Virus record (IMG/VR): IMGVR_UViG_3300034104_005687
Location: 124,001-188,000 of that record
Source: a virus
DNA: 64,000 bases
Direction: 5' to 3' (one strand)
Shown: piece by piece, positions 1 to 64,000 of the stretch
Numbering within the stretch: position 1 is the first letter of the stretch
How the letters are laid out: each line of letters starts with the position of its first letter
Program-made: the position numbers and the translations under genes
Notes under the pieces: generated by a model
The model's database searches: none
Told to the model about the DNA's origin: nothing
What the model saw: the letters and a program-made list of their open reading frames with translations, nothing else

Positions 1-2
1 AT

Positions 3-440
3 ACCGAACTAGCACCCAAGTATGGGTATACCAGCTACGAGCAGTGCTTTGAAGATCGACACAATCATCGTGCTGAATGGTACAACATGATTCATGAATA
101 CTGCCGAGACGATTATGCTAGACTGGGCAGAGAAATTTTTGCTGAAAACGAAATCTATTGCGGCCTACGCAACAAAGCAGAATTCCATGCCATGAAGAAT
201 ACCAATGTGTTTGATTATGCTATTTGGGTAGATCGTAGTGATCACTTGCCTACAGAGGACAAATCCAGCATGAGCCTGGAAATTTGGATGGCTGATTATG
301 TGATTGACAACAACGGTACACTATCGGATCTCAAGCGCAACACTCGTGAGCTGGTTAGCCGTCTGGTTGCAAATCACCAGGTCGCCATATCGAATCAGAT
401 TTTGATAAATCGACTTCGCAGTTACGACACACCGTTTTGA
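3..440 (+). CDS. dNMP-kinase-like protein, 3' part (5' end outside window)
   Basis: The frame is open to the left edge of the window, so only the C-terminal ~145 residues are present; the first internal ATG is at 87. The visible part resembles the C-terminal half of phage deoxynucleoside monophosphate kinases of the T4 gp1 type: a segment with EWY and arginine-rich helices, then a strand reading DYAIWVDRSDHLP, the position where these enzymes list the partner-binding loop, and a final NNGTLSDL segment. The P-loop would lie upstream and cannot be checked. Its role would be phosphorylation of dNMPs for phage DNA synthesis. The last 86 bases overlap the 3' end of the convergent gene at 355-702. 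The family is inferred from motif order, with moderate confidence. Confidence 0.5.
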   Translation, partial: TELAPKYGYTSYEQCFEDRHNHRAEWYNMIHEYCRDDYARLGREIFAENEIYCGLRNKAEFHAMKNTNVFDYAIWVDRSDHLPTEDKSSMSLEIWMADYVIDNNGTLSDLKRNTRELVSRLVANHQVAISNQILINRLRSYDTPF

Positions 441-702
441 GATTTTTTATATCGCAGTTGGCGAGATTCCCGTCTACATGATACACTAGAGTTTGGGCCG
501 AATATCGTGCCTTGAAACCACAACGATCACACTGCATTTTTTTCTTGTACCCAGCTGACTCCCAGCTGGGTTTTCTTTTGGGCAACTTTTTTCTTTTGCG
601 AACACAGTTCTCGCAACGACTGCGATAGTGCACAACTTCGTCGCGTCGGTAGTTTATGGCACAAGCACGTTGATTGCACACAGGACAAGTGGGTCTTTTC
701 AT
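355..702 (-). CDS. Zinc-binding HNH-like protein
   Basis: A 115-residue basic protein with four CxxC knuckles (CPVC, CENC, CDRC, CRNC) and an HNH-like segment YHVDGN...NL...CRNC near the C-terminus. This is the pattern of small phage HNH or endonuclease-VII-like proteins, so DNA or RNA binding and possibly nicking is likely. The frame extends upstream to 729, but I choose the ATG at 702 because a perfect TATAAATA late-promoter element (707-714, minus strand) sits 4 bases before it, leaving no room for a leader. Its 3' end overlaps the kinase-like gene by 86 bases, tail to tail. Whether it is catalytic or only structural is open. Confidence 0.6.
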   Translation of the reverse strand: MKRPTCPVCNQRACAINYRRDEVVHYRSRCENCVRKRKKLPKRKPSWESAGYKKKMQCDRCGFKARYSAQTLVYHVDGNLANCDIKNLKTVCRNCEVDLSKSDSIWRPGDLQPDG

Positions 703-706
703 GAGG

Positions 707-714
707 TATTTATA
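707..714 (-). promoter_or_regulatory. Late promoter TATAAATA for the HNH-like gene
   Basis: This is a perfect match to the T4 late -10 element on the minus strand, 4 bases from the ATG at 702. In T4 transcription starts about 6 bases after this element, which here would fall inside the start codon. Confidence 0.65.
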
Positions 715-763
715 GGTGGACCTTTGCAAAGGGCAACATAGAGGGCGGTTTTTTCAATATACC

Positions 764-771
764 TATAAATA
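764..771 (+). promoter_or_regulatory. Late promoter TATAAATA for tail sheath
   Basis: This is a perfect T4-type late element 25 bases upstream of the sheath ATG, leaving a short leader with an AAAAAGGA ribosome binding site. It is divergent from the element at 707-714. Confidence 0.75.
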
Positions 772-796
772 TCTGTAACTTAAAAAGGAACCCACT

Positions 797-3700
797 ATGG
801 CTCTAGTATCACCCGGCGTAGAAGTAACAGTAATTGACGAAAGTCAATATATTCCAAGTGCTGTTAATTCAGTGCCTTACTTCTTGGTTGCAACTGCACA
901 AGACAAAGTATCCGCTGACGGTATTACCGTTGCTGCCGGTACATTGGCTGCCAACGCAAACAAAACTTATCTAATTACCAGCCAACGCGATTTGGCTGCA
1001 ACTTTTGGTGTACCGTTCTTCTACAACACCACCAATGGTACCCCGATCAACGGGTATGAACTCAATGAATACGGCTTGTTGGCTGCTTATTCTTCACTGG
1101 GTGTCACTAACCGTGCTTATGTTCAGCGTGTTGACATTGACTTGACAGAACTAACTGCCAGTTTGAATCGTCCAGTGGGTGAGCCTGCCAACAATACTAC
1201 TTGGCTTGACATATCTGAATCTGTGTGGGGGATCCAAGAATGGAACCAAACTACTGGAACATTCACTGTCAAAACTCCTATTGTGATCACTGACCCTGCT
1301 GAAGTTGTCGATGCTGATGCAGAAGATTACACACCACTATCATCGGTGGGCAGCATTGGCGACTATGCAATGGTTGCTATCGGAGAAATTATATTTGGCT
1401 ATTACAAAAATTCCAGCAACTCCTGGGTGCAAATTGGTGATGACGGGTGGAAAGACTCGTGGCCTACATTGACAGGTACCGCTAGCCCGTCTAGTCTGGT
1501 TGTAGGTTACAATCTTTTTATCAATGGCACACTTGTAGCAGTACCAAGCACCAACACTGTGGCTGGTTTGGCAGCAGCCATTAACGCAGCCACAATCCAG
1601 GGTGTTAGTGCAGAAGCAGTCAGCGGCAAACTTACACTGTACGCAGATTCAACATCTACCAGCGATGGTTCCAGTCTCAACGGTGGCGTAGTTGCAATTG
1701 AACCAGGCGGCAACAACGGTGCAGCACTGCTGACCAGTTTGGGGATCACAGCAGGTGATTATCGTGCCCCTATATACCTTCCGTCTTACAGTTATCAAGT
1801 ACCACGCTGGAGAACAACCGATGCTACACCGCGCCCCACAGGATCTGTATGGAACAACATGAGTGCTGCCAACAGCGGTATAAATGTAGTGATCAAAAAA
1901 TACAGTACAGTGCTGGGAGATTGGGTTGCACAAACCAGCAATGCATACATTGGAGACTTTGCGGCATTGAGCGGTCTTGACCCCAGTGGAGGCGGAAAAA
2001 ACATTCCAGTTGGCACCACGTATGTCAACGTTGATCCATATTTTTATGCAACTACTCCCAATCAAACTGCATCATACGAAATTCTAAGTCGATATGTATT
2101 GGGCGCAACAGTGGTCACTGGTACTGTGGCCAATCCAACTTTTGTTTCAGGAAATAGTTTTACTATTCGAGCCAGTCAAGCGTCAGCCACACCAACCTCA
2201 GTTCTTGGAACAGCAACGTTGGGCGGAACAACTCCAGCAGCTTTTGTTGCTGCGGTTAGTGCAGCTAACATACCTAATGTCAGTGCCAGTGTTAACTCAG
2301 CAGGAAACATTGTGTTGACACACAGTCAAGGCGGAACCATGGTAGTCGAGAATGTTATCGGAACGCCACTGACTGCTGCAGGATTTACGTTGGTTACTCC
2401 GTTGGTTCGTCAAGGTAGATTGTCGGCTACTCAACTAACATTGAGTAATTGGGTTGGTACACCTGAATTTACATACACAGCCAGCGACACTGCACCAGAT
2501 GTTGATCCAGCAGATGGACGACTGTGGTTCTACAGTTCTGTTAGCGATGTTGACATCATGATTCAGGACAATGGCACCTGGCAAGGCTATCAAAACGTTG
2601 TCAATGATGTTCGTGGTTTTGACCTCAGCGAGACCAACGCCAGCGGTCCTATCATTGCTGCCACAGCACCAACTACACAAAATGACGCCAGTGAAAGCCC
2701 ATTGCAATTTGGTGATCTTTGGATCGATTCCAGCGACCTAGAAAACTATCCTGCAATTTATCGTTGGCAAGCTGTTGCTGGAGAAAACCAATGGGTTTCA
2801 ATCGACACCACAGACCAGGTCACTGAAAATGGCGTGCTGTTTGCAGACGCACGTTGGGCCGGCAACGGAACTACTGATCCAATCAGCGATCCTTTCCCAA
2901 CTATCGAAAGCTTGTTGACCAGCAATTACCTGGATCTTGATGCACCTGATCCTGCACTGTATCCACAGGGCATGCTGTTGTTCAACACACGTCGTAGTGG
3001 CTACAACGTCAAGAGTTTCCAAGAAAACTATTTCAATGCCACGAGCTTCCCTGACGATACTCTACCTAGTGTGAAAAACACTTGGTTAACTGCCAGCGGC
3101 AACAAAGATGATGGCAGCATGTGGTCAGGACGTCAGGCACAACGCAAAATGATTGTGGCAGCATTGAAGTCAGGAATTGACACCAGTTTGAGCATTCGAG
3201 AAGAACAAGTTGACTTCAACTTGATTGCTACACCCGCATATCCTGAGCTTACTCCCAACATGATTGCACTCAGCAACGAGCGCAGCAACACATTGTTTGT
3301 GGTAGCAGATACTCCAATGCGACTGGATCCAAGTGGCACAAGTCTTGTGAACTGGGCTACCAACAACAATGGACTGGGATTGGTCACTGAAGACGGTCAG
3401 ATTGCAACCAGCAACTATGCTGGCGCATTCTACCCCAGCTGCCAGACCACAGACCTCAGCGGCAACACCGTGGTTGCTCCTCCAAGTCACATGATGGTAC
3501 GCACCATCCTGCGCAGCGATGCTGTAAGCTATCCATGGTTGGCTCCAGCTGGTACACGTCGTGGCGTGGTGGACAATGCACTGGCTATTGGTTACATCAA
3601 CGGCGCAACTGGCGAATTTGTGCAGTTGAGCATGGGACAAGCACTGCGTGACATCTTGTATGAACGCAACATCAACCCAATCACGTTTATTCCAGGTGTA

Positions 3701-4075
3701 GGTATCACCAACTTTGGTAACAAAACTACCACTGTGACTACCACCGCACTGGATCGTATCAACGTTGCACGACTGGTTGCGTTCTTGCGTGGACGACTGG
3801 AGCAGATTGGCAAGTTGTTCTTGTTTGAACCCAACGACGAAGTTACTCGTCAGGAAATCACCAACACTGTCAACAGCTTGATGATTGACCTGACAGCCAA
3901 GCGAGCAATTTACGACTACCTAGTGGTCTGCGACAACAGCAACAATACTCCAGCACGTATCGATCGAAACGAGCTATGGGTCGACATTGCCATTGAACCA
4001 GTGAAGGCTGTGGAATTTATCTATATTCCATTGCGTATCAAGAACACTGGTGAAATTTCTGGAGCAGCCGCTTAA
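797..4075 (+). CDS. 18: Tail sheath protein gp18
   Basis: Contractile tail sheath subunit; it polymerises around the tail tube and contracts during infection. The N-terminus MALVSPGVEV...DES and the C-terminal ~300 residues (RRGVVDNALAIGYING, LRDILYERNINPITFIPG, VARLVAFLRGRLEQIGKLFLFEPND) are typical of T4-like gp18. At 1092 residues it is far longer than T4 gp18 (659). The extra length lies in the middle (about residues 190-720), which contains two related segments near 255-325 and 470-535 (an INAA or VSAAN helix followed by GVSA or NVSAS strands) resembling the flagellin-hook IN type of surface domain. Late promoter at 764 and a good Shine-Dalgarno; followed by a strong hairpin terminator. 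Confidence 0.96.
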   Translation: MALVSPGVEVTVIDESQYIPSAVNSVPYFLVATAQDKVSADGITVAAGTLAANANKTYLITSQRDLAATFGVPFFYNTTNGTPINGYELNEYGLLAAYSSLGVTNRAYVQRVDIDLTELTASLNRPVGEPANNTTWLDISESVWGIQEWNQTTGTFTVKTPIVITDPAEVVDADAEDYTPLSSVGSIGDYAMVAIGEIIFGYYKNSSNSWVQIGDDGWKDSWPTLTGTASPSSLVVGYNLFINGTLVAVPSTNTVAGLAAAINAATIQGVSAEAVSGKLTLYADSTSTSDGSSLNGGVVAIEPGGNNGAALLTSLGITAGDYRAPIYLPSYSYQVPRWRTTDATPRPTGSVWNNMSAANSGINVVIKKYSTVLGDWVAQTSNAYIGDFAALSGLDPSGGGKNIPVGTTYVNVDPYFYATTPNQTASYEILSRYVLGATVVTGTVANPTFVSGNSFTIRASQASATPTSVLGTATLGGTTPAAFVAAVSAANIPNVSASVNSAGNIVLTHSQGGTMVVENVIGTPLTAAGFTLVTPLVRQGRLSATQLTLSNWVGTPEFTYTASDTAPDVDPADGRLWFYSSVSDVDIMIQDNGTWQGYQNVVNDVRGFDLSETNASGPIIAATAPTTQNDASESPLQFGDLWIDSSDLENYPAIYRWQAVAGENQWVSIDTTDQVTENGVLFADARWAGNGTTDPISDPFPTIESLLTSNYLDLDAPDPALYPQGMLLFNTRRSGYNVKSFQENYFNATSFPDDTLPSVKNTWLTASGNKDDGSMWSGRQAQRKMIVAALKSGIDTSLSIREEQVDFNLIATPAYPELTPNMIALSNERSNTLFVVADTPMRLDPSGTSLVNWATNNNGLGLVTEDGQIATSNYAGAFYPSCQTTDLSGNTVVAPPSHMMVRTILRSDAVSYPWLAPAGTRRGVVDNALAIGYINGATGEFVQLSMGQALRDILYERNINPITFIPGVGITNFGNKTTTVTTTALDRINVARLVAFLRGRLEQIGKLFLFEPNDEVTRQEITNTVNSLMIDLTAKRAIYDYLVVCDNSNNTPARIDRNELWVDIAIEPVKAVEFIYIPLRIKNTGEISGAAA

Positions 4076-4103
4076 AAAGGGGGTCCGCAAGGACTCTCTT
4101 TTT
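4074..4103 (+). terminator. Terminator between sheath and tube genes
   Basis: A 13-base-pair stem (4074-4086 with 4091-4103, two G-T pairs) closes a GCAA tetraloop and ends in five T. It overlaps the gp18 stop codon and precedes the gp19 late promoter. GNRA loops are exceptionally stable, so it probably limits read-through or protects mRNA ends. Confidence 0.8.
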
Positions 4104-4106
4104 AGG

Positions 4107-4112
4107 TAAATA
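4107..4112 (+). promoter_or_regulatory. Late promoter TAAATA for tail tube
   Basis: TAAATA lies 18 bases upstream of the gp19 start, directly after the terminator, with a TAGGAG ribosome binding site in between. Confidence 0.65.
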
Positions 4113-4130
4113 AACATATAGGAGAAATTT

Positions 4131-4781
4131 ATGGCAAGTGCATCACTAAACAAAATGACAGTACCCGTTGGAGCAGACGCCGCTGGCGGCGGTGCCCAAG
4201 GCCTGTTGATGCCAAAACTCAAGTATCGCTTTCGCGTGTTCTTTGAAAACTTTGGTGTGTCAAAACCCACAACAGAAATGACCAAACAGGTCATGAGCTT
4301 CACCCGTCCCAACTTGACGTTTGAAGAAATTACTCTACCGATCTACAACTCAACACTGAAGTTGGCCGGCAAGCACACCTGGGCAGACGTCACCACAGAA
4401 ATTCGCGACGATGCATCAGGTCAGGTCAGCCGACTGGTAGGCGAGCAAATGCAGAAACAAATGGACTTCCTGGAAATGGCTTCAGCATCCAGTGGTGTTG
4501 ATTACAAGTTCACCACACGAGTTGAAGTGTTGGACGGCGGCAACGGTGCTGTTGCTCCAGTGGTTCTAGAAACATGGGCATTGTATGGTTGCTACCTCAA
4601 AGGAGCAGATTACGGTTCTCTCAACTACGGCGAAAGTGCTCCTGTTACAGTGAGTTTGACCATTGCTTATGACAACGCCAACCAGGTTGCTGGCGACGTG
4701 GCTCAAGGCGGTATTGGCATTGGAACTGTACTTGGACAAACCATTGCCGGCGCGGTGACTGGTGCTGGTCAAGGCCAATAA
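4131..4781 (+). CDS. 19: Tail tube protein gp19
   Basis: A 216-residue tail tube subunit through which DNA passes. The family pattern is clear: LKYRFRVFFENFG at residues 25-37, then a membrane-like tube strand region with FEEITLPIYNSTLKLAGKHTW, and a C-terminal ETWALYGCYLKGADYG...TVSLTIAYDNA. T4 gp19 is 163 residues; the extra length is a glycine/alanine-rich N-terminus and C-terminus. It has its own late promoter and a GGAG ribosome binding site, consistent with high copy number. It directly follows gp18, as in T4. Confidence 0.95.
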   Translation: MASASLNKMTVPVGADAAGGGAQGLLMPKLKYRFRVFFENFGVSKPTTEMTKQVMSFTRPNLTFEEITLPIYNSTLKLAGKHTWADVTTEIRDDASGQVSRLVGEQMQKQMDFLEMASASSGVDYKFTTRVEVLDGGNGAVAPVVLETWALYGCYLKGADYGSLNYGESAPVTVSLTIAYDNANQVAGDVAQGGIGIGTVLGQTIAGAVTGAGQGQ

Positions 4782-4794
4782 GGCAGACTAGCTC

Positions 4795-5964
4795 ATGGCA
4801 GATTTTGGCCAAAACTTCCTTAAGGGGTTTATTGGGTCAGGGCAAGGCTTGCGTGATTACAGTCACGCAAGTCGTACTTTTACCACCAACGCATACGAAC
4901 TCAAACCTCGGTTCAAGTTTCTTTTTCACGTCAGCTTCTCTATCAACACTGGAGAGATTCCTTATCTACGTGGTGTGTTTGGCAGCAGCGATGTGACTGA
5001 ACTGAGTCTGTTGGTCAAAACAGCAGATCTTCCACGATACAACATTCAAACACAAACAATGAATCAGTACAATCGAAAACGACTTGTACAGACCAAACTT
5101 GAATACCAACCTATCAACTTGACGTTTCATGACGACGGTGGTGACAATGCACGACGACTGTGGTACTACTACTTCAGTTACTACTACAATGATCCTGCTC
5201 AACAGTACCTGGCACCCAACGTCACCAACGGCAGTGCAGGCGCCAGTCAAAACAGAAGTACAGGATTTGGATATCCGCGCAGCGACATCTACAATGACAC
5301 GCTACAGGTACCAACCTGGGGATACTCAGGAGAAAGCTGGACCAACGGCACATCAGCTGTGAACGGAAAACCAGCATTTTTCAAAGACATCAGAATTTAC
5401 GGAATGGACCAGCGCAAGTTTGCTGAGTACATTTTGATCAACCCCATTATCAAGAGCTGGAATCACGACACCTATGATTACAGTCAAGGCAACGGCACCA
5501 TGCAACACAGCATGACCTTGGAATACGAAACTGTGAAGTACTACGAAGGTGCTATGAGTCGAGGCGGCCGCTCTGATCAAAACATACAAGGCTTTGGTGG
5601 TCCAGAACACTACGATACCACACTGAGTCCAATTGCCAGACCCGGAGCCAACAGCACAATATTTGGCCAAGGCGGTTTGTTGGACGCAGCCGACGGTATC
5701 TTGGGCGACCTACAAAGCGGCACAGTCGGCGGTTTGATTGGTGCCACACAAAAAGCACTGCTCACACGTGAAACATTCAAGAACAAAAATCTTTCGGCCA
5801 TTGCCAAAAGCGAAGCAACAACTTTGGGCATCAACGAAATCTCTAAATCTTTGCCTGGAGCAATCAGACCCATATTAAATAGACCAACTGGAGTGTTTAT
5901 TCCAACACCGCAACGTGCTGCTCCAGGCCCCACCACAGGCCCAACCCCAGGACCCCCGCCATGA
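4795..5964 (+). CDS. Second tail-tube-like / tube-baseplate protein
   Basis: This 389-residue protein lies directly downstream of gp19. Residues ~35-130 contain a gp19-like core (LKPRFKFLFHVSFSIN, SLLVKTADLPRYNIQTQ, QPINLTFHDDG), followed by a YYYFSYYYND segment and a long C-terminal region ending in a Pro/Thr-rich tail. In T4-like phages, tube-fold paralogues (gp48, gp54) cap the baseplate and start tube assembly, and such a role is my inference. The stop overlaps the next start (ATGA at 5961). Confidence 0.7.
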   Translation: MADFGQNFLKGFIGSGQGLRDYSHASRTFTTNAYELKPRFKFLFHVSFSINTGEIPYLRGVFGSSDVTELSLLVKTADLPRYNIQTQTMNQYNRKRLVQTKLEYQPINLTFHDDGGDNARRLWYYYFSYYYNDPAQQYLAPNVTNGSAGASQNRSTGFGYPRSDIYNDTLQVPTWGYSGESWTNGTSAVNGKPAFFKDIRIYGMDQRKFAEYILINPIIKSWNHDTYDYSQGNGTMQHSMTLEYETVKYYEGAMSRGGRSDQNIQGFGGPEHYDTTLSPIARPGANSTIFGQGGLLDAADGILGDLQSGTVGGLIGATQKALLTRETFKNKNLSAIAKSEATTLGINEISKSLPGAIRPILNRPTGVFIPTPQRAAPGPTTGPTPGPPP

Positions 5965-6326
5965 CCACAGGTTCAGTCAACAACACCAACTTCAACATTG
6001 ATCAAACTGTCAGAGTTTTTGATCAGTTCTACAGCTTTGATGTAAACATTCCTGCGGCCGAATACGATATTGTTCACAGTTACTTCTTGAAGACCATGAA
6101 TAATCGCCAGGCCGCTGGCAACTTCACAGTGTCGTTGTTTAGAATAGCAGAAGAAACCAAGATTCCTCCACTGACATTGTTGCAAGAATTCCAGGGCATA
6201 AATGGAGTCAATCTCAATGTCTCGTTGGCCTATTATCTCAATCAGATTCGCAGTCGTGCCACACTATTGGGCGTGGGGGTTTCTGTGGTACCCAACGCTT
6301 ATGCTGCAAGAAACGTAATTCAATGA
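5961..6326 (+). CDS. Conserved structural-block protein, unknown
   Basis: A 121-residue protein, translationally coupled by ATGA overlaps to both the upstream tube-like gene and the downstream gp4-like gene. No catalytic motif is visible. The sequence is a mix of aromatic-rich (VFDQFYSFDVNIP) and short helical segments (AYYLNQIRSRATLLG). Its position between tail tube and head-completion genes suggests a virion or assembly role, but that is only context. Confidence 0.7.
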   Translation: MTTGSVNNTNFNIDQTVRVFDQFYSFDVNIPAAEYDIVHSYFLKTMNNRQAAGNFTVSLFRIAEETKIPPLTLLQEFQGINGVNLNVSLAYYLNQIRSRATLLGVGVSVVPNAYAARNVIQ

Positions 6327-6754
6327 GCAAGTGGGCACAAGGATTCTACACTGTGCAAAATGCCGACAAGTATGTGGGCACCAAGACCCCGCGATACAGA
6401 TCAGGCTGGGAACTCAGCTTTATGCGTTTTTGCGACAGCAATGACAATGTGTTGCAATGGGCATCAGAAGCTGTGCAAATACCTTATCGTCATCCACTCA
6501 CCGGCAAACAAACCATATATGTGCCAGATTTTTTAATCACTTATCGCACTCGCGGCAATACCATGCGAGCTGAACTGATTGAAATCAAGCCCAAAAAGCA
6601 AAGCGTGATTGAATCAAAAATGAGCAGTCGTGACCGTGCTGTGGTAGCCATCAATTATGCCAAATGGGCAGCAGCCCAGAAGTGGTGTGCTCGCCAAGGG
6701 CTACACTTCCGAGTGATCACAGAAAACGACATGTTTAAAAACGGCTCCAATTAA
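6323..6754 (+). CDS. 4: Head completion nuclease gp4
   Basis: Homologue of T4 gp4 (also called gp50/65), needed to complete the filled head before tail joining. A PD-(D/E)XK nuclease fold is visible: YRSGWELSFMRF with Glu30, VPDFLI with Asp69, and ELIEIKPKKQ with Glu87 and Lys89. At 143 residues its length is close to the T4 protein (~150). The start overlaps the previous stop (ATGA). Confidence 0.88.
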   Translation: MSKWAQGFYTVQNADKYVGTKTPRYRSGWELSFMRFCDSNDNVLQWASEAVQIPYRHPLTGKQTIYVPDFLITYRTRGNTMRAELIEIKPKKQSVIESKMSSRDRAVVAINYAKWAAAQKWCARQGLHFRVITENDMFKNGSN

Positions 6755-6759
6755 CGCCA

Positions 6760-6765
6760 TAAATA
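6760..6765 (+). promoter_or_regulatory. Late promoter TAAATA for gp16, leaderless spacing
   Basis: The sequence CATAAATA ends 4 bases before the ATG at 6770. No Shine-Dalgarno fits in the gap, so transcription from it would begin at the start codon. Confidence 0.6.
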
Positions 6766-6769
6766 TGGC

Positions 6770-7276
6770 ATGACTCGTAAACTTGAAGAACTGTTTGATC
6801 TGCCGCCTACTGCACAAGAAGTAGACACTGCCATACCTGACTTGCCTACCAGTCGAGAAACACTGGCAGCACTGGACGCAGCCATAGACAAAATTGACGA
6901 AGCACTGCCAGCAGTGCGCGGACTAGAATCCACAGATTCTGAAATGGACACACTCAGCGACATGGCTCGTGACAGCTACAAAGATCTAATGGATCTAGGT
7001 ATGCAGGTCGACAGTCGGTTTGCCAGCGAGATATTCTCAGTTGCCAGCAACATGCTGGGCCACGCCATCACAGCCAAAACAGCCAAGCTGGACAAAAAAC
7101 TCAAGATGATTGACCTGCAGATGAAAAAAATGCGCCTGGATCAACAGCAAGCAGTGTTAGACAGCAAGCAAGAACCTGAAAACCCTGTGCAGCAAGGCAC
7201 AGGAATGATACTGAGTCGTAATGATTTATTGCAACGAATCCTCGGCGGCAACAAGCAAAACGACACAAAAGAATAA
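6770..7276 (+). CDS. 16: Small terminase subunit gp16
   Basis: DNA-recognition subunit of the packaging motor, acting with gp17 (here ~10 kb downstream). The 168-residue sequence fits T4-like gp16: acidic N-terminal region with KLEELFDLPP, central long helices (MARDSYKDLMDLGMQVDSRF, SEIFSVASNMLGHAITAKT) that form the oligomerisation coil, then KLKMIDLQMKKMRLDQQ and a C-terminal ILSRNDLLQRIL segment. The TAA stop at 7274 is also the first half of the next late promoter. Confidence 0.85.
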   Translation: MTRKLEELFDLPPTAQEVDTAIPDLPTSRETLAALDAAIDKIDEALPAVRGLESTDSEMDTLSDMARDSYKDLMDLGMQVDSRFASEIFSVASNMLGHAITAKTAKLDKKLKMIDLQMKKMRLDQQQAVLDSKQEPENPVQQGTGMILSRNDLLQRILGGNKQNDTKE

Positions 7277-7279
7277 ATA
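7274..7279 (+). promoter_or_regulatory. Late promoter TAAATA overlapping gp16 stop codon
   Basis: The first three bases are the gp16 stop codon. The element lies 17 bases upstream of the ATG at 7297, with an AGGATATTGAA ribosome binding region between. Confidence 0.6.
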
Positions 7280-7296
7280 TAGCATAGGATATTGAA

Positions 7297-7905
7297 ATGA
7301 AAACATTCGCCAACTACCTAGCTGAAAGCCAACGCACATACGACTATCGCATCAAAATTTGCGGTACAGTAGATGCCGGTGCTGTACGACAGCTCAAACA
7401 AAAACTGGACCAATTTGATCCAGCTAGCATGACAGATCTCAAAACTACACCTGTTCAAGCTATCCCCACTGACTTCCCCAACTACAAAAACGAGCCTGTG
7501 AGCATGTTTGACGTGAGCTTTCGATACCCAGCTATTGAGCCACAGATCAAACAACTGGCACAGCTCATGGGCATTGATCCAAACCGTGTGGTCATGAGCA
7601 GTCGTGACTACAACGAAGGCATGGCAGAAGAATACAAAAAGATCGCTGATCAAAACAAAGACCTGATTGACGACACTGATTACCCGGCGCCCGATGCACA
7701 ACAACGAGCATTGAGCAAAGATTACGCAACTGGTCCTTACGATCATGCTGTGTTAAAAAACGCTTATCGTAGCAGTTTCAGCATTGCTGGAGAAAAAACT
7801 CCGCCTGCCAAAACCACCAACGAATTGCCACAAGGCAACAAAAGTCCAATGACCAACATCAAGCGTCAACCCAAGCCAGCAACTGGCGCCAACCCAAGAG
7901 GATAA
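7297..7905 (+). CDS. Predicted internal head protein with capsid-targeting N-terminus
   Basis: This 202-residue protein is of unknown family. Its first ten residues, MKTFANYLAE, closely match the T4 capsid-targeting sequence MKTYQEFIAE found on internal proteins, and residues 8-10 (LAE) fit the gp21 prohead protease site (L/I)xE. By analogy it would be packed into the prohead core and trimmed during maturation. The rest is hydrophilic, with a Pro/Asn/Lys-rich low-complexity C-terminus (after residue ~160). It has its own late promoter and sits next to gp16. Confidence 0.65.
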   Translation: MKTFANYLAESQRTYDYRIKICGTVDAGAVRQLKQKLDQFDPASMTDLKTTPVQAIPTDFPNYKNEPVSMFDVSFRYPAIEPQIKQLAQLMGIDPNRVVMSSRDYNEGMAEEYKKIADQNKDLIDDTDYPAPDAQQRALSKDYATGPYDHAVLKNAYRSSFSIAGEKTPPAKTTNELPQGNKSPMTNIKRQPKPATGANPRG

Positions 7906-7909
7906 TACC

Positions 7910-9760
7910 ATGAGTTTCTTTTACGATCTAAACAACAAACTAAACGCCATTCGTGAACTGCCCAGCACCACACACGGACAACTCAATGAGCGTGACATGA
8001 GCCGTGCTGCCAAAGGCTACGAAAAGTACGGCAAACAAGGCATGGAAGCCTTGGCCAAGGCTGGACGTGAAGGCAAGGCACTGGATCCAATTCGTGACAA
8101 GTACAACAAGTACGACGAGAGTGTAGAAGAAGGCTTTGGCGATGTGGTCAAGCAAGTAGGCAGTGCTGCCAAAAAGTTAGGCGGTCGTGCATTAAACACA
8201 CTAGGCCACGGCGACGATGCTGACATGATTCGCGATCTACAAAAGAAAATGGGCGTACCACAAACTGGCATGAAGCCCGGCGCAGAACCAAATCCCAAAC
8301 AGATCAAAGAAAAAATGAGCCCAGCCAAGGCCAAGAGCTTTGCTGCATTAGCTGAGCCCAAGGACAAAATCACTTTTGCCGACAAGATTGCTGGAGCCAA
8401 AAAAGAAGTCGACGAGATGCTGGGTGATGTAGCAGCAGAAGCCATGAAGAACGCACTGGGTGGCAAGAAACAAGTTGTTGCCAGTGAAGAAGAAGATCTC
8501 AATCCGTTCACAAACTACAAGAAGCCACGTACCGACACCCCAAGAGTTGGCAGCGTTGAACGCGGTCACAAACACGATATTGAGCACACAGCTACAGGTC
8601 GCAAGGTAACTCGACGAGTTGATCCTGCTGGTATCAGTGTTGGTGCTGATGACGACAAACCAGCAGACGGTGAAAAGCGTGGTCGTGGTCGTCCAAAAGG
8701 TCCTGCCAAGGCACCCGAGCGTGTGACCGGCGGCGCTACCAAGCACAAAGGCGGCCGCAAGACCAACGAAGGCGAAAACGAAAGCGATGAAATCAAACAA
8801 GCCATGGCCATGTTGAAGAAAGCTGGCTACACAGTAGAAAAGGCTGCTGAACAAGTGGACGAAAAAGCTGTGAGCAAGAAGCAACAACGTTTTATGGGCA
8901 TGGTTCATGCTGCACAAAAAGGTGAAAAGCCTGCCAGCAAAGAAGTTGCCAAAGTAGCCAAAGGCATGGGCAAGAAAGACGCAGAAGACTTTGCAGCTAC
9001 CAAGCACAAAGGCCTGCCTGAAAAGAAAAAGTCCGACGATGCTCCCAAGAAGAAAAAAGAAAAAACACAAGAAGCTGGTGGCACTGACACACCCACAGCC
9101 AGCAGCGGCTTCAGCTACGGCAAAGGCATCTACGACAGCATCAATCGCGAAATTGAAGAAATGATCGCAGAGTCAATGAGCGTGACCATGAGCATGAACA
9201 ATGACACAATGAATGGTGGTCCAGGTAAAAACCTCACAGTCAATGCCACAGATGAAGATGCAGTCAAATTGGCATCCATACTGAAAATGGCCGGTGTAGG
9301 CAGCGGTGAATCGTCATGTGGTTGCGGTCAACCTGGCTGTGACTGTGCTCAACAAGGCATGGACGAAGCTTATGGCGACACTGATGCCACAGAAAACGCA
9401 CCTGACTATCCCACAGAAACAGAAACCAGTGCAGATCCATTTCAGTACAGCGGTGGCATCAACAAGCCCAAGTCAACAGGGCAAACCACTGTGCCAGTTA
9501 TTGCTAGCCAAGACGATCGCCAACACAGCTATGCTGAAGCAGAAGAAGATGCTATCAAACGCATGATGGAAATGGCTGGCGTCAAGAAAAAAGAAGTTGA
9601 CGAAGAAAAAACTGACGAAGGCAACAAGTTCACTGGCAATCTAGCCAAGGCTCGTGCTGCTGGCAAAAAAGAAGCTGACCTAGACGGTGACGGTGACCTG
9701 GAAAAAGTCAAAGAAAGTATCTTTGATTTGACCAACCAGTGGCGAGCATACAAAGGATAA
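7910..9760 (+). CDS. Large low-complexity head-associated protein with DUF3008-like segment
   Basis: A 616-residue, very Lys/Glu/Ala-rich protein with no long hydrophobic core, 4 bases after the preceding gene. Visible modules: DIRDKYNKYDESVEEGF near residue 65; an AT-hook-like GEKRGRGRPKGPAK around 253-266; a DUF3008-like block at ~323-375 (KKQQRFMGMVHAAQKGE ... KHKGLPEKKK); a cysteine cluster SSCGCGQPGCDCAQ near 469-480; and an EF-hand-like loop DLDGDGDLEKVKE at 590-602. DNA-binding internal or scaffold protein is the best guess from the AT-hook and the context. Confidence 0.65.
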   Translation: MSFFYDLNNKLNAIRELPSTTHGQLNERDMSRAAKGYEKYGKQGMEALAKAGREGKALDPIRDKYNKYDESVEEGFGDVVKQVGSAAKKLGGRALNTLGHGDDADMIRDLQKKMGVPQTGMKPGAEPNPKQIKEKMSPAKAKSFAALAEPKDKITFADKIAGAKKEVDEMLGDVAAEAMKNALGGKKQVVASEEEDLNPFTNYKKPRTDTPRVGSVERGHKHDIEHTATGRKVTRRVDPAGISVGADDDKPADGEKRGRGRPKGPAKAPERVTGGATKHKGGRKTNEGENESDEIKQAMAMLKKAGYTVEKAAEQVDEKAVSKKQQRFMGMVHAAQKGEKPASKEVAKVAKGMGKKDAEDFAATKHKGLPEKKKSDDAPKKKKEKTQEAGGTDTPTASSGFSYGKGIYDSINREIEEMIAESMSVTMSMNNDTMNGGPGKNLTVNATDEDAVKLASILKMAGVGSGESSCGCGQPGCDCAQQGMDEAYGDTDATENAPDYPTETETSADPFQYSGGINKPKSTGQTTVPVIASQDDRQHSYAEAEEDAIKRMMEMAGVKKKEVDEEKTDEGNKFTGNLAKARAAGKKEADLDGDGDLEKVKESIFDLTNQWRAYKG

Positions 9761-9764
9761 TATC

Positions 9765-9932
9765 ATGTACAAACCAATCAACGAAAATTTAACAAACCCA
9801 CCGGTGATGAATCCACACAGTCCTGCCAGCAATGGCTACAAACAACAGCCTGTGGATATTCCTGGTGTACTGGATCAAACACGTCGTTTGTTTCAGCCAG
9901 TGATCGCTATTCCGCCTGAAAGCAACAAGTAA
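9765..9932 (+). CDS. Small virion-block protein, unknown
   Basis: A 55-residue ORF in a tight operon: it starts 4 bases after the previous stop, and its TAA overlaps the next ATG (TAATG). It is proline- and asparagine-rich (NPPVMNPHSP, VDIPGVLDQTRRLF) with no transmembrane segment. The start MYKPINEN contains an INE tripeptide that would fit the prohead protease rule, but this is weak. Function unknown. Confidence 0.55.
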   Translation: MYKPINENLTNPPVMNPHSPASNGYKQQPVDIPGVLDQTRRLFQPVIAIPPESNK

Positions 9933-10261
9933 TGCCACAAGCAAACGTTTATACCAGTGCATCGGCACAGGCCTGGTTCACCGACAAAGCCAGGATCAGC
10001 ACTGGCAACACTGCTGTGACTTTTCAGGTCAATGCAGTTCAGTTGACCTATGTAAATCCAGGCACAGGCGTCACTGCCAATGCTGGATCCGCTGTGGGCA
10101 ATATCTACAGCAATGCAGTCAGTGTGCCAGCCAGCAGTCGTCAAGACATCTATGTGGGTGTGGGCAATCAGTTGACCATTACAGGCTCTAATTTCACTGT
10201 ACAAGAATTAGGCACAGCAAGTTCTGCTGCCGCTGGCGAAAACGGTGTAGGCAACGGCTGA
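9932..10261 (+). CDS. Small beta-rich virion-block protein, unknown
   Basis: The 109-residue sequence is rich in Thr, Val, Asn, Gly and Ala with a beta-sandwich look (AVTFQVNAVQLTYVNPG, DIYVGVGNQLTITGS). The C-terminus is a low-complexity Ala/Gly tail. It is linked to its neighbours by TAATG and TGATG overlaps. A small capsid decoration or fibre-base protein is possible; nothing specific is recognised. Confidence 0.6.
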   Translation: MPQANVYTSASAQAWFTDKARISTGNTAVTFQVNAVQLTYVNPGTGVTANAGSAVGNIYSNAVSVPASSRQDIYVGVGNQLTITGSNFTVQELGTASSAAAGENGVGNG

Positions 10262-10632
10262 TGCGAGCACAGGAGTTCATCACTGAGCGTGACGGCAAAA
10301 TAGGCACACGTAGACAAGCTGCTACTGTGGGTCTAAACACCTTTGGTGATGCTGAACGAACCAACAGTGATTATACTCTCAATCGTGTGATGATGGCTGT
10401 GGCCATGGCTGATGGTTCTGATGATGTCATAGACATGGATGAAAAAAGCTGGATAGGTAAAAAACGTGCAGCTTTTCCTTATACACAAGTTGAACAAGAC
10501 ATGTTGAAACAGGCCTACAAAGCAGCAGGCGCTGTGTATCAAGATATCAACAAAGGAGATCTTGACTCCGAAGAACACCCTGCAGTACATGTCACCAGTC
10601 CAGTTAAAGCTTTCAAGGGATATCCTCGATGA
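10261..10632 (+). CDS. Predicted internal head protein, MRAxEFIxE family, copy 1
   Basis: The 123-residue protein begins MRAQEFITE, which resembles the T4 capsid-targeting peptide and ends in an ITE prohead-protease-like site. The middle contains NSDYTLNRVMMAVAMADG and KSWIGKK; the C-terminus is SPVKAFKGYPR. The following gene shares both ends with it, so the two are paralogues with divergent cores. Likely packaged into the prohead. The stop and the next start overlap (ATGA at 10629). Confidence 0.65.
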   Translation: MRAQEFITERDGKIGTRRQAATVGLNTFGDAERTNSDYTLNRVMMAVAMADGSDDVIDMDEKSWIGKKRAAFPYTQVEQDMLKQAYKAAGAVYQDINKGDLDSEEHPAVHVTSPVKAFKGYPR

Positions 10633-11015
10633 GAGCTAGAGAATTTATTCGCGAGCAGAAAGAGCTTCCTCCCGAAACAGCAGAGCCTATGCAATACACT
10701 TATACGCTGCCGGGACTTAGTGCAGCTGATCCATACAAATCTTATCGCATGGGTGTTGCGCTGGCCCGTGCCCGTAGTGAATACCGCAAAGACAATGTGA
10801 ATCCACACATGCCTGAATGGTCAGCAGAAACAGCATTTGGTGAGCATGCTGTGATATCAGGAATGAATTCTGGTATTGAACAGATCATTGACGCCGCGCT
10901 GGCAATGACTGATACTCCAGGTGGCAAACGCTTGGTCAGCACACCTGAAAGCAACGAACCCAAGTTTGTAACAACTCAGAGCCCAGTCAATGCCTTCAAA
11001 GGCTACCCACGCTGA
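10629..11015 (+). CDS. Predicted internal head protein, MRAxEFIxE family, copy 2
   Basis: The 128-residue paralogue of the preceding gene starts MRAREFIRE (IRE cleavage-like site) and ends SPVNAFKGYPR. The core carries a DPYKSYRMGVALARARSEY helix that lines up with the YTLNRVMMAVAMADG region of copy 1. Capsid targeting is inferred from the N-terminus. A poly-T run follows the gene, but I see no stable stem before it. Confidence 0.65.
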   Translation: MRAREFIREQKELPPETAEPMQYTYTLPGLSAADPYKSYRMGVALARARSEYRKDNVNPHMPEWSAETAFGEHAVISGMNSGIEQIIDAALAMTDTPGGKRLVSTPESNEPKFVTTQSPVNAFKGYPR

Positions 11016-11027
11016 TTGTTTTTTTTT

Positions 11028-11055
11028 GCTAAATATTCCAACATAGAAATTTAGC
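11028..11055 (+). promoter_or_regulatory. Late promoter within an inverted repeat
   Basis: GCTAAAT (11028-11034) and ATTTAGC (11049-11055) form a 7-base-pair inverted repeat with a 14-base loop. TAAATA at 11030-11035 is the late element for the fibre gene at 11058. The right arm lies in the leader just before the ATG, so the transcript itself would not contain the left arm. Confidence 0.5.
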
Positions 11056-11057
11056 AA

Positions 11058-11666
11058 ATGGCCAATCCACCTCCACCATACGACAACATCACAGGCATAA
11101 GCCGTGCTGTAATGAAAGACAACGCACAAGAAACCATTGGCGATTACAACGGTGTTGCTCGCCCCAGCGAATTAGTAGTCAATCAACTCACACAAGATAT
11201 CTATGTAGGCAACGTCAATGGAAATCTAAATTTGGTTGCATACGGATCTGGTGTTACCAGCACCACAACATTCAACCCGCAGTTCACTGACGGATCAGGC
11301 ACATTTGCTGGCGGCACTGCCACTGCATCCTATGTGCGTATGGGTCCGCTGATGTATATACATGTGTATGTGGATTTTACAGGGGTTACCAACTTTGGCA
11401 GCACAGGATATCAGATTACACTGCCCACACCCGCAATAAACACATTTAGACTGGCCGGCGGCAGTCTGCATCAAACAGCCGGTGCTGGTTCTCCTGCCCT
11501 GTATCATATTGCTGGAATCACAGACGTCGTTGACAGCACCACAGTTATGAAACTATACTATTCTGGCAGCACCACTGATCTAGTTTGGAAATTCAACACT
11601 CCAGCCACAGGCGCCTGGCAATCAGGCGCACACTTTGATATCTCGGGTACTTACCAAATAGCATAA
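11058..11666 (+). CDS. Fibre-like virion protein with shared N-terminal anchor
   Basis: This 202-residue protein has a ~60-residue N-terminal module (MANPPPPYDNITGISRA ... MKDNAQET...YNG.ARP.ELVV.Q) nearly identical to that of the next gene, so both probably dock on the same virion site. The remaining ~140 residues look like a compact beta-rich knob (FTDGSGTFAGGTATASYVRM, WQSGAHFDISGTYQIA). A tail or head fibre tip involved in host contact is the best interpretation. Late promoter inside an inverted repeat upstream. Confidence 0.7.
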   Translation: MANPPPPYDNITGISRAVMKDNAQETIGDYNGVARPSELVVNQLTQDIYVGNVNGNLNLVAYGSGVTSTTTFNPQFTDGSGTFAGGTATASYVRMGPLMYIHVYVDFTGVTNFGSTGYQITLPTPAINTFRLAGGSLHQTAGAGSPALYHIAGITDVVDSTTVMKLYYSGSTTDLVWKFNTPATGAWQSGAHFDISGTYQIA

Positions 11667-11667
11667 C

Positions 11668-13134
11668 ATGGCCAATCCACCTCCACCATACGACAACATC
11701 ACCGGCATTTCACGTGCCGCAATGAAGGACAATGCTCAAGAGACATTGGCCAACTACAACGGCAATGCTAGACCTGGCGAACTGGTAGTAGATCAAACCA
11801 CAAGCATTGTGTATGTGGGCAACGCTCTAGGCGACCTAACAGCAGTGGCCACACCGGGTGGTGCAACAACCTGGGCACTGTTAAGCAACAAAGATGGTGC
11901 CGCAGGACCCACTATCATAGCCCTGGGCCAAAATGCTGGATTTGACGGCCAGGCCAATGCTGCCATAGCCCTGGGTGAGGCAGCCGGTGCGGGAGGCCAA
12001 AATTCAGCAGCAATTGCAATTGGACAAAATTCCGGGGCCAACACCACCCAAGGCTCGAGTGCTGTGGCCATTGGTGTCTCAACTGGATTTGATGCTCAAG
12101 GCCAGTACGGCGTGGCTATTGGTGCATTTACTGCAACAACTTTGCAAGGTGCTCGATCAGTGGCCATTGGACTCAGTAGTGGCCAAACCACACAAGGCAC
12201 TGACGCTGTGGCCATTGGTCAATATGCCGGCAACGAAGTACAAAGCGTCTCAGCAGTGGCCATTGGTAACAATGCTGGTTATACTGGTCAAGGCATAAGT
12301 TCTGTGGCCATTGGCCAAGGTGCTGGTTTGACCAATCAAGGTAATCAAAGTGTTGCAATTGGACAAAATGCTGGCGCCACCCAAGGATCAACAGCAGTGG
12401 CAATTGGACAAAATGCCGGCGGCGGTGTTGCTTTGCAAGGTGATGACGCAGTGGCCATTGGCCACGGTGCAGGCGCAAATACTCAAGGTACTCAATCAGT
12501 TGCCATTGGATTATATGCTGGCCAGGATGCCCAAGGTATCCAATCAGTAGCCATTGGATCTAGTGCTGGATTGTCTGCACAAGGCAATGTTACAGTGGCC
12601 ATTGGCGTTGGTGCTGGCTCAACCACACAAGGCACTCAATCAGTTGCTGTTGGTAAGCAAGCCGGGCAAACCACACAAGGTGCTTATTCTGTAGCGGTTG
12701 GCGACAGCGCCGGATTAACCACACAAGGTATTCAATCAGTAGCAGTGGGGCAACGAGCTGGATTTTCCAATCAAAGTCCTTATGCAGTGGCCATAGGAGC
12801 GTATGCTGGTAATTCAGCACAGGGTGAGCGAACAGTAGCAGTCGGATACGGCGCTGGAATAGCCTCACAAGGTAATAGTTCAGTAGCCATTGGAAACTTT
12901 GCTGGTAACTCAAGCCAAGGTACATATTCTATAGCAATTGGATCTAATGCTGGTGACGTCAGTCAAGCCAACAACTCAATTATTCTAAATGCCTCTGGCG
13001 GCCCATTAAATCAAACCACAGCCAACACATTCACAGTGAAACCTGTGCGCAACGGTGGTTCCAGCGGATTACCTGCAGGCTTCTACCAAATGGCATACAA
13101 TCCCACAACTGGTGAAATTGTTTACTACACTTAA
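11668..13134 (+). CDS. Fibre/adhesin with ~22 YadA-like head repeats
   Basis: A 488-residue protein starting one base after the previous stop. Residues 1-60 repeat the anchor of the preceding gene. Residues ~83-444 are about 22 tandem repeats of ~16 residues with core [AV]-[AV]-I-G-x-x-A-G-x-x-x-Q-G, the left-handed beta-roll repeat of YadA-type trimeric adhesin heads. The last ~44 residues (TFTVKPVRNGG...GEIVYYT) may cap the roll. Probably a trimeric host-binding fibre. Confidence 0.8.
   Translation: MANPPPPYDNITGISRAAMKDNAQETLANYNGNARPGELVVDQTTSIVYVGNALGDLTAVATPGGATTWALLSNKDGAAGPTIIALGQNAGFDGQANAAIALGEAAGAGGQNSAAIAIGQNSGANTTQGSSAVAIGVSTGFDAQGQYGVAIGAFTATTLQGARSVAIGLSSGQTTQGTDAVAIGQYAGNEVQSVSAVAIGNNAGYTGQGISSVAIGQGAGLTNQGNQSVAIGQNAGATQGSTAVAIGQNAGGGVALQGDDAVAIGHGAGANTQGTQSVAIGLYAGQDAQGIQSVAIGSSAGLSAQGNVTVAIGVGAGSTTQGTQSVAVGKQAGQTTQGAYSVAVGDSAGLTTQGIQSVAVGQRAGFSNQSPYAVAIGAYAGNSAQGERTVAVGYGAGIASQGNSSVAIGNFAGNSSQGTYSIAIGSNAGDVSQANNSIILNASGGPLNQTTANTFTVKPVRNGGSSGLPAGFYQMAYNPTTGEIVYYT
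11914..12999 (+). repeat. Coding tandem repeats (VAIGxxAGxxxQG, ~48 bp unit)
   Basis: There are about 22 copies of a 45-54 bp unit whose translation centres on GCNATTGG (AIG) and GCTGG (AG). Some neighbouring units are closely alike at the DNA level, so copy number could change by recombination. Confidence 0.8.
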
Positions 13135-13141
13135 TATCGAT

Positions 13142-13576
13142 ATGAAAAAACTACTACTCTCTCTACTACTGATTCCATGCTTGGTCATGGCACAAAAAAC
13201 ACCAAAAGGTGCAACCTATGACGCACAAATTGTGCGCATCAACGATGGCGACACTGTGGTAATTTCCGCACCATTCTTGCCTGCTCCGCTCAAGCCTGAA
13301 CTGGCTGTGCGAATCTTTGGTGTTGACACTCCTGAAAAAGGACATAGAGCACAATGTCCGCAAGAAAATGCCCGCGGTCTAGCAGCCACAGAGTTTACCA
13401 AAAATGCAATAGCAACCAGTCAACAACGACAAGTCACACTGTATGCCTGGGACAAGTTTGGTGGTCGTGTGCTGGGTGATATCATTCTAGATGGCCGTAG
13501 CCTGCGTCAAGGACTGATTGCCAATGGGTTTGCTCGTGAATACTACGGTGACGCCAAACAAAGCTGGTGTAATTAA
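13142..13576 (+). CDS. Secreted thermonuclease (SNase family)
   Basis: A 144-residue staphylococcal-nuclease-like enzyme with a Sec signal peptide (MKKLLLSLLLIPCLVMA, cleavage likely after Ala17). Family residues are present: Asp37, Arg57, Asp62-Thr-Pro-Glu65 and Arg109 in DKFGGRVLG, so it should be catalytic. The frame is open upstream to 13055, but the signal peptide fixes the start at 13142. It would cut DNA or RNA in the periplasm or outside the cell, possibly scavenging nucleotides or excluding competing DNA. No clear ribosome binding site. Confidence 0.85.
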   Translation: MKKLLLSLLLIPCLVMAQKTPKGATYDAQIVRINDGDTVVISAPFLPAPLKPELAVRIFGVDTPEKGHRAQCPQENARGLAATEFTKNAIATSQQRQVTLYAWDKFGGRVLGDIILDGRSLRQGLIANGFAREYYGDAKQSWCN

Positions 13577-13598
13577 TTTCTCAATCAAATTGGGCATG

Positions 13599-13604
13599 TA
13601 AATA
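13599..13604 (+). promoter_or_regulatory. Late promoter TAAATA for the radical SAM operon, leaderless spacing
   Basis: GTAAATA ends 4 bases before the ATG at 13609, with no Shine-Dalgarno in between. It drives three overlapping genes (two radical SAM proteins and an SGNH protein). Confidence 0.6.
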
Positions 13605-13608
13605 CTGC

Positions 13609-14751
13609 ATGTCCAATTTCTTTTGCGCAGCCCCCTGGCGTGGCCTGCATATCAATCCCCGAGGCGATGTCAAAACCTGCTGTGCAGGCAATCCCAACAT
13701 GCTGGGAAATCTAAATCAACAAAGCATTGTTGAAATTCTCAACAGCAACTTGATGGCAGAAATACGCCAAAACTTAGCACAGGGGCAACCTCATGAATAT
13801 TGCTCTAACTGTGTTCGTGCTGAACGTTTTGGCGCCGATAGTGAACGTAAATGGCACAACGATGTCAATCCAGATTTTGATTATGCCACAGCTGGAGATC
13901 AATATCATTATCCTGTGATTGTTGATGTGCGATGGAATACAACCTGCAATCTGAGTTGTAACTATTGCGGCGAAGCATGCAGTAGCAAATGGGCCAGCAT
14001 CAAAGGAATACCATTCAAGTCAGGCGCCAGACCCTATTATGATCAAGTTTGTGATTTTATTGAGCAACATTACAATCACATACATGAAGTTGCGCTGGTC
14101 GGTGGCGAACCGTTGTTGTTGCCTGAAAACGAACGACTGCTGGATGTCATCCCCAAAGATGCCATTGTTACATTGATTACCAATCTCAACGTTGACTTTG
14201 AAAAAAACAAAATATTCCAAAAGCTTGCTGCTCGTAACCGAGTAGGGTGGTCAATGAGTTTTGATAACATTGGGCCCAGACTTGAATATGTTCGACATGG
14301 TGCAAGCTGGAACACAATCAAAAACAATCTTGCTGTGATCAAAGATTTGATGAAAACACAAGGTCAGTGGGGCGGAATTCACGCAGTGTACAACCTCTAC
14401 AGCGCCACACGTATTTGCGAACTGCGTGAATTTGCTGACAAAACAGGTACCACAGTGCTGTGGCAAAATCTGTTTCAACCCGATTATCTTGATCCGTTCT
14501 TGCATGGTCCAGAAGTAGCGCAAGCTGCCATTGCAGAAATTGAACGTTTTTACGCCATGGGAATAGCAACACCAGCTGAACGCATGTTCTTTGATCAAGC
14601 CTTGCAGAATTATCAAACAGTTAAAACAGCACACCCTGGGATTGAACGTAAATTTGCAAAGCACATTCAAGAAATTGAATCAACGTATCACCCAGACACA
14701 AAAGGAAAGTTTGCCACATTGTGGCCTGAACTAGCAAGTTTATGCAAATAA
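13609..14751 (+). CDS. Radical SAM protein with N-terminal twitch/SPASM-like domain (1)
   Basis: A 380-residue radical SAM enzyme. The [4Fe-4S]-SAM motif is C113-x3-C117-x2-C120 (CNLSCNYC), followed by GGEPLL near residue 165. Before the core lies an N-terminal auxiliary cluster region, FCAAPW...GDVKTCC (Cys6, 24, 25) plus YCSNC (Cys65, 68), the arrangement of twitch-domain radical SAM proteins, where the SPASM-like part precedes the barrel. The substrate is unknown; relatives modify peptides or small molecules. First gene of a late operon, with its 3' end overlapping the next start by 10 bases. Confidence 0.88.
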   Translation: MSNFFCAAPWRGLHINPRGDVKTCCAGNPNMLGNLNQQSIVEILNSNLMAEIRQNLAQGQPHEYCSNCVRAERFGADSERKWHNDVNPDFDYATAGDQYHYPVIVDVRWNTTCNLSCNYCGEACSSKWASIKGIPFKSGARPYYDQVCDFIEQHYNHIHEVALVGGEPLLLPENERLLDVIPKDAIVTLITNLNVDFEKNKIFQKLAARNRVGWSMSFDNIGPRLEYVRHGASWNTIKNNLAVIKDLMKTQGQWGGIHAVYNLYSATRICELREFADKTGTTVLWQNLFQPDYLDPFLHGPEVAQAAIAEIERFYAMGIATPAERMFFDQALQNYQTVKTAHPGIERKFAKHIQEIESTYHPDTKGKFATLWPELASLCK

Positions 14752-15890
14752 CACAAAGCCCTACTTTTTGTCCAGCACCCTGGACCAGTATCAACATAGA
14801 TCAAACAGGCTTAGTAATGCCATGTTTTCACACTGGCTATGAATTAGGTAATATCAAACGCATACCTATTCAACAAGTGTTAAAAGACAACCCGATTAAA
14901 GACATAAGACAGACTATGGCACGTGGTGAATGGCACAAAGCATGCGCCTGGTGTAAGAGGCTTGAAGAAACTACTGGATCCAGCGGAAGAACTGTGAGAA
15001 ATACAAACCCAGAGACATTGGCAGCTATTGATGCTGATATAGATTTTTTTAAGCTGGAGCAGTTGGTAGTCAATTGGAGTAATCTTTGCAATTTAACCTG
15101 TGTGTATTGCAACGATCACACGTCAACGGCTTGGCAAAGCATTAAAAAAATTCCCATCAATTATGTCAAAAACGAACACGACGATTTAATTGAGTTGGTC
15201 AAAACACAAGGTCATAACATTCAAGGATTGTCCCTGGGCGGTGGAGAGCCACTGCTGCAAAAAGGACTTGATGTATTTTTAAGTTACCTTAATCCTGCCA
15301 CAGTATCAGTAATGGTCACTACCAATCTCAGCATGGAAATTACAACCAATCCTATCTATCAAATTCTTAAAACATGGCCCAAGGTAGAATGGATGGTGAG
15401 CTTTGACAATGCCAACAAAGAAAAGTTTGAATATGTTAGAGATCGAGCAAATTGGGAACAGTTTGTAAAAAATTTGCGACAAATGAAACAAGATGGGCAG
15501 CAGGTAAGTGCACATCCTGCGTACAGTATCTATTGCGCATTAGATCTTGAAGAATACTATGATTTTTGTACAAGTGAAAATTTGAATATTTACTGGTGCG
15601 AACTCAATCATCCGATAGAATTGGACATACGGAGACATTCTCAAACATTGCGAGACTTGGCAGTCGGAGAAATCAATCGGGTGATAGATAAGTATGGCGA
15701 TAGAAACGGTTTGGCAATTGATGTGTTGAAAACTTACCGTAATACGTTACAAGACAATAGCTACCTCAAGTATCAAGAAAATTTTAAATCATCAAAAACG
15801 TTAGCATGGCACGTAGACATAGAAAACACTTTGAAAAAAACAAACAAGTTTGTTGACTTATGGCCAGCACTGGCAAAGGAAATACAATGA
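14742..15890 (+). CDS. Radical SAM protein with N-terminal twitch/SPASM-like domain (2)
   Basis: This 382-residue paralogue-like neighbour of the previous gene has N-terminal FCPAPW...VMPC (Cys10, 28) and CAWC (68, 71), then the core CNLTCVYC (Cys116, 120, 123), GGGEPLLQ and a TTNLS segment. The two proteins share overall layout but have diverged widely, suggesting successive or parallel steps. It is coupled upstream (10-base overlap) and downstream (ATGA overlap with the SGNH gene). Its codons become more AT-rich than those of the preceding gene. Confidence 0.88.
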   Translation: MQITQSPTFCPAPWTSINIDQTGLVMPCFHTGYELGNIKRIPIQQVLKDNPIKDIRQTMARGEWHKACAWCKRLEETTGSSGRTVRNTNPETLAAIDADIDFFKLEQLVVNWSNLCNLTCVYCNDHTSTAWQSIKKIPINYVKNEHDDLIELVKTQGHNIQGLSLGGGEPLLQKGLDVFLSYLNPATVSVMVTTNLSMEITTNPIYQILKTWPKVEWMVSFDNANKEKFEYVRDRANWEQFVKNLRQMKQDGQQVSAHPAYSIYCALDLEEYYDFCTSENLNIYWCELNHPIELDIRRHSQTLRDLAVGEINRVIDKYGDRNGLAIDVLKTYRNTLQDNSYLKYQENFKSSKTLAWHVDIENTLKKTNKFVDLWPALAKEIQ

Positions 15891-16660
15891 CACAATTCAA
15901 AAACACTCCTGTTCATTTTGGTAGCCATAATGCCAATGAAACGCTTGATTGGATGCCCACTGACACCAAAGAAAGTTACGAAAAACTAATTCAAGATCCA
16001 GACCATCGAGCTTATTTTGCCAAAATGGGATGGGATCGGCCAGGCGCTATCACATACCGGATCAACAGTCACGGATTCCGTGCTGACGAATTCGATGGCG
16101 GCCCATACATGGTTGCCTTGGGTTGTAGTTATACTGTGGGCATTGGTTTGCCCGACGAAACAACCTGGGCCAGACAAACTGCCACTGCATTGGGCATGAA
16201 ATGCGCCAACTTGTCATGGGGAGGGTATAGTGCTGATAGTTGTTTTCGATTGGCCGAATACTGGATTCCTGCACTAAAGCCTGACTATGTGTGCATGCTA
16301 GTACCGCCAAGTCATAGAGTCGAACTGTTGCTTGATAACCAGGACCCGCTACTGGGCGATCGTCAAGTAATGGCAGAAGTGTTTATGCCAGAGAGTCAAA
16401 GCCAGTTGTTTAATCCAAACGATCGCTATCTCAAACATTGGTTTCTGAATGACGAGAATGCAATGATAAATCAACGCAAGAACGTTTTGGCGATACGACA
16501 ATTGTGTGCTGACTTAAATATTCCATGTACTATTTTGGATGCCGACCAGCATATGTGGTGGAGCCGTGAAGAAATTGGTTATGCAAGAGATTATATGCAC
16601 GGTGGCCCAAAGATACACGATATACTGACCAAGAAATTTGTAGATGGTTATAAAAAGTAG
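15887..16660 (+). CDS. SGNH/GDSL-like hydrolase (1)
   Basis: A 257-residue protein. Residues 76-88 (VALGCSYTVGIGL) give the GDSL-type nucleophile block with Ser81, and a late DYMHGGPKIHD segment (residues ~235-246) could supply the Asp/His pair. Members of this fold are esterases or acyltransferases acting on sugars and lipids. Start chosen at the ATGA overlap (15887) with an AAAGGA site upstream; the longer frame from 15860 lies within the previous gene. Third gene of the radical SAM operon. Confidence 0.75.
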   Translation: MTQFKNTPVHFGSHNANETLDWMPTDTKESYEKLIQDPDHRAYFAKMGWDRPGAITYRINSHGFRADEFDGGPYMVALGCSYTVGIGLPDETTWARQTATALGMKCANLSWGGYSADSCFRLAEYWIPALKPDYVCMLVPPSHRVELLLDNQDPLLGDRQVMAEVFMPESQSQLFNPNDRYLKHWFLNDENAMINQRKNVLAIRQLCADLNIPCTILDADQHMWWSREEIGYARDYMHGGPKIHDILTKKFVDGYKK

Positions 16661-16676
16661 TTTAAAAACAGTGCAC

Positions 16677-16757
16677 ATGGACAATACCAAAATAAAATTC
16701 TTACTTTTCTTGACACAATCGGGCGCATTGTGGAATTGCAACCAGGATAGCAAATGA
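16677..16757 (+). CDS. Possible 26-residue leader peptide before gp17
   Basis: A short ORF in the only gap between the SGNH gene and the large terminase. It begins at ATG 16677, is hydrophobic in the middle (IKFLLFL), and ends with a TGA that overlaps the gp17 start as ATGA, the junction type used across this genome. There is no clear ribosome binding site, so it may be chance. Confidence 0.25.
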   Translation: MDNTKIKFLLFLTQSGALWNCNQDSK

Positions 16758-18343
16758 TTGGTCCAAAACTCAACACGCTTGACGCAATACTGGTCAAAGC
16801 ACCGCACCGTAGAGAAACCTATTCAGAATCTGAGCTGGAGCAGTTTGCTCGTTGTGCTGATCCTGTGACCGGTCCCATGTACTTCATGGACAACTTTTTT
16901 CATATTCAGCACCCTACCAAGGGAAAGATGCTGTATCACCCGTTTGATTATCAAAAAAAGCTGATTGAAAATTACCACACCAATCGTTTTAGTATCTCAT
17001 TGATGCCTCGACAAACTGGCAAAAGTACCAGTGCAGCAGGATACTTGTTGTGGTACGCTATGTTTGTACCCGACGCTACTATCCTAATTGCAGCGCACAA
17101 GTACCTGGGCGCACAGGAAATCATGCAACGTATAAGATATGCTTATGAGTTGTGCCCCAATCACATTCGTGCAGGTGCCACCAGCTACAACAAAGGCAGC
17201 TTGGAGTTTGACAACGGGTCACGTATTGTAAGCCAAACAACAACTGAAAACACTGGTCGAGGTATGAGTATTACCTTGCTGTATCTAGACGAGTTTGCGT
17301 TCGTGCGCCCCACTATTGCCAAAGAGTTTTGGACTTCAATTACACCCACATTGAGCACAGGTGGTAAAGCCATTATCACATCAACTCCCAACTCAGACGA
17401 AGATCAGTTTGCTTACATCTGGAAAGGTGCCAACAAAATCGAAGACGAGTTTGGTAACCCAAGGCCCAACGGACTGGGCATCAACGGATTCCGAGCTTTT
17501 CGTGCTTTTTGGCGTGAGCACCCGGACCGTGATGATGCATGGGCAGAAGAACAACGAGCACAGCTGGGCGAAGAACGTTTTCGTCGAGAAATGGATTGTG
17601 AATTTGTGCAGGATGAGGAAACTCTAATTAACCCACTTAAATTAATGGATTTGGCAGGAACAGATCCTATATACAAGACTGGACAAGTTCGTTGGTTTAA
17701 AAAGCCTGAGAAAGATAAAATCTATGTAATTGCATTAGATCCTAGCTTAGGCACCGGTGGAGACCCAGCGGCTATTCAGGTTTTCGAAGCTAACACCACA
17801 ATCCAGGTAGCCGAGTGGCGGCATAACAAAACTATAGTTCCTGAACAAGTTCGTATAATGGTTGACATATGTCGGCATATTAACGAAACGGTCACTGACT
17901 CAAAAAATATTTATTATTCAGTAGAAAATAACACCCTAGGAGAAGCTGCTCTTGTGTCCATTGAACATTACGGGGAAGAAAATATTCCTGGATATTTTTT
18001 AAGCGACAATTCTGTTGTTAACTCTAGTGGCCGAAGATATCGCAAAGGATTTAATACTACCAATAAAAGCAAGTTAGCAGCATGTAGCAAGTTTAAAACA
18101 TTAGTTGAGACTGGCAAGATGACTATTAACAGTGGATTACTAGTCAGTGAACTAAAGACCTTTGTGGCTAACGGCTCTGGTTATGCCGCCAAACCCGGCG
18201 AGACTGATGACTTAATTATGGGCTCGTTATTGGCAGTACGCATGTTGCAATTATTGCAAAGTTATCATAGTGAGCTAGATACTCAGATGCGAGATTTTGC
18301 TGATACGATGATAGAGCCGTTGCCGTTTATATTGATGCGCTAA
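16754..18343 (+). CDS. 17: Large terminase subunit gp17
   Basis: ATPase-nuclease motor that packages DNA into the prohead. Walker A is MPRQTGKST (84-92), Walker B LLYLDE with Asp179-Glu180, and the coupling motif TSTPN (209-213). The C-terminal nuclease domain has IALDPSLGTGGD with Asp329 and a later acidic ENNTLGE and DD pair. At 529 residues it is somewhat shorter than T4 gp17 (610). It is separated from its partner gp16 by ~10 kb of late genes, unlike T4. The TAA stop at 18341 doubles as the start of the next late promoter. Confidence 0.96.
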   Translation: MIGPKLNTLDAILVKAPHRRETYSESELEQFARCADPVTGPMYFMDNFFHIQHPTKGKMLYHPFDYQKKLIENYHTNRFSISLMPRQTGKSTSAAGYLLWYAMFVPDATILIAAHKYLGAQEIMQRIRYAYELCPNHIRAGATSYNKGSLEFDNGSRIVSQTTTENTGRGMSITLLYLDEFAFVRPTIAKEFWTSITPTLSTGGKAIITSTPNSDEDQFAYIWKGANKIEDEFGNPRPNGLGINGFRAFRAFWREHPDRDDAWAEEQRAQLGEERFRREMDCEFVQDEETLINPLKLMDLAGTDPIYKTGQVRWFKKPEKDKIYVIALDPSLGTGGDPAAIQVFEANTTIQVAEWRHNKTIVPEQVRIMVDICRHINETVTDSKNIYYSVENNTLGEAALVSIEHYGEENIPGYFLSDNSVVNSSGRRYRKGFNTTNKSKLAACSKFKTLVETGKMTINSGLLVSELKTFVANGSGYAAKPGETDDLIMGSLLAVRMLQLLQSYHSELDTQMRDFADTMIEPLPFILMR

Positions 18344-18346
18344 ATA
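18341..18346 (+). promoter_or_regulatory. Late promoter TAAATA overlapping gp17 stop codon
   Basis: The first three bases are the gp17 stop codon, and the gap to the next ATG (18354) is 7 bases. The transcript would start at or next to the start codon. Confidence 0.6.
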
Positions 18347-18353
18347 TACTACC

Positions 18354-20012
18354 ATGGCACAAGACATCAATATCAGCAAAGACCTTTATGACCTACTGGT
18401 CAGCAAAAACTTCGACCCCAACGTCAGTGACGAACAAGGACGAGAAACCACTCCTGATGAGGGGTCAGTATTCAAATTTGACTACATTGCCAGTTCTGGC
18501 AAGAACTACGGCACAGCAGTGATCTTGATTGGCGACGATCAAGACCTCATGCTGTTCTTTGGAGACAACCTGGGCAAAAGCATGGACGATCCCGAAGACA
18601 AAGACGAGTGGTTCCAGTTCTTGCAGCAAATGAGCAAGTTTTCTACACGTCATAACTTTCACACATTTACACCCAAAAATTTGAATGCCATCAAGCACAC
18701 CATGGCAGGCATGGCTGCCATCAAAGAAGGTTTGTTTGAAGGCTATTACGGCACACGCCGAGTCAGCTACATGGGCGAACGCACACAGGCTCGTCTGGTG
18801 ATCAATCACAATCGACTGCTGGGCGAAAACGACAAGCGTTATCGCTATGTGGAAAGTTTGTTTATTGAAACTGCTGATGGAGAGCGATATCGACTGCCAT
18901 TTACCAAATTGGTTGGTGGTCGTGCCATGCTGGAACATGTGCGTCAAGGAGGCAAGCCTTACGACATACGTGCTACACACATTGCAGAAACCATACAAGA
19001 AATGAGTGTGTTGGCTCGCTTCAACCGCGCCAGCCACAACAAAATGTTTGAAGGTCAAACACAACAACTGGTCGAAGCTGCTCGTGAATACTATCACAAC
19101 CTGCAGAATAACCTAAAGCACATATCCACTGCTCGCGGTTATCAGACTTATTTTGAATCTTGGACACCGGCTGATGTTGGCGCCCAAGAAGCTTTGGTTG
19201 AAGATCTCAAGACCATGTTCATTGAACAAACATTGGACACTAGAATCGAAGCAGCACTGCCTACCCTGGCAAAAATACAAGGAAACACCATGAAAGAAGC
19301 AGATCAATTTGAATCCTGGGCCAACAACTTGGTCGAAGGTACTTGGGCACTGCCCGAAACTCCCGAAGCCAAAGACACACTGTACAGTTTGTTGAATCAA
19401 GAACTACCTGTTGGTCCTGATGCCGCCAATGCAAAAGAGCAACTGTACGACATTCTGGGCGATGATCAACTGTTTGATCGACTGAGTGATCTGGCAGACC
19501 GCGATGCCAATGCTGATGCTCGTCCTGTGATCATTGCCAGAATGAAAGAAATGGGCATGGAAGTACCCGGTGTCAAGGCCGAGCCCGAAGTCAACGAAGC
19601 TGATAATTTGGCCACGTTCGAAGCTGGATGTGACATGGACGAAAGCATGGGCGGTACAGTGGCTGGTGCTGTTGCTCCAATGGAAGAAGGCGGTGAAAGA
19701 GACAAATACTACTATCAGCGCAACAACATCTGGAGAGTCATGGACGGTGACGAACTAGTACACGAATATACGCCTGACCGATATGAAGTTGTTGGCGCCA
19801 AAAAGCTATTGGCTCAATTTGACGACGAAGGCTACGATGTCACACACGTTATAAGCCCAATGGGAACTGTTACATATTTGTATGGCAAACCAGAAGATGA
19901 CATGGACGAAGGCAAGAATGATGACCCCATGAACTACAATGCCGCAATTACCAGCAGCTACTACGAGAGCGACGAATTGGCAAGAATAAAATCACTGGCT
20001 TTGCTCAAATGA
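18354..20012 (+). CDS. Large late protein, probably virion-associated, unknown
   Basis: A 552-residue acidic protein. The N-terminal ~280 residues look globular (VFKFDYIASSGKNYG, LFFGDNLGKSMDD, RYRYVESLFIETADGERYRLP), a helical middle follows, then an acidic linker (VPGVKAEPEVNEADNL) and a C-terminal small domain (WRVMDGDELVHEYTP ... VTYLYGKPED) with a tail ending LARIKSLALLK. No enzyme motif is seen. The late promoter, position after gp17 and upstream of a terminator suggest a head or ejected protein; that is inference. Confidence 0.75.
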   Translation: MAQDINISKDLYDLLVSKNFDPNVSDEQGRETTPDEGSVFKFDYIASSGKNYGTAVILIGDDQDLMLFFGDNLGKSMDDPEDKDEWFQFLQQMSKFSTRHNFHTFTPKNLNAIKHTMAGMAAIKEGLFEGYYGTRRVSYMGERTQARLVINHNRLLGENDKRYRYVESLFIETADGERYRLPFTKLVGGRAMLEHVRQGGKPYDIRATHIAETIQEMSVLARFNRASHNKMFEGQTQQLVEAAREYYHNLQNNLKHISTARGYQTYFESWTPADVGAQEALVEDLKTMFIEQTLDTRIEAALPTLAKIQGNTMKEADQFESWANNLVEGTWALPETPEAKDTLYSLLNQELPVGPDAANAKEQLYDILGDDQLFDRLSDLADRDANADARPVIIARMKEMGMEVPGVKAEPEVNEADNLATFEAGCDMDESMGGTVAGAVAPMEEGGERDKYYYQRNNIWRVMDGDELVHEYTPDRYEVVGAKKLLAQFDDEGYDVTHVISPMGTVTYLYGKPEDDMDEGKNDDPMNYNAAITSSYYESDELARIKSLALLK

Positions 20013-20020
20013 TATAAATA
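20013..20020 (+). promoter_or_regulatory. TATAAATA element downstream of the 552-residue gene
   Basis: A perfect late-type element follows the TGA stop at 20010-20012. It would transcribe into the terminator and gp32, so it could give late gp32 expression, or be a fortuitous match. Confidence 0.45.
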
Positions 20021-20023
20021 ACA

Positions 20024-20052
20024 TTGACACAGCAGACAAAAGCGCATATACT
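20024..20052 (+). promoter_or_regulatory. Sigma70-type promoter of gp32
   Basis: TTGACA (20024-20029), a 17-base spacer and TATACT (20047-20052). The left arm of the terminator hairpin lies inside the spacer, so transcripts initiated here start in the hairpin loop and escape the terminator. Confidence 0.7.
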
Positions 20053-20073
20053 ACTACTGTGTTTGCGCTTTTT
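20038..20073 (+). terminator. Rho-independent terminator upstream of gp32
   Basis: Stem AAAAGCGCA (20038-20046) with TGCGCTTTT (20064-20072), 17-base loop, ending in a T run. It stops read-through from the late gene upstream while the gp32 promoter overlaps it. Confidence 0.75.
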
Positions 20074-20152
20074 CTTTTGTGGCACAGGCAACACAAGATC
20101 TAAGCAATTAGATAGGCAACACACATAGGCAACTTTACAAGGAGAAATTACT

Positions 20153-21139
20153 ATGGCATCATTAGCAGAAATCAGAGCACGACTACAGGCAGCAGAAAAC
20201 AACAAAGGTGGGCAATCCACCGGGGGCGGAGACAAGTCAATCTACCCGCATTGGAACATGGAAGAAGGCCAAAGTGCCACACTGCGTTTTCTTCCCGACG
20301 GCAACAGCAAAAACACTTTCTTTTGGATTGAACGAGCAATGATTCGTTTGCCTTTCAACGGCGTCAAAGGAGAAATGGACTCAAAGCAAGTCATGGTTCA
20401 AGTGCCATGCGTGGAAATGTGGAACGAGGCCTGCCCAATCTTGGCAGAAGTTCGCACATGGTTCAAAGACAAGAGTCTCGAAGACATGGGTCGCAAGTAC
20501 TGGAAAAAGCGTAGCTACATTTTCCAAGGTTTTGTGCGTGAAAACCCCATTGGCGATGACAAGACGCCAGACAATCCAATTCGCAAGTTCATCATTGGTC
20601 CACAATTGTTTGCCACTATCAAGTCGGCATTGATGGATCCTGAACTGGAAGAATTGCCAACTGACATGATGCGTGGCCTGGATTTCCGTATCAGCAAGAC
20701 CTCCAAAGGCGGCTATGCAGACTATTCAACCAGCAAGTGGGCTCGCAAAGAGTCAGCCCTGACCGAAGCAGAACAATCTGCTGTGGACACACACGGCTTG
20801 TTTGATTTGAGCACATTCTTGCCCAAGAAGCCAACTGATGTTGAGCTCAGGGTAATGAAGGAAATGTTTGAAGCATCAGTTGACGGTCAGCCTTATGACA
20901 CTGAGCGTTGGGGTCAGTACTTCCGCCCAGCCGGAGTTGGCGCGCCTCAAGGTGGCAGCACAGACGAAGCCGCAGCACCTGCACCTATGGCACGCTCAAC
21001 AGCACCTGCGGTGGCAGCAGAAGATCCTCCTTTTGACATGGAAGACGCACCTGCAGCAGCAGCGCCTGTTGTAAAGCCCGCAGGCGGGAATCAAAAGGCC
21101 GAAGACATTTTGGCCATGATACGCAGCCGTCAGAAGTAA
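20153..21139 (+). CDS. 32: Single-stranded DNA-binding protein gp32
   Basis: Coats ssDNA during replication, recombination and repair and recruits partners through its acidic tail. The 328-residue sequence has the family layout: basic N-terminal B domain (SLAEIRARLQAAENNK), OB-fold core (SATLRFLPDG, FFWIERAMIRLPF, KKRSYIFQGFV), then an Ala/Pro-rich linker, an acidic PPFDMEDAP stretch and the typical ending AEDILAMIRSRQ. Zinc ligands of T4 gp32 are not obvious; only Cys residues in PCVEMWNEACP are seen. GGAG ribosome binding site. Confidence 0.94.
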   Translation: MASLAEIRARLQAAENNKGGQSTGGGDKSIYPHWNMEEGQSATLRFLPDGNSKNTFFWIERAMIRLPFNGVKGEMDSKQVMVQVPCVEMWNEACPILAEVRTWFKDKSLEDMGRKYWKKRSYIFQGFVRENPIGDDKTPDNPIRKFIIGPQLFATIKSALMDPELEELPTDMMRGLDFRISKTSKGGYADYSTSKWARKESALTEAEQSAVDTHGLFDLSTFLPKKPTDVELRVMKEMFEASVDGQPYDTERWGQYFRPAGVGAPQGGSTDEAAAPAPMARSTAPAVAAEDPPFDMEDAPAAAAPVVKPAGGNQKAEDILAMIRSRQK

Positions 21140-21147
21140 TAATTATC

Positions 21148-21702
21148 ATGGCTATCTTCTTGAACTACTATCCCTGTAGTTACGGAGATAGCCTGGTTGC
21201 AATGTTTCGTGGTCGTTTTGTTCAACGAAAAAATGACATCATTGAGATGTCAAAGTACGATTATTTTAAGTTCTTGGATTTTTATAATGCTAGCAATTTA
21301 CAAAAAAAAGAATTGTTGTCAAATCTAAAACCAACAAAAATAGTATCGTGTCACAGACAATATCAATTTGATTTTGGCATAGAACACAAAGTAATCTCAG
21401 TAGTTCTAGATGATCTATCTTGGATTGGTAAACGAGTTTGCGATATTCATATAAGTAGACTCGGTAAACAATTAAGCAACAAAAAATTGTTGCAATTACA
21501 ATCTAAAATATCCATTGACCAGATAGTAACATATGAATACCAAAATTGGGCAAAAAATAATATACTAGATGCAGATATCAAGTTGCCGTTCTCGATGTTG
21601 CAAGATGATCAATTTATGACAACTTTTTGTCAAGATCACAATCTAAAATACAATCGGACATGCATTGATGATATCCTAAACAACGTTAAAAAATACACAT
21701 GA
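21148..21702 (+). CDS. Unknown protein, AT-rich insert gene 1
   Basis: The 184-residue protein lies 8 bases after gp32. The N-terminus NYYPCSYGDSLVAMF faintly recalls the start of sulfotransferase-like P-loop proteins, but I see no supporting motif. It is Lys/Asn/Ile/Tyr-rich and clearly more AT-rich than gp32 and UvsX. It overlaps the next gene by 4 bases (ATGA). The three genes 21148-22837 look like one acquired cassette inside the recombination block. Confidence 0.65.
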   Translation: MAIFLNYYPCSYGDSLVAMFRGRFVQRKNDIIEMSKYDYFKFLDFYNASNLQKKELLSNLKPTKIVSCHRQYQFDFGIEHKVISVVLDDLSWIGKRVCDIHISRLGKQLSNKKLLQLQSKISIDQIVTYEYQNWAKNNILDADIKLPFSMLQDDQFMTTFCQDHNLKYNRTCIDDILNNVKKYT

Positions 21703-22214
21703 AACGATATCACGACTGGCACAAATTACAACAACAAAATCAAGGATGGAATTGCATTGAGCCAGACGAAATTGTGGCCAACCGATTAAAATCAACTAAC
21801 TGGACTTTGGATTTATCGTATTGTCATCGAAGTTTAAAAGAAATGCTGATGCCTTGCACTACTGCACATCAATACTCTGATTTTTTTGTTTTGACCGACA
21901 TTGAATTAGGAAAGCTACCATTAGAAACATTCTTCAAGCTAGTAAGAAAAAAATACAACGATAGTAAATTTGGTGGTTATATTGCAGTACTAAGTTACTA
22001 TTTGAATACAAATGTTGTCAGACACGATTTACAAGGAAGTTACAGTGAAAATATTGCACAGGTCTTTTCTGAAAATCTGAGCTATGTGAATCGACTTGAA
22101 AATTTAAGTTCAGTGACTGACTTCCCGATCAACAAGACAAAAAACAATGTATTGATTGAAGGCTCAAATTTTATATTTGTGCATCCAAACATAAGGTATT
22201 TTTTATGGAAGTAG
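21699..22214 (+). CDS. Unknown protein, AT-rich insert gene 2
   Basis: A 171-residue protein with Trp/Asn/Leu-rich sequence (WHKLQQQNQGWNCIEPDE, LDLSYCHRSLKEMLMP, FGGYIAVLSYYLN), overlapped on both sides (ATGA upstream, 10 bases downstream). No recognised domain. The segment ending FIFVHPNIRYFLWK is followed immediately by the next start. Confidence 0.6.
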   Translation: MKRYHDWHKLQQQNQGWNCIEPDEIVANRLKSTNWTLDLSYCHRSLKEMLMPCTTAHQYSDFFVLTDIELGKLPLETFFKLVRKKYNDSKFGGYIAVLSYYLNTNVVRHDLQGSYSENIAQVFSENLSYVNRLENLSSVTDFPINKTKNNVLIEGSNFIFVHPNIRYFLWK

Positions 22215-22837
22215 CCAAGGATTCTATAGACAGCGCCGGCAATCCAACGATAGTGGCAAAATACAAAATGTGGAAACAACCTCTATATAAGTGGGACGAA
22301 TTTGTTGTAAATCGGCACAAAACAAAAAAATACATTGATCCGTGGTCAAAAAAAATTATAGAAGAAGCAGACGGCAATATTGTTGTCTATAATTCCGGAG
22401 GTATGTTTTTCAAAGACTTCAACCCAAACATAACAGTGATTGAACATCAGCCATGTCCTGTTAATGTGCCTGGTATGCAGTATTTTGATGATAGTGTAAA
22501 CATAGAGAACTCGGTTGATAGTTTGATTATGATTAATCCAATTGCATTGAAATACCATCATAGCTTGTCAGATGCGTTGAGTACGCCTGGAATATCTAGG
22601 GCAGGATACAAACCGTCTTTGATAAACTGGCTCAAGCCGTCGGCTAAAATATTTTTGAGTTTCTCAGATTGGCATTTTTACTACGATAGACTCAAATTTA
22701 CTGTAGATGATTTTTTAACCTTGCAATTATTAAACTTAGAAAATATTGGTATCTCGTGTGTCTATAAATCAGTAGAGAAGTCAACAGTTGATCCTATCAA
22801 TGGAAATGTAAAATTAATATTGACATATCAGGTATAA
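22205..22837 (+). CDS. Unknown protein, AT-rich insert gene 3
   Basis: A 210-residue protein. The alternation of strands and helices (NIVVYNSGGMFF, NITVIEHQPCP, SLIMINPIALKYH, AKIFLSFSDWHFYYDR) and a C-terminal KLILTYQV strand recall a Rossmann-like methyltransferase fold, but no SAM-binding glycine motif is present. Function unknown. Last gene before the UvsX promoter. Confidence 0.6.
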   Translation: MEVAKDSIDSAGNPTIVAKYKMWKQPLYKWDEFVVNRHKTKKYIDPWSKKIIEEADGNIVVYNSGGMFFKDFNPNITVIEHQPCPVNVPGMQYFDDSVNIENSVDSLIMINPIALKYHHSLSDALSTPGISRAGYKPSLINWLKPSAKIFLSFSDWHFYYDRLKFTVDDFLTLQLLNLENIGISCVYKSVEKSTVDPINGNVKLILTYQV

Positions 22838-22871
22838 TTTTAATTTTTGGAAATATATTTTGTGCTATCTC

Positions 22872-22900
22872 TTGTGCCGGCATAAAAAATATCATATAAT
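22872..22900 (+). promoter_or_regulatory. Sigma70-type promoter of uvsX
   Basis: TATAAT at 22895-22900 with a weak -35 TTGTGC (22872-22877) at 17-base spacing. The ATG at 22924 is preceded by AAAGGAAAA. Confidence 0.5.
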
Positions 22901-22923
22901 AGAAACTTCAAAGGAAAAACAAC

Positions 22924-23979
22924 ATGGGTAAACCATTCGACATTTCAAAATTCCGTAAGGAAATTACTAAAAGCATTGATGGCCTCAGTATTGGCTTCAA
23001 TGATCCCACAGACTGGATCTCCACAGGCAACTATGCCTTGAACTACTTGATCTCAGGAGACTTCAATCGTGGCATTCCCTTGGGCAAGGTCACTGTGTTT
23101 GCTGGCGACTCGGGTGCAGGCAAAAGCTACATTTGTTCAGGCAACATTGTTAAACACGCACAAGAACAGGGTATCTTTGTGGTGCTGATTGATAGTGAAA
23201 ACGCTCTTGACGAAGACTGGCTCAAAGCCCTGGGTGTAGACACATCAGAGAGCAAATTGCTCAAACTCAGCATGGCCATGATCGACGATGTGGCCAAGAC
23301 TATTTCCACATTCATGAGCGACTACAAGGGCTTACCCGACGGCGAGCGTCCCAAGGTCTTGTTTGTGATTGATAGCTTGGGCATGTTGTTGACTCCCACA
23401 GATGTTAATCAGTTCGAAGCTGGTGAAATGAAAGGTGATCTGGGTCGCAAGCCCAAGGCACTGACTGCATTGGTTCGTAACTGTGTCAACATGTTTGGTA
23501 GCTACAATGTAGGCCTGGTATGTACCAACCACACATACGCAAGTCAAGACATGTTTGATCCCGATGACAAAATCTCTGGTGGTCAAGGTTTCATCTATGC
23601 GTCCAGTATTGTGGTTGCTATGAAAAAGATGAAACTCAAAGAGGACGAGGACGGCAACAAGGTATCAGAAGTCAACGGTATTCGTGCAGGCTGCAAAGTC
23701 ATGAAAACACGCTATGCCAAACCGTTTGAAGGCGTGCAAGTCAAGATTCCTTACACAACAGGCATGAGTCCGTATTCAGGACTTACAGATTTGATTGAGA
23801 AAAAGAATCTACTGAAAAAAGAAGGCAACAGCCTGGTGTTTACCACAAGCCAGGGCGAGATCATCAAGAAGTTCCGCAAGGGCTGGGAACGCAACGATGA
23901 CGGTTGCCTTGACACAGTGATGACCGACTTTGGCAATCAGAAAGAAGCATCCCCGGCAGTTGAGGACGATGTAGAATGA
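22924..23979 (+). CDS. uvsX: RecA-like recombinase UvsX
   Basis: Strand-exchange recombinase for recombination-dependent replication and repair. A 351-residue RecA-fold protein with Walker A GDSGAGKS (61-68), Walker B VLFVIDS with Asp150, and the ssDNA loop region DLGRKPKALTALVRN. T4 UvsX is 391 residues. It follows gp32 after a three-gene insert and has its own promoter; its stop overlaps the next start (ATGA), so downstream accessory genes are co-transcribed with it. Confidence 0.95.
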   Translation: MGKPFDISKFRKEITKSIDGLSIGFNDPTDWISTGNYALNYLISGDFNRGIPLGKVTVFAGDSGAGKSYICSGNIVKHAQEQGIFVVLIDSENALDEDWLKALGVDTSESKLLKLSMAMIDDVAKTISTFMSDYKGLPDGERPKVLFVIDSLGMLLTPTDVNQFEAGEMKGDLGRKPKALTALVRNCVNMFGSYNVGLVCTNHTYASQDMFDPDDKISGGQGFIYASSIVVAMKKMKLKEDEDGNKVSEVNGIRAGCKVMKTRYAKPFEGVQVKIPYTTGMSPYSGLTDLIEKKNLLKKEGNSLVFTTSQGEIIKKFRKGWERNDDGCLDTVMTDFGNQKEASPAVEDDVE

Positions 23980-24509
23980 ATCGATTGAGTCTTTTGTTTA
24001 CGGCTACACAATGCAACGGGTGGCCTAAATTAAAATTCTCAATTGACGATGATTTACTGCAAGACTATGAATTTAACAGTGGATCAGCACTGATTACATT
24101 GCCAGTAGATCTGCTAGATGGAGAGCATCAACTGGACATAGAGTTGTATGGCAAATCATCATCGAATACCATGGTAGTCAATGACGTCATTGTTGAAGAT
24201 CAACTAGCAACATTGGAATCTATTTTTATCGATGATGTTCAGGTACCTGATTTTGTAAAGTACAAAGGAATTTATACAGCACGAAATCTTGTTATGCCGC
24301 AGGCGTTGACATGGGGTATACCAGGAGTGTGGTCCTTGAAATTTAATTATCCAATTATTGATTGGATTCTTGAATGCAAAATTAACGATTATTATGAGTT
24401 CGATAAGTACGACGAATGGTCTACGTCAGTCTATCATCCTAAAAAGACTCAGGCATTAATGGACGGATTCCGTGAGCTTGAAGACCTATTAGCCAATGTC
24501 AAAATTTGA
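23976..24509 (+). CDS. Unknown protein, possible beta-sandwich
   Basis: A 177-residue protein coupled to uvsX by an ATGA overlap and overlapping the radical SAM gene by 14 bases. The N-terminal ~85 residues alternate short strands (LSLLFTATQ, LKFSIDDDLLQ, ALITLPVDLLDGEHQLDIELYG), like a carbohydrate-binding beta-sandwich; the rest is aromatic-rich. A sugar- or protein-binding accessory to the downstream enzymes is conceivable, not shown. Confidence 0.65.
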   Translation: MNRLSLLFTATQCNGWPKLKFSIDDDLLQDYEFNSGSALITLPVDLLDGEHQLDIELYGKSSSNTMVVNDVIVEDQLATLESIFIDDVQVPDFVKYKGIYTARNLVMPQALTWGIPGVWSLKFNYPIIDWILECKINDYYEFDKYDEWSTSVYHPKKTQALMDGFRELEDLLANVKI

Positions 24510-26013
24510 AAAAGCTTCGTTGATTGCGTCGGGTCTGTTGCCGATTAACAAACCGCCTCCTGCACTTGCATTTTTGTCAAGTATGTGCGAGGTCAATCAG
24601 TTGAGCCACGAATTGTTTGACTTGAACATACATATCAAGAACAGCATTGGGGAAGAATTATGGAATCGCGCATACACTATCTTTGCTTCGTTGGATTATA
24701 TTGCTGACAAAGAAGTACTGGATCCTGTTGTTGAATCTATTGATACAGCAGTTGATCTAATAATAGCACAATCCAGTGATTTGATATTGATGTCAGTTTT
24801 CAGCTATCAGCAAATTGCAATCACCAAATTGTTTTTGATATCGCTTCGCAAGAAAACCAATACCACAGTGATTATCGGCGGTCCAGGTGTTACATACGAA
24901 ATGCCCAGTGGAGTAACAGCCGGTAAACAGATGCTGGATGCAGGTCTAACTGACTACTATGTACTAGGAGAAGGCGAGCATGTGCTCGACCAATTTCTCA
25001 AAGGTTGTCTTGAGCTTGGCATCAACTACTCGGGTGCACCTGAAACTTGGGCCATTCAAATTGACAACTTAGACGATTGTGTTTTTCCCACGTACAAGAA
25101 TATTAATTTTGATAACTATTCTCCTGGTATTGACTTAGACCATACCATCAGTATAACATGTAGTCGAGGGTGTGTTCGTAGATGCACATTTTGTGATGTC
25201 GGGCACCTTTGGAAGAAATTTCGATTTCGAAGTGCCGACAATGTTATTTCAGAAATGCGAAAACACATCAACGAAACTGGAATCAAACAGTTTTTTTTCA
25301 CAGACAGTTTAATCAACGGTCCGTTGAAACAATTCACAGAATTGGTTTCGCAATTGGCCTTGTTGAGAAAAACTGATCCAGTTTTTGCAAGTGTCAGTTA
25401 TGTTGGTCAGTTTATTATACGCAGTCAGGCGCATCACAAAGAAGAAATGTACAAGTTGATGCACGAATCAGGATGTCAGTATATTGTGATAGGCATTGAA
25501 AGCGGCAGTGAACAAGTAAGAAATCACATGGGCAAGAAATTTTCCAATACAGATATAGACTATCATTTGTCAATGTGTTCAAAGTACAAAATTAAAAATT
25601 CATTGTTGATGTTTACTGGATATCCAACTGAAACTCTGCAAGACCATCACGACACAATGACCATGCTTCGTCAATATCAAAAGTACTTGATGGATGAAAC
25701 AGTGATTGCATTGACCTTGCATCAACCATTTGTGTTGCTGAAAAACACACCAATATCAGACATGAAGCACGAAATAGGAATTGTCAACGAGCAAGACAAT
25801 ACATATTTTTTTGAAGTACAGTCAAACCCAGATTTTACTGTCAAGGAAAAATTTAGGCGGTATCTTGAGGTAGTTAAACTTTCTATAGATCTAAAATACC
25901 CCGGATCTTGGGCAGATTTAGCAAGCCTTAGATCACACATACACGCACTTACACAATTTATTGATCAAGGCAATAAAGACACGGTAAGTATCAACCAAGG
26001 AGTTAAAACATGA
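24496..26013 (+). CDS. Radical SAM protein with B12-binding-like N-terminal domain
   Basis: A 505-residue enzyme of the B12-binding radical SAM layout. Residues ~80-170 form a Rossmann-like half (SSDLILMSVFSYQQ, TVIIGGPGVTYE, YYVLGEGEHVL) as in cobalamin-binding domains, but the DxHxxG ligand motif is absent, so cobalamin may bind base-off or not at all. The core motif is C226-x3-C230-x2-C233 (CVRRCTFC), then FFFTDSLING and IGIESGSEQVRNHMGK. Substrate unknown; the family does methylations and skeletal rearrangements. More AT-rich than uvsX. Confidence 0.87.
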   Translation: MSKFEKASLIASGLLPINKPPPALAFLSSMCEVNQLSHELFDLNIHIKNSIGEELWNRAYTIFASLDYIADKEVLDPVVESIDTAVDLIIAQSSDLILMSVFSYQQIAITKLFLISLRKKTNTTVIIGGPGVTYEMPSGVTAGKQMLDAGLTDYYVLGEGEHVLDQFLKGCLELGINYSGAPETWAIQIDNLDDCVFPTYKNINFDNYSPGIDLDHTISITCSRGCVRRCTFCDVGHLWKKFRFRSADNVISEMRKHINETGIKQFFFTDSLINGPLKQFTELVSQLALLRKTDPVFASVSYVGQFIIRSQAHHKEEMYKLMHESGCQYIVIGIESGSEQVRNHMGKKFSNTDIDYHLSMCSKYKIKNSLLMFTGYPTETLQDHHDTMTMLRQYQKYLMDETVIALTLHQPFVLLKNTPISDMKHEIGIVNEQDNTYFFEVQSNPDFTVKEKFRRYLEVVKLSIDLKYPGSWADLASLRSHIHALTQFIDQGNKDTVSINQGVKT

Positions 26014-26267
26014 GCGAATTGATAGCATCAGAAATTTGGGGAGAACTCAAACGTTATGTCAACACTGTTGACCGGGCAGAAGCAGCCGAAACTGTGGTAC
26101 AAATTTTAATGGACAATGATTCAGACATTGACGCCATTAAAAATGCTTTTAAGAGTGATTTAGATATCAAACGTGCTCTTACTGCATATCTTGACAACGA
26201 CAATGATTATGCTGATGACGAGGATGACGAAGACAACATAGACGAAGAGTTGGACTGGGAAGATTAA
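26010..26267 (+). CDS. Small acidic protein conserved in T4-like marine phages
   Basis: An 85-residue protein with an N-terminal helical part (IWGELKRYVNTVDRAEAAETVVQ) and a strongly acidic tail (DDEDDEDNIDEELDWED). Similar small acidic proteins occur near uvsX/uvsY-type genes in T4-like marine phages as I recall. It could mimic DNA or act as an adaptor. ATGA overlap upstream, 1-base overlap downstream, Shine-Dalgarno AAGGAG at 25998. Confidence 0.65.
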   Translation: MSELIASEIWGELKRYVNTVDRAEAAETVVQILMDNDSDIDAIKNAFKSDLDIKRALTAYLDNDNDYADDEDDEDNIDEELDWED

Positions 26268-27520
26268 TGCCCGACAAATATTTTCCAATCCGTACTGCCA
26301 CTGCTTGCCAACTCAAATGGAACTGGAGCACGCTGTATCTTTATTCAGGAGAAACAGCATCGTGTCATCGTACTGGATGGGGAAATATTGATCCAGAGAA
26401 CTTTGATCAGTTTCACAACACTGAAAAAAAGTTACAAGAACGTCGAGACATGTTGGACGGAAAATGGCCTGAACACAGTTGTGATTATTGCCGAAAAATT
26501 GAAACAGCAGGCGGGTTCAGCGATCGAATGTTGCACTTGACCATGCCAAATCAGAGTCCAATAGAATTGGAAACAGATCCAACCGCAATCAATGTTGTGC
26601 CCACAATACTGGAAGTTTTTTTTAACAATACTTGTAATTTGGCCTGTCTGTATTGCCTGCCTATTTTGAGTTCTAAGATAAACCAAGAAAATATTGCATT
26701 TGGAAAGTTTGACAACAATGGAGTAGTAATTGAGCCTGCAGAAATCAGCAACACTCCTTTGTTGATTGACAAATTCTGGAACTGGATGAGATCTAATTCT
26801 CTTGGGCTAAAACGATTCAATGTGTTGGGTGGAGAACCTTTTTATCAAACAGAATTTTATCAACTGTTGGATTATTTTGAAGAGACTGCACATCCAGACC
26901 TGGAACTAGGTATTGTTACAAATCTAGCAATTAGAACAGAAAAGCTCAATGAGATTTGCGAGAAATTAAAAAAACTTTTGATAAATCGAAAACTCAAAAG
27001 GGTCGACATAACATGCAGCATAGACTGTTGGGGAGCCGAACAAGAATATGTTCGTTATGGGTTGGATCTAGCACAGTGGCAACAAAACTTTGAATTTTTA
27101 CTGAGCAAAAAATGGATAAAACTAAACATCAATCAAACAATCAGTGTGCTAACAATCAAGACCATGCCCGAGCTGCTGAGCAGATTAGAACAGTGGAGAA
27201 AAATTAGACCAGTTGGACATTTCTTTTCAACTGTTTCTCCTCAGCCAACGTACATGGTGCCTGCAATCACAGGAAAAGATGTGTTTAAACAAGATTTTGA
27301 AAAAATCATTGCTGCCATCCCAAATCACACCGATGAACAAAAACTTGCAATTGAATACATGAAAGGTATTCAAACTGAACTTGAAAAATCAACAGTTGAT
27401 TTGACAGAACTTGGTAAACTAAAAACATTTCTCAACGAAAAAGATCGACGTCGAGGAACCAGCTGGGAAACCACCTTTCCTTGGCTAATTGAAATTTTTG
27501 ATCAGAACCTAACAAAATAA
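26267..27520 (+). CDS. Radical SAM protein with N-terminal twitch-like domain (3)
   Basis: A 417-residue enzyme of the same broad class as 13609 and 14742. Auxiliary cysteines are Cys14, Cys33, Cys72 and Cys75 (CDYC) in the N-terminal region, and the core motif is CNLACLYC (Cys123, 127, 130), followed by NVLGGEPFYQ and TNLAI. The N-terminus differs (no FCxxPW; instead CQLKWNW...TASCHRTGW). Substrate unknown. It is in the uvsX-uvsY operon, expressed earlier than the 13.6 kb pair if promoters are read correctly. Confidence 0.85.
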   Translation: MPDKYFPIRTATACQLKWNWSTLYLYSGETASCHRTGWGNIDPENFDQFHNTEKKLQERRDMLDGKWPEHSCDYCRKIETAGGFSDRMLHLTMPNQSPIELETDPTAINVVPTILEVFFNNTCNLACLYCLPILSSKINQENIAFGKFDNNGVVIEPAEISNTPLLIDKFWNWMRSNSLGLKRFNVLGGEPFYQTEFYQLLDYFEETAHPDLELGIVTNLAIRTEKLNEICEKLKKLLINRKLKRVDITCSIDCWGAEQEYVRYGLDLAQWQQNFEFLLSKKWIKLNINQTISVLTIKTMPELLSRLEQWRKIRPVGHFFSTVSPQPTYMVPAITGKDVFKQDFEKIIAAIPNHTDEQKLAIEYMKGIQTELEKSTVDLTELGKLKTFLNEKDRRRGTSWETTFPWLIEIFDQNLTK

Positions 27521-27530
27521 GTGAACAAAG

Positions 27531-27983
27531 ATGTGGTACAGTCGAATAGTTGCTGATCTCAGTAACATACCTGATTTTATACAGCACTACGAGCGAGAGC
27601 TCGATGATGCCAAACGTGATTGCAGGATTGGTGGTCTAGTGGAAAAAAATATCACGGCTTTGCCGGGTATCACAGAACATCGATTCAATCAACTGCAAGA
27701 AATTGAAGCTGTGTTGAATTATCTCAACATTCAGTTGAGAAAGATTCGCCGCCGCCATTTTCAAAAGTATCTAGAAGGATATGCACGAGCATTGACCAGT
27801 CGAGATGCTGAAAAATATGTAGATGGCGAAGACGAAGTGATTGATTACGAAACCATTATCAATGAAGTTGCATACTTGCGAAATCGTTGGCTGGGTGTCA
27901 TGAAAGGTCTGGACAGCAAACAGTGGATGGCTGGGCATGTGGTTCGACTCAGAGCCGCAGGCATGGAAGATATTACAGTGTGA
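27531..27983 (+). CDS. UvsY-like recombination mediator
   Basis: This 150-residue helical protein begins MWYSRIVADLSNIPDFIQHYE and contains LRKIRRRHFQKYL, LTSRDAEKYVDGEDEVIDYE and a C-terminal LRNRWLGVMKGLDSKQW...RLRAAG. The order (basic central helices, a SRDAEKYxDG step, a final helix) matches the UvsY family of T4-like phages, which loads UvsX on gp32-coated DNA. It follows uvsX by four genes. I am moderately sure; direct similarity to T4 UvsY (137 residues) is low. Confidence 0.6.
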   Translation: MWYSRIVADLSNIPDFIQHYERELDDAKRDCRIGGLVEKNITALPGITEHRFNQLQEIEAVLNYLNIQLRKIRRRHFQKYLEGYARALTSRDAEKYVDGEDEVIDYETIINEVAYLRNRWLGVMKGLDSKQWMAGHVVRLRAAGMEDITV

Positions 27984-27997
27984 GTGAGTTTGTGCTG

Positions 27998-28003
27998 TAA
28001 ATA
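27998..28003 (+). promoter_or_regulatory. Late promoter TAAATA for the sugar island, leaderless spacing
   Basis: GTAAATA ends 5 bases before the ATG at 28009. No ribosome binding site lies between them. Confidence 0.6.
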
Positions 28004-28008
28004 CCAGT

Positions 28009-28764
28009 ATGAAAATTGTACTTGTAACCGGCGGCTTTGACCCCATACATTCTGGACATCTTGCTTACTTTCAGTCAGCAAAAAAACTAGGCGATCGACT
28101 TGTAGTTGGCCTTAACTCAGACGAGTGGCTTGCTCGTAAAAAGGGTCGACCGTTTATGCCCATGAGCGAACGCTTTGCATTGGTTAGTGCATTAAGCATA
28201 GTAGATGAAGTTGTTGTTTATAACGATGATGATGGGTCAAGTTGTGATGCTATTCGACTGCTGAAAACACGTTATCCTAACGATCAAATTGTGTTTGCCA
28301 ACGGTGGTGATCGCACTAAAGACAACATTCCTGAAATGGTATTTGATGATGTGGAGTTTGTGTTTGGCGTAGGCGGCGAGAACAAAATGAACAGTAGTAG
28401 TTGGATCTTGGAAGACTGGAAAAAGCCCAAGACTAGCCGCGCCTGGGGATACTATCGTGTGTTGCATGAAGTAGGTGCCAATACCAAACTCAAAGAACTC
28501 ACAGTGAATCCCAAGACCTGTTTGAGCATGCAACGTCATGATCAACGTGCAGAGTTTTGGTTTGTGGCCGAAGGCGAAGCTGCTGTTTACACGTTGGATA
28601 ATTCTAGTGATCACGATCTTGTTGGACATTTTGGAGTGCATGAGCATATCTGGATCAAAAAGAATCAGTGGCACATGCTGTGCAACGAAACTGATCAGCC
28701 GCTCAAATTGATTGAAATTCAGTTTGGTGAAAACTGTGTAGAAGAAGATATCGAACGCCGATGA
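28009..28764 (+). CDS. Nucleotidyltransferase-cupin fusion
   Basis: A 251-residue two-domain protein. Residues 1-150 are a cytidylyltransferase-like (RfaE/HldE C-domain, TagD type) nucleotidyltransferase with GGFDPIHSGH (HxGH at 14-17), LVVGLNSDEWL and SERFALVSAL. Residues ~160-245 are a cupin related to mannose-6-phosphate isomerase-type barrels (SMQRHDQRAEFWFVAEGEA). Such fusions occur in T4-like marine phages. A role in activating or isomerising a sugar phosphate for the downstream glycosyltransferases is likely. Coupled downstream by an ATGA overlap. Confidence 0.85.
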   Translation: MKIVLVTGGFDPIHSGHLAYFQSAKKLGDRLVVGLNSDEWLARKKGRPFMPMSERFALVSALSIVDEVVVYNDDDGSSCDAIRLLKTRYPNDQIVFANGGDRTKDNIPEMVFDDVEFVFGVGGENKMNSSSWILEDWKKPKTSRAWGYYRVLHEVGANTKLKELTVNPKTCLSMQRHDQRAEFWFVAEGEAAVYTLDNSSDHDLVGHFGVHEHIWIKKNQWHMLCNETDQPLKLIEIQFGENCVEEDIERR

Positions 28765-29444
28765 AAGCCATACCAGTTTATGTTGGCTACGATCCTCGCG
28801 AGGCCATTGCTTATCACACTTGTGTGAACTCAATCATACGCCATGCATCAAAGCCAGTGGCTATTATTCCTGTGGCCTTGAACTTGTTTCGAGACTACGA
28901 AGAAACACATACCGATGGATCAAACCACTTTATCTACACTCGTTTTCTTGTGCCGCACCTGCAAGAATACACAGGTTGGGCGATCTTTATTGACGGCGAC
29001 ATGATTGTACGTGATGATATTGCAAAGTTATGGGAATTACAGAATCCCTATATGGATGTAATGGTAGTCAAGCATGACTACCAAACACGCATGCCTGTAA
29101 AATACCTAGGAGCAAAAAATGAAAACTATCCTCGAAAAAATTGGTCTAGTGTTATTCTGTGGAATTGTAATAGCTTTCCTAACAGGCAACTTACTCCCCA
29201 GTTCGTACAAAAATCCACAGGCAGTGAGCTCCACCGCTTCTCGTGGTTAGATGATGCTCGCATAGGTGAATTGCCGCCCGAATGGAATTGGTTGCCCGAC
29301 GAATACGGCGTTAATAAGAATGCCAAACTGCTACACTACACTCTGGGCACACCTTGCTTTCAAGAGTTTGCCGACACACCACAAGGTGATGAATGGCATA
29401 GAGAACGTATTCTAACTGAATATTGTTTGCAACGAGAAATTTAA
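28761..29444 (+). CDS. Glycosyltransferase, GT8-like
   Basis: A 227-residue protein with VYVGYDPREAIAYHTC at the start and the metal/nucleotide-sugar DxD motif FIDGDMIV (Asp78, Asp80), the hallmark of GT-A enzymes of the GT8 type. The C-terminal WLPDEYG...LLHYTLGTPCFQE closes the active site in that family. Likely transfers a hexose to a glycan or protein. The stop overlaps the convergent gene's stop by 4 bases. Confidence 0.85.
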   Translation: MKAIPVYVGYDPREAIAYHTCVNSIIRHASKPVAIIPVALNLFRDYEETHTDGSNHFIYTRFLVPHLQEYTGWAIFIDGDMIVRDDIAKLWELQNPYMDVMVVKHDYQTRMPVKYLGAKNENYPRKNWSSVILWNCNSFPNRQLTPQFVQKSTGSELHRFSWLDDARIGELPPEWNWLPDEYGVNKNAKLLHYTLGTPCFQEFADTPQGDEWHRERILTEYCLQREI

Positions 29445-30082
29445 ACCCAGTGTTGTTGCACCAATGGGTGATGACCCATGGTACTGGGCTTCTGCGACAC
29501 TTTTCTAAACATCAACATTTTTACCGCACTGAGATCCTGGTATTCGTCGTTGCGTGATGCTATGTGAAACCACGATTTGGGACAGTGATCAGTTAATACT
29601 GTGTGTACAGTATGTTCGCTGACAATAGCCTGATCTCCGTACAAGGGTGGTGCTCCGTACAATGCTTGCCAATGAGATAATGGACGACTTTGATACAAAT
29701 CCCAAAGATAGCGGTGATCTCCGTGCCAATACATAAGCGCACTTGAATGTATATTCTTGTCTGCTTCGACCCACATAACAAACTTTTGATTGTGTAGTCG
29801 TTGCACCATTTCATCTAGGTTACTACATATCACAGTGTCAAGATCCAGGAACAAGGTTGGCCCAGTCAGCACACCTGGACGAAACAATTGCATTTTGCTC
29901 CAGAATCCAGAGTCTCCTGGTAGCAATTCTATTCGCTCACAAGGCACGTCACAGTCGCTGAAACAAACAAATCTGTGCGGTATAGTTAAATTACGTTCAA
30001 CTGCACGTTGAAGCTTTGCTACCCAACTGGCATCATATCCCACCTTGCCACCTTGGCGTAGCAAACACACAACATTAAGCAT
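29441..30082 (-). CDS. Glycosyltransferase-like protein, GT-A fold (paralogue A)
   Basis: A 213-residue protein with HRFVCFSDCD, the FWSKMQLFRPG segment and DxD in LFLDLDTVICSNLDE (Asp80, Asp82). The ending HHPLVQQHWV parallels that of the protein at 34478-35215, which also shares KMQLF.P and LDLD; the two are paralogues on opposite strands 5 kb apart. Probably transfers sugars within the same pathway. Third gene of a minus-strand operon started at 31184. Confidence 0.8.
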   Translation of the reverse strand: MLNVVCLLRQGGKVGYDASWVAKLQRAVERNLTIPHRFVCFSDCDVPCERIELLPGDSGFWSKMQLFRPGVLTGPTLFLDLDTVICSNLDEMVQRLHNQKFVMWVEADKNIHSSALMYWHGDHRYLWDLYQSRPLSHWQALYGAPPLYGDQAIVSEHTVHTVLTDHCPKSWFHIASRNDEYQDLSAVKMLMFRKVSQKPSTMGHHPLVQQHWV

Positions 30083-30614
30083 AACGTTCTAGTACAAGCA
30101 GTCCAGAGTTTTTGTTGCAATGCTCAACAATATGCCATTGTCGATTGTGATGTAAAAATATAATCGCAGCTTCGAACACTCCAGGCCAATCACTGGGATC
30201 GTGTAACACAATGTATTTTTTTGCTAGTTCAGCATGCCTGACTAACTCAGCCATGCAATGATCTCGTTTGTGCACAGTATCAATAAACAACAAGTCACAT
30301 TCTTCGGCGGCTACTTCTAGGCTGTTGCCCACAGAGAATTCAAAATCTGTTCCATTTTGTTCAGCATTGTATTTTAATTCGTCAAGCACAGTTAGATATT
30401 GGTCAGTGATATCATAACTTCGTAAACGTTTGGGTTGGCCTAACAGCCAGGCACAGGTACTTAGGCCTGTGTATACTCCAAACTCTATAATACTATCAAC
30501 ATTGCTGGCATATCGCTTGTAGGTGTCAAATCTTGTGGGACTGTCACCTAACCAGTTGGTTGGACCTATTTTTAAATCAAGGTAATCAGCTCTTAGATCT
30601 TTCAATGTTCTCAT
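30075..30614 (-). CDS. Class I SAM-dependent methyltransferase (1)
   Basis: A 179-residue protein with the SAM-binding motif SIIEFGVYTGLST (residues 41-53), SYDI for the acidic loop, and LLFIDTVH as motif II, as in small-molecule O-methyltransferases (MTase_24 type). The start at 30614 overlaps the previous stop as ATGA; an alternative ATG at 30626 adds four residues. Likely methylates a sugar or sugar-nucleotide. Second gene of the minus-strand operon. Confidence 0.8.
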   Translation of the reverse strand: MRTLKDLRADYLDLKIGPTNWLGDSPTRFDTYKRYASNVDSIIEFGVYTGLSTCAWLLGQPKRLRSYDITDQYLTVLDELKYNAEQNGTDFEFSVGNSLEVAAEECDLLFIDTVHKRDHCMAELVRHAELAKKYIVLHDPSDWPGVFEAAIIFLHHNRQWHIVEHCNKNSGLLVLERYA

Positions 30615-31153
30615 TTTGACATCCAATACACACCTAGTTTGCTTTTCTGGCTTTTACGATACGATTCCTTGATGTAGTGACCCCAGGTAGCTACAACTTC
30701 GTTATGACTCCAATCATCCTTGACATGGGCTTCGTGCGGGTTAGGATACGCATGTTCATCTTGTGGCATGTGTCTGATAGGAATACTCACAATCAACATG
30801 TCTGAAACTTGCAAAATACGATCCACAAGAGCAACAGCATCCTCTTTGGTCATGTGCTCTAACACATCGCCGGCTATGACTACATCGGGATTCAACACAG
30901 TCCAATCTACTGTACGAACGTCTTGATTGAGTATTTGATTGTATCTGCTTTCTAGATTGAATTCTTCAATGTAGGGTTTCCAAATCTCAATACCAATCCA
31001 GGTAGCATTCACACAGCACTGAGCATCTTCCTTTATGAGTTTAACATAAGTTCCTGACCCAGGCCCAATATCTACCACAGTTTTAATAGTTGATTGATTG
31101 GACTGGAACCAAGCCAATGTTTCAGCTTTTCCTGATTTTAGACTATACGACAT
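30611..31153 (-). CDS. Class I SAM-dependent methyltransferase (2)
   Basis: A 180-residue protein with VVDIGPGSGTYVKL (DIGPGSG at 28-34), IEIWKPYIEEF as the acidic strand and DVVIAGDVLEHM as the post-motif, typical of class I methyltransferases acting on small molecules. First gene of the minus-strand operon, with a TATAAATA element upstream and an AAGGAAAA ribosome binding site. Target unknown; neighbours suggest a glycan. Confidence 0.83.
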   Translation of the reverse strand: MSYSLKSGKAETLAWFQSNQSTIKTVVDIGPGSGTYVKLIKEDAQCCVNATWIGIEIWKPYIEEFNLESRYNQILNQDVRTVDWTVLNPDVVIAGDVLEHMTKEDAVALVDRILQVSDMLIVSIPIRHMPQDEHAYPNPHEAHVKDDWSHNEVVATWGHYIKESYRKSQKSKLGVYWMSK

Positions 31154-31179
31154 TGTTTTCCTTGTAAATTTTGTATCAC

Positions 31180-31191
31180 TAAATATTTATA
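31180..31191. promoter_or_regulatory. Overlapping divergent late promoters
   Basis: TAAATA on the plus strand (31180-31185) overlaps TATAAATA on the minus strand (31184-31191) by two bases. They serve the genes starting at 31206 (+) and 31153 (-). Confidence 0.6.
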
Positions 31192-31205
31192 TACATATAT
31201 AACAC

Positions 31206-31967
31206 ATGAAAGCATTTATAATTTACCTACCCGAACGAGAACACAGTGTTCAACATTCCAAGCTCATGCTAGATCAACTCAAAGAGTACAACATTGACGC
31301 TGAACTATTTGAAGGTACACCTGGTGATCAAGCAGTTGCCATGGCAGCAAAAGCCAAAAAAACATTGTATCCTTACAGTATCAAAAATCGTGTGTTGGAC
31401 AAACACGACATTGAACAACTGATACGCCCTGAACTGTACGAAGAATTCAAAAAGAAACATCGTTATGAAATCATTGAACGACAGTTGATCGGAGAAAAAG
31501 ACGTGGGCAAACTGAGTCGCCCCGGGGTAATTGGCTGTTTCTACAGTCACTACAACTTGTGGAAAAAGTGTGTGGAACTCAAAGAGCCCATTATGATTTT
31601 TGAGGATGATGTCAAGTTCTATCGTGGCTACCATCCTGTGGAATTCGACGGTGTGTTGATTCTGAGCTTGGGCAAGAGCTCGTTCATGACTGAGCCACAA
31701 AAAACCTACTTGGAAAACCCCACAGGTACCCCGTCGGCTCGTAAGTGGCAAAACTTCAGCATGCCTGGCGCCAGCGGCTATGCTATTATGCCCGATGCTG
31801 CTCTTGCCTTGGTCAAGTTTTATCGACCCTACTGGTATCCAGCAGACAATGCTATCAATCAGTTTGTGGTACCTGTGAAGATCAGCAACTATATCATGGG
31901 TCGCAATACCTTGCCTGAAGAAGGCAATGTATCCATGACCAAATCCAAGGACTGGGTCAAAGAATGA
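31206..31967 (+). CDS. Glycosyltransferase family 25-like
   Basis: A 253-residue protein with the GT25 (LPS/LOS glycosyltransferase) pattern: AFIIYLPER at the N-terminus, GVIGCFYSHYNLWKKC (107-122), and PIMIFEDDV with EDD at 133-135. A MPGASGYAIMPDAAL segment follows, also typical. Transfers galactose or glucose in lipooligosaccharide synthesis in bacteria; here probably remodels host surface or decorates virion proteins. ATGA overlap with the next gene. Confidence 0.85.
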   Translation: MKAFIIYLPEREHSVQHSKLMLDQLKEYNIDAELFEGTPGDQAVAMAAKAKKTLYPYSIKNRVLDKHDIEQLIRPELYEEFKKKHRYEIIERQLIGEKDVGKLSRPGVIGCFYSHYNLWKKCVELKEPIMIFEDDVKFYRGYHPVEFDGVLILSLGKSSFMTEPQKTYLENPTGTPSARKWQNFSMPGASGYAIMPDAALALVKFYRPYWYPADNAINQFVVPVKISNYIMGRNTLPEEGNVSMTKSKDWVKE

Positions 31968-32875
31968 AAGTAGGAATCTTCTACAACTCCATATCTAACC
32001 CTGCCAAGTTTGGCAACAAGGTCATGCTGATGGATAACTTTGCCGAAGGAGCAAGATCCCAAGGTGACACAGTGATTGAATTTCGAGACAATCGATTGCC
32101 GGATCAAAAATTGGATGCAGGATTTGTGCTGGGCTACACACTGGAAGATAACTTCAGGAAAAAAATCATTGATCAGTTGCGCCTACAAAAAACCCCCAGT
32201 GTGTTTGTGGACAGCAATATTTTGCATTATGCCAGGCCCGAGCATGAATGGCATCGCTACAGTTTGGGATCAGTGTATCCCAATTCAGGCACATACTTTT
32301 TTGATCAACTAGACACCACCAAGTGGGATAGATATTCTGCCTGGCACAATGCTGCCATAAAACCCTGGCGCACACATGGCAATCACATATTGATCCTGTG
32401 TCAACGGCCCAAGGGATTCAACATGTTCACAGATCAAGAAGCCTGGTTGGACAAGACCATCAGCAAACTACGCAAACACAGCAATCGGCCCATCATGATT
32501 CGCATGCATCCAGGCGACGGAGCCAGATTCAAACAAATTGAAAAAATACAAAAGAAGTACGGAACTTTGGTCACTGTCAGTGATCATGCCAACATTCGAG
32601 ACGCCCTGGTCAACTGTTGGTGTACAGTGGGAATCAACAGCACTCCCAACGTGGTTGCTGCCATTGAAGGTGTACCAGGCTACATTGAAGATCCTGCTAG
32701 GTCCTGGGCCGCTGATGTAGCGTTCACTGATCTGAGCCAGGTTGAAAATCCACCCATGCCTGATCGATCAGCATGGACTGCCAAGATAGCCAACATACAC
32801 TGGAGCAACAGCGAAGTACGGTCTGGTGCGTTGTGGACAGCAATCAAACGCTATATCGGCGCTTCTCAGCCATAA
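31964..32875 (+). CDS. Capsule-type (GT-B-like) glycosyltransferase (1)
   Basis: A 303-residue protein with a GT-B look: HILILCQRPKGFN opens the C-terminal half, MIRMHPGDG is the His-Pro motif of capsule polysaccharide transferases and KDO transferases, and GINSTPNVVAAIEGVP is the nucleotide-binding end. A paralogue with the same order of motifs lies at 33669-34517. Its last 32 bases overlap the convergent gene 32844-33638. Confidence 0.72.
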   Translation: MKVGIFYNSISNPAKFGNKVMLMDNFAEGARSQGDTVIEFRDNRLPDQKLDAGFVLGYTLEDNFRKKIIDQLRLQKTPSVFVDSNILHYARPEHEWHRYSLGSVYPNSGTYFFDQLDTTKWDRYSAWHNAAIKPWRTHGNHILILCQRPKGFNMFTDQEAWLDKTISKLRKHSNRPIMIRMHPGDGARFKQIEKIQKKYGTLVTVSDHANIRDALVNCWCTVGINSTPNVVAAIEGVPGYIEDPARSWAADVAFTDLSQVENPPMPDRSAWTAKIANIHWSNSEVRSGALWTAIKRYIGASQP

Positions 32876-33638
32876 ACTGTGGTAGGTCTTTGCGGGTACC
32901 TTTGGCAGTCCAGATCACACTGCCGGGTCGCATGTCCCAGTCAATCATGCTGATGGGCAAATTGCCACTTGCATAACCTGGCACAATTTGGTCCAGTATG
33001 TCTTGGTCCAGGCCCCAGTAAATTTTGTCAGCAGCCAAGTTGTGTTGTAGTTGTTGAGCATAATGATTCAAAAACTCACTGCTGCGACCTTGTGCATTCA
33101 CATACATACCCCCGGCCAATATGCGAGCCTTGGCACCAGTGATCTTGTGCAGATAAAAATCGCAATCACGACTCAATCTAGGAATAGTGCCGCGCACCAA
33201 AGCGTCTACATCCATGCTCATAAATGATGCAGTCCCGGCCAATTCTGCCAGCCTGATAAATCTTGCACATGCATAGTAGGTCTTTTGCATGCGATGATGT
33301 AGATTGGTATCATGTCCTTTTTTCATGGCGCTGTGAGTGCGTTGTAGCTGTGATTGACTCACAGGATCAGCAACAGGCCTGGCCCACTGTGCCGCAGCCG
33401 CATCAAACAACGATGCACTCACGTGTTCATGGCTCACACTGACACCTGGTTGCGCGGCACAATAATCTAGTTGATCCGGCCGCGGATTGAAAATGTGCAG
33501 GTGCAAGTGATCGGGCGAGTTGGCCTGGATGCTGTTGATCAGTTCACGAGCAAACTGATCAAAATAGTCACGATCGCAGGCTGAATAAATGAAAAAGTCA
33601 CACGGTGCTCGGCTACCGTGCATTTGTGGTAATATCAT
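32844..33638 (-). CDS. Putative glycosyltransferase, GT-A-like
   Basis: A 264-residue protein with DFFIYSACDRDYFDQF at the start, a DxD in SFMSMDVDALVRG (Asp143, Asp145) and KIYWGLDQDILDQI near the C-terminus, where GT8-type enzymes carry acceptor residues. Late element 6 bases upstream of the ATG (33645-33650). It converges on the GT-B-like gene with a 32-base tail overlap and diverges from the next one. Confidence 0.72.
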   Translation of the reverse strand: MILPQMHGSRAPCDFFIYSACDRDYFDQFARELINSIQANSPDHLHLHIFNPRPDQLDYCAAQPGVSVSHEHVSASLFDAAAAQWARPVADPVSQSQLQRTHSAMKKGHDTNLHHRMQKTYYACARFIRLAELAGTASFMSMDVDALVRGTIPRLSRDCDFYLHKITGAKARILAGGMYVNAQGRSSEFLNHYAQQLQHNLAADKIYWGLDQDILDQIVPGYASGNLPISMIDWDMRPGSVIWTAKGTRKDLPQFMAEKRRYSV

Positions 33639-33644
33639 AGCAGG

Positions 33645-33662
33645 TATTTAACAGCGTAAATA
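33645..33662. promoter_or_regulatory. Symmetric divergent late promoters, leaderless spacing both ways
   Basis: TAAATA on the minus strand (33645-33650) and on the plus strand (33657-33662) flank a 6-base centre. Each ends exactly 6 bases before its ATG (33638 minus, 33669 plus). Confidence 0.6.
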
Positions 33663-33668
33663 TCCTGT

Positions 33669-34517
33669 ATGAAAATTGCTTATTTTCCCGAACAAGTTGC
33701 ACTCAATGGCGCACCTGTGATGGAAGCAGTGTTGGACTGTTTGCAGGCTGCTGGACATCAAACTCAAGAAAACTCACTGAACTCAGACGCCGCGGTGATA
33801 TGGTCAGTGTTGTGGCACGGACGCATGGCCCCAAATCAAGCAGTGTATCATCACTACAGAGCACAGAACCGGCCAGTGATCATTGTGGAAGTGGGTGCAC
33901 TGTATCGTGGCAACACCTGGAAGATAGCTGTGAACAATGTCACTGCTGAAGGTTACTACGGGCACACTGACAATCTGGACTGGGACCGTCCTCACAAATT
34001 AGGCATCAGCTTGGCCACACAAACTCAGCCTGCTGAACACATTGTGATAGCTTTGCAACACACTCACAGTCATCAAGTGGCTGCTGTGCCCAACATGACA
34101 CAATGGATACAAAACACTGTGGCCACACTGCGAAACCATACAGACCGGCCCATTGTAGTAAGGCCACACCCAAGATGTCGTACAGCGTTGCCACCGTTGC
34201 CCAACAATGTCACTGTGCAACAACCACAACGGGTGATCAACACCTATGACAGTTACAATCTGCACTATAATTGCCATGCTGTGGTCAACTACAATTCAGG
34301 GCCAGGAATTCAAGCCGCCATTGCTGGCGTTCGTCCTGTGGTTGATGTCAGCAGTTTGGCACATCCTGTGGGCGTAGACGTTGCACAAATTGAGCAGCCT
34401 TATGTGACAGACCGAGATCTATGGCTTACTCAGATTTGTCACACAGAATACACAGTGGATGAAATAAAAAAAGGATCATGGCTATCAAGAATCGCCCCAT
34501 CATTACAGGCCCCATAG
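33669..34517 (+). CDS. Capsule-type (GT-B-like) glycosyltransferase (2)
   Basis: A 282-residue paralogue of 31964-32875. It shares an N-terminal MKIAYFPEQ strand, a EHIVIALQ strand opening the second half, RPIVVRPHPR (His-Pro motif) and YNSGPGIQAAIAGVRPVV near the C-terminus. Divergence is high, so the two may use different sugars. The 3' end overlaps the next gene by 40 bases. Confidence 0.72.
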   Translation: MKIAYFPEQVALNGAPVMEAVLDCLQAAGHQTQENSLNSDAAVIWSVLWHGRMAPNQAVYHHYRAQNRPVIIVEVGALYRGNTWKIAVNNVTAEGYYGHTDNLDWDRPHKLGISLATQTQPAEHIVIALQHTHSHQVAAVPNMTQWIQNTVATLRNHTDRPIVVRPHPRCRTALPPLPNNVTVQQPQRVINTYDSYNLHYNCHAVVNYNSGPGIQAAIAGVRPVVDVSSLAHPVGVDVAQIEQPYVTDRDLWLTQICHTEYTVDEIKKGSWLSRIAPSLQAP

Positions 34518-35215
34518 ACTGTGCCTGTGTAATACACAGCAACGGCTATGACTGGACCTATGTTGACCGACTGTACAACATGTTGAGTCGTCAAATCACT
34601 GCTGGCATACGTTTTCATGTGTACACTGAAGCAGACCGATACGTTCCGCCACACATGATCAAGCACTGTCTTGAAGAATGGCCCGAAGTCAGAGGTCCCA
34701 AACGGTCTTGGTGGTACAAGATGCAGTTGTTCAATCCTGCACACTTTGGCGGAAATCTGCTGTATTTGGATCTGGACGTGGTAGTGTTCAACAGCCTTGA
34801 TTGGGTCACAGCATCCAACCCAGATTATTTTTGGACCATACGAGATTTCAGATATCTACAGCATACCTGTAGTTCCATGAATTCCAGCATGATGTGGTGG
34901 AATGTTGGTCAATATGCCTGGGTATGGGACCAGTTCTGCCTGGAATCTCGCGACACAGTGATACGGCGACACCATGGCGACCAAGACTACATCAACAGTG
35001 TGATCACACCAAAGCACAAACGTTTTTGGCCAGATCAGCATTTTCAAAGTTGGCGTTGGCAATGCCAAGAAGGCGGATACGATTTCCCGCGACGTCGACA
35101 TCGTGCTCCTGGTGCCGCGGCACACGTTGATCCTGATGCTAGTGTGATAGTATTTCACGGTCAACCAAAACCGCACCAAATCAATGATCCTATAGTGCAG
35201 GCACACTGGTGTTGA
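34478..35215 (+). CDS. Glycosyltransferase-like protein, GT-A fold (paralogue B)
   Basis: A 245-residue paralogue of the minus-strand protein at 29441-30082: KMQLFNPAHFGG, then LLYLDLDVVVFNSLDW (DxD Asp98, Asp100), and a C-terminal INDPIVQAHWC matching PLVQQHWV. A basic patch (FPRRRHR) precedes the end. Strong AAAAAAGGATC ribosome binding site inside the previous gene. Last gene of the island; the next promoter begins inside its stop region. Confidence 0.8.
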   Translation: MAIKNRPIITGPIDCACVIHSNGYDWTYVDRLYNMLSRQITAGIRFHVYTEADRYVPPHMIKHCLEEWPEVRGPKRSWWYKMQLFNPAHFGGNLLYLDLDVVVFNSLDWVTASNPDYFWTIRDFRYLQHTCSSMNSSMMWWNVGQYAWVWDQFCLESRDTVIRRHHGDQDYINSVITPKHKRFWPDQHFQSWRWQCQEGGYDFPRRRHRAPGAAAHVDPDASVIVFHGQPKPHQINDPIVQAHWC

Positions 35216-35240
35216 CAAATTAATCCCAATTTGCTATAAT
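35212..35240 (+). promoter_or_regulatory. Sigma70 promoter P1 of the small-gene array
   Basis: TTGACA (35212-35217), 17 bases, TATAAT (35235-35240). The spacer ends TCCCAATTTGC, shared with P3-P5. A GGAGCCACC ribosome binding site follows. Confidence 0.85.
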
Positions 35241-35266
35241 AACAACATAGCAACAAAGGAGCCACC

Positions 35267-35470
35267 ATGAGCTACATCGTTTTCAAGCACAACAAAGAAT
35301 ACGGTCCACGCAAGGGATTGGAAGGTCCGTTTCACTACCCAAATGGTGCTGTACTGTACTATGATCCACGAGAAGGACAGTACTACGATCCTACTACCGA
35401 CTTCTATGTGCCGCACGACGAGGTTGCAGAACTGCAAAACAGCATCTTTGCCTTGTTGTCTAAACATTAA
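35267..35470 (+). CDS. Small early protein, unknown
   Basis: The 67-residue protein is rich in Tyr and Pro (HYPNGAVLYYDPREGQYYDP). Driven by promoter P1 with a strong AAAGGAGCC site. No domain recognised. Followed by an 8-base-pair hairpin. Such small early phage proteins often target host functions, but nothing here shows it. Confidence 0.65.
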   Translation: MSYIVFKHNKEYGPRKGLEGPFHYPNGAVLYYDPREGQYYDPTTDFYVPHDEVAELQNSIFALLSKH

Positions 35471-35476
35471 GCAAAA

Positions 35477-35498
35477 AGTGTGGCTTTTTTGCCACACT
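35477..35498 (+). terminator. Hairpin after small early gene
   Basis: AGTGTGGC (35477-35484) pairs with GCCACACT (35491-35498) around a T6 loop. There is no T run after the stem, so it may be an mRNA-stabilising or processing hairpin instead of a true terminator. Confidence 0.4.
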
Positions 35499-35506
35499 GT
35501 GCCCAG

Positions 35507-35535
35507 TTGACCGAATATTCCCATTTTGCTATAAT
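35507..35535 (+). promoter_or_regulatory. Sigma70 promoter P2 of the small-gene array
   Basis: TTGACC (35507-35512), 17 bases, TATAAT (35530-35535). The spacer has one change (CATTTTGC) relative to the other copies. Confidence 0.82.
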
Positions 35536-35564
35536 ATAGCATAGAGAAACAAAAAGGAGCCAAA

Positions 35565-35798
35565 ATGATACATCAAAATATACAAAAACTCATTAACGAT
35601 TATCAAGAGATTCTGGACCGAGATCCCATGGATCAGTCAGAAGATACTCCCAGTATTCTGACTAAATTTGCCCAAGCCTTGGCTCAAGAACTAGGCGAAA
35701 TTGTGGTAGCGAGTCCTTACATGGAAGGTACCCGCATGTACTTTGACGAGAAGATTGCTCGTTACGAAATCAAGAAGAGCGTGGGCCTTGCGGAATAA
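35565..35798 (+). CDS. Small early protein, unknown
   Basis: The 77-residue protein begins MIHQNIQKLINDYQEILDRDP and contains ALAQELGEIVVASPYMEGTRM; it is mostly helical and acidic with no cysteine. Driven by P2 with AAAAAGGAGCC. The ~140 bases after it hold no gene; they contain short palindromes (AAGTAGTACTT, ACTAGTACT) of unknown meaning before P3. Confidence 0.65.
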   Translation: MIHQNIQKLINDYQEILDRDPMDQSEDTPSILTKFAQALAQELGEIVVASPYMEGTRMYFDEKIARYEIKKSVGLAE

Positions 35799-35941
35799 CC
35801 GGGCTAAAAGTAGTACTTGAGTTTGCAGTTTTACCCCCTAAAACTAGTACTAAAGTACACATTTTTCACTTCAAGGGCGTTTAATTTCCCTAGATGTTGC
35901 ACAAACGCATCAAAGCACACAAAAACAGCTTAAAACCGCGG

Positions 35942-35970
35942 TTGACCAAATATTCCCAATTTGCTATAAT
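35942..35970 (+). promoter_or_regulatory. Sigma70 promoter P3 of the small-gene array
   Basis: TTGACC (35942-35947), 17 bases, TATAAT (35965-35970). The region from -35 to the ribosome binding site is almost the same as P2. Confidence 0.85.
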
Positions 35971-35999
35971 ATAGCATAGAGAAACAAAAAGGAACAGTC

Positions 36000-36179
36000 A
36001 TGCAAAGATCCACAGCAATGGCCCAACTTGACAAAGAGTGTAAGTTTTTGGGCATGGAATTTTTTGAACTGATCAAAGACATTCAGATCAACGGCCGCAT
36101 GGTCTATAGCCAAAAGACTGTAGAAGCTTACCACAAATACATGGAAATTTACGCCATGGCCGCACAGATTGACCAATAA
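36000..36179 (+). CDS. 59-residue small early protein, unknown
   Basis: The ORF begins at ATG 36000, just after P3 and an AAAAAGGAACAG ribosome binding site, and ends at TAA 36177-36179, inside the -35/spacer of P4. The protein is mostly helical (QLDKECKFLGMEFFELIKDI, KTVEAYHKYMEIYAMAAQI) with no recognised domain. Confidence 0.6.
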   Translation: MQRSTAMAQLDKECKFLGMEFFELIKDIQINGRMVYSQKTVEAYHKYMEIYAMAAQIDQ

Positions 36180-36197
36180 TTCCCAATTTGTTATAAT
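36169..36197 (+). promoter_or_regulatory. Sigma70 promoter P4 of the small-gene array
   Basis: TTGACC (36169-36174), 17 bases, TATAAT (36192-36197). The -35 encodes the last residues of the upstream protein. Confidence 0.82.
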
Positions 36198-36225
36198 ACT
36201 TGTATAGTAACTAAAAGGAGCCAAC

Positions 36226-36621
36226 ATGCAGAACTGGACCGACAAGATCATTCATTGGAATCAACTGCCTGGAACAGAAGTCAAACGACTGCTGGCTACC
36301 TGGGGAATGACTCCTGAGCAGATTGCCAAGTATGACAAGAAGCATGGGTTTGCAAACTCTGCCTCCAAAGCTCAAGTGCCTGTGACAGCAGAAAAGGCTG
36401 TGAAACCCACACCAAAGCCTGCGGTTAAAAAGACAGTGGCCAAATCCACAGCCCGTCAAAAGCACACTGGCGCCGACGGTGCAATCAAGTTTGTAGAGCA
36501 TCGCAATCTCTACGTGGGGTTCTTTGGTGGTAAGGTGGTAGTAACCAAACGCACCGTAGATGCTTGTCGTGCCGTGTTGCTGGAACAGTTTGGAATCGAC
36601 GGTGTCAAGGTTGACGCTTAA
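36226..36621 (+). CDS. Small early protein with Lys/Pro/Ala linker, unknown
   Basis: A 131-residue two-part protein: an N-terminal helical segment (WTDKIIHWNQLPGTEVKRLL, MTPEQIAKYDKK), a Lys/Pro/Ala-rich linker (~50-80), and a C-terminal small domain (GAIKFVEHRNLYVGFFGGKV). Its C-terminus encodes the -35 of P5 (GTTGACG). The basic linker suggests nucleic acid binding; no family recognised. Confidence 0.65.
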   Translation: MQNWTDKIIHWNQLPGTEVKRLLATWGMTPEQIAKYDKKHGFANSASKAQVPVTAEKAVKPTPKPAVKKTVAKSTARQKHTGADGAIKFVEHRNLYVGFFGGKVVVTKRTVDACRAVLLEQFGIDGVKVDA

Positions 36622-36639
36622 TTCCCAATTTGCTATAAT
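36611..36639 (+). promoter_or_regulatory. Sigma70 promoter P5 of the small-gene array
   Basis: TTGACG (36611-36616), 17 bases, TATAAT (36634-36639), with the shared TTCCCAATTTGC spacer end. It drives the AAA ATPase. Confidence 0.82.
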
Positions 36640-36670
36640 ATAATTTTAACGCACACTAAAGGAGCCAACC

Positions 36671-37690
36671 ATGAGTGCAATTCGCGTAGTAAACGGTACC
36701 TACCGTAACAAACCCGTCCGTAATCAAGAATTCTTTCTTGTGAGCGGTTTCCAATCCGGTGCCAAAGGTAACTATGTTACTGTTAAAAACAACGGCGCTT
36801 TCCCGAACTGCCCTGAAACGATTCGTATCAGTGTAGACAACATCTCTGATATTGAGTATACTAACGGCATGACTACAGAAAAACCCGCAGAGCCAATCCT
36901 GTCCCGTGCAACAGAAACTGATGAGCAAGCCATGGATCGTATCCGTGAGCGTTTTGACATCCTGCACGAAATGACCAAAGCCACTGTCAGCGGCGACATC
37001 CGTGCCATGATTGTGAGCGGCCCTCCTGGCGTGGGCAAGAGCTTTGGCGTTGAGCAAGAAATTGACAAGGCCACAATGTTCGACAAGCTGGCAGGCAAGC
37101 GACTGCGAGCCGAAGTTGTCAAAGGCAGTGCTACTCCTATCGGCCTGTATCAGACACTGTACAAGTACTCAGACGAGAATTGTGTTGTGGTGTTTGACGA
37201 CTGCGACAGCATTTTGCTGGATGACGTAGCTCTTAACTTGCTCAAGGGTGCTCTGGACTCAGGCAAGAAGCGCAAGATTTCCTGGTTGAGTGAATCCAGC
37301 AGCCTGCGTCGCGAAGGCATCCCGGACAGTTTTGAATTCAAAGGCAGTGCCATCTTTATCACCAACTTGAAGTTTGACAAGATGAAATCGCAGAAACTGC
37401 GGGACCACTTGGATGCATTGCAAAGCCGATGCCACTACTTGGACTTGACCTTGGACACCATGCGTGACAAGATCTTGCGTATCAAGCAAATTGCCAAAGA
37501 CGGCGTGTTGTTTGCGGACTACGACTTTGCACCCGAAGTGCAAGACGAGATCATTGACTTTATGAATGTGAATCAGGATCGACTGCGTGAAATGAGCTTG
37601 CGTATGGCAATCAAGATTGCAGACTTGCGCAAGATGAGTATGCTGAACTGGAAGCGGTTGGCAGAGACTACTTGCATGAAGAGTGCCTAA
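36671..37690 (+). CDS. AAA-family ATPase, unknown role
   Basis: A 339-residue protein. An N-terminal ~65-residue beta-rich domain (KPVRNQEFFLVSGFQSG, GNYVTVKNNG) is followed by an AAA core: Walker A GPPGVGKS (117-124), Walker B CVVVFDDCDS (Asp176-Asp177), a sensor-like IFITNLKF and a C-terminal lid. It is not the gp44 clamp loader by context, and no SRC motif is seen. Probably remodels DNA or protein complexes early in infection. Its TAA overlaps the next ATG. Confidence 0.8.
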   Translation: MSAIRVVNGTYRNKPVRNQEFFLVSGFQSGAKGNYVTVKNNGAFPNCPETIRISVDNISDIEYTNGMTTEKPAEPILSRATETDEQAMDRIRERFDILHEMTKATVSGDIRAMIVSGPPGVGKSFGVEQEIDKATMFDKLAGKRLRAEVVKGSATPIGLYQTLYKYSDENCVVVFDDCDSILLDDVALNLLKGALDSGKKRKISWLSESSSLRREGIPDSFEFKGSAIFITNLKFDKMKSQKLRDHLDALQSRCHYLDLTLDTMRDKILRIKQIAKDGVLFADYDFAPEVQDEIIDFMNVNQDRLREMSLRMAIKIADLRKMSMLNWKRLAETTCMKSA

Positions 37691-37797
37691 TGAGCAGTGA
37701 CAAGGCCTTCTATGGAACCATACTTGCCATGATGGCCTTGTTGTTTGGACATCCTGTTGTGGCTTTGTTTATTTTTTTGATTGCGGTGGTGTTATGA
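37690..37797 (+). CDS. 35-residue membrane peptide
   Basis: A short ORF overlapping the ATPase stop (TAATG) and the next start (ATGA). After a short hydrophilic start it is almost wholly hydrophobic (ILAMMALLFGHPVVALFIFL), so one transmembrane helix is expected. Unknown function. Confidence 0.5.
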   Translation: MSSDKAFYGTILAMMALLFGHPVVALFIFLIAVVL

Positions 37798-37946
37798 GCG
37801 TATGGGTCATTTTGAATATTTTTCTTGCATGGCTCATGCTGAAATGGGCCAAGCGTGATTTTGAAGCTGGGCACAATGGCCTGGGTTGGACCAGCATTGT
37901 GTTTAGTGCCTGGAATGCCGCAGCCGCGGCCAATGCAATTTTTTAA
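37794..37946 (+). CDS. 50-residue membrane-associated peptide
   Basis: Starts in an ATGA overlap at 37794. The N-terminal VWVILNIFLAWLMLKW segment is a likely membrane helix, followed by KRDFEAGHNG and a second, weaker apolar stretch. Unknown function. Confidence 0.5.
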   Translation: MSVWVILNIFLAWLMLKWAKRDFEAGHNGLGWTSIVFSAWNAAAAANAIF

Positions 37947-37955
37947 GGAATATAC

Positions 37956-38084
37956 ATGACAGTAAAATACATTGCTAATCGTGCAGGTGATATTACACTG
38001 CCTTGGGAACCAGGTCTGTTGGAATGGTTGATTGCAAGGTACCCGCACTCAGGATATGAAATAAAGGAATTGACAAATGTTTGA
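37956..38084 (+). CDS. 42-residue small protein, unknown
   Basis: ATG at 37956 preceded by AAGGAATATAC. It contains ITLPWEPGLLEWLIARYPHSG and ends in TNV; the 3' end overlaps the next small ORF by 8 bases. No recognised domain. Confidence 0.45.
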   Translation: MTVKYIANRAGDITLPWEPGLLEWLIARYPHSGYEIKELTNV

Positions 38085-38178
38085 AATTTGGGATGGCGAT
38101 TTGTTTTTGTTTGTCGTTGATACTCGGCACGAAGCAGACGAACAACAGCAACAGGGTTTTCGAGTGGTAGCAAAGTAG
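38077..38178 (+). CDS. 33-residue small protein, unknown
   Basis: ATG at 38077 with AAAGGAATTGACA upstream inside the previous ORF. The product is short and mixed (FEIWDGDLFLFVVDTRHEAD, then a Gln run). Low-confidence gene supported only by coupling and the ribosome binding site. Confidence 0.4.
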   Translation: MFEIWDGDLFLFVVDTRHEADEQQQQGFRVVAK

Positions 38179-38242
38179 ATGTAGTTTATTTTGTTTTCTT
38201 TTTTCCTGGGCATTACACGGTTGGCTCCGGCCCAGGCTTTAT

Positions 38243-38275
38243 AGTAGGTACCCCTAAAAAGGTACCTACTTTTTT
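38243..38275 (+). terminator. Rho-independent terminator after the small-gene operon
   Basis: A perfect 10-base-pair stem AGTAGGTACC / GGTACCTACT (38243-38252, 38261-38270), an 8-base loop and a T run to 38275. The T run merges into the TTGACT of the next promoter. Confidence 0.9.
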
Positions 38276-38302
38276 GACTTGATAGTCACAACAATATATA
38301 CT
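38274..38302 (+). promoter_or_regulatory. Sigma70-type promoter, leaderless spacing
   Basis: TTGACT (38274-38279), 17 bases, TATACT (38297-38302). The ATG at 38309 lies only 6 bases after the -10, so transcription should start at the start codon. Confidence 0.65.
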
Positions 38303-38308
38303 ACAGTT

Positions 38309-39175
38309 ATGAGCATTTTGTATATTGAGCTTGAAGATCTGACATTGCAATTTCATGTGTTGGCCACACCTGTAGCAGAGCTGTGGCAAGAGAGAATGAG
38401 TCAACGCCATGCTTGGCCCTTGGATCACCCTCGACGTTTCTACGGTTTTGACAGTGCCAAAACAGAAGCAGATCGTGCATTGACAGAAATTAATCGTTGT
38501 GTAACCATCATCAATCAGTACCAGCACATTGCAGACCGTGCATTGACAGATGTGCATGATCAAGACACCCTGAACTATCTGCACAATATCTTTGAACGAT
38601 ATCACGGCCTGTTGGATCAGCAGAACAGTGAATACTGGATGTCTGCTCCTGATTGGGTTCGGACCGCACTGGCTGATCTCAACTTGGCTGTACACCGATG
38701 TGAAACTGCTCAGTCTGCACCGACCCCTAGGCTGGTGTGTACCTGGTATGGACAACCCAAACAACACACCTTGCCTCTGACTGTACAACAACAATACGGT
38801 ACTGTGAACCCTCCCTGGGGTAGTGTGTGTTTGAACTATTGCGAAATAGGCAAGACTCTAGAAGATCTTGCCAGAGACAATGATCGCTACATTGGAGATG
38901 ATGCATTTCGTCCATTCTCGTACTACAGCAGTGACTTTGTGGTGAGATTTTTTGAATACGACACACCAGCACTTGACAAAACCCATGCAAGTATGCAACA
39001 ATACTACTCAACACACCGTGAGTTTTTTCACAATCGTGGGTTTGAATCTTTTGACAACACGCAACTACAACCATTGCGGTTTCCGGTGGCACAGCTGATA
39101 GAGACCATGCCACGAGATCAATTGTTGCAGGAAATAGCAGTCAGACAACAAGTGACAAATATACATATACAATGA
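38309..39175 (+). CDS. Unknown protein upstream of uvsW
   Basis: The 288-residue product starts at MSILYIELEDLTLQ. The frame is open to 38279, but that upstream part lies inside the promoter. Helical N-terminal half (DSAKTEADRALTEINRCVTIINQYQ; LHNIFERYHGLL) and a C-terminal part with PPWGSVCLNYCEIG and FFEYDTPALDKTHASM. No enzyme motif is recognised. ATGA overlap with uvsW. Confidence 0.7.
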   Translation: MSILYIELEDLTLQFHVLATPVAELWQERMSQRHAWPLDHPRRFYGFDSAKTEADRALTEINRCVTIINQYQHIADRALTDVHDQDTLNYLHNIFERYHGLLDQQNSEYWMSAPDWVRTALADLNLAVHRCETAQSAPTPRLVCTWYGQPKQHTLPLTVQQQYGTVNPPWGSVCLNYCEIGKTLEDLARDNDRYIGDDAFRPFSYYSSDFVVRFFEYDTPALDKTHASMQQYYSTHREFFHNRGFESFDNTQLQPLRFPVAQLIETMPRDQLLQEIAVRQQVTNIHIQ

Positions 39176-40641
39176 AATTAGCAACCATAGTAATCCGAGA
39201 CGAAGTCAATATCAAGATAGAGGGGCTAGATCTTGATGTGCGTAAAAAACTAGTGAACACATTCAAGTACGAAATACCCGGAGCACGGTATCAACCTGCT
39301 GTGAGACTGGGTCGGTGGGATGGCAAAGTGGCCTACTTTCAGTTGGGCGGCAGCAGTTATATCAATCTATTGCCCGAGATCATTCCCATCCTGGAGCAGT
39401 ACGACTACAACATTGAACTGGATGATCAGCGTGATTACTCCAACACATTTGAATTTGATGCCATGCAGGAACACACATTCCAGGACACAATGTGGCCTGT
39501 GGGGCATCCTATGGCAGGACAGCCTGTGATGTTGCGTGACTATCAGGTAGAGATTGTGAATAATTATCTACAGAACCCACAGTGTATTCAAGAAGTGGCC
39601 ACAGGTGCAGGCAAGACCCTGATGACAGCAGCTCTGAGTTGGAACGTGCAAAAATATGGCAGGTCCATCATTATTGTGCCCAACAAAGATCTTGTGCGGC
39701 AGACTGAAAAGGACTACATCAATCTAGGACTGGATGTGGGTGTGTATTTTGGCGATCGCAAAGAGCTGGGCAAGACGCATACCATTTGCACTTGGCAAAG
39801 TCTCAATGTGCTGATGAAAAACTCAGCCAGCGGTGCGGCAGACTTTACCATGCTGGACTTTATGGAAGGTGTGGTGTGTGTGATTGTGGACGAGGTACAC
39901 ATGGCCAAAGCAGATGCACTCAAAACCATGCTTACAGGTGTGATGTCGCGAGTGCCAATTCGTTGGGGACTCACGGGCACAGTGCCCAAAGAAAAGTTTG
40001 AAAGCCAAAGCCTGTTGGTGAGCCTGGGACCAGTTATCAGCAAGCTCAGTGCCAGTGAACTACAGGACCGTGGTGTGTTGGCACAGTGCCATGTGAACAT
40101 TGTACAACTGTTGGACCATGTGGAGTTCAGCAACTATCAAAGTGAGCTCAAATACTTGCTGGAGGAGAAGGGTAGGCTAGACGCCATGGCAGGGCTGATC
40201 CTGCAGATCAATGAAACTGGCAATACCTTGGTACTAGTAGACCGTGTGGCAGCAGGCACTGAGCTAGTAGCAAGGCTGGGTGACAAAGCGGTGTTTGTGA
40301 GTGGTGCAACCAAATCAAAAGACCGACAGGATGAATATGATCAAGTGGCCAACGCAACAGACAAAATCATTGTGGCCACATACGGAGTTGCAGCCGTGGG
40401 TATCAATATTCCTCGCATTTTTAATTTGGTGCTTGTTGAACCTGGTAAGAGCTTTGTACGTGTTATTCAAAGTATTGGGCGAGGTATTAGAAAAGCAGAG
40501 GACAAAGACCACGTACAAATCTGGGACGTGACAAGTACCTGCAAGTTTGCCAAGCGTCACTTGACCAAACGCAAACAGTTTTATCGAGATGCCAACTATC
40601 CGTTTACTGCGGAAAAATTAGACTGGATGAAAATAGCATGA
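39172..40641 (+). CDS. uvsW: Superfamily 2 helicase UvsW
   Basis: DNA/RNA helicase that unwinds R-loops and branched DNA and promotes the switch to recombination-dependent replication in T4. A 489-residue protein with the N-terminal UvsW DNA-binding region (RLGRWDGKVAYF), Q/motif I EVATGAGKTLM (Gly144-Thr149), DEVH box (Asp240-His243), GLTGT motif III and a C-terminal GRGIRKAEDK motif VI. T4 UvsW is 503 residues. Coupled by ATGA overlaps to both neighbours. Confidence 0.93.
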   Translation: MKLATIVIRDEVNIKIEGLDLDVRKKLVNTFKYEIPGARYQPAVRLGRWDGKVAYFQLGGSSYINLLPEIIPILEQYDYNIELDDQRDYSNTFEFDAMQEHTFQDTMWPVGHPMAGQPVMLRDYQVEIVNNYLQNPQCIQEVATGAGKTLMTAALSWNVQKYGRSIIIVPNKDLVRQTEKDYINLGLDVGVYFGDRKELGKTHTICTWQSLNVLMKNSASGAADFTMLDFMEGVVCVIVDEVHMAKADALKTMLTGVMSRVPIRWGLTGTVPKEKFESQSLLVSLGPVISKLSASELQDRGVLAQCHVNIVQLLDHVEFSNYQSELKYLLEEKGRLDAMAGLILQINETGNTLVLVDRVAAGTELVARLGDKAVFVSGATKSKDRQDEYDQVANATDKIIVATYGVAAVGINIPRIFNLVLVEPGKSFVRVIQSIGRGIRKAEDKDHVQIWDVTSTCKFAKRHLTKRKQFYRDANYPFTAEKLDWMKIA

Positions 40642-41342
40642 AAATAATTGTATGCGGTGATAGTTTTTGTGCAAGCAGTAACCAAGAAAGTCTGCTGCCT
40701 GGACCACGAGCTCACTTTAGTCAGATACTGGAAGATCAGTACGGATACCAAGTGCTGAATCTTGCTCACGGTGCTATGAGTAATACAGCTATCTGGTTTC
40801 AAATTGAGCAAGCAACAAAGCTCAATCCTGACATAATTGTTTACAATAGAACATGGAGCAGCAGACTAGATTTGTATGTAAGAGATGCATACTATAATAC
40901 CACTGACAGTCTAAAAAATTTTATCTACTACGATCCTTGTTTTTCTAGTTCGCATACACCTTACGTTGGAGGTGTAGGTGCTGATGACAATAGCAAAGAA
41001 GGAAGTATGATTATCAGCACCGGAAGATTGAACATGGAAAATAGCCCGTTTTTTAAGCTGACCAAAGAACAAATAACTGCGGTTAATTTATATTTCAAAT
41101 ATCTGTACAATGATACTTTACAGACACAAACAGATCGGTGGATTTTTGAATATTGGGAAAGTCGCTGCGAAAAGCAAGGCATAAAAACTTTGTGTTTCAA
41201 CGACGACGATATTGGAGCTCCAGCTTACAAATTTTCAGAATCCAACCGAGAATACGATTCCCCGTTTCACACTGATCGAGCTACGCAAGAAATAGTTGCT
41301 GCCAAGATACATTGTAAAATTGTTGACAGTTTGAAACAATGA
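40638..41342 (+). CDS. SGNH/GDSL-like hydrolase (2)
   Basis: A 234-residue protein with nucleophile block IIVCGDSFCAS (Ser9), LNLAHGAMSNTAI as the Gly/Asn oxyanion blocks, and a late SPFHTDRATQE segment that may give Asp/His. Likely an esterase or acyltransferase. AT-rich relative to uvsW. Start overlaps the uvsW stop. Confidence 0.75.
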   Translation: MKIIVCGDSFCASSNQESLLPGPRAHFSQILEDQYGYQVLNLAHGAMSNTAIWFQIEQATKLNPDIIVYNRTWSSRLDLYVRDAYYNTTDSLKNFIYYDPCFSSSHTPYVGGVGADDNSKEGSMIISTGRLNMENSPFFKLTKEQITAVNLYFKYLYNDTLQTQTDRWIFEYWESRCEKQGIKTLCFNDDDIGAPAYKFSESNREYDSPFHTDRATQEIVAAKIHCKIVDSLKQ

Positions 41343-41351
41343 TGTTAAAAT
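41323..41351 (+). promoter_or_regulatory. Sigma70-type promoter, near-leaderless spacing
   Basis: TTGACA (41323-41328), 17 bases, TAAAAT (41346-41351). The ATG at 41360 follows after 8 bases. Confidence 0.6.
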
Positions 41352-41359
41352 AAAATTAT

Positions 41360-41860
41360 ATGCGTATACTAACCTTAGACAATCAACACTACAATCTAGA
41401 TCACCTGCCTGAAGAAATTGACGACATGCGATTTGCTATCCTAGACAATTCAAATCCGGCAGACCCAGATTATCATTTTATACCACTTATCTTTTTGGAA
41501 AGTTTTACTGCACCAGCCCTGGTATTGAGGATAGGCAACAACACAGTGCGTATGCCCATGGACTGGCAGATCCTGATTGGTGAACCCGAAGTAGGCGACC
41601 TTGAAGTGTTGCCTTTGACTTCGATCAACGACCGAGGATTCCGAGTATTTCAATTCAATCCGTTGACCAGCTTTCGTCCTAGTTTTCCCGACATTGAGAT
41701 CCTGGATGTGTATCATGAAGTTTCGTGGTATGCACCCAAACTTAAAAATGGACAAATGCTGGCAGTGCCGTTGAGTGATGATCCTGAACCTGACTGCGTT
41801 TATTTTGTCAAGGATGTCAGTCGCAACTGCGAAATTGTGGACTACAACAAAGCATGGTGA
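41360..41860 (+). CDS. Conserved T4-like phage protein, unknown
   Basis: A 166-residue protein with a beta-rich pattern (FIPLIFLESFTAPALVLRIG, MPMDWQILIGEPEVGDLEVL) and a C-terminal VPLSDDPEPDCVYFVKDVSRNCEIVD. I recall related proteins in marine T4-like phages near replication genes, without known function. Its own sigma70-type promoter suggests early expression. Confidence 0.7.
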   Translation: MRILTLDNQHYNLDHLPEEIDDMRFAILDNSNPADPDYHFIPLIFLESFTAPALVLRIGNNTVRMPMDWQILIGEPEVGDLEVLPLTSINDRGFRVFQFNPLTSFRPSFPDIEILDVYHEVSWYAPKLKNGQMLAVPLSDDPEPDCVYFVKDVSRNCEIVDYNKAW

Positions 41861-41864
41861 TACT

Positions 41865-42200
41865 ATGAACTTGAAATATACTAATCATGATGTTGGTGGC
41901 GAAATTGTCAAAGACAACGAAACCTACTTGCTTAAAGACAACAAGACCTTGAAAAATCTTGTGTTGAGTTCGACCAAACTGTATCGAGGCCAGGCCACAC
42001 GTGGGCACAGTCACGAGGGCCAGGAAGAAGTTTACTTCTTTGTGCAAGGCACAGGCATGATGCTGGTAGACAATGAAAAGTTTAGAGTCAGTGCCGGAGA
42101 TATTATCTTGATTCCCGATGGTGCATTTCACCGAGTAATCAACGATGGCGAAATGCACTTGGTATTCAACTGTGTGTTTGATGGCACAAGGAATCACTAA
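41865..42200 (+). CDS. Cupin-fold protein
   Basis: A 111-residue single-domain cupin. The metal-binding motif 1 is GHSHEGQEEVYFFVQGTG and motif 2 is PDGAFHRVIN, so a metal site is likely (two His and Glu, then His). Probably a sugar isomerase/epimerase-like or small-molecule-binding enzyme. Start chosen at the ATG 41865; the longer frame lies in the previous gene. Confidence 0.8.
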   Translation: MNLKYTNHDVGGEIVKDNETYLLKDNKTLKNLVLSSTKLYRGQATRGHSHEGQEEVYFFVQGTGMMLVDNEKFRVSAGDIILIPDGAFHRVINDGEMHLVFNCVFDGTRNH

Positions 42201-42499
42201 TGGGTACGTTGAAGCCAGGCGCAACATACATCTATGAACGTGCTGATGGTATTGTGTATGCACGAGAGTCGGGCGCTGATCCAAGCACACGTCAAGTGGT
42301 AGGATACGAATCTGGTGCAGACTATGATCCTTACAAAACTTCAGACTCACGCACTGCTGATGGGCGGCCCTTGCATGATCACATGCGTCAAGACAAACTC
42401 TGGGGAGACATACGCCGTACTGCTCGCACCAATCCCACTTTACAAGATGCCCTAGATCGTGCTATAATGATCTACAACTTGAGTAAAACAGATGAGTGA
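42200..42499 (+). CDS. Conserved small protein upstream of gp62-like gene
   Basis: A 99-residue protein with GATYIYERADGIVYARESGADP, HDHMRQDKLWGDIRRTAR and a final IMIYNLSKTDE. TAATG-type overlap upstream and 8-base overlap downstream. No enzymatic motif seen. Its constant place beside replication genes suggests a replication accessory role. Confidence 0.65.
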   Translation: MGTLKPGATYIYERADGIVYARESGADPSTRQVVGYESGADYDPYKTSDSRTADGRPLHDHMRQDKLWGDIRRTARTNPTLQDALDRAIMIYNLSKTDE

Positions 42500-42944
42500 T
42501 AAACTAAGCATTGCCAACGAGATGCGACAATTTGATCGCAAAAATCGAGACTTCTACAACGAACTCACAGACGAAGAACGAAAAAAGTTTTCGCCGTACT
42601 TGATGATTCGCTGGGGTAGCGCAGTAGAAGGGTCGCGAGATCTACAAGAGTTCTATGTTATCTCCACCAACGAGCGCCTCAACAAACACTTCTTTGCAGT
42701 CAACACCACAGCACACAAAAAGCTACAGTGGTTGATGGCCACTGCAGTCAGTCCAGACATGGGCACTCCTAGACATGTCTGGATTGCGCCCAAAAAAAGG
42801 GAAGCCGGGGTTAGTGCCAAGCGCAAACAGTTAATGGCCATTTATCCCACTCACAAGGATGACGAGATTGATGTCATGATGCAAATTATCACAGACAAAG
42901 AGATCAAAGAGTATCTTAAACAAAGCGGGCAGGACACAAAATGA
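42492..42944 (+). CDS. gp62-like clamp-loader small subunit
   Basis: The 150-residue protein begins KLSIANEMRQFDRKNRDFY and contains TDEERKKFSPYLMIRWGS, FYVISTNERLNKHFF, HKKLQWLMATAV and RHVWIAP. The order (SPYxMxR, NExxNKxF, KxLQWLL, a basic KKR end) fits the phage clamp-loader A family that includes T4 gp62, which works with gp44 to load the gp45 clamp. No gp44 or gp45 is visible in the window. Moderate confidence. Confidence 0.55.
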   Translation: MSDKLSIANEMRQFDRKNRDFYNELTDEERKKFSPYLMIRWGSAVEGSRDLQEFYVISTNERLNKHFFAVNTTAHKKLQWLMATAVSPDMGTPRHVWIAPKKREAGVSAKRKQLMAIYPTHKDDEIDVMMQIITDKEIKEYLKQSGQDTK

Positions 42945-43672
42945 TCGAGCAGTTAGTGGTCAATGGTTGTAGCTACATGGAAACCTATGCGTTTGGTGAC
43001 GGACATGTAGACCTAGCTGAACGACTGGACATTAGAACTCCCGCAGGTGCAATCAACGCAGTGAGCTTGGCCATTGGTGGCAGTGCCAACAGTCGCATCT
43101 TACGCACAGTACACAAGCACAGTTACAATCCAGGCTACAACACATTGTATGTGATGGGCATGACATTTGTAAGCCGTTTAGAAATTCCCATACTGGATGA
43201 TCGTGATCTGTTTGAAGGACGTTGGACCAATCCTCAAAATCAACAGTTTCAAAATCGTTGGATGCAGCATTGGACTACCAAAAATAGTGAACAGTATGTA
43301 GAGCTCAAGTTAAAGTATGAAAGCGACAGTATCCTGGATCGCACTGAAGATTTAATGTATCGTATCCTGGCCACAGTGGACAGTATAAAAATGCGCGGAC
43401 ATCGTGTGTTGGTATTTCAACAAGCTGACAATTTATATCAAGAAATACTGTCTGATGCCAGATTTGCCCCGATGCGCAATCGCCCAGAAATCATAAACGG
43501 GTTGGCCTGGCGAGCAGTGGCCTGGCAACATGAGCAAGGAGTACAGCCCACAATATACGCACCAGGCCATCCTTACGTACCGCCCGAAATGGTGCATCCA
43601 GCTGCCGGCCACCATCACATATTGAATCAATACTTGACAGACTACATCCAAGAGCATAAAATACTAGCATGA
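42941..43672 (+). CDS. SGNH/GDSL-like hydrolase (3)
   Basis: A 243-residue protein with LVVNGCSYMET (Ser11) as a nucleophile-type block and LAIGGSANSRILRT as the Gly/Asn block. A C-terminal VHPAAGHHHIL may supply His. ATGA overlaps on both sides. Fold assignment rests on these blocks; catalysis is not certain. Confidence 0.65.
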   Translation: MIEQLVVNGCSYMETYAFGDGHVDLAERLDIRTPAGAINAVSLAIGGSANSRILRTVHKHSYNPGYNTLYVMGMTFVSRLEIPILDDRDLFEGRWTNPQNQQFQNRWMQHWTTKNSEQYVELKLKYESDSILDRTEDLMYRILATVDSIKMRGHRVLVFQQADNLYQEILSDARFAPMRNRPEIINGLAWRAVAWQHEQGVQPTIYAPGHPYVPPEMVHPAAGHHHILNQYLTDYIQEHKILA

Positions 43673-44343
43673 GCTTTGTGTGTGAATATTGTAAAAAAAC
43701 ATTTGCACGTGAAAGCACCATTGTGGCTCACATGTGCGAACCCAAACGTCGACGCATGGAGCAGAGTGAGCGCGGTGTGCAGTTGGGCTTGCAGGCCTAT
43801 CTGCAGTTTTATCGCATGGTGCAAGGCGGCAGCAAAGCCAAGTCATTTGACGAGTTTGCAGACAGTCCTTACTACCGAGCATTTGTGAAGTTTGGACGTT
43901 ACTGTATAGATACTAGGGTAATAAATCCCCCACGCATGATTGATTGGTTGTTGAAGCACAACAAAAAAATTGACAACTGGTGTTCAGACAAAGTCTACAC
44001 TGAATACTTGCTGTATCACCTGCAACACGAAGCAGTGGATGATGCATTGACCAGAGCCATAGAGTTTGGTATAGAATGGGCTGAAAAGAATTCAGCACAA
44101 CCACAGGACTGTTTGAGATATGGCAACACCAATGCAGTGTGTTATGCAATCACTGCAGGTCGAATCAGTCCCTGGGCAATCTACAATTCAGAGTCGGGTC
44201 AGAAGTTCCTGGCCAGTCTACATCCTCAACAGGTAGAAATGATCTGGAGTTATATCAACAGCGACACCTGGTCACGTAGGTTTGCAGAGCGTCCAGAAGA
44301 TCAGACCTATGCACAAGAAATATTGACAAGAGCAGGATGGTAA
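43669..44343 (+). CDS. Protein with N-terminal zinc-finger motif
   Basis: A 224-residue protein whose first 25 residues are a C2H2/C2HC-like finger (CEYCKKTF...HMCEPKRRR: Cys5, Cys8, then His21-Cys23). The rest is helical (YLQFYRMVQ, YRAFVKFGRYC, WLLKHNKKIDNW). Seen in marine T4-like phages near replication genes. Likely binds DNA or RNA; function unknown. Confidence 0.7.
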   Translation: MSFVCEYCKKTFARESTIVAHMCEPKRRRMEQSERGVQLGLQAYLQFYRMVQGGSKAKSFDEFADSPYYRAFVKFGRYCIDTRVINPPRMIDWLLKHNKKIDNWCSDKVYTEYLLYHLQHEAVDDALTRAIEFGIEWAEKNSAQPQDCLRYGNTNAVCYAITAGRISPWAIYNSESGQKFLASLHPQQVEMIWSYINSDTWSRRFAERPEDQTYAQEILTRAGW

Positions 44344-44344
44344 C

Positions 44345-44692
44345 ATGATTAGAAATATCACAGGTGGCTACGGAATACACGTTGCAGGCAACGTTTACAA
44401 TTCACCTTACGTAGACATGTCTCGACCCAGTGCTGGCATGGTACGGTACAACGGCAACAATATTGAAGTGTATGATGGCAGCTCATGGTTGCCTATGACA
44501 TCGAGCTATCCACAGATTGAACTGGACAGCAAAACACAGGAAATCATACGTTGGGCACAAAACCGTATGGTCGAGGAAGAACGCATGAAGGCCCTGGCAG
44601 CTCAACATCCCACAGTGGCAGATGCACTGGCGGCACAACAACGAGCTGAAGAAGCTGTGCGTATTGCAGTGGCCCTGTGTGACGTAAAATGA
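44345..44692 (+). CDS. Small protein with fibre-like N-terminal motif
   Basis: A 115-residue protein. Residues 1-55 include PSAGMVRYNGNNIEVYDGSSW, a pattern common in phage tail-fibre and tail-tip head domains. The rest is helical (MVEEERMKALAAQ, DALAAQQRAEEAVRIAV). A small structural or chaperone role is possible. ATGA overlap with the next gene. Confidence 0.6.
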   Translation: MIRNITGGYGIHVAGNVYNSPYVDMSRPSAGMVRYNGNNIEVYDGSSWLPMTSSYPQIELDSKTQEIIRWAQNRMVEEERMKALAAQHPTVADALAAQQRAEEAVRIAVALCDVK

Positions 44693-45474
44693 GCGCAGAT
44701 ATTGATTTTCCGTTGATTTATTGCAACGGAGACAGCTACAGCAACGATGAGTATCATGTGTCGTTAACAAGGAAAACTTATGCCTATGTAGTTGGAGAAA
44801 ACTGTCACGGATTTGTTATCAATGCCGCGGTAAACGGCAGTTGCAATAGAAGAATTATTAGAACTTCTCTGCATGATTTGATCCTTCAACGGCAGCTGAA
44901 TCCTTTACAAAAAATAATTGCGCTAATCGGCCTGAGTTTTGAGTTGAGGTCTGAAATATGGGCGGACAACTTGCCTAGCCGTCGGCCTAGTGAGTCAAAC
45001 TTTGTAACGCACACTTTCAGCGGTCAACAGAACTGGAGAGAGAATCTATTAAACCATAAAAACATTGAATCTCTCAACAAGTATAAATTAGACACTAAGT
45101 TTTATGAAAAATTTAGCCAGGGCCGAGCATATTTTTTTAGCCCATATGCTGAAAGAATTAATTTACTTGCAGACTTGATTATGTTAAAATCAACTTTAGA
45201 CAGTATGAATATTGACTTTTTGATTTTTCAGGGACCTGCTGCTGAAAAATTAGAGAGCGACTATTTGCTAGATTTTTTTAAACAACAAATTGCAATGGAC
45301 CAACGAATTTTCGATCTAGAAACATTTGGATTTTGCGATTGGTCACATGAACAAAAGTTTACACCATTGGATTTTTTAGATCACCCAAAAATTGGTCACT
45401 ATGGCCCAGACGCACATCGTTCGTTTGCAAACACAATTCTGTTGCCTAAACTTAAAGAATTATCCATATTATGA
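44689..45474 (+). CDS. SGNH/GDSL-like hydrolase (4), AT-rich insert
   Basis: A 261-residue protein. Nucleophile block YCNGDSYSND (Ser16), Gly/Asn block AAVNGSCNRRI, and a late GHYGPDAHRSFA that gives Asp and His of block V. More AT-rich than its neighbours. Its first seven codons are nearly the same as those of the next gene (MSADID), as if it had been inserted at that gene's start. Confidence 0.78.
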   Translation: MSADIDFPLIYCNGDSYSNDEYHVSLTRKTYAYVVGENCHGFVINAAVNGSCNRRIIRTSLHDLILQRQLNPLQKIIALIGLSFELRSEIWADNLPSRRPSESNFVTHTFSGQQNWRENLLNHKNIESLNKYKLDTKFYEKFSQGRAYFFSPYAERINLLADLIMLKSTLDSMNIDFLIFQGPAAEKLESDYLLDFFKQQIAMDQRIFDLETFGFCDWSHEQKFTPLDFLDHPKIGHYGPDAHRSFANTILLPKLKELSIL

Positions 45475-46040
45475 GTGCAGATATTGATTTGGATTTTGCT
45501 GATCGCAGTGCTGTGCTGAGTTTGATTCAGCATACTGCTGCACGACAAAGTGACGGGCGCCGTCACAATTCAGGAGTGTATGTCACAGACATTCCACAGG
45601 ATCCTGTGCATGGCTGTGCCGCAATAGACTACGAAACTGCAGAACAACGAGGCTATTTCAAACTGGACTTTTTGAACATGAGTGTGTACAGCTTGATTCA
45701 AACACCTGAACACTACGAAGCCATGCTGGCCGCAACTCCTCCATGGAGCCGACTGTGGACTGATGCTCAATGGGTTAGGCAACTAGCACACGTGGGCAAT
45801 TACTATGATTTGCTGAAAGAAATGAAGCCAGATTCAATACCAAGATTGGCTGCTTTTATATCAATTATTCGTCCGGGCAAAGCACACCTACAGAGACAAC
45901 CCTGGGATCAAGTGTTTGCATCAGTATGGGACGGAGACACCAGCCAAGGATACACATTCAAAAAAGCACATGCAATAAGTTACGCAGCTTTGGTGGCGTT
46001 GCACATGAATCTTCTCAATCCATCCGACGCACAAGCGTGA
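45471..46040 (+). CDS. Small protein resembling a C-family DNA polymerase (DnaE) fragment
   Basis: The 189-residue protein begins with DIDLDFADR, close to the DIDxDF catalytic strand of bacterial polymerase III alpha, and later has YFKLDFLNMSVYSLI, which resembles KFDFLGLKTLTVI in that family. The other polymerase parts (PHP, second catalytic Asp block, tau-binding) are missing, and 189 residues is far too short for a polymerase. It may be a diverged binding module or inhibitor. The 3' end overlaps the convergent gene by 26 bases. Confidence 0.55.
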   Translation: MSADIDLDFADRSAVLSLIQHTAARQSDGRRHNSGVYVTDIPQDPVHGCAAIDYETAEQRGYFKLDFLNMSVYSLIQTPEHYEAMLAATPPWSRLWTDAQWVRQLAHVGNYYDLLKEMKPDSIPRLAAFISIIRPGKAHLQRQPWDQVFASVWDGDTSQGYTFKKAHAISYAALVALHMNLLNPSDAQA

Positions 46041-46392
46041 TTGATTTTCGCTTGCTTTTTTTGCGAGCTATGTCTTGAAGGCTGCAGATTGGCCCGTGTA
46101 AAATTTCTAGATCTTTGTTGGAGAATGTGCGCAACGTGGATTTGAATCGATCCCAGTCGCCGCGCAGAAATATGTTTATGGGTATGCTGTGATTGCTTTC
46201 CCACCACCATTGTCCTGCCAGTTCTAAAAATTCCAGCTTGTCGGTTTGATTTTGTATGACCCCAAAGTCGTAGATAGTGGTCACGATCTCGTCGCGATTT
46301 TGTACTACTCCTATATACTCCACGTTGGCATAAACGCACAAGGTTATAAAAGGGTATTTTTCAGTTAGCTTTTTAAATATATTGTTACCCAT
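46015..46392 (-). CDS. Unknown protein on the minus strand
   Basis: A 125-residue protein read from ATG 46392 (the frame extends to GTG 46413). It includes YPFITLCVYANVEYIGVVQ, YDFGVIQNQTDKLEFLELAGQWWW and a basic C-terminus (ARKKSKRKSITLVRRMD). No family recognised. It overlaps the 45471 gene tail to tail, and its start region overlaps the plus-strand late promoter at 46392. Confidence 0.55.
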   Translation of the reverse strand: MGNNIFKKLTEKYPFITLCVYANVEYIGVVQNRDEIVTTIYDFGVIQNQTDKLEFLELAGQWWWESNHSIPINIFLRGDWDRFKSTLRTFSNKDLEILHGPICSLQDIARKKSKRKSITLVRRMD

Positions 46393-46397
46393 AAATA
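46392..46397 (+). promoter_or_regulatory. Late promoter TAAATA for structural gene at 46414
   Basis: CATAAATA, 16 bases before the ATG 46414, with a TGAGGA ribosome binding site between. It overlaps the minus-strand start codon. Confidence 0.55.
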
Positions 46398-46413
46398 CTG
46401 ATTGAGGATTCAC

Positions 46414-47484
46414 ATGTATTCATCCACCGTTTACTTATACCAACAAATTACCAGAGTGTTATTGATTGACACCGGCGGTGGCTATTTCACAGCGAGGTAC
46501 GACCCAGTGTATGCTAAACAACTAACCGTCAACAAAGGCGTTGACAACGTCTTCTTGTTTGAATTTATCAACCAAGATCAAAAACCAGTAAACATCACAG
46601 GCTCTAGTTTTGTGTTTAGACTGATGAATCAAACTGGTGATCGACTGATTGCTGAAAAAAATATGGAAATACTGAGTGCTACCACAGGCCGCGCAAAAGT
46701 GGTGCTGAACAGTGCAGACACCATAGACATCATTGCCCAACCTGGAAGCTACAGTATACAACGCACCTCTGGCAGCTATGTTCAGTCAGCATTTGTGGAC
46801 GACAATTCTGGTGCTCGGGGTAACTGCAACATTGTGGATTCAGTGTTTCCTGAGTTTGTGCCCAGCCAAGAACTTACCATTCCCACAATCTACGGCAAAG
46901 CACAGCAGTTACAACCCGGTCCCACAAACTATCCTGATTGGGCTCTGCAACCTCCTCCAGTCAACACCACACAAACCACAGAATTTTACAGCAGCGAACT
47001 ACCCACAAACGGACAACAGCTGACCACGGTCAGCATGGATCTGGATCATTACACTGGCACAATCAAAGCACAAGCAGCACAAGATTATCAAAGCATATGG
47101 TACGATGTCACTGAGAGTTATGAATTCTTTGATGACACAAGAACTTGGCACATGAACATTGCAGGATTTCACCCGTTGTTGCGACTGGCATTCAACAACA
47201 GCTTGGGATTTGGAGCAACAGCCAACGCCACAGTTACCAATGGTGTGGTCACTGCCATCACATTGACCAACGCAGGACAAGGCTATGTGGCTCCTCCTCG
47301 ACTGCAGATTTTGGGCAACGGTTCGGGAGCCCGAGCCACTACCACTATTGGCGACAACAGTCAAGTTTCTGGAATTACCATTGTAGACGGTGGATCAGGT
47401 TATTTGCCGTTGCAATACCAAAGCACAATTTCAGCCACGGTGCTGTTTGACACAGGTACAATCACTAATCTCCAATATCGTTGA
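46414..47484 (+). CDS. Virion structural protein, fibre or baseplate upper-protein-like
   Basis: A 356-residue protein. Start placed at ATG 46414 (the frame opens at TTG 46402). The central part (LTVNKGVDNVFLFEFINQDQ, KPVNITGSSFVFRLMN) resembles BppU/DUF2479-like N-terminal Ig domains of phage baseplate proteins. The C-terminal part is two similar beta repeats (TNAGQGYVAPPRLQILGNGSG; VDGGSGYLPLQ). Late promoter and Shine-Dalgarno TGAGGA. Likely an adhesin or baseplate component. Confidence 0.7.
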   Translation: MYSSTVYLYQQITRVLLIDTGGGYFTARYDPVYAKQLTVNKGVDNVFLFEFINQDQKPVNITGSSFVFRLMNQTGDRLIAEKNMEILSATTGRAKVVLNSADTIDIIAQPGSYSIQRTSGSYVQSAFVDDNSGARGNCNIVDSVFPEFVPSQELTIPTIYGKAQQLQPGPTNYPDWALQPPPVNTTQTTEFYSSELPTNGQQLTTVSMDLDHYTGTIKAQAAQDYQSIWYDVTESYEFFDDTRTWHMNIAGFHPLLRLAFNNSLGFGATANATVTNGVVTAITLTNAGQGYVAPPRLQILGNGSGARATTTIGDNSQVSGITIVDGGSGYLPLQYQSTISATVLFDTGTITNLQYR

Positions 47485-47509
47485 TATACTTAGCAAACTG
47501 TGTTAAACT
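47481..47509 (+). promoter_or_regulatory. Sigma70-type promoter of the primase, leaderless spacing
   Basis: TTGATA (47481-47486), 17 bases, TAAACT (47504-47509). The ATG 47516 follows after 6 bases, so the RNA would begin at the start codon. Confidence 0.6.
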
Positions 47510-47515
47510 ACACAA

Positions 47516-48499
47516 ATGCTTGATATTGTTCAATACCTACCTGCCAAACGCAAAGCCAGTCCCAGCGGGTGGGTCAGTTTTAATGCAGTATGTTGCCATC
47601 ACAACAGCAACAGCCCAGACCGACGATTACGAGGCGGAATCAAAGTCAATGAACAAGGTTGGAGCTATCACTGCTTCAACTGTGGATACACTGCTAGCTT
47701 TATCCTTGGCCGTACTGTAAGTTATAAGGCCCGTAGGCTCTTGAGCTGGTTGGGTGTACCTGACCGAGACATAGAATTGGCCAATTTGGAAAGTCTGCGT
47801 CATCGCAGTATCCACGGCATTGTGGAAGATCGGCAACGTGTGGCCAATATACTGCAGGGCATTGACTTTGAAGAACGTGACTTGCCACCAGCATCAGAAT
47901 TGATCACACAGGAACATCCCAAGTACTGGGACTATGTTCGTGATCGTCGGGTGCCCGAAGACTTTCCTGTGATGACACCCATACGTACCGATGGTGTTCA
48001 TTGGACCAGGCCTTGTGTGATTGTGCCGTTCACGCATGACAACAAGATTGTGGGCTACACAGCTAGATTTCTTGACGGCAAAAGACCCAAGTTTATCAGC
48101 GAACAACAACCTGGCTATGTGTTTGGCATAGATTTGCAACCGCCCAATTGGCAGCATGTGTTGGTCATGGAAGGCATATTTGATGCACTCAGCATTGGTG
48201 GTGTTGCGTTACTACACAATGAAATTAGTGATGCACAAGCCAAACTGATTCGTGGCATTGGACGAGAAGTTACTGTGGTGCCGGATCAAGATCGTGCAGG
48301 ACTGGAACTGATTGACAGAGCAGTGGAACTGGGATGGGCAGTGAGCATACCTGCCTGGGAAGATTGCAAAGACGTCAATGATGCTGTGAAGAAATACGGT
48401 CGACTTGGTACCTTGCTAACTATTATGCAGGCACGAGAAACCAGCAGAATCAAAATTGAATTAAGAAAGAAAGCCCTTGTTAAAAGAATACAACACTGA
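47516..48499 (+). CDS. 61: DNA primase gp61
   Basis: Synthesises RNA primers with the gp41 helicase on the lagging strand. A 327-residue DnaG-type protein: zinc ribbon at the N-terminus (Cys26-Cys27-His28-His29, then Cys53-x2-Cys56), then a Toprim domain with VLVMEGIFDAL (Glu219) and VVPDQDRAGLEL (Asp257, Asp259). T4 gp61 is 342 residues. The 3' end overlaps the helicase start by 23 bases, as expected for partner proteins. Confidence 0.93.
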   Translation: MLDIVQYLPAKRKASPSGWVSFNAVCCHHNSNSPDRRLRGGIKVNEQGWSYHCFNCGYTASFILGRTVSYKARRLLSWLGVPDRDIELANLESLRHRSIHGIVEDRQRVANILQGIDFEERDLPPASELITQEHPKYWDYVRDRRVPEDFPVMTPIRTDGVHWTRPCVIVPFTHDNKIVGYTARFLDGKRPKFISEQQPGYVFGIDLQPPNWQHVLVMEGIFDALSIGGVALLHNEISDAQAKLIRGIGREVTVVPDQDRAGLELIDRAVELGWAVSIPAWEDCKDVNDAVKKYGRLGTLLTIMQARETSRIKIELRKKALVKRIQH

Positions 48500-49937
48500 A
48501 GTACAACGATTGTTTCTGGAAATGATGCTGGAAGACGCCAGCTCGTATGTGCGTGTTCAGAACATCTACAATCCAGAAAACTTTGATCGCAGTTTGCGCA
48601 AAGCAGCAGAGTTTATTAAAGAACACTCAGACAAGTACAAAACTCTGCCAGACCGCGCACAGATATCTGCGGCATGTGGTATCACATTGCAGTCTGTGCC
48701 TGAACTCAATGAAGGACACAACGAGTGGTTCATGGCAGAGTTTGAGAGCTTTACCAAGCGTCAAGAACTGGAACGTGCTATCTTGAAAGCAGCAGACTTG
48801 CTGGAAAAGGGCGAGTTTGATCCAGTGGAAAAACTGATCAAGGATGCTGTGCAGATCAGCTTGACCAAGGATATGGGCACAGACTACTTTGCTGATCCTG
48901 CAGGTCGTATCAACAAGTATTTCAATTCAGGTGGACAAGTTAGCACAGGATGGCCACAGATGGATCGATTGTTGTATGGTGGATTCAGTCGAGGCGAACT
49001 CAACATCTTTGCAGGTGGATCAGGATCAGGCAAGAGTCTGGTCATGATGAACATTGCGCTGAACTGGTTGCAACAAGGACTCAGTGGTGTGTATATCAGT
49101 CTTGAATTGAGTGAAGAACTAACCAGCCTACGAACTGATGCCATGCTGACCAGCATGAGCACCAAGGACATTCGCAAGGACATTGATTCAGCAGAGCTCA
49201 AGGTCAAGATAGCAGGCAAAAAAGCTGGCCAATATCGGGTCAAAGCCTTGCCAGCACAAAGCAACATCAACGACATTCGAAGCTATGTCAAAGAAGTGCA
49301 GATTCAAACAGGTATCCAAGTGGACTTTTTGATGATTGACTACCTGGACTTGTTGATGCCCGTGAGTGCAAAGGTCAGCCCCAATGACTTGTTTGTGAAA
49401 GACAAGTATGTGAGTGAAGAACTGCGTAACTTGGCCAAAGAGCTGGGTGTGTTAATGGTAACTGCAAGTCAGTTGAACCGTAGCGCAGTTGAAGAAATTG
49501 AATTTGATCACAGTCACATTAGTGGTGGTATTTCCAAGATCAACACAGCAGACAATGTGTTTGGTATCTTTACAAGTCGTGCTATGAAAGAGCGCGGCAA
49601 ATATCAAATACAATGTATGAAGAGTCGTAGTTCAACAGGTGTGGGACAAAAGATTGATCTTGAGTACAACATTGAAACCATGCGCATCACTGACGAAGGT
49701 GGCGAGGATGGTGATGCCAGCGGAGGGTTTGCCCGAAAACCCAGTTCCAACTTGATGGATTCCATCAAAGCTAAGTCAACGGTGGCAACAGAAAATGCAC
49801 CAACTAAATGGGAAAAACCCACTGGCACACATGCCTGGGACAAACCAATGGTTCATTCAGATGATACTTCTAAGGTAACTGCTGATGTACAGAGCGCCAA
49901 ACTCAAACAGTTGTTGGGCAAGATCAAATCAGGTTAA
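48477..49937 (+). CDS. 41: Replicative DNA helicase gp41
   Basis: Hexameric 5'-3' helicase of the replication fork (DnaB family). A 486-residue protein with an N-terminal helical domain, Walker A AGGSGSGKSL (179-188), Walker B in VDFLMIDYLDLL and a H4-like QLNRSAVEEI DNA-binding region. T4 gp41 is 475 residues. The start is a TTG at 48477 inside the primase gene. The C-terminal ~80 residues are low-complexity (Lys/Thr/Ser/Trp) and may contact gp61 or gp59. Confidence 0.93.
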   Translation: MLKEYNTEVQRLFLEMMLEDASSYVRVQNIYNPENFDRSLRKAAEFIKEHSDKYKTLPDRAQISAACGITLQSVPELNEGHNEWFMAEFESFTKRQELERAILKAADLLEKGEFDPVEKLIKDAVQISLTKDMGTDYFADPAGRINKYFNSGGQVSTGWPQMDRLLYGGFSRGELNIFAGGSGSGKSLVMMNIALNWLQQGLSGVYISLELSEELTSLRTDAMLTSMSTKDIRKDIDSAELKVKIAGKKAGQYRVKALPAQSNINDIRSYVKEVQIQTGIQVDFLMIDYLDLLMPVSAKVSPNDLFVKDKYVSEELRNLAKELGVLMVTASQLNRSAVEEIEFDHSHISGGISKINTADNVFGIFTSRAMKERGKYQIQCMKSRSSTGVGQKIDLEYNIETMRITDEGGEDGDASGGFARKPSSNLMDSIKAKSTVATENAPTKWEKPTGTHAWDKPMVHSDDTSKVTADVQSAKLKQLLGKIKSG

Positions 49938-49999
49938 GCAATTGCACTTTTAATCACAACAAAGTTCAGTACCAATGCTTCGCTTAATGGTCCGGCACC
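49934..49999 (-). pseudogene. Remnant duplicate of a fibre C-terminus
   Basis: A 21-codon stretch with stop (SEALVLNFVVIKSAIA at its end) lies just after the stop of the minus-strand fibre gene. It parallels that fibre's own C-terminus (GEALVIRYAVINGSVT), but in another frame and without a start. It looks like the tail of a former or swapped C-terminal exchange unit. Its stop overlaps the gp41 stop. Confidence 0.5.
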
Positions 50000-50003
50000 T
50001 TGG

Positions 50004-50930
50004 TTAAGTTACTGACCCGTTGATCACAGCATAGCGTATGACCAGGGCTTCGCCTAGTGTACCAGCAGTGTTGTTTCTAACATAAATGGTAGCACTACCG
50101 GCTGCACATGCAGCATTGAGAGTGTATGACCCCAGTGTACCACCGCTTTGGTGTTGCAACAACAACAAGTCATTTGCACCAATGGTGCTGTTGGTCAATA
50201 CAAAATTCACTATAGTTGCAGCAGCCAAATTGGTGTTTTGCATGGTAATTTGGCCGCAACGTTTGTTTAACGTAACTCCTGTGGATTTGTTAGTAGCCTG
50301 TGCAACCGTCCCGCCAGTTCCAGTACTGTACCCAATGGCAGATTCTGTACTACCGAGCAATGGACGATTTAGATCATAAACAGTTATGGTAGTCCCGGCG
50401 TCTACAGTAGAGAATTCAAATTGATATGTTCCTGTGGCAGCAAACGTAATTACATTTGATGCATAACCTTGCAATCCTGTAGTGCCCAAACTGACGGCCA
50501 CTGGCAGGGTTAAAGTATGAGCAGTGCTGGTCACGGTCACAGCTACCACAACTGCACCTGCAGTGCCTGCTGTGGGCCAATTGGTAAAGTTCAAGCTGAC
50601 TGAACCGCTGGTGTTTATTTGTTGATACTGAGCAGCACTGTAGTCCACAGTAACAGATCCTGCAGTGGCAGTCAGAGCTGAATATGCATAGCTTACGTCT
50701 CGTAACTGCACAGCATAAATCTCTTGATTGTTCATGTTGTTGTCGAGAGTGGTTCCTGTGATGGCTGCTTTCAGCACTGATTTGTTCTGAAGCTCGGTTA
50801 TTTCATCCGATGCATATTGAAAATTTGTTCTAGTATTAGTAAAATTGTCACGCATGCCTTGTGTGTTGTTGGGCACACCGGCTACTGGGTAGGTCCCGTC
50901 GATGTTGTTGGGATTGATTTGACTGGTCAT
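50004..50930 (-). CDS. Fibre-like virion protein
   Basis: A 308-residue protein. N-terminal module MTSQINPNNIDGTYPVAG, GMRDNFTNTRTNFQYA, ITELQNK is a phage fibre attachment/trimer start. The rest is Ser/Thr/Ala/Gly/Val-rich beta repeats (STAHTLTLPVAVSLGTTG, GTYQFEFSTVDAGTTITVYD). Late element on the minus strand at 50955. A distinct fibre from those at 11.0-13.1 kb. C-terminal remnant downstream. Confidence 0.78.
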   Translation of the reverse strand: MTSQINPNNIDGTYPVAGVPNNTQGMRDNFTNTRTNFQYASDEITELQNKSVLKAAITGTTLDNNMNNQEIYAVQLRDVSYAYSALTATAGSVTVDYSAAQYQQINTSGSVSLNFTNWPTAGTAGAVVVAVTVTSTAHTLTLPVAVSLGTTGLQGYASNVITFAATGTYQFEFSTVDAGTTITVYDLNRPLLGSTESAIGYSTGTGGTVAQATNKSTGVTLNKRCGQITMQNTNLAAATIVNFVLTNSTIGANDLLLLQHQSGGTLGSYTLNAACAAGSATIYVRNNTAGTLGEALVIRYAVINGSVT

Positions 50931-50954
50931 AAGAGATCCTTGTGGAGTATTAGA

Positions 50955-50984
50955 TATTTATTCCCTGCCCTATTTCGCTAAATA
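50955..50984. promoter_or_regulatory. Divergent late promoters (fibre gene and 51006 gene)
   Basis: TAAATA on the minus strand (50955-50960) and on the plus strand (50979-50984). The minus one has a short leader with AAGGATC; the plus one has AAAGG upstream of ATG 51006. Confidence 0.55.
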
Positions 50985-51005
50985 ATACAAAGGTCATAGA
51001 AAACA

Positions 51006-51254
51006 ATGCAAAAAAAGACCCGCAGCTTGCTGGAAGAATTGGACTCGTTATATGTCGAACGTGATCGCAAATTGCTGATCGAAAATCGAGCTACTACAGT
51101 AATTGAGTCTGCCATCAGGCTGATCCAACAAATAGAAGATGAGTACACAGCAGATCAAGCAGAAAATCTCACACGCAAATTGCTGAACGCAATTCGCACC
51201 AAAGACACTGGCAAATTTTCTAGGTCAGTAAAAAGAACACATTCAGACTCATAA
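51006..51254 (+). CDS. Conserved small protein of T4-like phages
   Basis: An 82-residue protein with SLLEELDSLYVERDRKLLIENRA, then LIQQIEDEYTADQAENLTRKLLNAI and a Ser/Lys tail; mostly helical. I recall such proteins as conserved and unannotated in marine T4-like phages near structural genes. One base separates it from the next start. Confidence 0.65.
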   Translation: MQKKTRSLLEELDSLYVERDRKLLIENRATTVIESAIRLIQQIEDEYTADQAENLTRKLLNAIRTKDTGKFSRSVKRTHSDS

Positions 51255-51255
51255 C

Positions 51256-53187
51256 ATGAACATTTTCGAAGGCGGCAACGTATTCAAAGACAAAATGGGC
51301 GTACCGCTCACTCGTCGTATCAAACAGGGCGAAATTGCCGGCACCATCAAATGGTTGGAATCTGTAACAGGGCTGGATTTGCACGGTGTCAATGACCCAG
51401 GCACAAACTACCCCGTGAAATGGCTGGGCAGCACCGGCAAAAAAGACGACTCGGGCGATCTTGATCTAGCAGTGGAGTTGTCAGACACTACCAAGCCTGA
51501 ACTCAAGGCACACCTGGACAGTTATGTGTCTGGACAAAAGCAAGATCCCCGAGATTTTGTGCGTCTCAGTGGCGAAGCAGTGCATTTCAAAACGCCCATA
51601 TTGGGCGATGCCAACAATGGATTTGTGCAAACAGATTTCATGTTCATGCCCAACATCGACTGGGGTTCTTTTTTCTTGGCTGGCGGCACAGACTCCCAGT
51701 ACAAGGGCATGTTTAGAAATGTGCTGATGAGCTCCATTGCCAAGTCTCAAGGACTCAAAGCCAGTGCCAAGGGCATTACCAGTCGTACCACAGACAGTGT
51801 GATCACCATGGATCCAGATCGTGCTGCTGAAATGCTGCTGGGACAGGGCATGAAGCGTGGCAACTTGAAAAACGTTGAAAGCATCTACACAGCCTTGGCC
51901 AATCACCCTGATCGTGACGCCAAACTCAAAGACTTTAGAGAATACCTGGCCAGAGAAGGTGTCAAAGAGCCCAGCACAGTGGCCGAAAGTGATGTGAACT
52001 TTTTGTCCCGACTGCGTGATCGCATTGTGAATCAAGGCATGGCGCCCTTGATCGAAGCTGGCTCAGCAAACCCGTATCAACTGTACGAAGCTGAAGCGGC
52101 TGGTGTTGGCGGCAGAGCCAAGGGCATCGAGCACCTGGAAGACCTGGTGTTCAGAAACGGCGCAGCTGGCATTAGCCAAGCACTGACCATTGCACAACAG
52201 GCCACTGAACAGCCCAGCACAGTCACTGCCAAGTGGGACGGCAAACCTGCTGTGATCTGGGGCCGCAAACCCGCCACAGGTGAGTTTGTGCTCACAGACG
52301 GATCAGGATTTGAAGCCAAGAGCTACGACGGTCTTGCTACCAGCCCGCGCATGATGGCAGACATTCAGAATCGACGATCTGGCGAACGCTCAGGCCTGAT
52401 ACAGTTGTATGCCACACTGTGGCCTGCACTAGAAGCCAGTTTGCCGCCCAACTTCCGTGGTTATGTCAAAGGCGACTTGCTGTACACAGACACGCCGCCT
52501 GTGGAAGCCGGAAACTATGTGTTCCGTCCCAATACTATAGAATACAAAATTCCAGTTCGCAGTGCCTTGGGACAACGCATTGGAGCCAGCAACATTGGCA
52601 TTGCAGTTCACAGCATGTATGCAGACACAGGCGAAGCCCGACAACCACTCAGCGGGGTCAAATTCAACGAAGTTCCGGGACTGATGCTGGAACGCCCAGC
52701 CACACCTTCAGCACTGGTACTGGACAAAAACATAGTGCAACAGCTCAAGACCATTGTGAGATCACAAGGTGCCAACATGAAAGTGCTGTTTAATCCTGCT
52801 GAACTGCGTGCTCAACAAGTCACAGATCTGTTTAGATTGGCAGTGGATTTTATCAACACCAAGGTAGGCGGTCCCTTGGAACCAGCTAACCAGTTAATTG
52901 TGGAGTTTGGAGAATGGCTGCAAGGGCGAGTAACACCGCGCAAGTTCAACAACATTGTGGAATATCTCAAAAACCCCAGTACAAACCAGGAAGCACTGAG
53001 TGCGGCGTTTTTGGCATTTGAATTGCTGCATGCACTCAAAACAGACCTATTGCGTCAAGCAGACACTCAGCATCCTGGGCAAGAAGGCTGGGTAATGGCC
53101 ACGCCTGCAGGCTATGCCAAAGCAGTAAATCGCTTTGATCCCAATGCTTTTGCTGCTCAAAATCGAGCCAGAAATAACCCCAACTGA
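51256..53187 (+). CDS. Nucleotidyltransferase-ligase-like fusion protein
   Basis: This is a 643-residue protein. Residues ~55-75 give WLGSTGKKDDSGDLDLAVE, a pol-beta-type nucleotidyltransferase motif (Gly58-Ser59 and Asp68-x-Asp70). A second domain begins near 325: TAKWDGKPAV with Lys326 has the KxDG motif I of DNA/RNA ligases and capping enzymes, followed by GSGFEAKSYDG, GYVKGDLLYTD (motif IIIa-like) and NTIEYKIPV. It could be an RNA-repair enzyme with nucleotidyltransferase and ligase activities. It lies in a late structural block, so virion packing is possible. Confidence 0.7.
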   Translation: MNIFEGGNVFKDKMGVPLTRRIKQGEIAGTIKWLESVTGLDLHGVNDPGTNYPVKWLGSTGKKDDSGDLDLAVELSDTTKPELKAHLDSYVSGQKQDPRDFVRLSGEAVHFKTPILGDANNGFVQTDFMFMPNIDWGSFFLAGGTDSQYKGMFRNVLMSSIAKSQGLKASAKGITSRTTDSVITMDPDRAAEMLLGQGMKRGNLKNVESIYTALANHPDRDAKLKDFREYLAREGVKEPSTVAESDVNFLSRLRDRIVNQGMAPLIEAGSANPYQLYEAEAAGVGGRAKGIEHLEDLVFRNGAAGISQALTIAQQATEQPSTVTAKWDGKPAVIWGRKPATGEFVLTDGSGFEAKSYDGLATSPRMMADIQNRRSGERSGLIQLYATLWPALEASLPPNFRGYVKGDLLYTDTPPVEAGNYVFRPNTIEYKIPVRSALGQRIGASNIGIAVHSMYADTGEARQPLSGVKFNEVPGLMLERPATPSALVLDKNIVQQLKTIVRSQGANMKVLFNPAELRAQQVTDLFRLAVDFINTKVGGPLEPANQLIVEFGEWLQGRVTPRKFNNIVEYLKNPSTNQEALSAAFLAFELLHALKTDLLRQADTQHPGQEGWVMATPAGYAKAVNRFDPNAFAAQNRARNNPN

Positions 53188-53207
53188 GCGTTTTTTTGTC
53201 AGTTTCA

Positions 53208-53213
53208 TAAATA
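53208..53213 (+). promoter_or_regulatory. Late promoter TAAATA for 53253 gene
   Basis: CATAAATA lies 39 bases before the ATG, with an AAGGAG site. The longer leader differs from the leaderless genes and fits strong translation. Confidence 0.6.
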
Positions 53214-53252
53214 AAAGCAGGGACACTGTTCCCATATATTAAGGAGCTTAAA

Positions 53253-53669
53253 ATGGCACAAATCACAAAAGTAAACGGCACAACACAACCAGTGTTTGCC
53301 ATCGACGTACAAAACGGTACAATCGCTAACACAGCCAACGTGGCTGCTGGCGGCCCAGTTCAAATGGCTGGTCCCAAGCTGGACTTCTTCAGCTTGACAG
53401 CTAACAGCAGTCTTGGTGCTTCCGGTGTTGCTAACGCTACTGGTTATTTGAACAACGTGTTGCAATCTATTCAGCAAAACGGTACAATTGCTATGTATCA
53501 AGTTACACCTAGCGCACCTACTGTGTTGAACATTGCGATCTACCCAACTGGCGCTTATACCACAGCTACTCTGGTTGCTGCTGCACAAACAGCCAACGCA
53601 ACTGGCGGCTTGAACATTGGTATCCCAACTGCCAACGTCGCTGGCGCAGCTACTTTCACCAACGTTTAA
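53253..53669 (+). CDS. Abundant small virion protein, unknown
   Basis: A 138-residue beta-rich, Ala/Asn/Thr/Gly-rich protein with no Cys. Strong late element, the best Shine-Dalgarno in the region (TTAAGGAGC) and a terminator immediately after make a monocistronic, highly expressed unit. A head decoration or minor capsid protein is plausible; no homologue is recognised from sequence alone. Confidence 0.7.
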   Translation: MAQITKVNGTTQPVFAIDVQNGTIANTANVAAGGPVQMAGPKLDFFSLTANSSLGASGVANATGYLNNVLQSIQQNGTIAMYQVTPSAPTVLNIAIYPTGAYTTATLVAAAQTANATGGLNIGIPTANVAGAATFTNV

Positions 53670-53690
53670 TTTTTGAACTAGGTACAGAAC

Positions 53691-53720
53691 AGCCTCGGAT
53701 TTATTCCGGGGCTTTCTTTT
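53691..53720 (+). terminator. Terminator after the 53253 gene
   Basis: AGCCTCGGA (53691-53699) pairs with TCCGGGGCT (53705-53713; one G-T pair) around a 5-base loop, then a T-rich tail. It separates the single-gene unit from the next late promoter. Confidence 0.8.
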
Positions 53721-53725
53721 GGGTG

Positions 53726-53731
53726 TAAATA
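53726..53731 (+). promoter_or_regulatory. Late promoter TAAATA, leaderless spacing
   Basis: GTAAATA ends 6 bases before the ATG at 53738. It directly follows the terminator, so this gene must start its own transcript here. Confidence 0.65.
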
Positions 53732-53737
53732 TCAACA

Positions 53738-54169
53738 ATGAAGATCATATGCAAAACATTGTTTGACTGCACGTACACCGGAATAACTGGCAATTTTCGG
53801 CCGGGGCAGATACCTTTTCGCGATCGTGCTGGACAGCACATTCAAAGTTTGGGCGACTGGACCAAGGCCAGAAACCAGCAACGCAACTGGGAAGCCCTGC
53901 TGCAGGTTGTGAGTTTGACAACTCAGCCCCACAACATAGTGACACCCCGGCTAGTAGACCGTTACTGGGAATTTGAATTCACAGTTGAGTCTGTTGATGT
54001 GTTTGGGCTCAACAGCAACAGTGATCCTTTGGCAGGACTAAAACAAAATTGCACAGGCGTGCCCATGATGACTGATCTCAACGAACAACATTCGTTGGAT
54101 CCCATGCTGTCAAGCCACGGTGCAGAACAGAACATCTGGTTTGAAATCATAAATATGGCATTGGAGTAA
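53738..54169 (+). CDS. Conserved late protein, unknown
   Basis: A 143-residue protein with an N-terminal ICKTLFDCTYTGITGNFRPGQIPF segment, WTKARNQQRNWEALLQVVSL and VDRYWEFEFTVES. No enzyme motif is visible. A leaderless late start is implied. Likely part of the virion or assembly block. Confidence 0.7.
   Translation: MKIICKTLFDCTYTGITGNFRPGQIPFRDRAGQHIQSLGDWTKARNQQRNWEALLQVVSLTTQPHNIVTPRLVDRYWEFEFTVESVDVFGLNSNSDPLAGLKQNCTGVPMMTDLNEQHSLDPMLSSHGAEQNIWFEIINMALE
54150..54155 (+). promoter_or_regulatory. Late promoter TAAATA for the holin-like gene
   Basis: CATAAATA lies in the 3' end of the previous gene, 18 bases before ATG 54174, with TTGGAG as ribosome binding site. Confidence 0.5.
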
Positions 54170-54173
54170 ACCC

Positions 54174-54437
54174 ATGGCCGAAACCACTGACATCGAAAAG
54201 AAAAGCCTAGAAGCACACGTTGAATTGTGTGCTGAGCGGTATCGCAACATTGACTCAAGACTGGACGAGTTGAGCAAAGATGTCTCCAAAGTCAACATCA
54301 CAGTAAGTGAAGTACACTCTATACTGCACCAAATGATAGAAAAAAGAAACAACCAATTAATCAATTGGGGTATTGGTATTATTGGCTCTCTAACAGCAGC
54401 CGTGGCATATTTGTTGATCAACTACGTATTGAAATGA
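54174..54437 (+). CDS. Holin-like (XhlA-type) membrane protein
   Basis: The 87-residue protein has an N-terminal coiled-coil (SRLDELSKDVSKVNITVSEV) and one C-terminal transmembrane helix (WGIGIIGSLTAAVAYLLINYV). The layout fits XhlA-type holin-associated proteins. Lysis or membrane anchoring is likely. ATGA overlap with the next gene; no endolysin is visible nearby. Confidence 0.6.
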   Translation: MAETTDIEKKSLEAHVELCAERYRNIDSRLDELSKDVSKVNITVSEVHSILHQMIEKRNNQLINWGIGIIGSLTAAVAYLLINYVLK

Positions 54438-54907
54438 ATCAACAACAAAAACTAGAAAAATTTGCACACAGTCATGCTCGTGCAGCTTTGAAACAATCAA
54501 TTATTCCATTGGATGACGGATATTTGGTGTTTGGGCAATACGTCATAAAAGAAGCTGATCACGGTTTTGATGTGTTTCAATACAATGATCAGGTTGGATC
54601 ATTTGGCAGCAAAAAATCTGCCATGAGCTGGTGCATAGCTGATAGCTGCAAACAGTACCGACTGAGCTTTGAAATACAAACACTAGATTCAAAAAAGTCT
54701 CAGTTGTCTGCAGACATATCTATCAGGCGCCAGGTAGGTGAAATGAGCAAACACAGCAGCATCACTGAACTGATTGAAACCAAGCTAGAACCCAAAATTC
54801 GTTACTATAATTCAGTAAAAGCCGAACTTGAAAAATGTATTAATTCGGCTAAATATCTACAACTTAGAGGATTCTCAAATGAAACTGCAAGACCTAGCCG
54901 CGGCTAA
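54434..54907 (+). CDS. Unknown helical protein
   Basis: A 157-residue protein from ATG 54434 in an ATGA overlap. It has FAHSHARAALKQSIIP, GFDVFQYNDQVGSFGSKKSAMSW and a helical C-terminus (ITELIETKLEPKIRYYNSVKAELEKCI). Its last 29 bases overlap the next start, and a TAAATA element (54850-54855) is embedded in its coding sequence. No domain is recognised. Confidence 0.6.
   Translation: MNQQQKLEKFAHSHARAALKQSIIPLDDGYLVFGQYVIKEADHGFDVFQYNDQVGSFGSKKSAMSWCIADSCKQYRLSFEIQTLDSKKSQLSADISIRRQVGEMSKHSSITELIETKLEPKIRYYNSVKAELEKCINSAKYLQLRGFSNETARPSRG
54850..54855 (+). promoter_or_regulatory. Late promoter TAAATA for the prohead-core-like gene
   Basis: GCTAAATA, 23 bases before ATG 54879, with a TTAGAGG site. 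It lies inside the upstream gene. Confidence 0.55.
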
Positions 54908-55793
54908 ACCCACACAACAAATTTCCAAAGTATTTGAAAGTTACTTTGGGGCAAAGTTTGATGTCAGCCAACTCACTGCTGCCCAAACTAATTCTATGCT
55001 GCGCCGAGTACGTCAAGTCATTGGTGAACATCGTTCCAGCACCAATCGTCATCAAAGCGAGCGCAATCCTGGTTATCTTAAACTGGTAATGGTTGAGCAA
55101 GCATTGAGCGCACGTCTGTCAGAAATGGCTCCTGTGCAACCTGCTGGAACACCTGAGCAACAAAAAGCTCAACAAGCAATGGCCACTGCTACCATCAGCG
55201 CCACCAAGGACCCCAAACTCAAAGCTGCACTGACCAAGGCCACCAAAGGTCAAAGCCTCACACCCGATGAACAGAAAATGGTTGCTGGCGCTGCACTCAT
55301 GAAAACTGAAAACAAGTTGGCCCGTGCCTACAAGATGTTGAAAGAAAGCGAAGTTCAACAAGCTCAGGTCGTGTTGGCTGCTCAAGACATGGTAGACAAA
55401 ATGCAAGCCATGCTGGAAGATGTCAGCGAACTGCAATTCAAAGAATTGCCTGCTTTGGTTGATTCAATCAAGAATCAAGTGGGCATTGACCAAGCTCAAC
55501 AATTCAATGCTGACGCCAGTGCTGCTCTCAGCGGGCTGATGCAGAATCTACAACAAGCCAAACAGCAGATGGACGCTGCACTTGGTGTAGTAACTGGACA
55601 ATCTACTGGCGCTGCCGCTGATCTTGGTGCCGAACTAGGTGCCCAAGCTGGCGCTGAAGCAGGTGCAGATCTTGGTGCTGAACTAGGTGCCGATGCCGGC
55701 GCCGATCTAGATGCTATGGCCGCTGATGCTGTTGACGACTTAGACAACGAAGAACCAACTGGTGGTCAAGCACTGGGTCGTGCACGTAGATAA
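54879..55793 (+). CDS. Prohead-core-like / structural protein with Ala-Gly-Asp tail
   Basis: The 304-residue product is chosen from ATG 54879, which has a Shine-Dalgarno and a late element; the frame is open to 54828. It is almost all helical (RRVRQVIGEH, MVDKMQAMLEDVSELQFKEL, ADASAALSGLMQNLQQAKQQ) and ends in a low-complexity GAELGAQAGAEAGADLG-type tail. Similar proteins are listed as structural in marine T4-like phages. A scaffold/core role is inferred. Confidence 0.68.
   Translation: MKLQDLAAAKPTQQISKVFESYFGAKFDVSQLTAAQTNSMLRRVRQVIGEHRSSTNRHQSERNPGYLKLVMVEQALSARLSEMAPVQPAGTPEQQKAQQAMATATISATKDPKLKAALTKATKGQSLTPDEQKMVAGAALMKTENKLARAYKMLKESEVQQAQVVLAAQDMVDKMQAMLEDVSELQFKELPALVDSIKNQVGIDQAQQFNADASAALSGLMQNLQQAKQQMDAALGVVTGQSTGAAADLGAELGAQAGAEAGADLGAELGADAGADLDAMAADAVDDLDNEEPTGGQALGRARR
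55609..55719 (+). repeat. Coding Ala/Gly/Asp low-complexity repeats
   Basis: The translation repeats G-A-[DE]-L-G-A-E-L-G-A units about four times at the C-terminus of the prohead-core-like protein. The DNA repeats GGTGC/GCTGATCTTGG units. Confidence 0.6.
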
Positions 55794-56143
55794 TGCGAAT
55801 TCTCGAAGTTGATTCGTCAATGACACCAAGCCCAGACAAACTGCTGGGACTGGTGGAATTCCTAGCTGGACGAGCCGACGATACCAATGCTACCAAACAA
55901 ATCAGCAAAGATGCGTTTGTTCAAATGGCCAACAATTTAGGCATCAACGTCAACGCAGCCAACTTGCCCGGCATAATCGATCGTCCGCCATTGAACAATG
56001 TGCTGGAGCCATTTGATCCTAATTCAAACATGATCACATTCAAAGGTGCCAACATCGGCCCCACTCAGATGCCAGTGAACAAGGCACAAGACATTGTGGC
56101 CAAAGCCGCCAAATCTGCTGCTCGCAAAGACCGAGGCCTTTAA
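55793..56143 (+). CDS. Conserved small structural-block protein
   Basis: A 116-residue protein with DKLLGLVEFLAGRADDTNA, ISKDAFVQMANNLGINV, and MITFKGANIGPTQMPVNKAQ. It overlaps the previous stop by one base and stands with it as a pair. No known function; likely virion or core. Confidence 0.65.
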   Translation: MRILEVDSSMTPSPDKLLGLVEFLAGRADDTNATKQISKDAFVQMANNLGINVNAANLPGIIDRPPLNNVLEPFDPNSNMITFKGANIGPTQMPVNKAQDIVAKAAKSAARKDRGL

Positions 56144-56151
56144 TCAAAACT

Positions 56152-56192
56152 GTCAACATTTGGTTGACTTTAGGCGTTATATATAGTATAAT
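56152..56192 (+). promoter_or_regulatory. Sigma70-type promoter with hairpin over the -35
   Basis: TTGACT (56164-56169), 17 bases, TATAAT (56187-56192). An inverted repeat GTCAAC (56152-56157) / GTTGAC (56163-56168) overlaps the -35 and could be an operator. It is followed by AAAGGAGATC before ATG 56211. Confidence 0.72.
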
Positions 56193-56210
56193 AACTTAAA
56201 GGAGATCACT

Positions 56211-56525
56211 ATGAAAAAGATCTTAATTTCACTAGCATTGTCAATGGTCACTGTGCCAGCACTAGCACAACATTGGCATCATGGACACAGGTATCATGGC
56301 CCAGTCAGACACCACGGGCATTATGGTCATAACAACTGGGTCGCACCGTTGATCATTGGCGGCGTAGTAGGTGCTGTTATTGCCAATAGACCCCCGCAGC
56401 CAGACACAATAATTGTTCATCAATACCCACCAACAGTTTTTACTCCACAGGTCAACTGTACTGTGTGGAAAGAGATTGTAACCCCCGAAGGTAATGTTTA
56501 CCGCGAAAGAACCTGTACACAATAA
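56211..56525 (+). CDS. Secreted histidine-rich protein
   Basis: A 104-residue protein with a Sec signal peptide (MKKILISLALSMVTVPALA, cut near residue 19-20), then a His-rich stretch HWHHGHRYHGPVRHHGHYGH (12 of ~24 residues), a hydrophobic VAPLIIGGVVGAVIA segment and a C-terminal region with two Cys. The His cluster suggests binding of Ni, Zn, Fe or Cu in the periplasm. Sigma70-type promoter, strong AAAGGAG site, and immediately upstream of the Fe-S genes. Possibly a metal scavenger; not shown. Confidence 0.75.
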   Translation: MKKILISLALSMVTVPALAQHWHHGHRYHGPVRHHGHYGHNNWVAPLIIGGVVGAVIANRPPQPDTIIVHQYPPTVFTPQVNCTVWKEIVTPEGNVYRERTCTQ

Positions 56526-56526
56526 T

Positions 56527-56919
56527 ATGGCATATTCAAACAAAGTTGTAGACCACTATGAAAATCCCAGGAATGTCGGATCTTTTGACAAGAGTGATAC
56601 TGATATTGGTACTGGTATGGTTGGCGCACCTGCTTGCGGCGACGTTATGAAATTACAGATAAAGGTAGATCATGATACAGGTATTATTACAGATGCAAAA
56701 TTTAAAACGTATGGCTGCGGATCGGCTATTGCGAGCTCGAGCCTCATTACAGAGTGGGTCAAAGGTATGCACATCGACCAAGCCGGAGAAATCAAAAACT
56801 CCGACATTGCTGAAGAACTGGCCTTACCCCCAGTAAAGATACATTGCTCAATTCTTGCCGAAGACGCCATCAAAGCGGCTGTAGAAGACTATCGCAAGAA
56901 ACATGATCTCGTTCACTGA
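56527..56919 (+). CDS. iscU: Fe-S cluster assembly scaffold IscU
   Basis: A 130-residue IscU. It builds [2Fe-2S] and [4Fe-4S] clusters on three Cys: Cys37 (PACGDVM, Asp39 beside it), Cys64 (YGCGSA) and Cys107 (KIHCSI). The HscA chaperone-binding LPPVK motif is present (100-104). Start at 56527 gives the standard IscU N-terminus MAYSNKVVDHYENPRNVG; the longer GTG frame would add nothing. The sequence resembles beta/gammaproteobacterial IscU and looks functional. It follows the His-rich gene in one operon; its 3' end overlaps the next gene. Confidence 0.95.
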   Translation: MAYSNKVVDHYENPRNVGSFDKSDTDIGTGMVGAPACGDVMKLQIKVDHDTGIITDAKFKTYGCGSAIASSSLITEWVKGMHIDQAGEIKNSDIAEELALPPVKIHCSILAEDAIKAAVEDYRKKHDLVH

Positions 56920-57226
56920 TATAGCAAGAAACAAAATCCAAAAACTAGTCACAGCCAAAGGTTATGCTGGCATTCGGCTTGGCGTTAAAACTACAGGTTG
57001 CTCAGGTCTTGCTTATGTGTTAGAATACGTTAAAGAATACACATCAGAAGTCGGTGTTACAAACTATGCACAAGATGGCTTTGTTGTTTTGGTTGGAATC
57101 AAAGACGACATCTATCTTAGAAACATGACGGTAGATTATGTACGTCAAGGCCTTAACGAAGGCTTTGAATTCAGCAACCCCAATGAACGTGACCGATGTG
57201 GTTGCGGCGAAAGTTTTAGAGTTTAA
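56903..57226 (+). CDS. iscA: Fe-S cluster carrier IscA
   Basis: A 107-residue A-type Fe-S carrier that accepts a cluster from IscU and passes it to apoproteins. All ligands are present: Cys33 (TTGCSGLAY), Cys99 and Cys101 (CGCGESF). Glu-Gly-Phe (GLNEGFEFSNPN) and RLGVKT are also standard. Overlaps iscU by 17 bases, so the two are translationally coupled. No IscS desulfurase, HscA/B or ferredoxin gene is in the window, so sulfur would come from the host. Confidence 0.95.
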   Translation: MISFTDIARNKIQKLVTAKGYAGIRLGVKTTGCSGLAYVLEYVKEYTSEVGVTNYAQDGFVVLVGIKDDIYLRNMTVDYVRQGLNEGFEFSNPNERDRCGCGESFRV

Positions 57227-57936
57227 TGATCACACAAAGATACAACTACACACCACTGAACCGTGAAACCATTGACGGCAAACGACACTACTGTTTGCCT
57301 GATGGCAGCAAGGTGCCCAGTGTTACAACTATTCTAGATCGAACCAAGCCCGCTGAAGCTCGAGAAGCCTTGGCCAACTGGAAACGTGCAGTGGGAGAAA
57401 AACGTGCCCAAGAAATCACCACAGAAGCTGCCAACCGCGGCACACGCATGCATGCCTATCTTGAGCAGTATGTGTTGACCACGGATCTAAAACCACTGCC
57501 CGGCAATCCTTATGCACATCCCAGCTGGTTTATGGCAGCAGAGGTCATACTCAAAGGACTACAACATGTAGATGAGTTTTGGGGTACGGAAGTTCCACTG
57601 TACTATTCGGGTCTGTATGCAGGCACCACCGACTTGATTGGCACCTGGAAAGGCCAGCCTGCTATTATGGATTTCAAGCAAAGCAACAAGGTAAAAAAGC
57701 GCGAATACATCGGGGACTATTTCCTGCAACTTGCAGCCTATGCAGCAGCACACAACGAAATGCACAGCACTAATATCAACACTGGTGTTGTATTGATGGC
57801 TGTGCAGCCAAAACTGCAGGCCGATGGTACTTACTCTACTCCTGAATACCTGGAGTTTGTGATCGAAGGCAACGAGTTTGCGTACTGGGCCGACGAATGG
57901 ATGAAACGAGTTGAGTTATACTATTTGACACGCTAA
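57226..57936 (+). CDS. PD-(D/E)XK exonuclease (MGME1/Cas4-like)
   Basis: A 236-residue protein with GTRMH (72-76), GTTDLIG (Asp136), AIMDFKQSNK (Asp149, Lys151) and the QLAAY motif IV (168-172), as in MGME1/RecB-like nucleases. T4-like cyanophages often carry such an exonuclease, which would process DNA ends. It overlaps the iscA stop by one base. Catalytic residues all appear intact. Confidence 0.87.
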   Translation: MITQRYNYTPLNRETIDGKRHYCLPDGSKVPSVTTILDRTKPAEAREALANWKRAVGEKRAQEITTEAANRGTRMHAYLEQYVLTTDLKPLPGNPYAHPSWFMAAEVILKGLQHVDEFWGTEVPLYYSGLYAGTTDLIGTWKGQPAIMDFKQSNKVKKREYIGDYFLQLAAYAAAHNEMHSTNINTGVVLMAVQPKLQADGTYSTPEYLEFVIEGNEFAYWADEWMKRVELYYLTR

Positions 57937-57939
57937 ATA
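57934..57939 (+). promoter_or_regulatory. Late promoter TAAATA overlapping the exonuclease stop
   Basis: The first three bases are the stop codon. The element is 26 bases upstream of the GTG at 57966, with AAGGAATC as ribosome binding site. Confidence 0.55.
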
Positions 57940-57965
57940 TGTGATACCTAGTAAGGAATCACACT

Positions 57966-59747
57966 GTGGCAATTGTACAAATATCAAGAATAACCCAACG
58001 TCAAGGTCTACTTGACGATTTACCCCAACCGCTGGCTGGCGCTGAATTTGGGTGGGCACTAGATCAACGAAGACTGTTTATCGGCAATGGCGAAGTGGCC
58101 GAAGGTGCTCCTGTAGTTGGCAACACTGAGATTCTGACAGAATTCACTGACGTGCTGTCGTTGGCCAGCGCCTACACATATCAAGGTCAGGCAGCAGGCT
58201 ATGATGCTCAAACTGGTCCCACAACCGGCGACCCTATAAGTCAAAGTATTCAAAGCAGATTGGACAGCTATGCAGTGTCCACAGTGTTTGGCGCAGTAGG
58301 TGACGGCGACACTGACGTAACAGCAGCCATTAACCGAGCACTTTTTCAGTTGTACTGTGTGCAGTCTAACACACAAATTCGCCGTAGCTTGTTTTTCCCG
58401 GCTGGCACATATATCATCACAGATACTATCAAGGTACCGCCATACGCCAAGCTCTACGGAGAAGGCGCTGACAGCACAATCTTTTTGTTTGAAGTACAAA
58501 TATGGGCAGCCAACACCGGCTATGCAGAAGGCGTCCTTGTCAAGGTAGAATCTGCGACTCCAGGGATATTCAACTACTATCGATCAGTAGCAACAGTTCC
58601 GCCCACAGGCATTCTTATCTCCAACACTGCTTATTGGGATCCAACCACACTGCCAACCTATGTAGTAGAAACTGCAGACAGCCTGCAGCAAACCGGTGTC
58701 AACATTGGTCAAGGCAACGCTGTGTCTCCGCGCAATGTGGAAATTTCTGGCATGACATTCCAGACCACTGAAGTAGGCAGTCATCAGATCTGCAATCTAG
58801 AACGTGTACAACAGTGTTATTTTGACAGTGTGAACTTTGTGGGTCCTCTGACCGAACAAGACTTGGACACTGATATTGACAATTTTAGCTGTGTGGTATT
58901 CAACGGTACTGCACAAGTACCGCCTACTCAAATTACACTGGACAAGTGCAAATTTATTGGTGCCACATATGCTGTCAGCACTGATCAACTGGTCAAAGGT
59001 GTGACCATCAGCAATGGATGGATGGATACGCTGTATCAAGGTGTGTATCTTGGTGATACCACTGTGGTCAATGGCGGCCCAACTGGCGTGAGAATTGTAC
59101 ACAACGAATTTGACAACATCTTTGCCGAAGGCATTGTGATGGAAAATTGCAGTCTCAACGCCAGTGCATACAACACATTCTATGATGTAGGCAATCACTT
59201 TTTTGGTACGGCGTTGCCTCAAACTCCTATCATCAACATCAATGCTGACAGCAATCTCAGCATAGGTGATCTGTTTCAGCGCACTGACACTCAGGCACTG
59301 ACACAGCCTAGAATACAGATCTACAATGTTGCCACTGGAGTTATTCCGCAATCCACAGGATACTCAGGTTCCAGCAAGCTTCAACTTGGCAGCTATGTTC
59401 AAGATGCAGGGCAACAAGAGGTACTGGAAGATGCAGCGACTGCTGAGCCTTTGTTTACAATTGACGTGTCAGAGTCAGTGTCTTTGGGTGGATTTTCTAG
59501 TTTTTCCGTAAACTACACTATCAAACGCCCAGGGTCTGCCCCATTGATTTCACTGCGTACTGGAGTACTCAGTGTGCAATCAGCCGGAGGGTACACATTG
59601 AACTACACCGACGACTACAGCGAAAACAATTCTACAGGTATCACACTGAGCGTGACACAGGTTAGCGATGCAGTAACTGTTCGATACACAGCTACATCGA
59701 CTACTTTTGACGGAACTATTTACTATACTATCACACACTTTGCTTAA
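57966..59747 (+). CDS. Tailspike-like protein with pectate-lyase beta-helix
   Basis: A 593-residue protein starting at GTG 57966. The N-terminus (SRITQRQGLLDDLPQPLAG, DQRRLFIGNG) is a phage fibre anchor. Residues ~105-160 carry FGAVGDGDTDVTAAINRAL and SLFFPAGTYIITDTIKVPP, the Pectate_lyase_3 start, followed by a right-handed beta-helix and a C-terminal beta-sandwich (TIKRPGSAPLISLRTG). It is likely to bind or cleave a host polysaccharide. Active-site residues cannot be assigned from sequence alone. Confidence 0.87.
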   Translation: MAIVQISRITQRQGLLDDLPQPLAGAEFGWALDQRRLFIGNGEVAEGAPVVGNTEILTEFTDVLSLASAYTYQGQAAGYDAQTGPTTGDPISQSIQSRLDSYAVSTVFGAVGDGDTDVTAAINRALFQLYCVQSNTQIRRSLFFPAGTYIITDTIKVPPYAKLYGEGADSTIFLFEVQIWAANTGYAEGVLVKVESATPGIFNYYRSVATVPPTGILISNTAYWDPTTLPTYVVETADSLQQTGVNIGQGNAVSPRNVEISGMTFQTTEVGSHQICNLERVQQCYFDSVNFVGPLTEQDLDTDIDNFSCVVFNGTAQVPPTQITLDKCKFIGATYAVSTDQLVKGVTISNGWMDTLYQGVYLGDTTVVNGGPTGVRIVHNEFDNIFAEGIVMENCSLNASAYNTFYDVGNHFFGTALPQTPIININADSNLSIGDLFQRTDTQALTQPRIQIYNVATGVIPQSTGYSGSSKLQLGSYVQDAGQQEVLEDAATAEPLFTIDVSESVSLGGFSSFSVNYTIKRPGSAPLISLRTGVLSVQSAGGYTLNYTDDYSENNSTGITLSVTQVSDAVTVRYTATSTTFDGTIYYTITHFA

Positions 59748-60172
59748 TGTGGCCCCGAACTTTTTCTGACCGGTTGCAGGCCTGGGCAGTGTTGCGAGAA
59801 CAGTGCACTACTGCAGAGTTACCTGTTGCATTGACCGCCATCGACACATGGTGGCAACAAACCCCTTGGTGCCCGTATCACTTGCACTGGGACGATCGAC
59901 CCACTTGGCCAGATCCTTGGCAATTATTGGATGATAATCTGTATTGTTCTCTTGCTCGTGGCTTGGGAATCATGTATACTATAGCAATGCTTGATCGAAA
60001 AGATACTCAAGATGCGGTATTGTTTGAAGCCGAAGGCGACAATTTAGTCCAGGTTGCTTCAGGGAAATATATATTGAATTGGTCCGGTGGAACTCTGTTA
60101 AATATCAACCCAGGCACAAAAAACTTGCGCCGCCGTATTAGTCAGCAAGAAATATTACAACAAATTCAGTAA
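59747..60172 (+). CDS. Conserved protein after the tailspike
   Basis: The 141-residue Trp-rich protein begins MWPRTFSDRLQAWAVLREQC and has TWWQQTPWCPYHLHWDD, DNLYCSLARGLGIMYTIAM and SGGTLLNINPGTKNLRRRI. TAATG overlap with the tailspike stop. It may be a chaperone or accessory for the tailspike; not shown. Confidence 0.65.
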   Translation: MWPRTFSDRLQAWAVLREQCTTAELPVALTAIDTWWQQTPWCPYHLHWDDRPTWPDPWQLLDDNLYCSLARGLGIMYTIAMLDRKDTQDAVLFEAEGDNLVQVASGKYILNWSGGTLLNINPGTKNLRRRISQQEILQQIQ

Positions 60173-60179
60173 GGATAAA

Positions 60180-62501
60180 ATGAAACAGATTACAGTGGTC
60201 AAGCGTGACGGCAGTCGCGAGCCGTTGGCGTTGGAAAAGTGGCAAACTCAAATTGCCAAGATCTGCAAGGGAATTGCAGATGTCAGTCAGAGCATGGTAG
60301 AAATCAAAGCACAACTACATTTTTATGATGGTATTACTACCAAAGAAATTGACGAGATTACTCTACGTGCCATTGTGGATCTCATTGATGTAGAGTCCAA
60401 CCCAGATGTGGGGCACACCAATTACCAGTATGTAGCAGGCAAACAGCGTCTCAGTATGTTGCGCAAAGACGTTTACGGCAGCTACGAGCCTCCTCACTTG
60501 TATGAAATTGTGAAGAAGAACGTGGCCACAGGCCTGTACACTCCTGAACTGCTGGAATGGTACGACGAAGCTGAGTGGAATCGTATGAATGACATGATTG
60601 ATCATGTCAAAGATGAACAGTACAGCTATGCAGCCATAGAGCAATTGATTGAAAAATATCTTGTCAAGAATCGTAGTACCAAGGAACTATATGAAACTCC
60701 GCAAATCAGATACATGGTTGCAGCAGCTACTGTGTTTCACAAAGAAGAACCTAACAGTGCTCGTATGCGCTATATTAAAGAATACTACAACGCGGCTAGT
60801 GACGGTTTGTTTACTCTTGCTACTCCTGTACTTGCTGGCCTTGGTACTCCCACCAAACAGTTTAGTTCTTGCGTACTCATCAGAAGCGACGACGACCTGG
60901 ACTCAATTTTTGCGTCCGGAGAAATGATGGCCAAATATGCCAGCAAACGTGCTGGCATTGGTTTGGAAATTGGACGCTTACGTCCATTGGGTAGTCCCAT
61001 CCGCGGTGGTGAGATTATGCACACAGGTATGATACCGTTCTTGAAAAAGTGGTTCGGCGACCTACGTAGTTGCAGTCAAGGAGGTATTCGTAATGCAAGT
61101 GCTACTGTTTTTTATCCTATTTGGCATCATCAGTTTGATGATCTTATTGTACTTAAAAACAATCAAGGAACCGAAGAAACCCGAGTCCGTCATATGGATT
61201 ATGGGGTTGTGCTTAGTGCTTTCTTCTGGAGACGATTCAAGAACCGAGAAAACATAACCTTCTTTGATCCCAACGAAGTGCCCGAGCTGTATGAGGCCTT
61301 CTACAAGGACACTGCAAAGTTTGAAGAACTTTATGTTGAATATGAATCACGACGTGATCTCAGAAAAAAGATCATGAGTGCCGAAGAAGTATTCAAGGGC
61401 GGCATCTTAAAAGAACGCACAGACACAGGACGCATCTATCTAGTGTTTATTGACAATGTTATGAATCAAGGTCCGTTCGATCCCGAATACCACACAATTT
61501 ACCAGAGTAATTTATGCTGTGAAATTCTTTTACCTACTAAATCCTTTAAACGTTTGGATGACAGCGATGGTCGTATTGCACTTTGCACATTGGGCTCAAT
61601 CAATTGGGGTGCGTTCCGTAACCCAGAAGATATGCGCCGTGCTTGTCGCATATTGCATCGTAGCCTCAATAACATTCTTGACTATCAAGATTTTTTATCC
61701 ATTCAATCTAAATTATCAAACGATGAAATCAGACCTCTTGGAATTGGACTCACTAATCTTGCATACTGGCATGCTAAACGAGGCTTCCGTTACGGAGAGC
61801 AAGACGCCTTGGCTGAAGTCAAGACGTGGATGGAACACCAAGCCTACTACCTAACCGAAGCGTCAGTTGAGCTGGCCAAAGAACGTGGTCGTTGTGAAGG
61901 GTCAGATCAGACTCGTTACGGCAAGGGTGTGTTTCCATGGGAACTGCGTGCCAAAGGCGTCAATGAACTCACTGACTTCTCGCCAGAACTGAATTGGGAA
62001 GGCCTACGTGCAGAGATGCGCAGTTACGGTGTTCGCAATGCTACCTCAATGGCCATTGCTCCTGTGGAATCAAGCAGCGTGGTAATCAACTCGACCAACG
62101 GCATCGAAATGCCCATGAGCTTGATCTCAGTCAAAGAATCCAAGGCAGGTAGTCTTACACAAGTGGTTCCTGAATATCACAAGTTGAAAAACAGATATCA
62201 GCTGATGTGGGCACAAAAAGACTGTGATGGCTATTTGAAAACTGCCTCAGTATTGGCAGCTTATGTGGATCAATCAATCAGCACCAACACTTTCTACAAT
62301 CCTGCACACTTTGAAGGTCGCAAAGTGCCCACTACATTGATTGCCAAAAACTTGATGCAGGCTCATTACTGGGGACTCAAAACATTCTACTACAGTCTGA
62401 TCAACAAGCAAGGCTCAAAACAAGTAGAAGAGGCAGCGCCGGCAGTTCTAGAAGCCATAGATTTTGACGATCAAGAAGACTGTGAAAGCTGCAAGCTATG
62501 A
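60180..62501 (+). CDS. nrdA: Class Ia ribonucleotide reductase alpha subunit
   Basis: Reduces NDPs to dNDPs for DNA synthesis. A 773-residue protein: ATP-cone N-terminus (VVKRDGSREPLALEKW), active-site Cys231 (SSCVLI), radical Asn444, Cys446 and Glu448 (NLCCEI), and C-terminal CESC (768-771), which relays electrons from thioredoxin or glutaredoxin. Equivalent to E. coli NrdA (761 residues). It needs an NrdB partner, which is not in the window. Start preceded by AAGGATAAA. Confidence 0.96.
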   Translation: MKQITVVKRDGSREPLALEKWQTQIAKICKGIADVSQSMVEIKAQLHFYDGITTKEIDEITLRAIVDLIDVESNPDVGHTNYQYVAGKQRLSMLRKDVYGSYEPPHLYEIVKKNVATGLYTPELLEWYDEAEWNRMNDMIDHVKDEQYSYAAIEQLIEKYLVKNRSTKELYETPQIRYMVAAATVFHKEEPNSARMRYIKEYYNAASDGLFTLATPVLAGLGTPTKQFSSCVLIRSDDDLDSIFASGEMMAKYASKRAGIGLEIGRLRPLGSPIRGGEIMHTGMIPFLKKWFGDLRSCSQGGIRNASATVFYPIWHHQFDDLIVLKNNQGTEETRVRHMDYGVVLSAFFWRRFKNRENITFFDPNEVPELYEAFYKDTAKFEELYVEYESRRDLRKKIMSAEEVFKGGILKERTDTGRIYLVFIDNVMNQGPFDPEYHTIYQSNLCCEILLPTKSFKRLDDSDGRIALCTLGSINWGAFRNPEDMRRACRILHRSLNNILDYQDFLSIQSKLSNDEIRPLGIGLTNLAYWHAKRGFRYGEQDALAEVKTWMEHQAYYLTEASVELAKERGRCEGSDQTRYGKGVFPWELRAKGVNELTDFSPELNWEGLRAEMRSYGVRNATSMAIAPVESSSVVINSTNGIEMPMSLISVKESKAGSLTQVVPEYHKLKNRYQLMWAQKDCDGYLKTASVLAAYVDQSISTNTFYNPAHFEGRKVPTTLIAKNLMQAHYWGLKTFYYSLINKQGSKQVEEAAPAVLEAIDFDDQEDCESCKL

Positions 62502-62689
62502 ACAGCATTGAACGCATTTGGGCCAGGGCAACTGGGCACTTGATGGGAAAATCAGATCACGATCGTCCAGATGTTCCTATATTAACTCTTCAAGAAGCTC
62601 GGATAGCCTTGTGGCTCAAGACTTTTTGGATTATACTACACGTAGTGACTTGCTGCTTTATTATTGCAAACACAATAAGACATTGGTAA
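62498..62689 (+). CDS. Small conserved membrane protein after nrdA
   Basis: A 63-residue protein. It begins MNSIERIWARATGHLMGKSD and has one C-terminal transmembrane helix (ALWLKTFWIILHVVTCCFIIANTI). I recall the same type of protein beside nrd genes in T4-like marine phages. ATGA overlap with nrdA, TAATG overlap with the next gene. Function unknown. Confidence 0.75.
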   Translation: MNSIERIWARATGHLMGKSDHDRPDVPILTLQEARIALWLKTFWIILHVVTCCFIIANTIRHW

Positions 62690-63609
62690 TGGAATTTTTA
62701 AAAAATATCGATTGGCAAAATCATAACGGAGTAAATCTGCCCATGATCAACGACTTTGTTCGAAATCAGTTTTATGATCGAATACTGTCAAGATATGTAA
62801 AAGATCAACACTGTACTGACATTGGATTTGGCACAGGCTTGTTGTCCATACTGGCACTCAAACACGGAGCTGTCCATATTCGTGCATTTGAAAGTGACTA
62901 TGATCGCTATCAACTGGGATGTGAAATTATTGATCAATTGAAATTGTCTGACCGCATTGAGTTAATCAACGAATATTATGATCACAATTATGAACCAACA
63001 CCAATCACATTTACTGAAACTGTAGATGGCAACTTATGGTGGGAAGGATTATGGAACAGCCTGCCATTTGATAACGAGTCTGTTTTCTTGCCAGGCCAGT
63101 ATTTTTTAGAAATGTGGGCAGTAGAAATACCCAGTAGTTTTGCACAAGGGCTGTGCGTACCTATGCAAAACCAATCATTCTTCTCTCCAGGGGTAGATAT
63201 CGACCCTGCATTTGTTTCTGTAGTTAACCAGTTGTCGGGCAACCTGTATGTGGAGTCTGAATCATTGCCACCTGGTATTGTAAACTTTGAACGCCAACAA
63301 GAAACTATATGGGGATGGGTGCCGTATCTTCGAGCCGTGGCAGCAGGATCTTGTGTGGCCGGCTACAGTGCTTCGCAGTGGGCAGCAGACACTGAGTTCT
63401 TCGAGTTAACCATACCAACTGCTGGTTGGAAAAACAAAACAGTGTTGATTGTACCACGCATGGGCATGCAACAAGATTCAGACAAACTGTATCTAGACAC
63501 AGGACACTGGGGTGCTGCAATAAAGCCAATTGTATTGGTAAACCCAGTTTCTAATTTGACAGTCACACACCGTGTGATTGACGGACTAATTACATACTCA
63601 TTGGAATAA
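62689..63609 (+). CDS. Class I SAM methyltransferase, PRMT-like
   Basis: The 306-residue protein begins at ATG 62689 (the frame is open to 62518 through the previous gene). Motif I is TDIGFGTGLLSILALKHGA (DIGFGTG 44-50), with RAFESD as the acidic loop (Glu68), as in protein arginine methyltransferases. A double-E loop of the PRMT type (ETVDGNLWWEGLWN) is present near residues 108-121. The C-terminal half is a beta-rich barrel. A protein target is likely; the identity is open. Confidence 0.78.
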   Translation: MEFLKNIDWQNHNGVNLPMINDFVRNQFYDRILSRYVKDQHCTDIGFGTGLLSILALKHGAVHIRAFESDYDRYQLGCEIIDQLKLSDRIELINEYYDHNYEPTPITFTETVDGNLWWEGLWNSLPFDNESVFLPGQYFLEMWAVEIPSSFAQGLCVPMQNQSFFSPGVDIDPAFVSVVNQLSGNLYVESESLPPGIVNFERQQETIWGWVPYLRAVAAGSCVAGYSASQWAADTEFFELTIPTAGWKNKTVLIVPRMGMQQDSDKLYLDTGHWGAAIKPIVLVNPVSNLTVTHRVIDGLITYSLE

Positions 63610-63610
63610 C

Positions 63611-64000
63611 ATGCTAGAAACAATCTGTGACATCATGGTAGATGCATACAAGCGAAACTGGATCACCAGCCGTGACGGAAATGTCAGCATTCGTCACCAC
63701 GACCGTGATCACTTTTACATCACACCCAGCGGTGTGCGCAAGCAAACACTGCAACCTGATCAGTTCAAAAAGATCAGCATTGACAAAAGCATTCACAGCG
63801 GCTATGGGTCGGCTGCCTTCAACTACAGTTGGAGAGACTTACCTTATTCGGACATCAGTGCAAATTTAAAGCCCAGCGGTGAAATCCCATTGCATTTTGG
63901 GTTGCAACGTGAAATGGGCCAACACAAGGATGATGTTCGGGTAGTGGTTCATGTGCATCCTACCTATTGTATTGCTGCCATGCATGCCGGGATTGATCTC
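63611..64000 (+). CDS. Class II aldolase (fuculose/ribulose-phosphate type), 5' part
   Basis: The first 130 residues of a protein that continues beyond the window. Family pattern: GNVSIR (23-28), YITPSG (36-41), LKPSGE (86-91) with catalytic-type Glu91, His95 and zinc-site HVHP (114-117; His114, His116). FucA/AraD/MtnB enzymes cleave or epimerise sugar phosphates such as L-fuculose-1-P or ribulose-5-P. The final His ligand is outside the window. It would provide aldehyde or sugar precursors, which fits the sugar island. Confidence 0.85.
   Translation, partial: MLETICDIMVDAYKRNWITSRDGNVSIRHHDRDHFYITPSGVRKQTLQPDQFKKISIDKSIHSGYGSAAFNYSWRDLPYSDISANLKPSGEIPLHFGLQREMGQHKDDVRVVVHVHPTYCIAAMHAGIDL

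Follow-up and report, generated by a model that had tools for sequence, protein, structure and literature searches.

The window, a stretch of 64,000 nucleotides from the 349-kb viral record IMGVR_UViG_3300034104_005687, contains four radical SAM (rSAM) genes on its + strand. Open reading frames begin exactly at 13609, 14742, 24496 and 26267, the four positions that a preliminary description of the sequence had named. Each protein carries once the CxxxCxxC motif, which in members of the radical SAM superfamily binds the [4Fe-4S]-SAM cluster within a PF04055 domain; by chance the motif occurs in 0.2–1.0% of shuffles of each of the four proteins. The PF04055 scores of 13609, 14742 and 24496 (30.7, 42.0 and 70.8 bits) exceeded the cut-off of 29.5 bits. 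The protein of 26267 scored 28.1 bits, which is under this cut-off, and was assigned via the NCBIfam profile NF033640 (‘twitch domain-containing radical SAM’, curated cut-off 170 bits) instead.

Three of the proteins belong to the NF033640 family: T1 (13609..14751, 380 aa, 212.6 bits), T2 (14742..15890, 382 aa, 195.1 bits) and T3 (26267..27520, 417 aa, 242.9 bits). Six further proteins of the record also score above its cut-off. Ahead of the core motif these proteins have the four N-terminal cysteines typical of the family, and across 55 twitch proteins C6, C65 and C68 (numbering of T1) are invariant and C24/25 is nearly so, in agreement with the auxiliary-cluster cysteines previously described for the three. 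The family name is silent on the substrate; what the record shares with it is the N-terminal cysteine cluster and the CxxxCxxC core. A literature search found no characterised member, and 14 control cellular genomes gave zero matches above cut-off. Other profiles scored far lower: the three twitch proteins reached 27.0, 35.9 and 25.0 bits on viperin (NF038283, cut-off 180), RiPP maturase profiles stayed far under their cut-offs (e.g. WgkB 34.7 versus 650, StsB 36.8 versus 625), and so did the QueE family scores of the window’s rSAM proteins.

The fourth protein (24496..26013, 505 aa), encoded in the uvsX gene run, is absent from the NF033640 matches. It lacks the GGE motif that had been described as flanking the core in all four proteins and has GGPG at residue 128 instead. 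Its assignment to the B12-domain type did not hold up either, since it has neither a B12-binding Pfam match nor a DxHxxG motif, and its best NCBIfam match, PhpK, reached 108 bits versus a cut-off of 600. It is thus no more than similar to the B12-binding rSAM enzymes (PhpK / P-methyltransferase type) and falls short of membership.

T1 is a near-core gene found across the clade; it lies within a run of virion genes, and adhesin- and tail-fibre-like genes flank it. Directly upstream an SNase-domain nuclease is encoded (13187..13576, + strand; PF00565, 39.5 bits). T2 is followed by an SGNH/GDSL-like protein (15860..16660, + strand, start possibly 15890 by inspection), which is recognised by the motif GCSYT only and has no Pfam match, and by the terminase large subunit (16754..18343, + strand). 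The latter is 52% identical in amino acid sequence to the terminase of Pseudomonas phage PA5oct and 73–88% identical to those of uncultured relatives; as a conserved neighbour of T1 it served as clade marker. IMG/VR holds at least 137 T1 loci, the best 80 at 74–82% identity. Of 80 loci, 60 have the SNase-domain gene upstream of T1, and in 55 the SGNH/GDSL-like family adjoins T1. With a dN of 0.18 for both T1 and terL, and an omega of about 0.08 in both, T1 is constrained about as strongly as the adjoining terminase. The exact T4-type TATAAATA was found on the + strand of the window only at 764 and 20013, and no late promoter was found directly upstream of 13609. The late-promoter control proposed earlier is thus not supported; at best, 13609 and 14742 would be internal genes of a long late transcript.

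An AF2 model of T1 was obtained with a pLDDT of 92. The top PDB matches of this model in Foldseek were the peptide- or protein-modifying SPASM enzymes anSME, SkfB and SuiB, ahead of sugar enzymes, with matches mainly over the common rSAM barrel (TM 0.34–0.43). Like the T1 model, these enzymes combine an rSAM barrel with an auxiliary Fe-S domain (whole-chain TM about 0.4). In anSME, SkfB and SuiB, however, the auxiliary domain is C-terminal, whereas it is N-terminal in the enzymes described here.

The genes from 22924 to 26267 are tightly packed or overlapping, which supports the previously suggested place of two rSAM genes in the uvsX operon. Between uvsX and T3 an acidic conserved protein of 85 aa is encoded (26010..26267, + strand). 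We rejected it as a precursor peptide of T3, since the gene, found in 26 of 80 terL loci, is also kept in loci without T3 (e.g. L047). Downstream of T3 the + strand encodes an HldE-like cytidylyltransferase fused to a mannose-6-phosphate-isomerase-type cupin (28009..28764; PF01467 58.3 bits, PF01050 72 bits), a GT8-type glycosyltransferase (28761..29444; PF01501 32.8 bits, cut-off 24.3) and a GT25-type glycosyltransferase (31206..31967; PF01755 61.2 bits).

The four genes of the window are only a quarter of the set in the whole record, which has 16 rSAM genes (9 twitch, 4 B12-like and 3 classical), such that the earlier count of four was too low. One more candidate, weakly QueE-like, lies at 319325 of the record; its 18.7 bits are under the cut-off. 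Five sister jumbo-phage records (315–355 kb), which are of freshwater type, have 14–21 rSAM genes each, versus 0–6 in the 13 isolates checked. Isolates as large as this record or larger have 0–4, and Phosso and Atu_ph07, relatives with larger genomes, have 4. T3 is near-core, with orthologues in four of the five sister genomes (42–61% identity) that form a single clade (support 100/100). The genes at 14742 and 24496 are accessory and patchy in distribution: among the sister genomes T2 has an orthologue in G004 only (48%) and 24496 in G001 only (66%). Closer T2 orthologues (61–78%) occur in some fragments, e.g. L048, L054, L057 and L067. In the tree many additional rSAM proteins sit on long branches outside any common group.

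The main array of rSAM genes consists of five twitch genes, slots A–E, at 21.6–31.8 kb of the record. The slots occur in the same order in all six near-complete records (this one and the five sisters). Orthologues of one slot are 44–79% identical, versus 21–32% between slots, and every slot forms its own clade with 100% bootstrap (support at least 100/93). The array genes mostly overlap or abut, which appears to leave no room there for precursor peptides; the ORFs considered beside rSAM genes were those of 40–45 aa and longer. A scan of cellular genomes with one array enzyme as query returned no relative and hence no bacterial neighbourhood to draw on. Among phages, the best-scoring array enzyme as query matched only six records, all weakly, and tblastn of the single proteins 13609 and 24496 against INPHARED gave no match. 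An alignment of the nine twitch paralogues proved too divergent to scan contigs with.

A carbamoyltransferase lies beside the array in all six genomes, and an epimerase and a DegT aminotransferase are also among the neighbours; in G005 these include a GHMP kinase and a GDP-mannose dehydratase. GT-A proteins near the array (family F2) match a glycogenin profile weakly. Several neighbours termed ‘glycosyltransferase’ are without a Pfam match. No Pfam match was obtained for the array neighbours F1, F2, F5 and the amidinotransferase-like F7, and no usable PDB match for F1 and F3; the conserved neighbour F3 gave a poor predicted structure (pLDDT 67) and an uninformative fold search. In the six genomes tail-fibre-like genes, called by sequence inspection, and GT-type genes flank the array, which gives the region the make-up of a host-recognition cluster, i.e. 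an island with tail fibres and glycosyltransferases. Tail-fibre genes also flank the array in the rSAM-dense contig G017, which in addition encodes a Trp halogenase (PF04820, 222.8 bits) and a nitroreductase. The co-occurrence of rSAM and sugar genes, whose analysis had been suggested earlier, is clear around the main array and modest genome-wide: 9 of 16 rSAM genes have a GT-like or SGNH-like gene nearby versus 3.4 expected by circular shift (fraction 0.03), 5 of 9 versus 2.4 when counted by locus (0.06), and 2 of 9 loci when only GT-like genes are counted (0.43).

The phage also encodes Fe-S assembly proteins, namely an IscU/NifU-type scaffold (56494..56919, + strand; PF01592 183.3 bits) and an A-type carrier of the IscA/ErpA family (56903..57226, + strand; PF01521 55.8 bits). 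IscU is present in all eight clade records checked, versus none of six rSAM-poor relatives, and the same holds for the A-type carrier with two copies per clade record. An rSAM gene separates iscU from iscA in G001 and G002. A superoxide dismutase considered as part of this system was discarded as not specific, since two relatives that lack rSAM genes encode it too.

Phages rich in rSAM genes are already on record among T4-like viruses (PMC5332604, PMC7029224), and this clade is a variant of that kind. The uncultured marine T4-like genome TARA_ERS488813_N000010 (Nishimura et al. 2017; 183 kb) combines 12 rSAM genes with an A-type carrier, for which its authors propose a role in Fe-S supply (PMC5332604). 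Many rSAM genes and an A-type carrier in one phage are thus common to both, but compared by description the present clade has 315–355 kb, 14–21 rSAM genes, a conserved ordered array and IscU throughout. In pelagimyophages, rSAM cassettes set apart host-recognition clusters in which tail fibres and glycosyltransferases abound (PMC7029224). The pelagimyophage/cyanomyophage island likewise unites these three elements but is hypervariable (PMC7029224), whereas the array keeps its content and order at orthologue identities down to 44%. Among isolated T4-like phages, the Vibrio phages K566, nt-1 and KVP40/phi-pp2 also have twitch-type rSAM proteins, about 21–24% identical to those here and with far fewer rSAM genes per genome. 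K566 has five, interleaved with a GT8 gene that exceeds its cut-off and a gene that matches GT4 weakly. No A-type carriers were found in K566 and nt-1.

Most likely the enzymes decorate a phage-made sugar structure or a phage protein. We give an even chance to the reading, taken as a whole, that this phage is one of a clade of uncultured jumbo myoviruses with a co-inherited rSAM tailoring system, in which the rSAM proteins would serve a glycan/host-recognition cluster as its tailoring enzymes and draw on a dedicated Fe-S supply. The core set of this system comprises the five array enzymes, T1 and T3, while accessory enzymes such as 14742 and 24496 vary, and the phage itself provides part of the Fe-S machinery with IscU and two A-type carriers. 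Most likely, each enzyme would cleave SAM at its CxxxCxxC cluster to yield a 5'-deoxyadenosyl radical and, together with its auxiliary N-terminal cluster, perform one step, a dehydrogenation, epimerisation or deoxygenation. Sugars or glycans built by the surrounding glycosyltransferases, epimerases and carbamoyltransferase would be the substrates, and the product would be placed on adhesins of the virion or on the surface of the host, within the host-recognition cluster. The interpretation offered earlier is partly supported: the co-inherited core with its Fe-S supply stands. Enzyme family, gene number, conserved order, purifying selection, Fe-S genes and the sugar and tail-fibre neighbours are observed; substrate, reaction and target we infer. 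The independent lineage of K566, with its interleaved twitch rSAM and glycosyltransferase genes, counts for this explanation, as do the pelagimyophage clusters. The modest genome-wide statistics, the GT-type neighbours without Pfam match, the rank of the SPASM folds in the T1 model search and the missing A-type carriers in K566 count against it. That the twitch enzymes instead modify peptides or proteins, by a cross-link, epimer or dehydrogenation on virion proteins, e.g. tail fibres or small structural proteins, with T1 acting on a virion protein, we consider possible rather than probable. The SPASM matches, the place of T1 in the virion gene run at a conservation like that of terL, and the adhesin and tail-fibre-like genes around T1 and the array favour it. 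However, those matches cover mainly the common barrel, no RiPP maturase family comes near its cut-off, the array appears to have no space for precursors, and the 85-aa gene is also found where its neighbour T3 is missing.

A diffusible small molecule from a natural-product-like island, further tailored by the Trp halogenase, the carbamoyltransferase and a possible amidinotransferase, is unlikely. The halogenase and nitroreductase of G017 and the carbamoyltransferase and DegT aminotransferase of this record would fit, but ordinary glycan loci have the same tailoring enzymes, no NRPS, PKS or RiPP precursor that could form a scaffold was seen in the partly annotated gene set, and even in G017 tail fibres flank the array. 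It is more improbable still that the rSAM genes are unrelated passengers captured by large genomes, with IscU/IscA serving host Fe-S homeostasis. Scattered occurrence, which had been named as the sign of passengers, is found for 14742 and 24496, many other rSAM proteins sit on long branches, and the larger Phosso and Atu_ph07 carry four. Against it, array, T1 and T3 are co-inherited in fixed order under strong constraint, isolates of equal or greater size stay at 0–4, and iscU/iscA are clade-wide and missing in the rSAM-poor relatives; as regards the seven core genes, the passenger reading has already been refuted. A role in DNA or tRNA hypermodification is very improbable. T4-like phages use sugar-type DNA modifications, and the weak QueE-like rSAM at 319325 points the same way. 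However, viperin and QueE scores are far too low, and in the loci read the twitch genes were not associated with DNA-modification genes. There is also no sign of an action on tRNA, previously listed among the possible substrates, and the window yielded no tRNA gene.

Despite the cost and the oxygen sensitivity of rSAM enzymes, the clade keeps 14–21 of them, seven with fixed identity and partly fixed order, together with Fe-S assembly genes. This shifts phage rSAM genes from an auxiliary-metabolic curiosity to a conserved viral system with a findable substrate, while the twitch family behind it has no known substrate; with the isolate K566 and related Vibrio phages, the question is open to laboratory experiments. 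More tentatively, we propose a maturation system of the clade’s own with dedicated Fe-S supply, in which the near-universal T1 would, during morphogenesis, modify a protein of the virion and the five-enzyme array would build an unusual adhesin sugar. If this rather unlikely proposal were true, radical chemistry would be a constitutive part of virion assembly.

The phage carries a conserved set of radical SAM (rSAM) genes under strong purifying selection, together with Fe-S assembly genes, within a region of sugar-building and adhesin genes. At each position named in the preliminary description an rSAM open reading frame starts exactly, that is at window 13609 (T1), 14742, 24496 and 26267 (T3). 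Each of the four proteins contains a single CxxxCxxC motif; shuffling their residues reproduced it in at most 1% of cases. In profile searches the 13609, 14742 and 26267 proteins exceeded the curated cut-off of NF033640, the NCBIfam twitch domain-containing rSAM family, in which the auxiliary Fe-S (twitch/SPASM-like) domain is N-terminal. The N-terminal auxiliary-cluster cysteines ascribed to these three were confirmed, four Cys being fully or almost fully conserved across 55 relatives. The 24496 protein is a solid member of PF04055, the Pfam radical SAM domain, and is similar to B12-binding rSAMs; however, neither a B12-domain match (Pfam) nor a DxHxxG or GGE motif (motif check) was found in it, such that its description as a B12-domain type holds for the resemblance only. 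The suggested late-promoter drive of two of the four genes was not supported by exact T4-type late promoter sequences.

While all four genes are present, this count is too low for the phage: the 349,369-bp record, of which the window spans 124001-188000, contains 16 rSAM genes (nine twitch, four B12-like and three classical; PF04055 and NF033640 combined). A QueE-like protein (record 319325-320170) is a weak seventeenth member below the Pfam cut-off; it has an unusual CX3CX4C-like motif and adjoins a B12-like rSAM. Pseudomonas phage PA5oct, Agrobacterium phage Atu_ph07 and other jumbo myoviruses are distantly related to the phage (top terminase identity 52%), and many uncultured IMG/VR contigs are far closer (73-88%). 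Each of the five near-complete sister records (315-355 kb) holds 14-21 rSAM genes. PF04055 matches in six related isolates numbered 0 in PA5oct, 4 in Phosso, 4 in Atu_ph07, 0 in Vibrio 2.275.O, 1 in GAP32 and 0 in XaC1, low counts which show that genome size alone does not account for the rSAM number. T4, phiKZ, P-SSM2, S-SSM7, HTVC008M and nt-1 gave 0-2 matches, and the Vibrio phage K566 gave 6. The high rSAM number is a property of the clade. Since the IMG/VR contigs come without a completeness estimate, gene absences in sister records are weaker evidence than presences. At the right end of the record (~336-345 kb), genes for a TctC solute receptor, a Gram-negative porin and PstS-like proteins have a betaproteobacterial look and are either phage cargo or a host-derived assembly end.

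Five of the twitch genes form an array at record 21.6-31.8 kb. All five slots were found in 6/6 genomes in identical order, with 44-79% identity to the copies of this record, while identity between slots was only 21-32%. A tree of 76 twitch proteins recovered each array slot, as well as T1 and T3, as a single clade among the labelled rows (support at least 100/93). The paralogues are thus older than the divergence of these phages and were kept as distinct enzymes. T1 occurs in at least 137 viral loci and lies just upstream of the terminase large subunit gene terL (16754..18343, plus strand). The median dN relative to the window copy was 0.18 for T1 and 0.181 for terL, with omega ~0.08 in both; dN is the safer comparison here, as synonymous sites are near saturation. 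The T1 orthologue is missing in one sister record (G001) and diverged in another (G005, 35% identity). Orthologues of T3 were found in 4/5 sister records. The 14742 and 24496 genes are accessory, each with an orthologue in 1/5. Scattered occurrence as unrelated passengers, which the preliminary description had named as the finding that would speak against a dedicated chemistry, therefore describes these two of its four genes but not the core.

An IscU-type scaffold (PF01592, 183 bits) is encoded at window 56494-57226 together with an A-type carrier (PF01521, 56 bits). IscU and two A-type carriers were present in 8/8 clade records checked, and neither type was found in six rSAM-poor relatives (0/6); as one clade is compared with its relatives, this is a single evolutionary contrast and not a statistical correlation. 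In G001 and its sister record G002, iscU and iscA are separated by an rSAM gene. K566 has five twitch enzymes, yet no A-type carrier was found in it. An Fe/Mn superoxide dismutase (record 241841-242718) lies next to the second A-type carrier, the pair being adjacent in 8/8 clade records; the dismutase is also present in two relatives without rSAM genes. An AhpC-type peroxiredoxin near an AhpD-like protein of the carboxymuconolactone decarboxylase family (record 333238-335780) points to peroxide defence in the phage.

The array is followed by a NodU-type carbamoyltransferase in 6/6 genomes and preceded by conserved proteins, one of which weakly matches glycogenin, a GT-A glycosyltransferase (E 3e-4). 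Its region in this record contains an NAD-dependent epimerase, with a second epimerase and a DegT aminotransferase 11-20 kb away; the G005 array additionally holds a GHMP kinase and a GDP-mannose dehydratase. Tail-fibre-like genes occur at array flanks, including those of a distant contig, IMGVR_UViG_3300046368_000725. This 61.6-kb viral contig is extremely rSAM-dense (19 PF04055 matches in 62 kb) and also encodes a tryptophan halogenase (34471-35886), a nitroreductase and glycosyltransferase-like genes. Downstream of T3 we found an HldE-like/cupin protein and a GT8, with a GT25 at a greater distance, and an SGNH-like gene follows T1 in 55 of the 80 loci examined (of at least 137). SGNH/GDSL-like proteins with GCSYT-type motifs form an expanded set with little or no Pfam support (window 15860, 40638 and 42941; record 66933, 121152, 122603, 296239, 318627 and 321063). 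In circular-shift tests 9/16 rSAM genes were near GT-like or SGNH-like genes versus 3.4 expected (0.03), and by locus 5/9 versus 2.4 (0.06); GT-like genes alone, by locus, gave no significant association. These figures make the association suggestive, and it is the array that drives it. The strongest independent support comes from the isolate K566, where a GT8 above the cut-off and a weak GT4 match are interspersed among distant twitch rSAMs. Four of the five twitch rSAMs of this genome (OZ196521.1) lie in a row around two glycosyltransferases at 161548-168284. K566 is a cultured phage and a tractable model for experiments.

In the most likely reading, each twitch enzyme would catalyse a single radical reaction on a sugar or glycan, and the modified product would end on virion adhesins or the host surface. 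The main rival is that the twitch rSAMs act on peptides or virion proteins, because T1 is located among virion genes and its closest relatives of solved structure are peptide- or protein-modifying enzymes. The predicted T1 model is confident (pLDDT 92). Against the PDB it matched anSME, SkfB, SuiB, MoaA, viperin and others with TM ~0.4, mostly via the barrel, whereas among predicted viral proteins TM reached 0.96 for uncultured phage rSAM proteins and ~0.6 for proteins of KVP40 and phi-pp2. The T1 arrangement is thus common in phages and not represented among solved structures, and fold similarity of the model does not discriminate between a peptide and a sugar substrate. A 55-aa peptide (window 9765-9932), whose family lies 2.8 kb upstream of T1 in 46/80 loci examined, is possibly a small virion protein or a modification substrate. 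N-termini of the MRAxEFI type, reminiscent of the T4 capsid-targeting sequence, recur at window 10261 and 10629 and at record 294594.

Published in 2017, a marine T4-like environmental genome of 183 kb encodes 12 rSAM genes as well as an A-type carrier, a set interpreted as Fe-S cluster supply (PMC5332604). In 2020 pelagimyophage host-recognition clusters were reported to combine tail fibres, glycosyltransferases and rSAM cassettes (PMC7029224). Compared with these phages the rSAM number is larger here. New are the conserved ordered array, whose paralogues are ancient and distinct, the near-core status of T1 next to the terminase, and IscU with two A-type carriers throughout the clade.

Follow-up and report, generated by a model that had tools for sequence, protein, structure and literature searches.

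An overlapping iscU-iscA gene pair in a proposed partial Fe-S cluster assembly pathway of a T4-like jumbo phage

Background

Why would a phage keep genes for the scaffold and the carrier of iron-sulfur (Fe-S) cluster assembly, and which enzymes would they serve? The question is raised by two overlapping genes, iscU and iscA, located in a stretch of 64,000 nucleotides (hereafter the window) that corresponds to bases 124001-188000 of the 349,369-base virus record IMGVR_UViG_3300034104_005687. Related observations exist: in the accessible text of their paper, Nishimura et al. (2017) report 16 environmental genomes with A-type carriers and/or IscU, as well as one T4-like environmental genome carrying a glutaredoxin gene and 12 radical SAM genes, and propose that the Fe-S assembly proteins of viruses supply Fe-S proteins of virus and host alike (PMC5332604). 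The presence of IscU, A-type carriers and many radical SAM genes in T4-like viruses is already known, with the same interpretation as here, and the IscU of those genomes is near gammaproteobacterial homologues. The present record differs from them in being that of a 349-kb jumbo phage, and the same portions of the paper mention neither an overlapping pair, a linkage to superoxide dismutase (SOD) and a pairing of IscA with ErpA, nor a His-rich exported protein and radical SAM genes inside the pair (PMC5332604). According to the accessible part of another study, HMO-2011-type phages, a different marine phage group, harbor iscU and erpA, i.e. a scaffold and an A-type carrier (PMC9038755). The conserved virus-specific operon layout, which includes SOD and a second carrier, has apparently not been described earlier.

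Results and discussion

General features and gene neighbourhood

The record is that of a T4-like jumbo phage of 349 kb. Its T4-like hallmarks include the portal protein gp20 (Portal_T4, 4.6e-104) and the Gp23 capsid protein (1.9e-96), and it also encodes a T4-type terminase, a prohead protease, baseplate and sheath components, UvsX and a family B DNA polymerase. A ferritin-like protein, AhpC, a DnaJ-type protein, Clp proteases, a glutaredoxin and a SOD are also present. Elsewhere in the genome, homologues of the curli-secretion proteins CsgG and CsgF are found together with FecR and CHASE2/guanylate-cyclase domains (G000:188001-268000); CsgF/CsgG were earlier reported in pelagimyophages (PMC7029224).

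The features of the locus and of the related genes are listed in Table 1. The first-pass annotation had placed the pair in an operon with tail-fibre-like and structural genes on both sides. The surroundings are indeed those of a phage, with small T4-like genes and a virion structural gene upstream of iscU, but this description holds only in part, as the neighbours also include a PDDEXK exonuclease and, after the pectate-lyase-like tail protein, the gene of the aerobic ribonucleotide reductase NrdA.

Table 1. Position and main matches of the features discussed (window coordinates unless a prefix is given)
Feature	Position	Strand	Matches and remarks
Virion structural protein	54879..55793	+	phrog_14154, 3e-11; upstream of iscU
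Sigma-70-like promoter, TTGACT-N17-TATAAT, 11/12	56164..56192	+	Precedes the His-rich gene and iscU; highest-scoring site in the region
Small exported protein	56211..56525	+	Signal peptide, His-rich stretch, WVAPLIIGGVVGA segment, C-terminal C-x-W...YRERTC; ends immediately ahead of iscU
iscU, Fe-S scaffold, 130 aa	56527..56919	+	PF01592 (NifU_N), 1.8e-54; phrog_8429, 3.3e-40
iscA, A-type carrier (ATC-II), 107 aa	56903..57226	+	PF01521 (Fe-S_biosyn), 6.3e-15; phrog_17776, 1.3e-31
iscU/iscA overlap, 17 nt	56903..56919	+	Most viral pairs share exactly 17 or 29 nt
PDDEXK exonuclease	57226..57936	+	phrog_298, 3.4e-55; Pfam PDDEXK_1; start overlaps iscA stop by 1 nt; synteny kept in relatives
Pectate-lyase-like tail/appendage protein	57966..59747	+	PF12708, 7e-13; phrog_17212
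Twitch-domain radical SAM protein, candidate client	13609..14751	+	NF033640, 212.6 bits (cut-off 170)
Twitch-domain radical SAM protein, candidate client	14742..15890	+	NF033640, 195.1 bits
Radical SAM protein resembling B12-binding types, candidate client	24496..26013	+	PF04055, 2e-19; best NCBIfam match of PhpK type, below cut-off
Twitch-domain radical SAM protein, candidate client	26267..27520	+	NF033640, 242.9 bits
Fe/Mn SOD gene overlapping the ErpA-type carrier gene stop-to-start by 4 bases	G000:241841-242718 (L010:941-1818)		
ErpA-type carrier (ATC-I)	G000:242398-242718		Outside the window; 53% identity to E. coli ErpA, 34% to E. coli IscA

The iscU and iscA genes are intact

The iscU gene starts with the ATG at 56527, its stop ends at 56919, and the 17-base overlap with iscA noted at first pass is exact; translation of iscA is probably coupled to that of iscU through this overlap. 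All residues named by the first-pass annotation were found in the translations, namely the IscU ligands C37, D39, C64 and C107 with the chaperone-binding motif LPPVK (L100-K104), and the IscA ligands C33, C99 and C101; IscU H106 is present in addition. The ligand positions are unchanged across 157 viral IscU and 146 viral IscA aligned rows, with the exception of one truncated IscU row, and LPPVK is kept in all 157 IscU rows. The view that neither gene is decaying also held, since dN/dS values of about 0.1 indicate strong purifying selection (medians against viral relatives of 0.083 for IscU and 0.106 for IscA).

In a PDB search, IscU matched E. coli IscU structures at 2.6e-64; a zinc-type SufU identity was rejected, SufU giving only a partial match of about 3e-14. 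IscA matched E. coli IscA structures at 3.6e-25, with IscA and SufA as the first PDB matches, and shows 47% identity to E. coli IscA and 29% to E. coli ErpA. The product of the gene overlapping the Fe-S biogenesis gene iscU is therefore classed, from its sequence, as an IscA/SufA-like carrier (ATC-II) rather than ErpA. In PHROG, family 8429 matched by IscU is a NifU-like Fe-S cluster assembly phage family, whereas family 17776, matched by the protein identified here as IscA, is a phage family of unknown function. We consider it practically certain that the pair is real, intact and owned by the phage, and the two products very probably act as a working Fe-S scaffold and carrier.

The pair belongs to the phage and appears to be an old acquisition

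A misassembly, or a recent host fragment joined to phage DNA, would provide a trivial explanation for the presence of these genes. However, two contigs from other samples (L028 and L188) are 100% identical over 6.4 and 9.0 kb spanning the pair, and the gene order upstream structural gene-iscU-iscA-exonuclease-tail protein-nrdA is kept in many further phages at around 65-78% nucleotide identity. The identical independent contigs and the conserved synteny exclude the fusion of host DNA that the first-pass annotation had named as fatal to its reading; together with the virus-specific overlap and the separate viral clade described below, they leave this explanation a negligible probability, and nothing in its favour was found.

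As in the proteobacterial isc operon (iscRSUA-hscBA-fdx), iscU precedes iscA and all functional residues are present, but the phage genes overlap, are flanked by phage genes, and no IscS or Hsp70 gene was found. Most viral iscU-iscA pairs overlap by exactly 17 or 29 bases, whereas the bacterial pairs are separated by gaps of +4 to +123 bases, bar one outlier alignment. In a joint IscU and IscA tree, the viral sequences form one clade apart from bacteria (SH-aLRT 100), and the same split is obtained with IscU only, with a weak support of 75. Because the bacterial sample consists of the 80 closest sequences, mostly Burkholderiales, a single origin of the viral IscU and IscA is likely but not proved. 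The separate viral clade (100 for the joint tree, 75 for IscU alone) led to the rejection of a recent capture from the host; the transfer appears to be ancient, so viral iscU and iscA would make poor host markers.

The closest bacterial IscU in the 80-sequence sample, at 84% identity, belongs to Burkholderiales, but the assignment of a Burkholderiales host from the best bacterial IscU matches is weak because the viral IscU clade is old. Two TctC-type solute receptors, a Gram-negative porin and a phosphate-binding-type protein are encoded at G000:268001-348000 and would suit such a host. At the DNA level, iscU (56527-56900) is 90-92% identical to three phage contigs (L029, L032 and L033) whose flanks do not reach such identity, and iscA (compared segment 56920-57223) is closest to another one (L189, 87%); iscU seems to have been exchanged among phages independently of its neighbours.

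Distribution in viral genomes

The first-pass annotation had regarded such genes as rare in isolated T4-like phages and occasional in environmental virus contigs. Rarity was borne out for sequenced isolates, with few true iscU/iscA cases among 50,697 phage records, but not for environmental virus genomes, as a scan of IMG/VR revealed at least 599 stretches encoding confirmed close IscU relatives. A second scan of IMG/VR yielded 372 IscA relatives, and iscU lies upstream in all 76 newly fetched IscA loci examined. Phage C48C1 (OQ984149, Kyanoviridae) harbors an iscU at 72% identity and no IscA match in its record. Two records labelled Acinetobacter phage MD-2021a (CAKLQF020000009 and CAKLQH020000011) hold iscU-iscA; the former carries a complete bacterial isc operon and resembles a bacterial chromosome. 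Several matches in the phage collection, these among them, appear to be bacterial isc operons filed as phage and were left uncounted.

A recurrent promoter and a His-rich exported protein precede iscU

The total of sigma-70-like sites across the region is at chance, but of 99 loci (the window and 98 viral clusters) 26 have a site with at most one mismatch in the 500 nt preceding iscU, versus 0.4% of mononucleotide shuffles, and the promoter was therefore weighed by its recurrent placement rather than by number. Between the promoter and iscU lies the gene of a small exported protein, omitted from the first-pass listing, which has no family match in Pfam or PHROG. Its homologues are found directly upstream of iscU on the same strand in 46 of the 99 distinct phage loci, and the family, which displays a WVAPxIIGG segment and two C-terminal types, has members beside iscU in L031, L068, L189, L191 and L259, among others. 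We speculate that this His-rich protein may bind metal.

A second carrier linked to SOD, and the missing ISC partners

The proposed ISC pathway of the phage is partial. No PF00266 class-V aminotransferase match for the cysteine desulfurase IscS and no PF00012 match for the Hsp70 HscA were found in the record, and SufT/PaaD was not found there either; a DnaJ-type protein is encoded. In L063 (3849-4997), a class-V aminotransferase gene (8.2e-76) overlaps iscU by 4 bases; its product resembles a cysteine desulfurase but is not claimed as a viral IscS, the active-site Cys position being seemingly Asn by eye.

The record encodes a second carrier of ErpA type, with a C-G-C-G-S-S-F ending, whose gene lies beside the SOD gene and apart from the isc genes. 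A similar arrangement is known in E. coli, where ATC-II genes are linked to isc genes and ATC-I genes are not, and where an IscU-IscA-ErpA cluster route has been established genetically under air (PMC2682760). In a scan seeded with the ErpA of the record, 45 of 54 distinct viral loci have a SOD gene no more than 1.5 kb upstream of erpA; in 23 of these 45 the two genes are directly adjacent, mostly with the same 4-base overlap. SOD can also adjoin iscU itself (directly upstream in 15 of 99 distinct viral loci, versus 0 of 80 bacterial loci), and at the same 99 loci erpA lies near iscU in six and a CGFS-type glutaredoxin directly upstream of it in one; in contig L365 iscU, iscA and erpA are consecutive. 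Radical SAM matches, 4-16 per contig, occur in all nine contigs of 200 kb or more that bear ErpA; seven of these also have IscU and two lack it. No report of a SOD-erpA or SOD-iscU linkage in phages was found in the open full-text literature.

The tail tip of phage lambda holds an Fe-S cluster. Together with the location of the pair amid tail and structural genes, which many phages conserve, this raises the alternative that IscU and IscA mature an Fe-S or iron site of a virion part. Such a role is improbable given that the sigma-70-like promoter of the pair suggests expression by the host polymerase, probably early, that in other lineages the pair adjoins SOD, erpA, glutaredoxin or a ribonucleotide reductase gene, and that no Fe-S structural partner was found. 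The absence of IscS from the record, IscU being its natural partner, would also be compatible with an interference in which the phage proteins sequester host IscS or iron, starving Fe-S regulators or weakening Fe-S-dependent defence. A decoy, however, would not need unchanged cluster ligands, H106, LPPVK and a second carrier, and the linkage with SOD and radical SAM genes points to use rather than removal, so that we grant interference equally little credit.

Radical SAM genes as candidate clients

A total of 15 radical SAM domain matches were identified in the record, four of the genes being located in the window (Table 1). A long minus-strand run of genes (G000:22148-31318) bears four radical SAM domains in the space of 10 kb. 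The search of environmental virus genomes proposed at first pass proved productive, as radical SAM genes lie inside or just after iscU-iscA in several phages. Around 15 distinct viral loci have other genes between iscU and iscA, and in six of them (L068, L101, L190, L205, L228 and L263) these are radical SAM genes, of four sequence types by eye, with Pfam matches from 6e-13 to 4.5e-5 and three of the six above the gathering score. Another type of insert, found in L233, L235, L236, L239 and L247, is a protein of 246-250 aa that looks like a homing-type endonuclease and has no Pfam match.

With a radical SAM model built from the domains of this record only, without the inserted genes, 12 radical SAM genes were counted at 0-3 kb downstream of iscU, compared with a single one in another 426 kb of flank (p = 8e-5); the first kb upstream (2 genes) was left out of the count. 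In the ErpA-seeded sample, a radical SAM domain follows iscU by 0.6-0.7 kb on the same strand in 4 of 10 iscU contigs, which may represent one homologous arrangement. Because the density near iscU equals the average of this genome while the structural flanks are depleted, the local signal may partly come from a site for accessory genes, into which other cargo is inserted as well. Among 23 long contigs, many of them fragments, those that have iscU and those that lack it show a similar radical SAM density per 100 kb, and at the locus of the window itself no radical SAM gene physically linked to iscU-iscA was seen. Hence the link between iscU and radical SAM genes is real locally and moderate, with several homologous cases, and unproven at genome level; the Fe-S support module proposed at first pass agrees with the linkage at some loci and finds no backing in the genome-wide density.

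This lack of association would also fit a more general host support, in which the pair supplements the Fe-S pool that the host uses for respiration and isoprenoid synthesis, be it during infection or under oxidative stress, in the manner of a classical auxiliary metabolic gene and without particular ties to phage enzymes. The SOD linkage is in line with this, as is the identity of up to 84% between the viral and cellular IscU, by virtue of which the former should work with host partners. Nevertheless, the radical SAM genes that several phages have within or right behind the pair and the 15 matches in the record argue against it, and we regard general host support as unlikely.

A putative relay for phage Fe-S enzymes

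We consider it fairly probable that the pair represents the scaffold-carrier core of a phage-encoded partial ISC pathway, in which an IscU-IscA-ErpA relay would serve phage Fe-S enzymes, and to the same degree we lean towards a function mainly for phage clients. The conserved motif upstream suggests that the cassette would be transcribed by the host RNA polymerase from its sigma-70-type promoter. Since the record yielded neither an IscS nor an Hsp70 gene, the phage IscU would obtain its sulfur from host IscS and rely on the host Hsc chaperones through the intact LPPVK. The cluster would then pass to the phage IscA (ATC-II), produced in step with IscU by way of the overlap, and, by analogy with the E. 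coli route, to the phage ErpA-type carrier (ATC-I), while SOD would shield the clusters from superoxide. As clients we presume radical SAM and other Fe-S enzymes of the phage itself, which may be produced in bulk during infection, when the capacity of the host would be limiting. More tentatively, and with somewhat less than even confidence, a lineage of T4-like jumbo phages may own a superoxide-shielded relay devoted to its radical SAM enzymes, kept as a unit over long times and dependent on the host for sulfur and chaperoning alone.

In metagenomes, the overlap and gene order specific to viruses may aid in telling true viral iscU and iscA genes from host contamination. A phage with 10-20 radical SAM genes has many oxygen-sensitive clusters to fill quickly in an aerobic cell. 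If the proposed relay is correct, the carrier set tied to SOD would offer a handle on the roles of the many phage radical SAM proteins, and the conservation of a scaffold-carrier-carrier set tied to SOD would mean that viruses manage the supply of cofactors, and not only enzymes.
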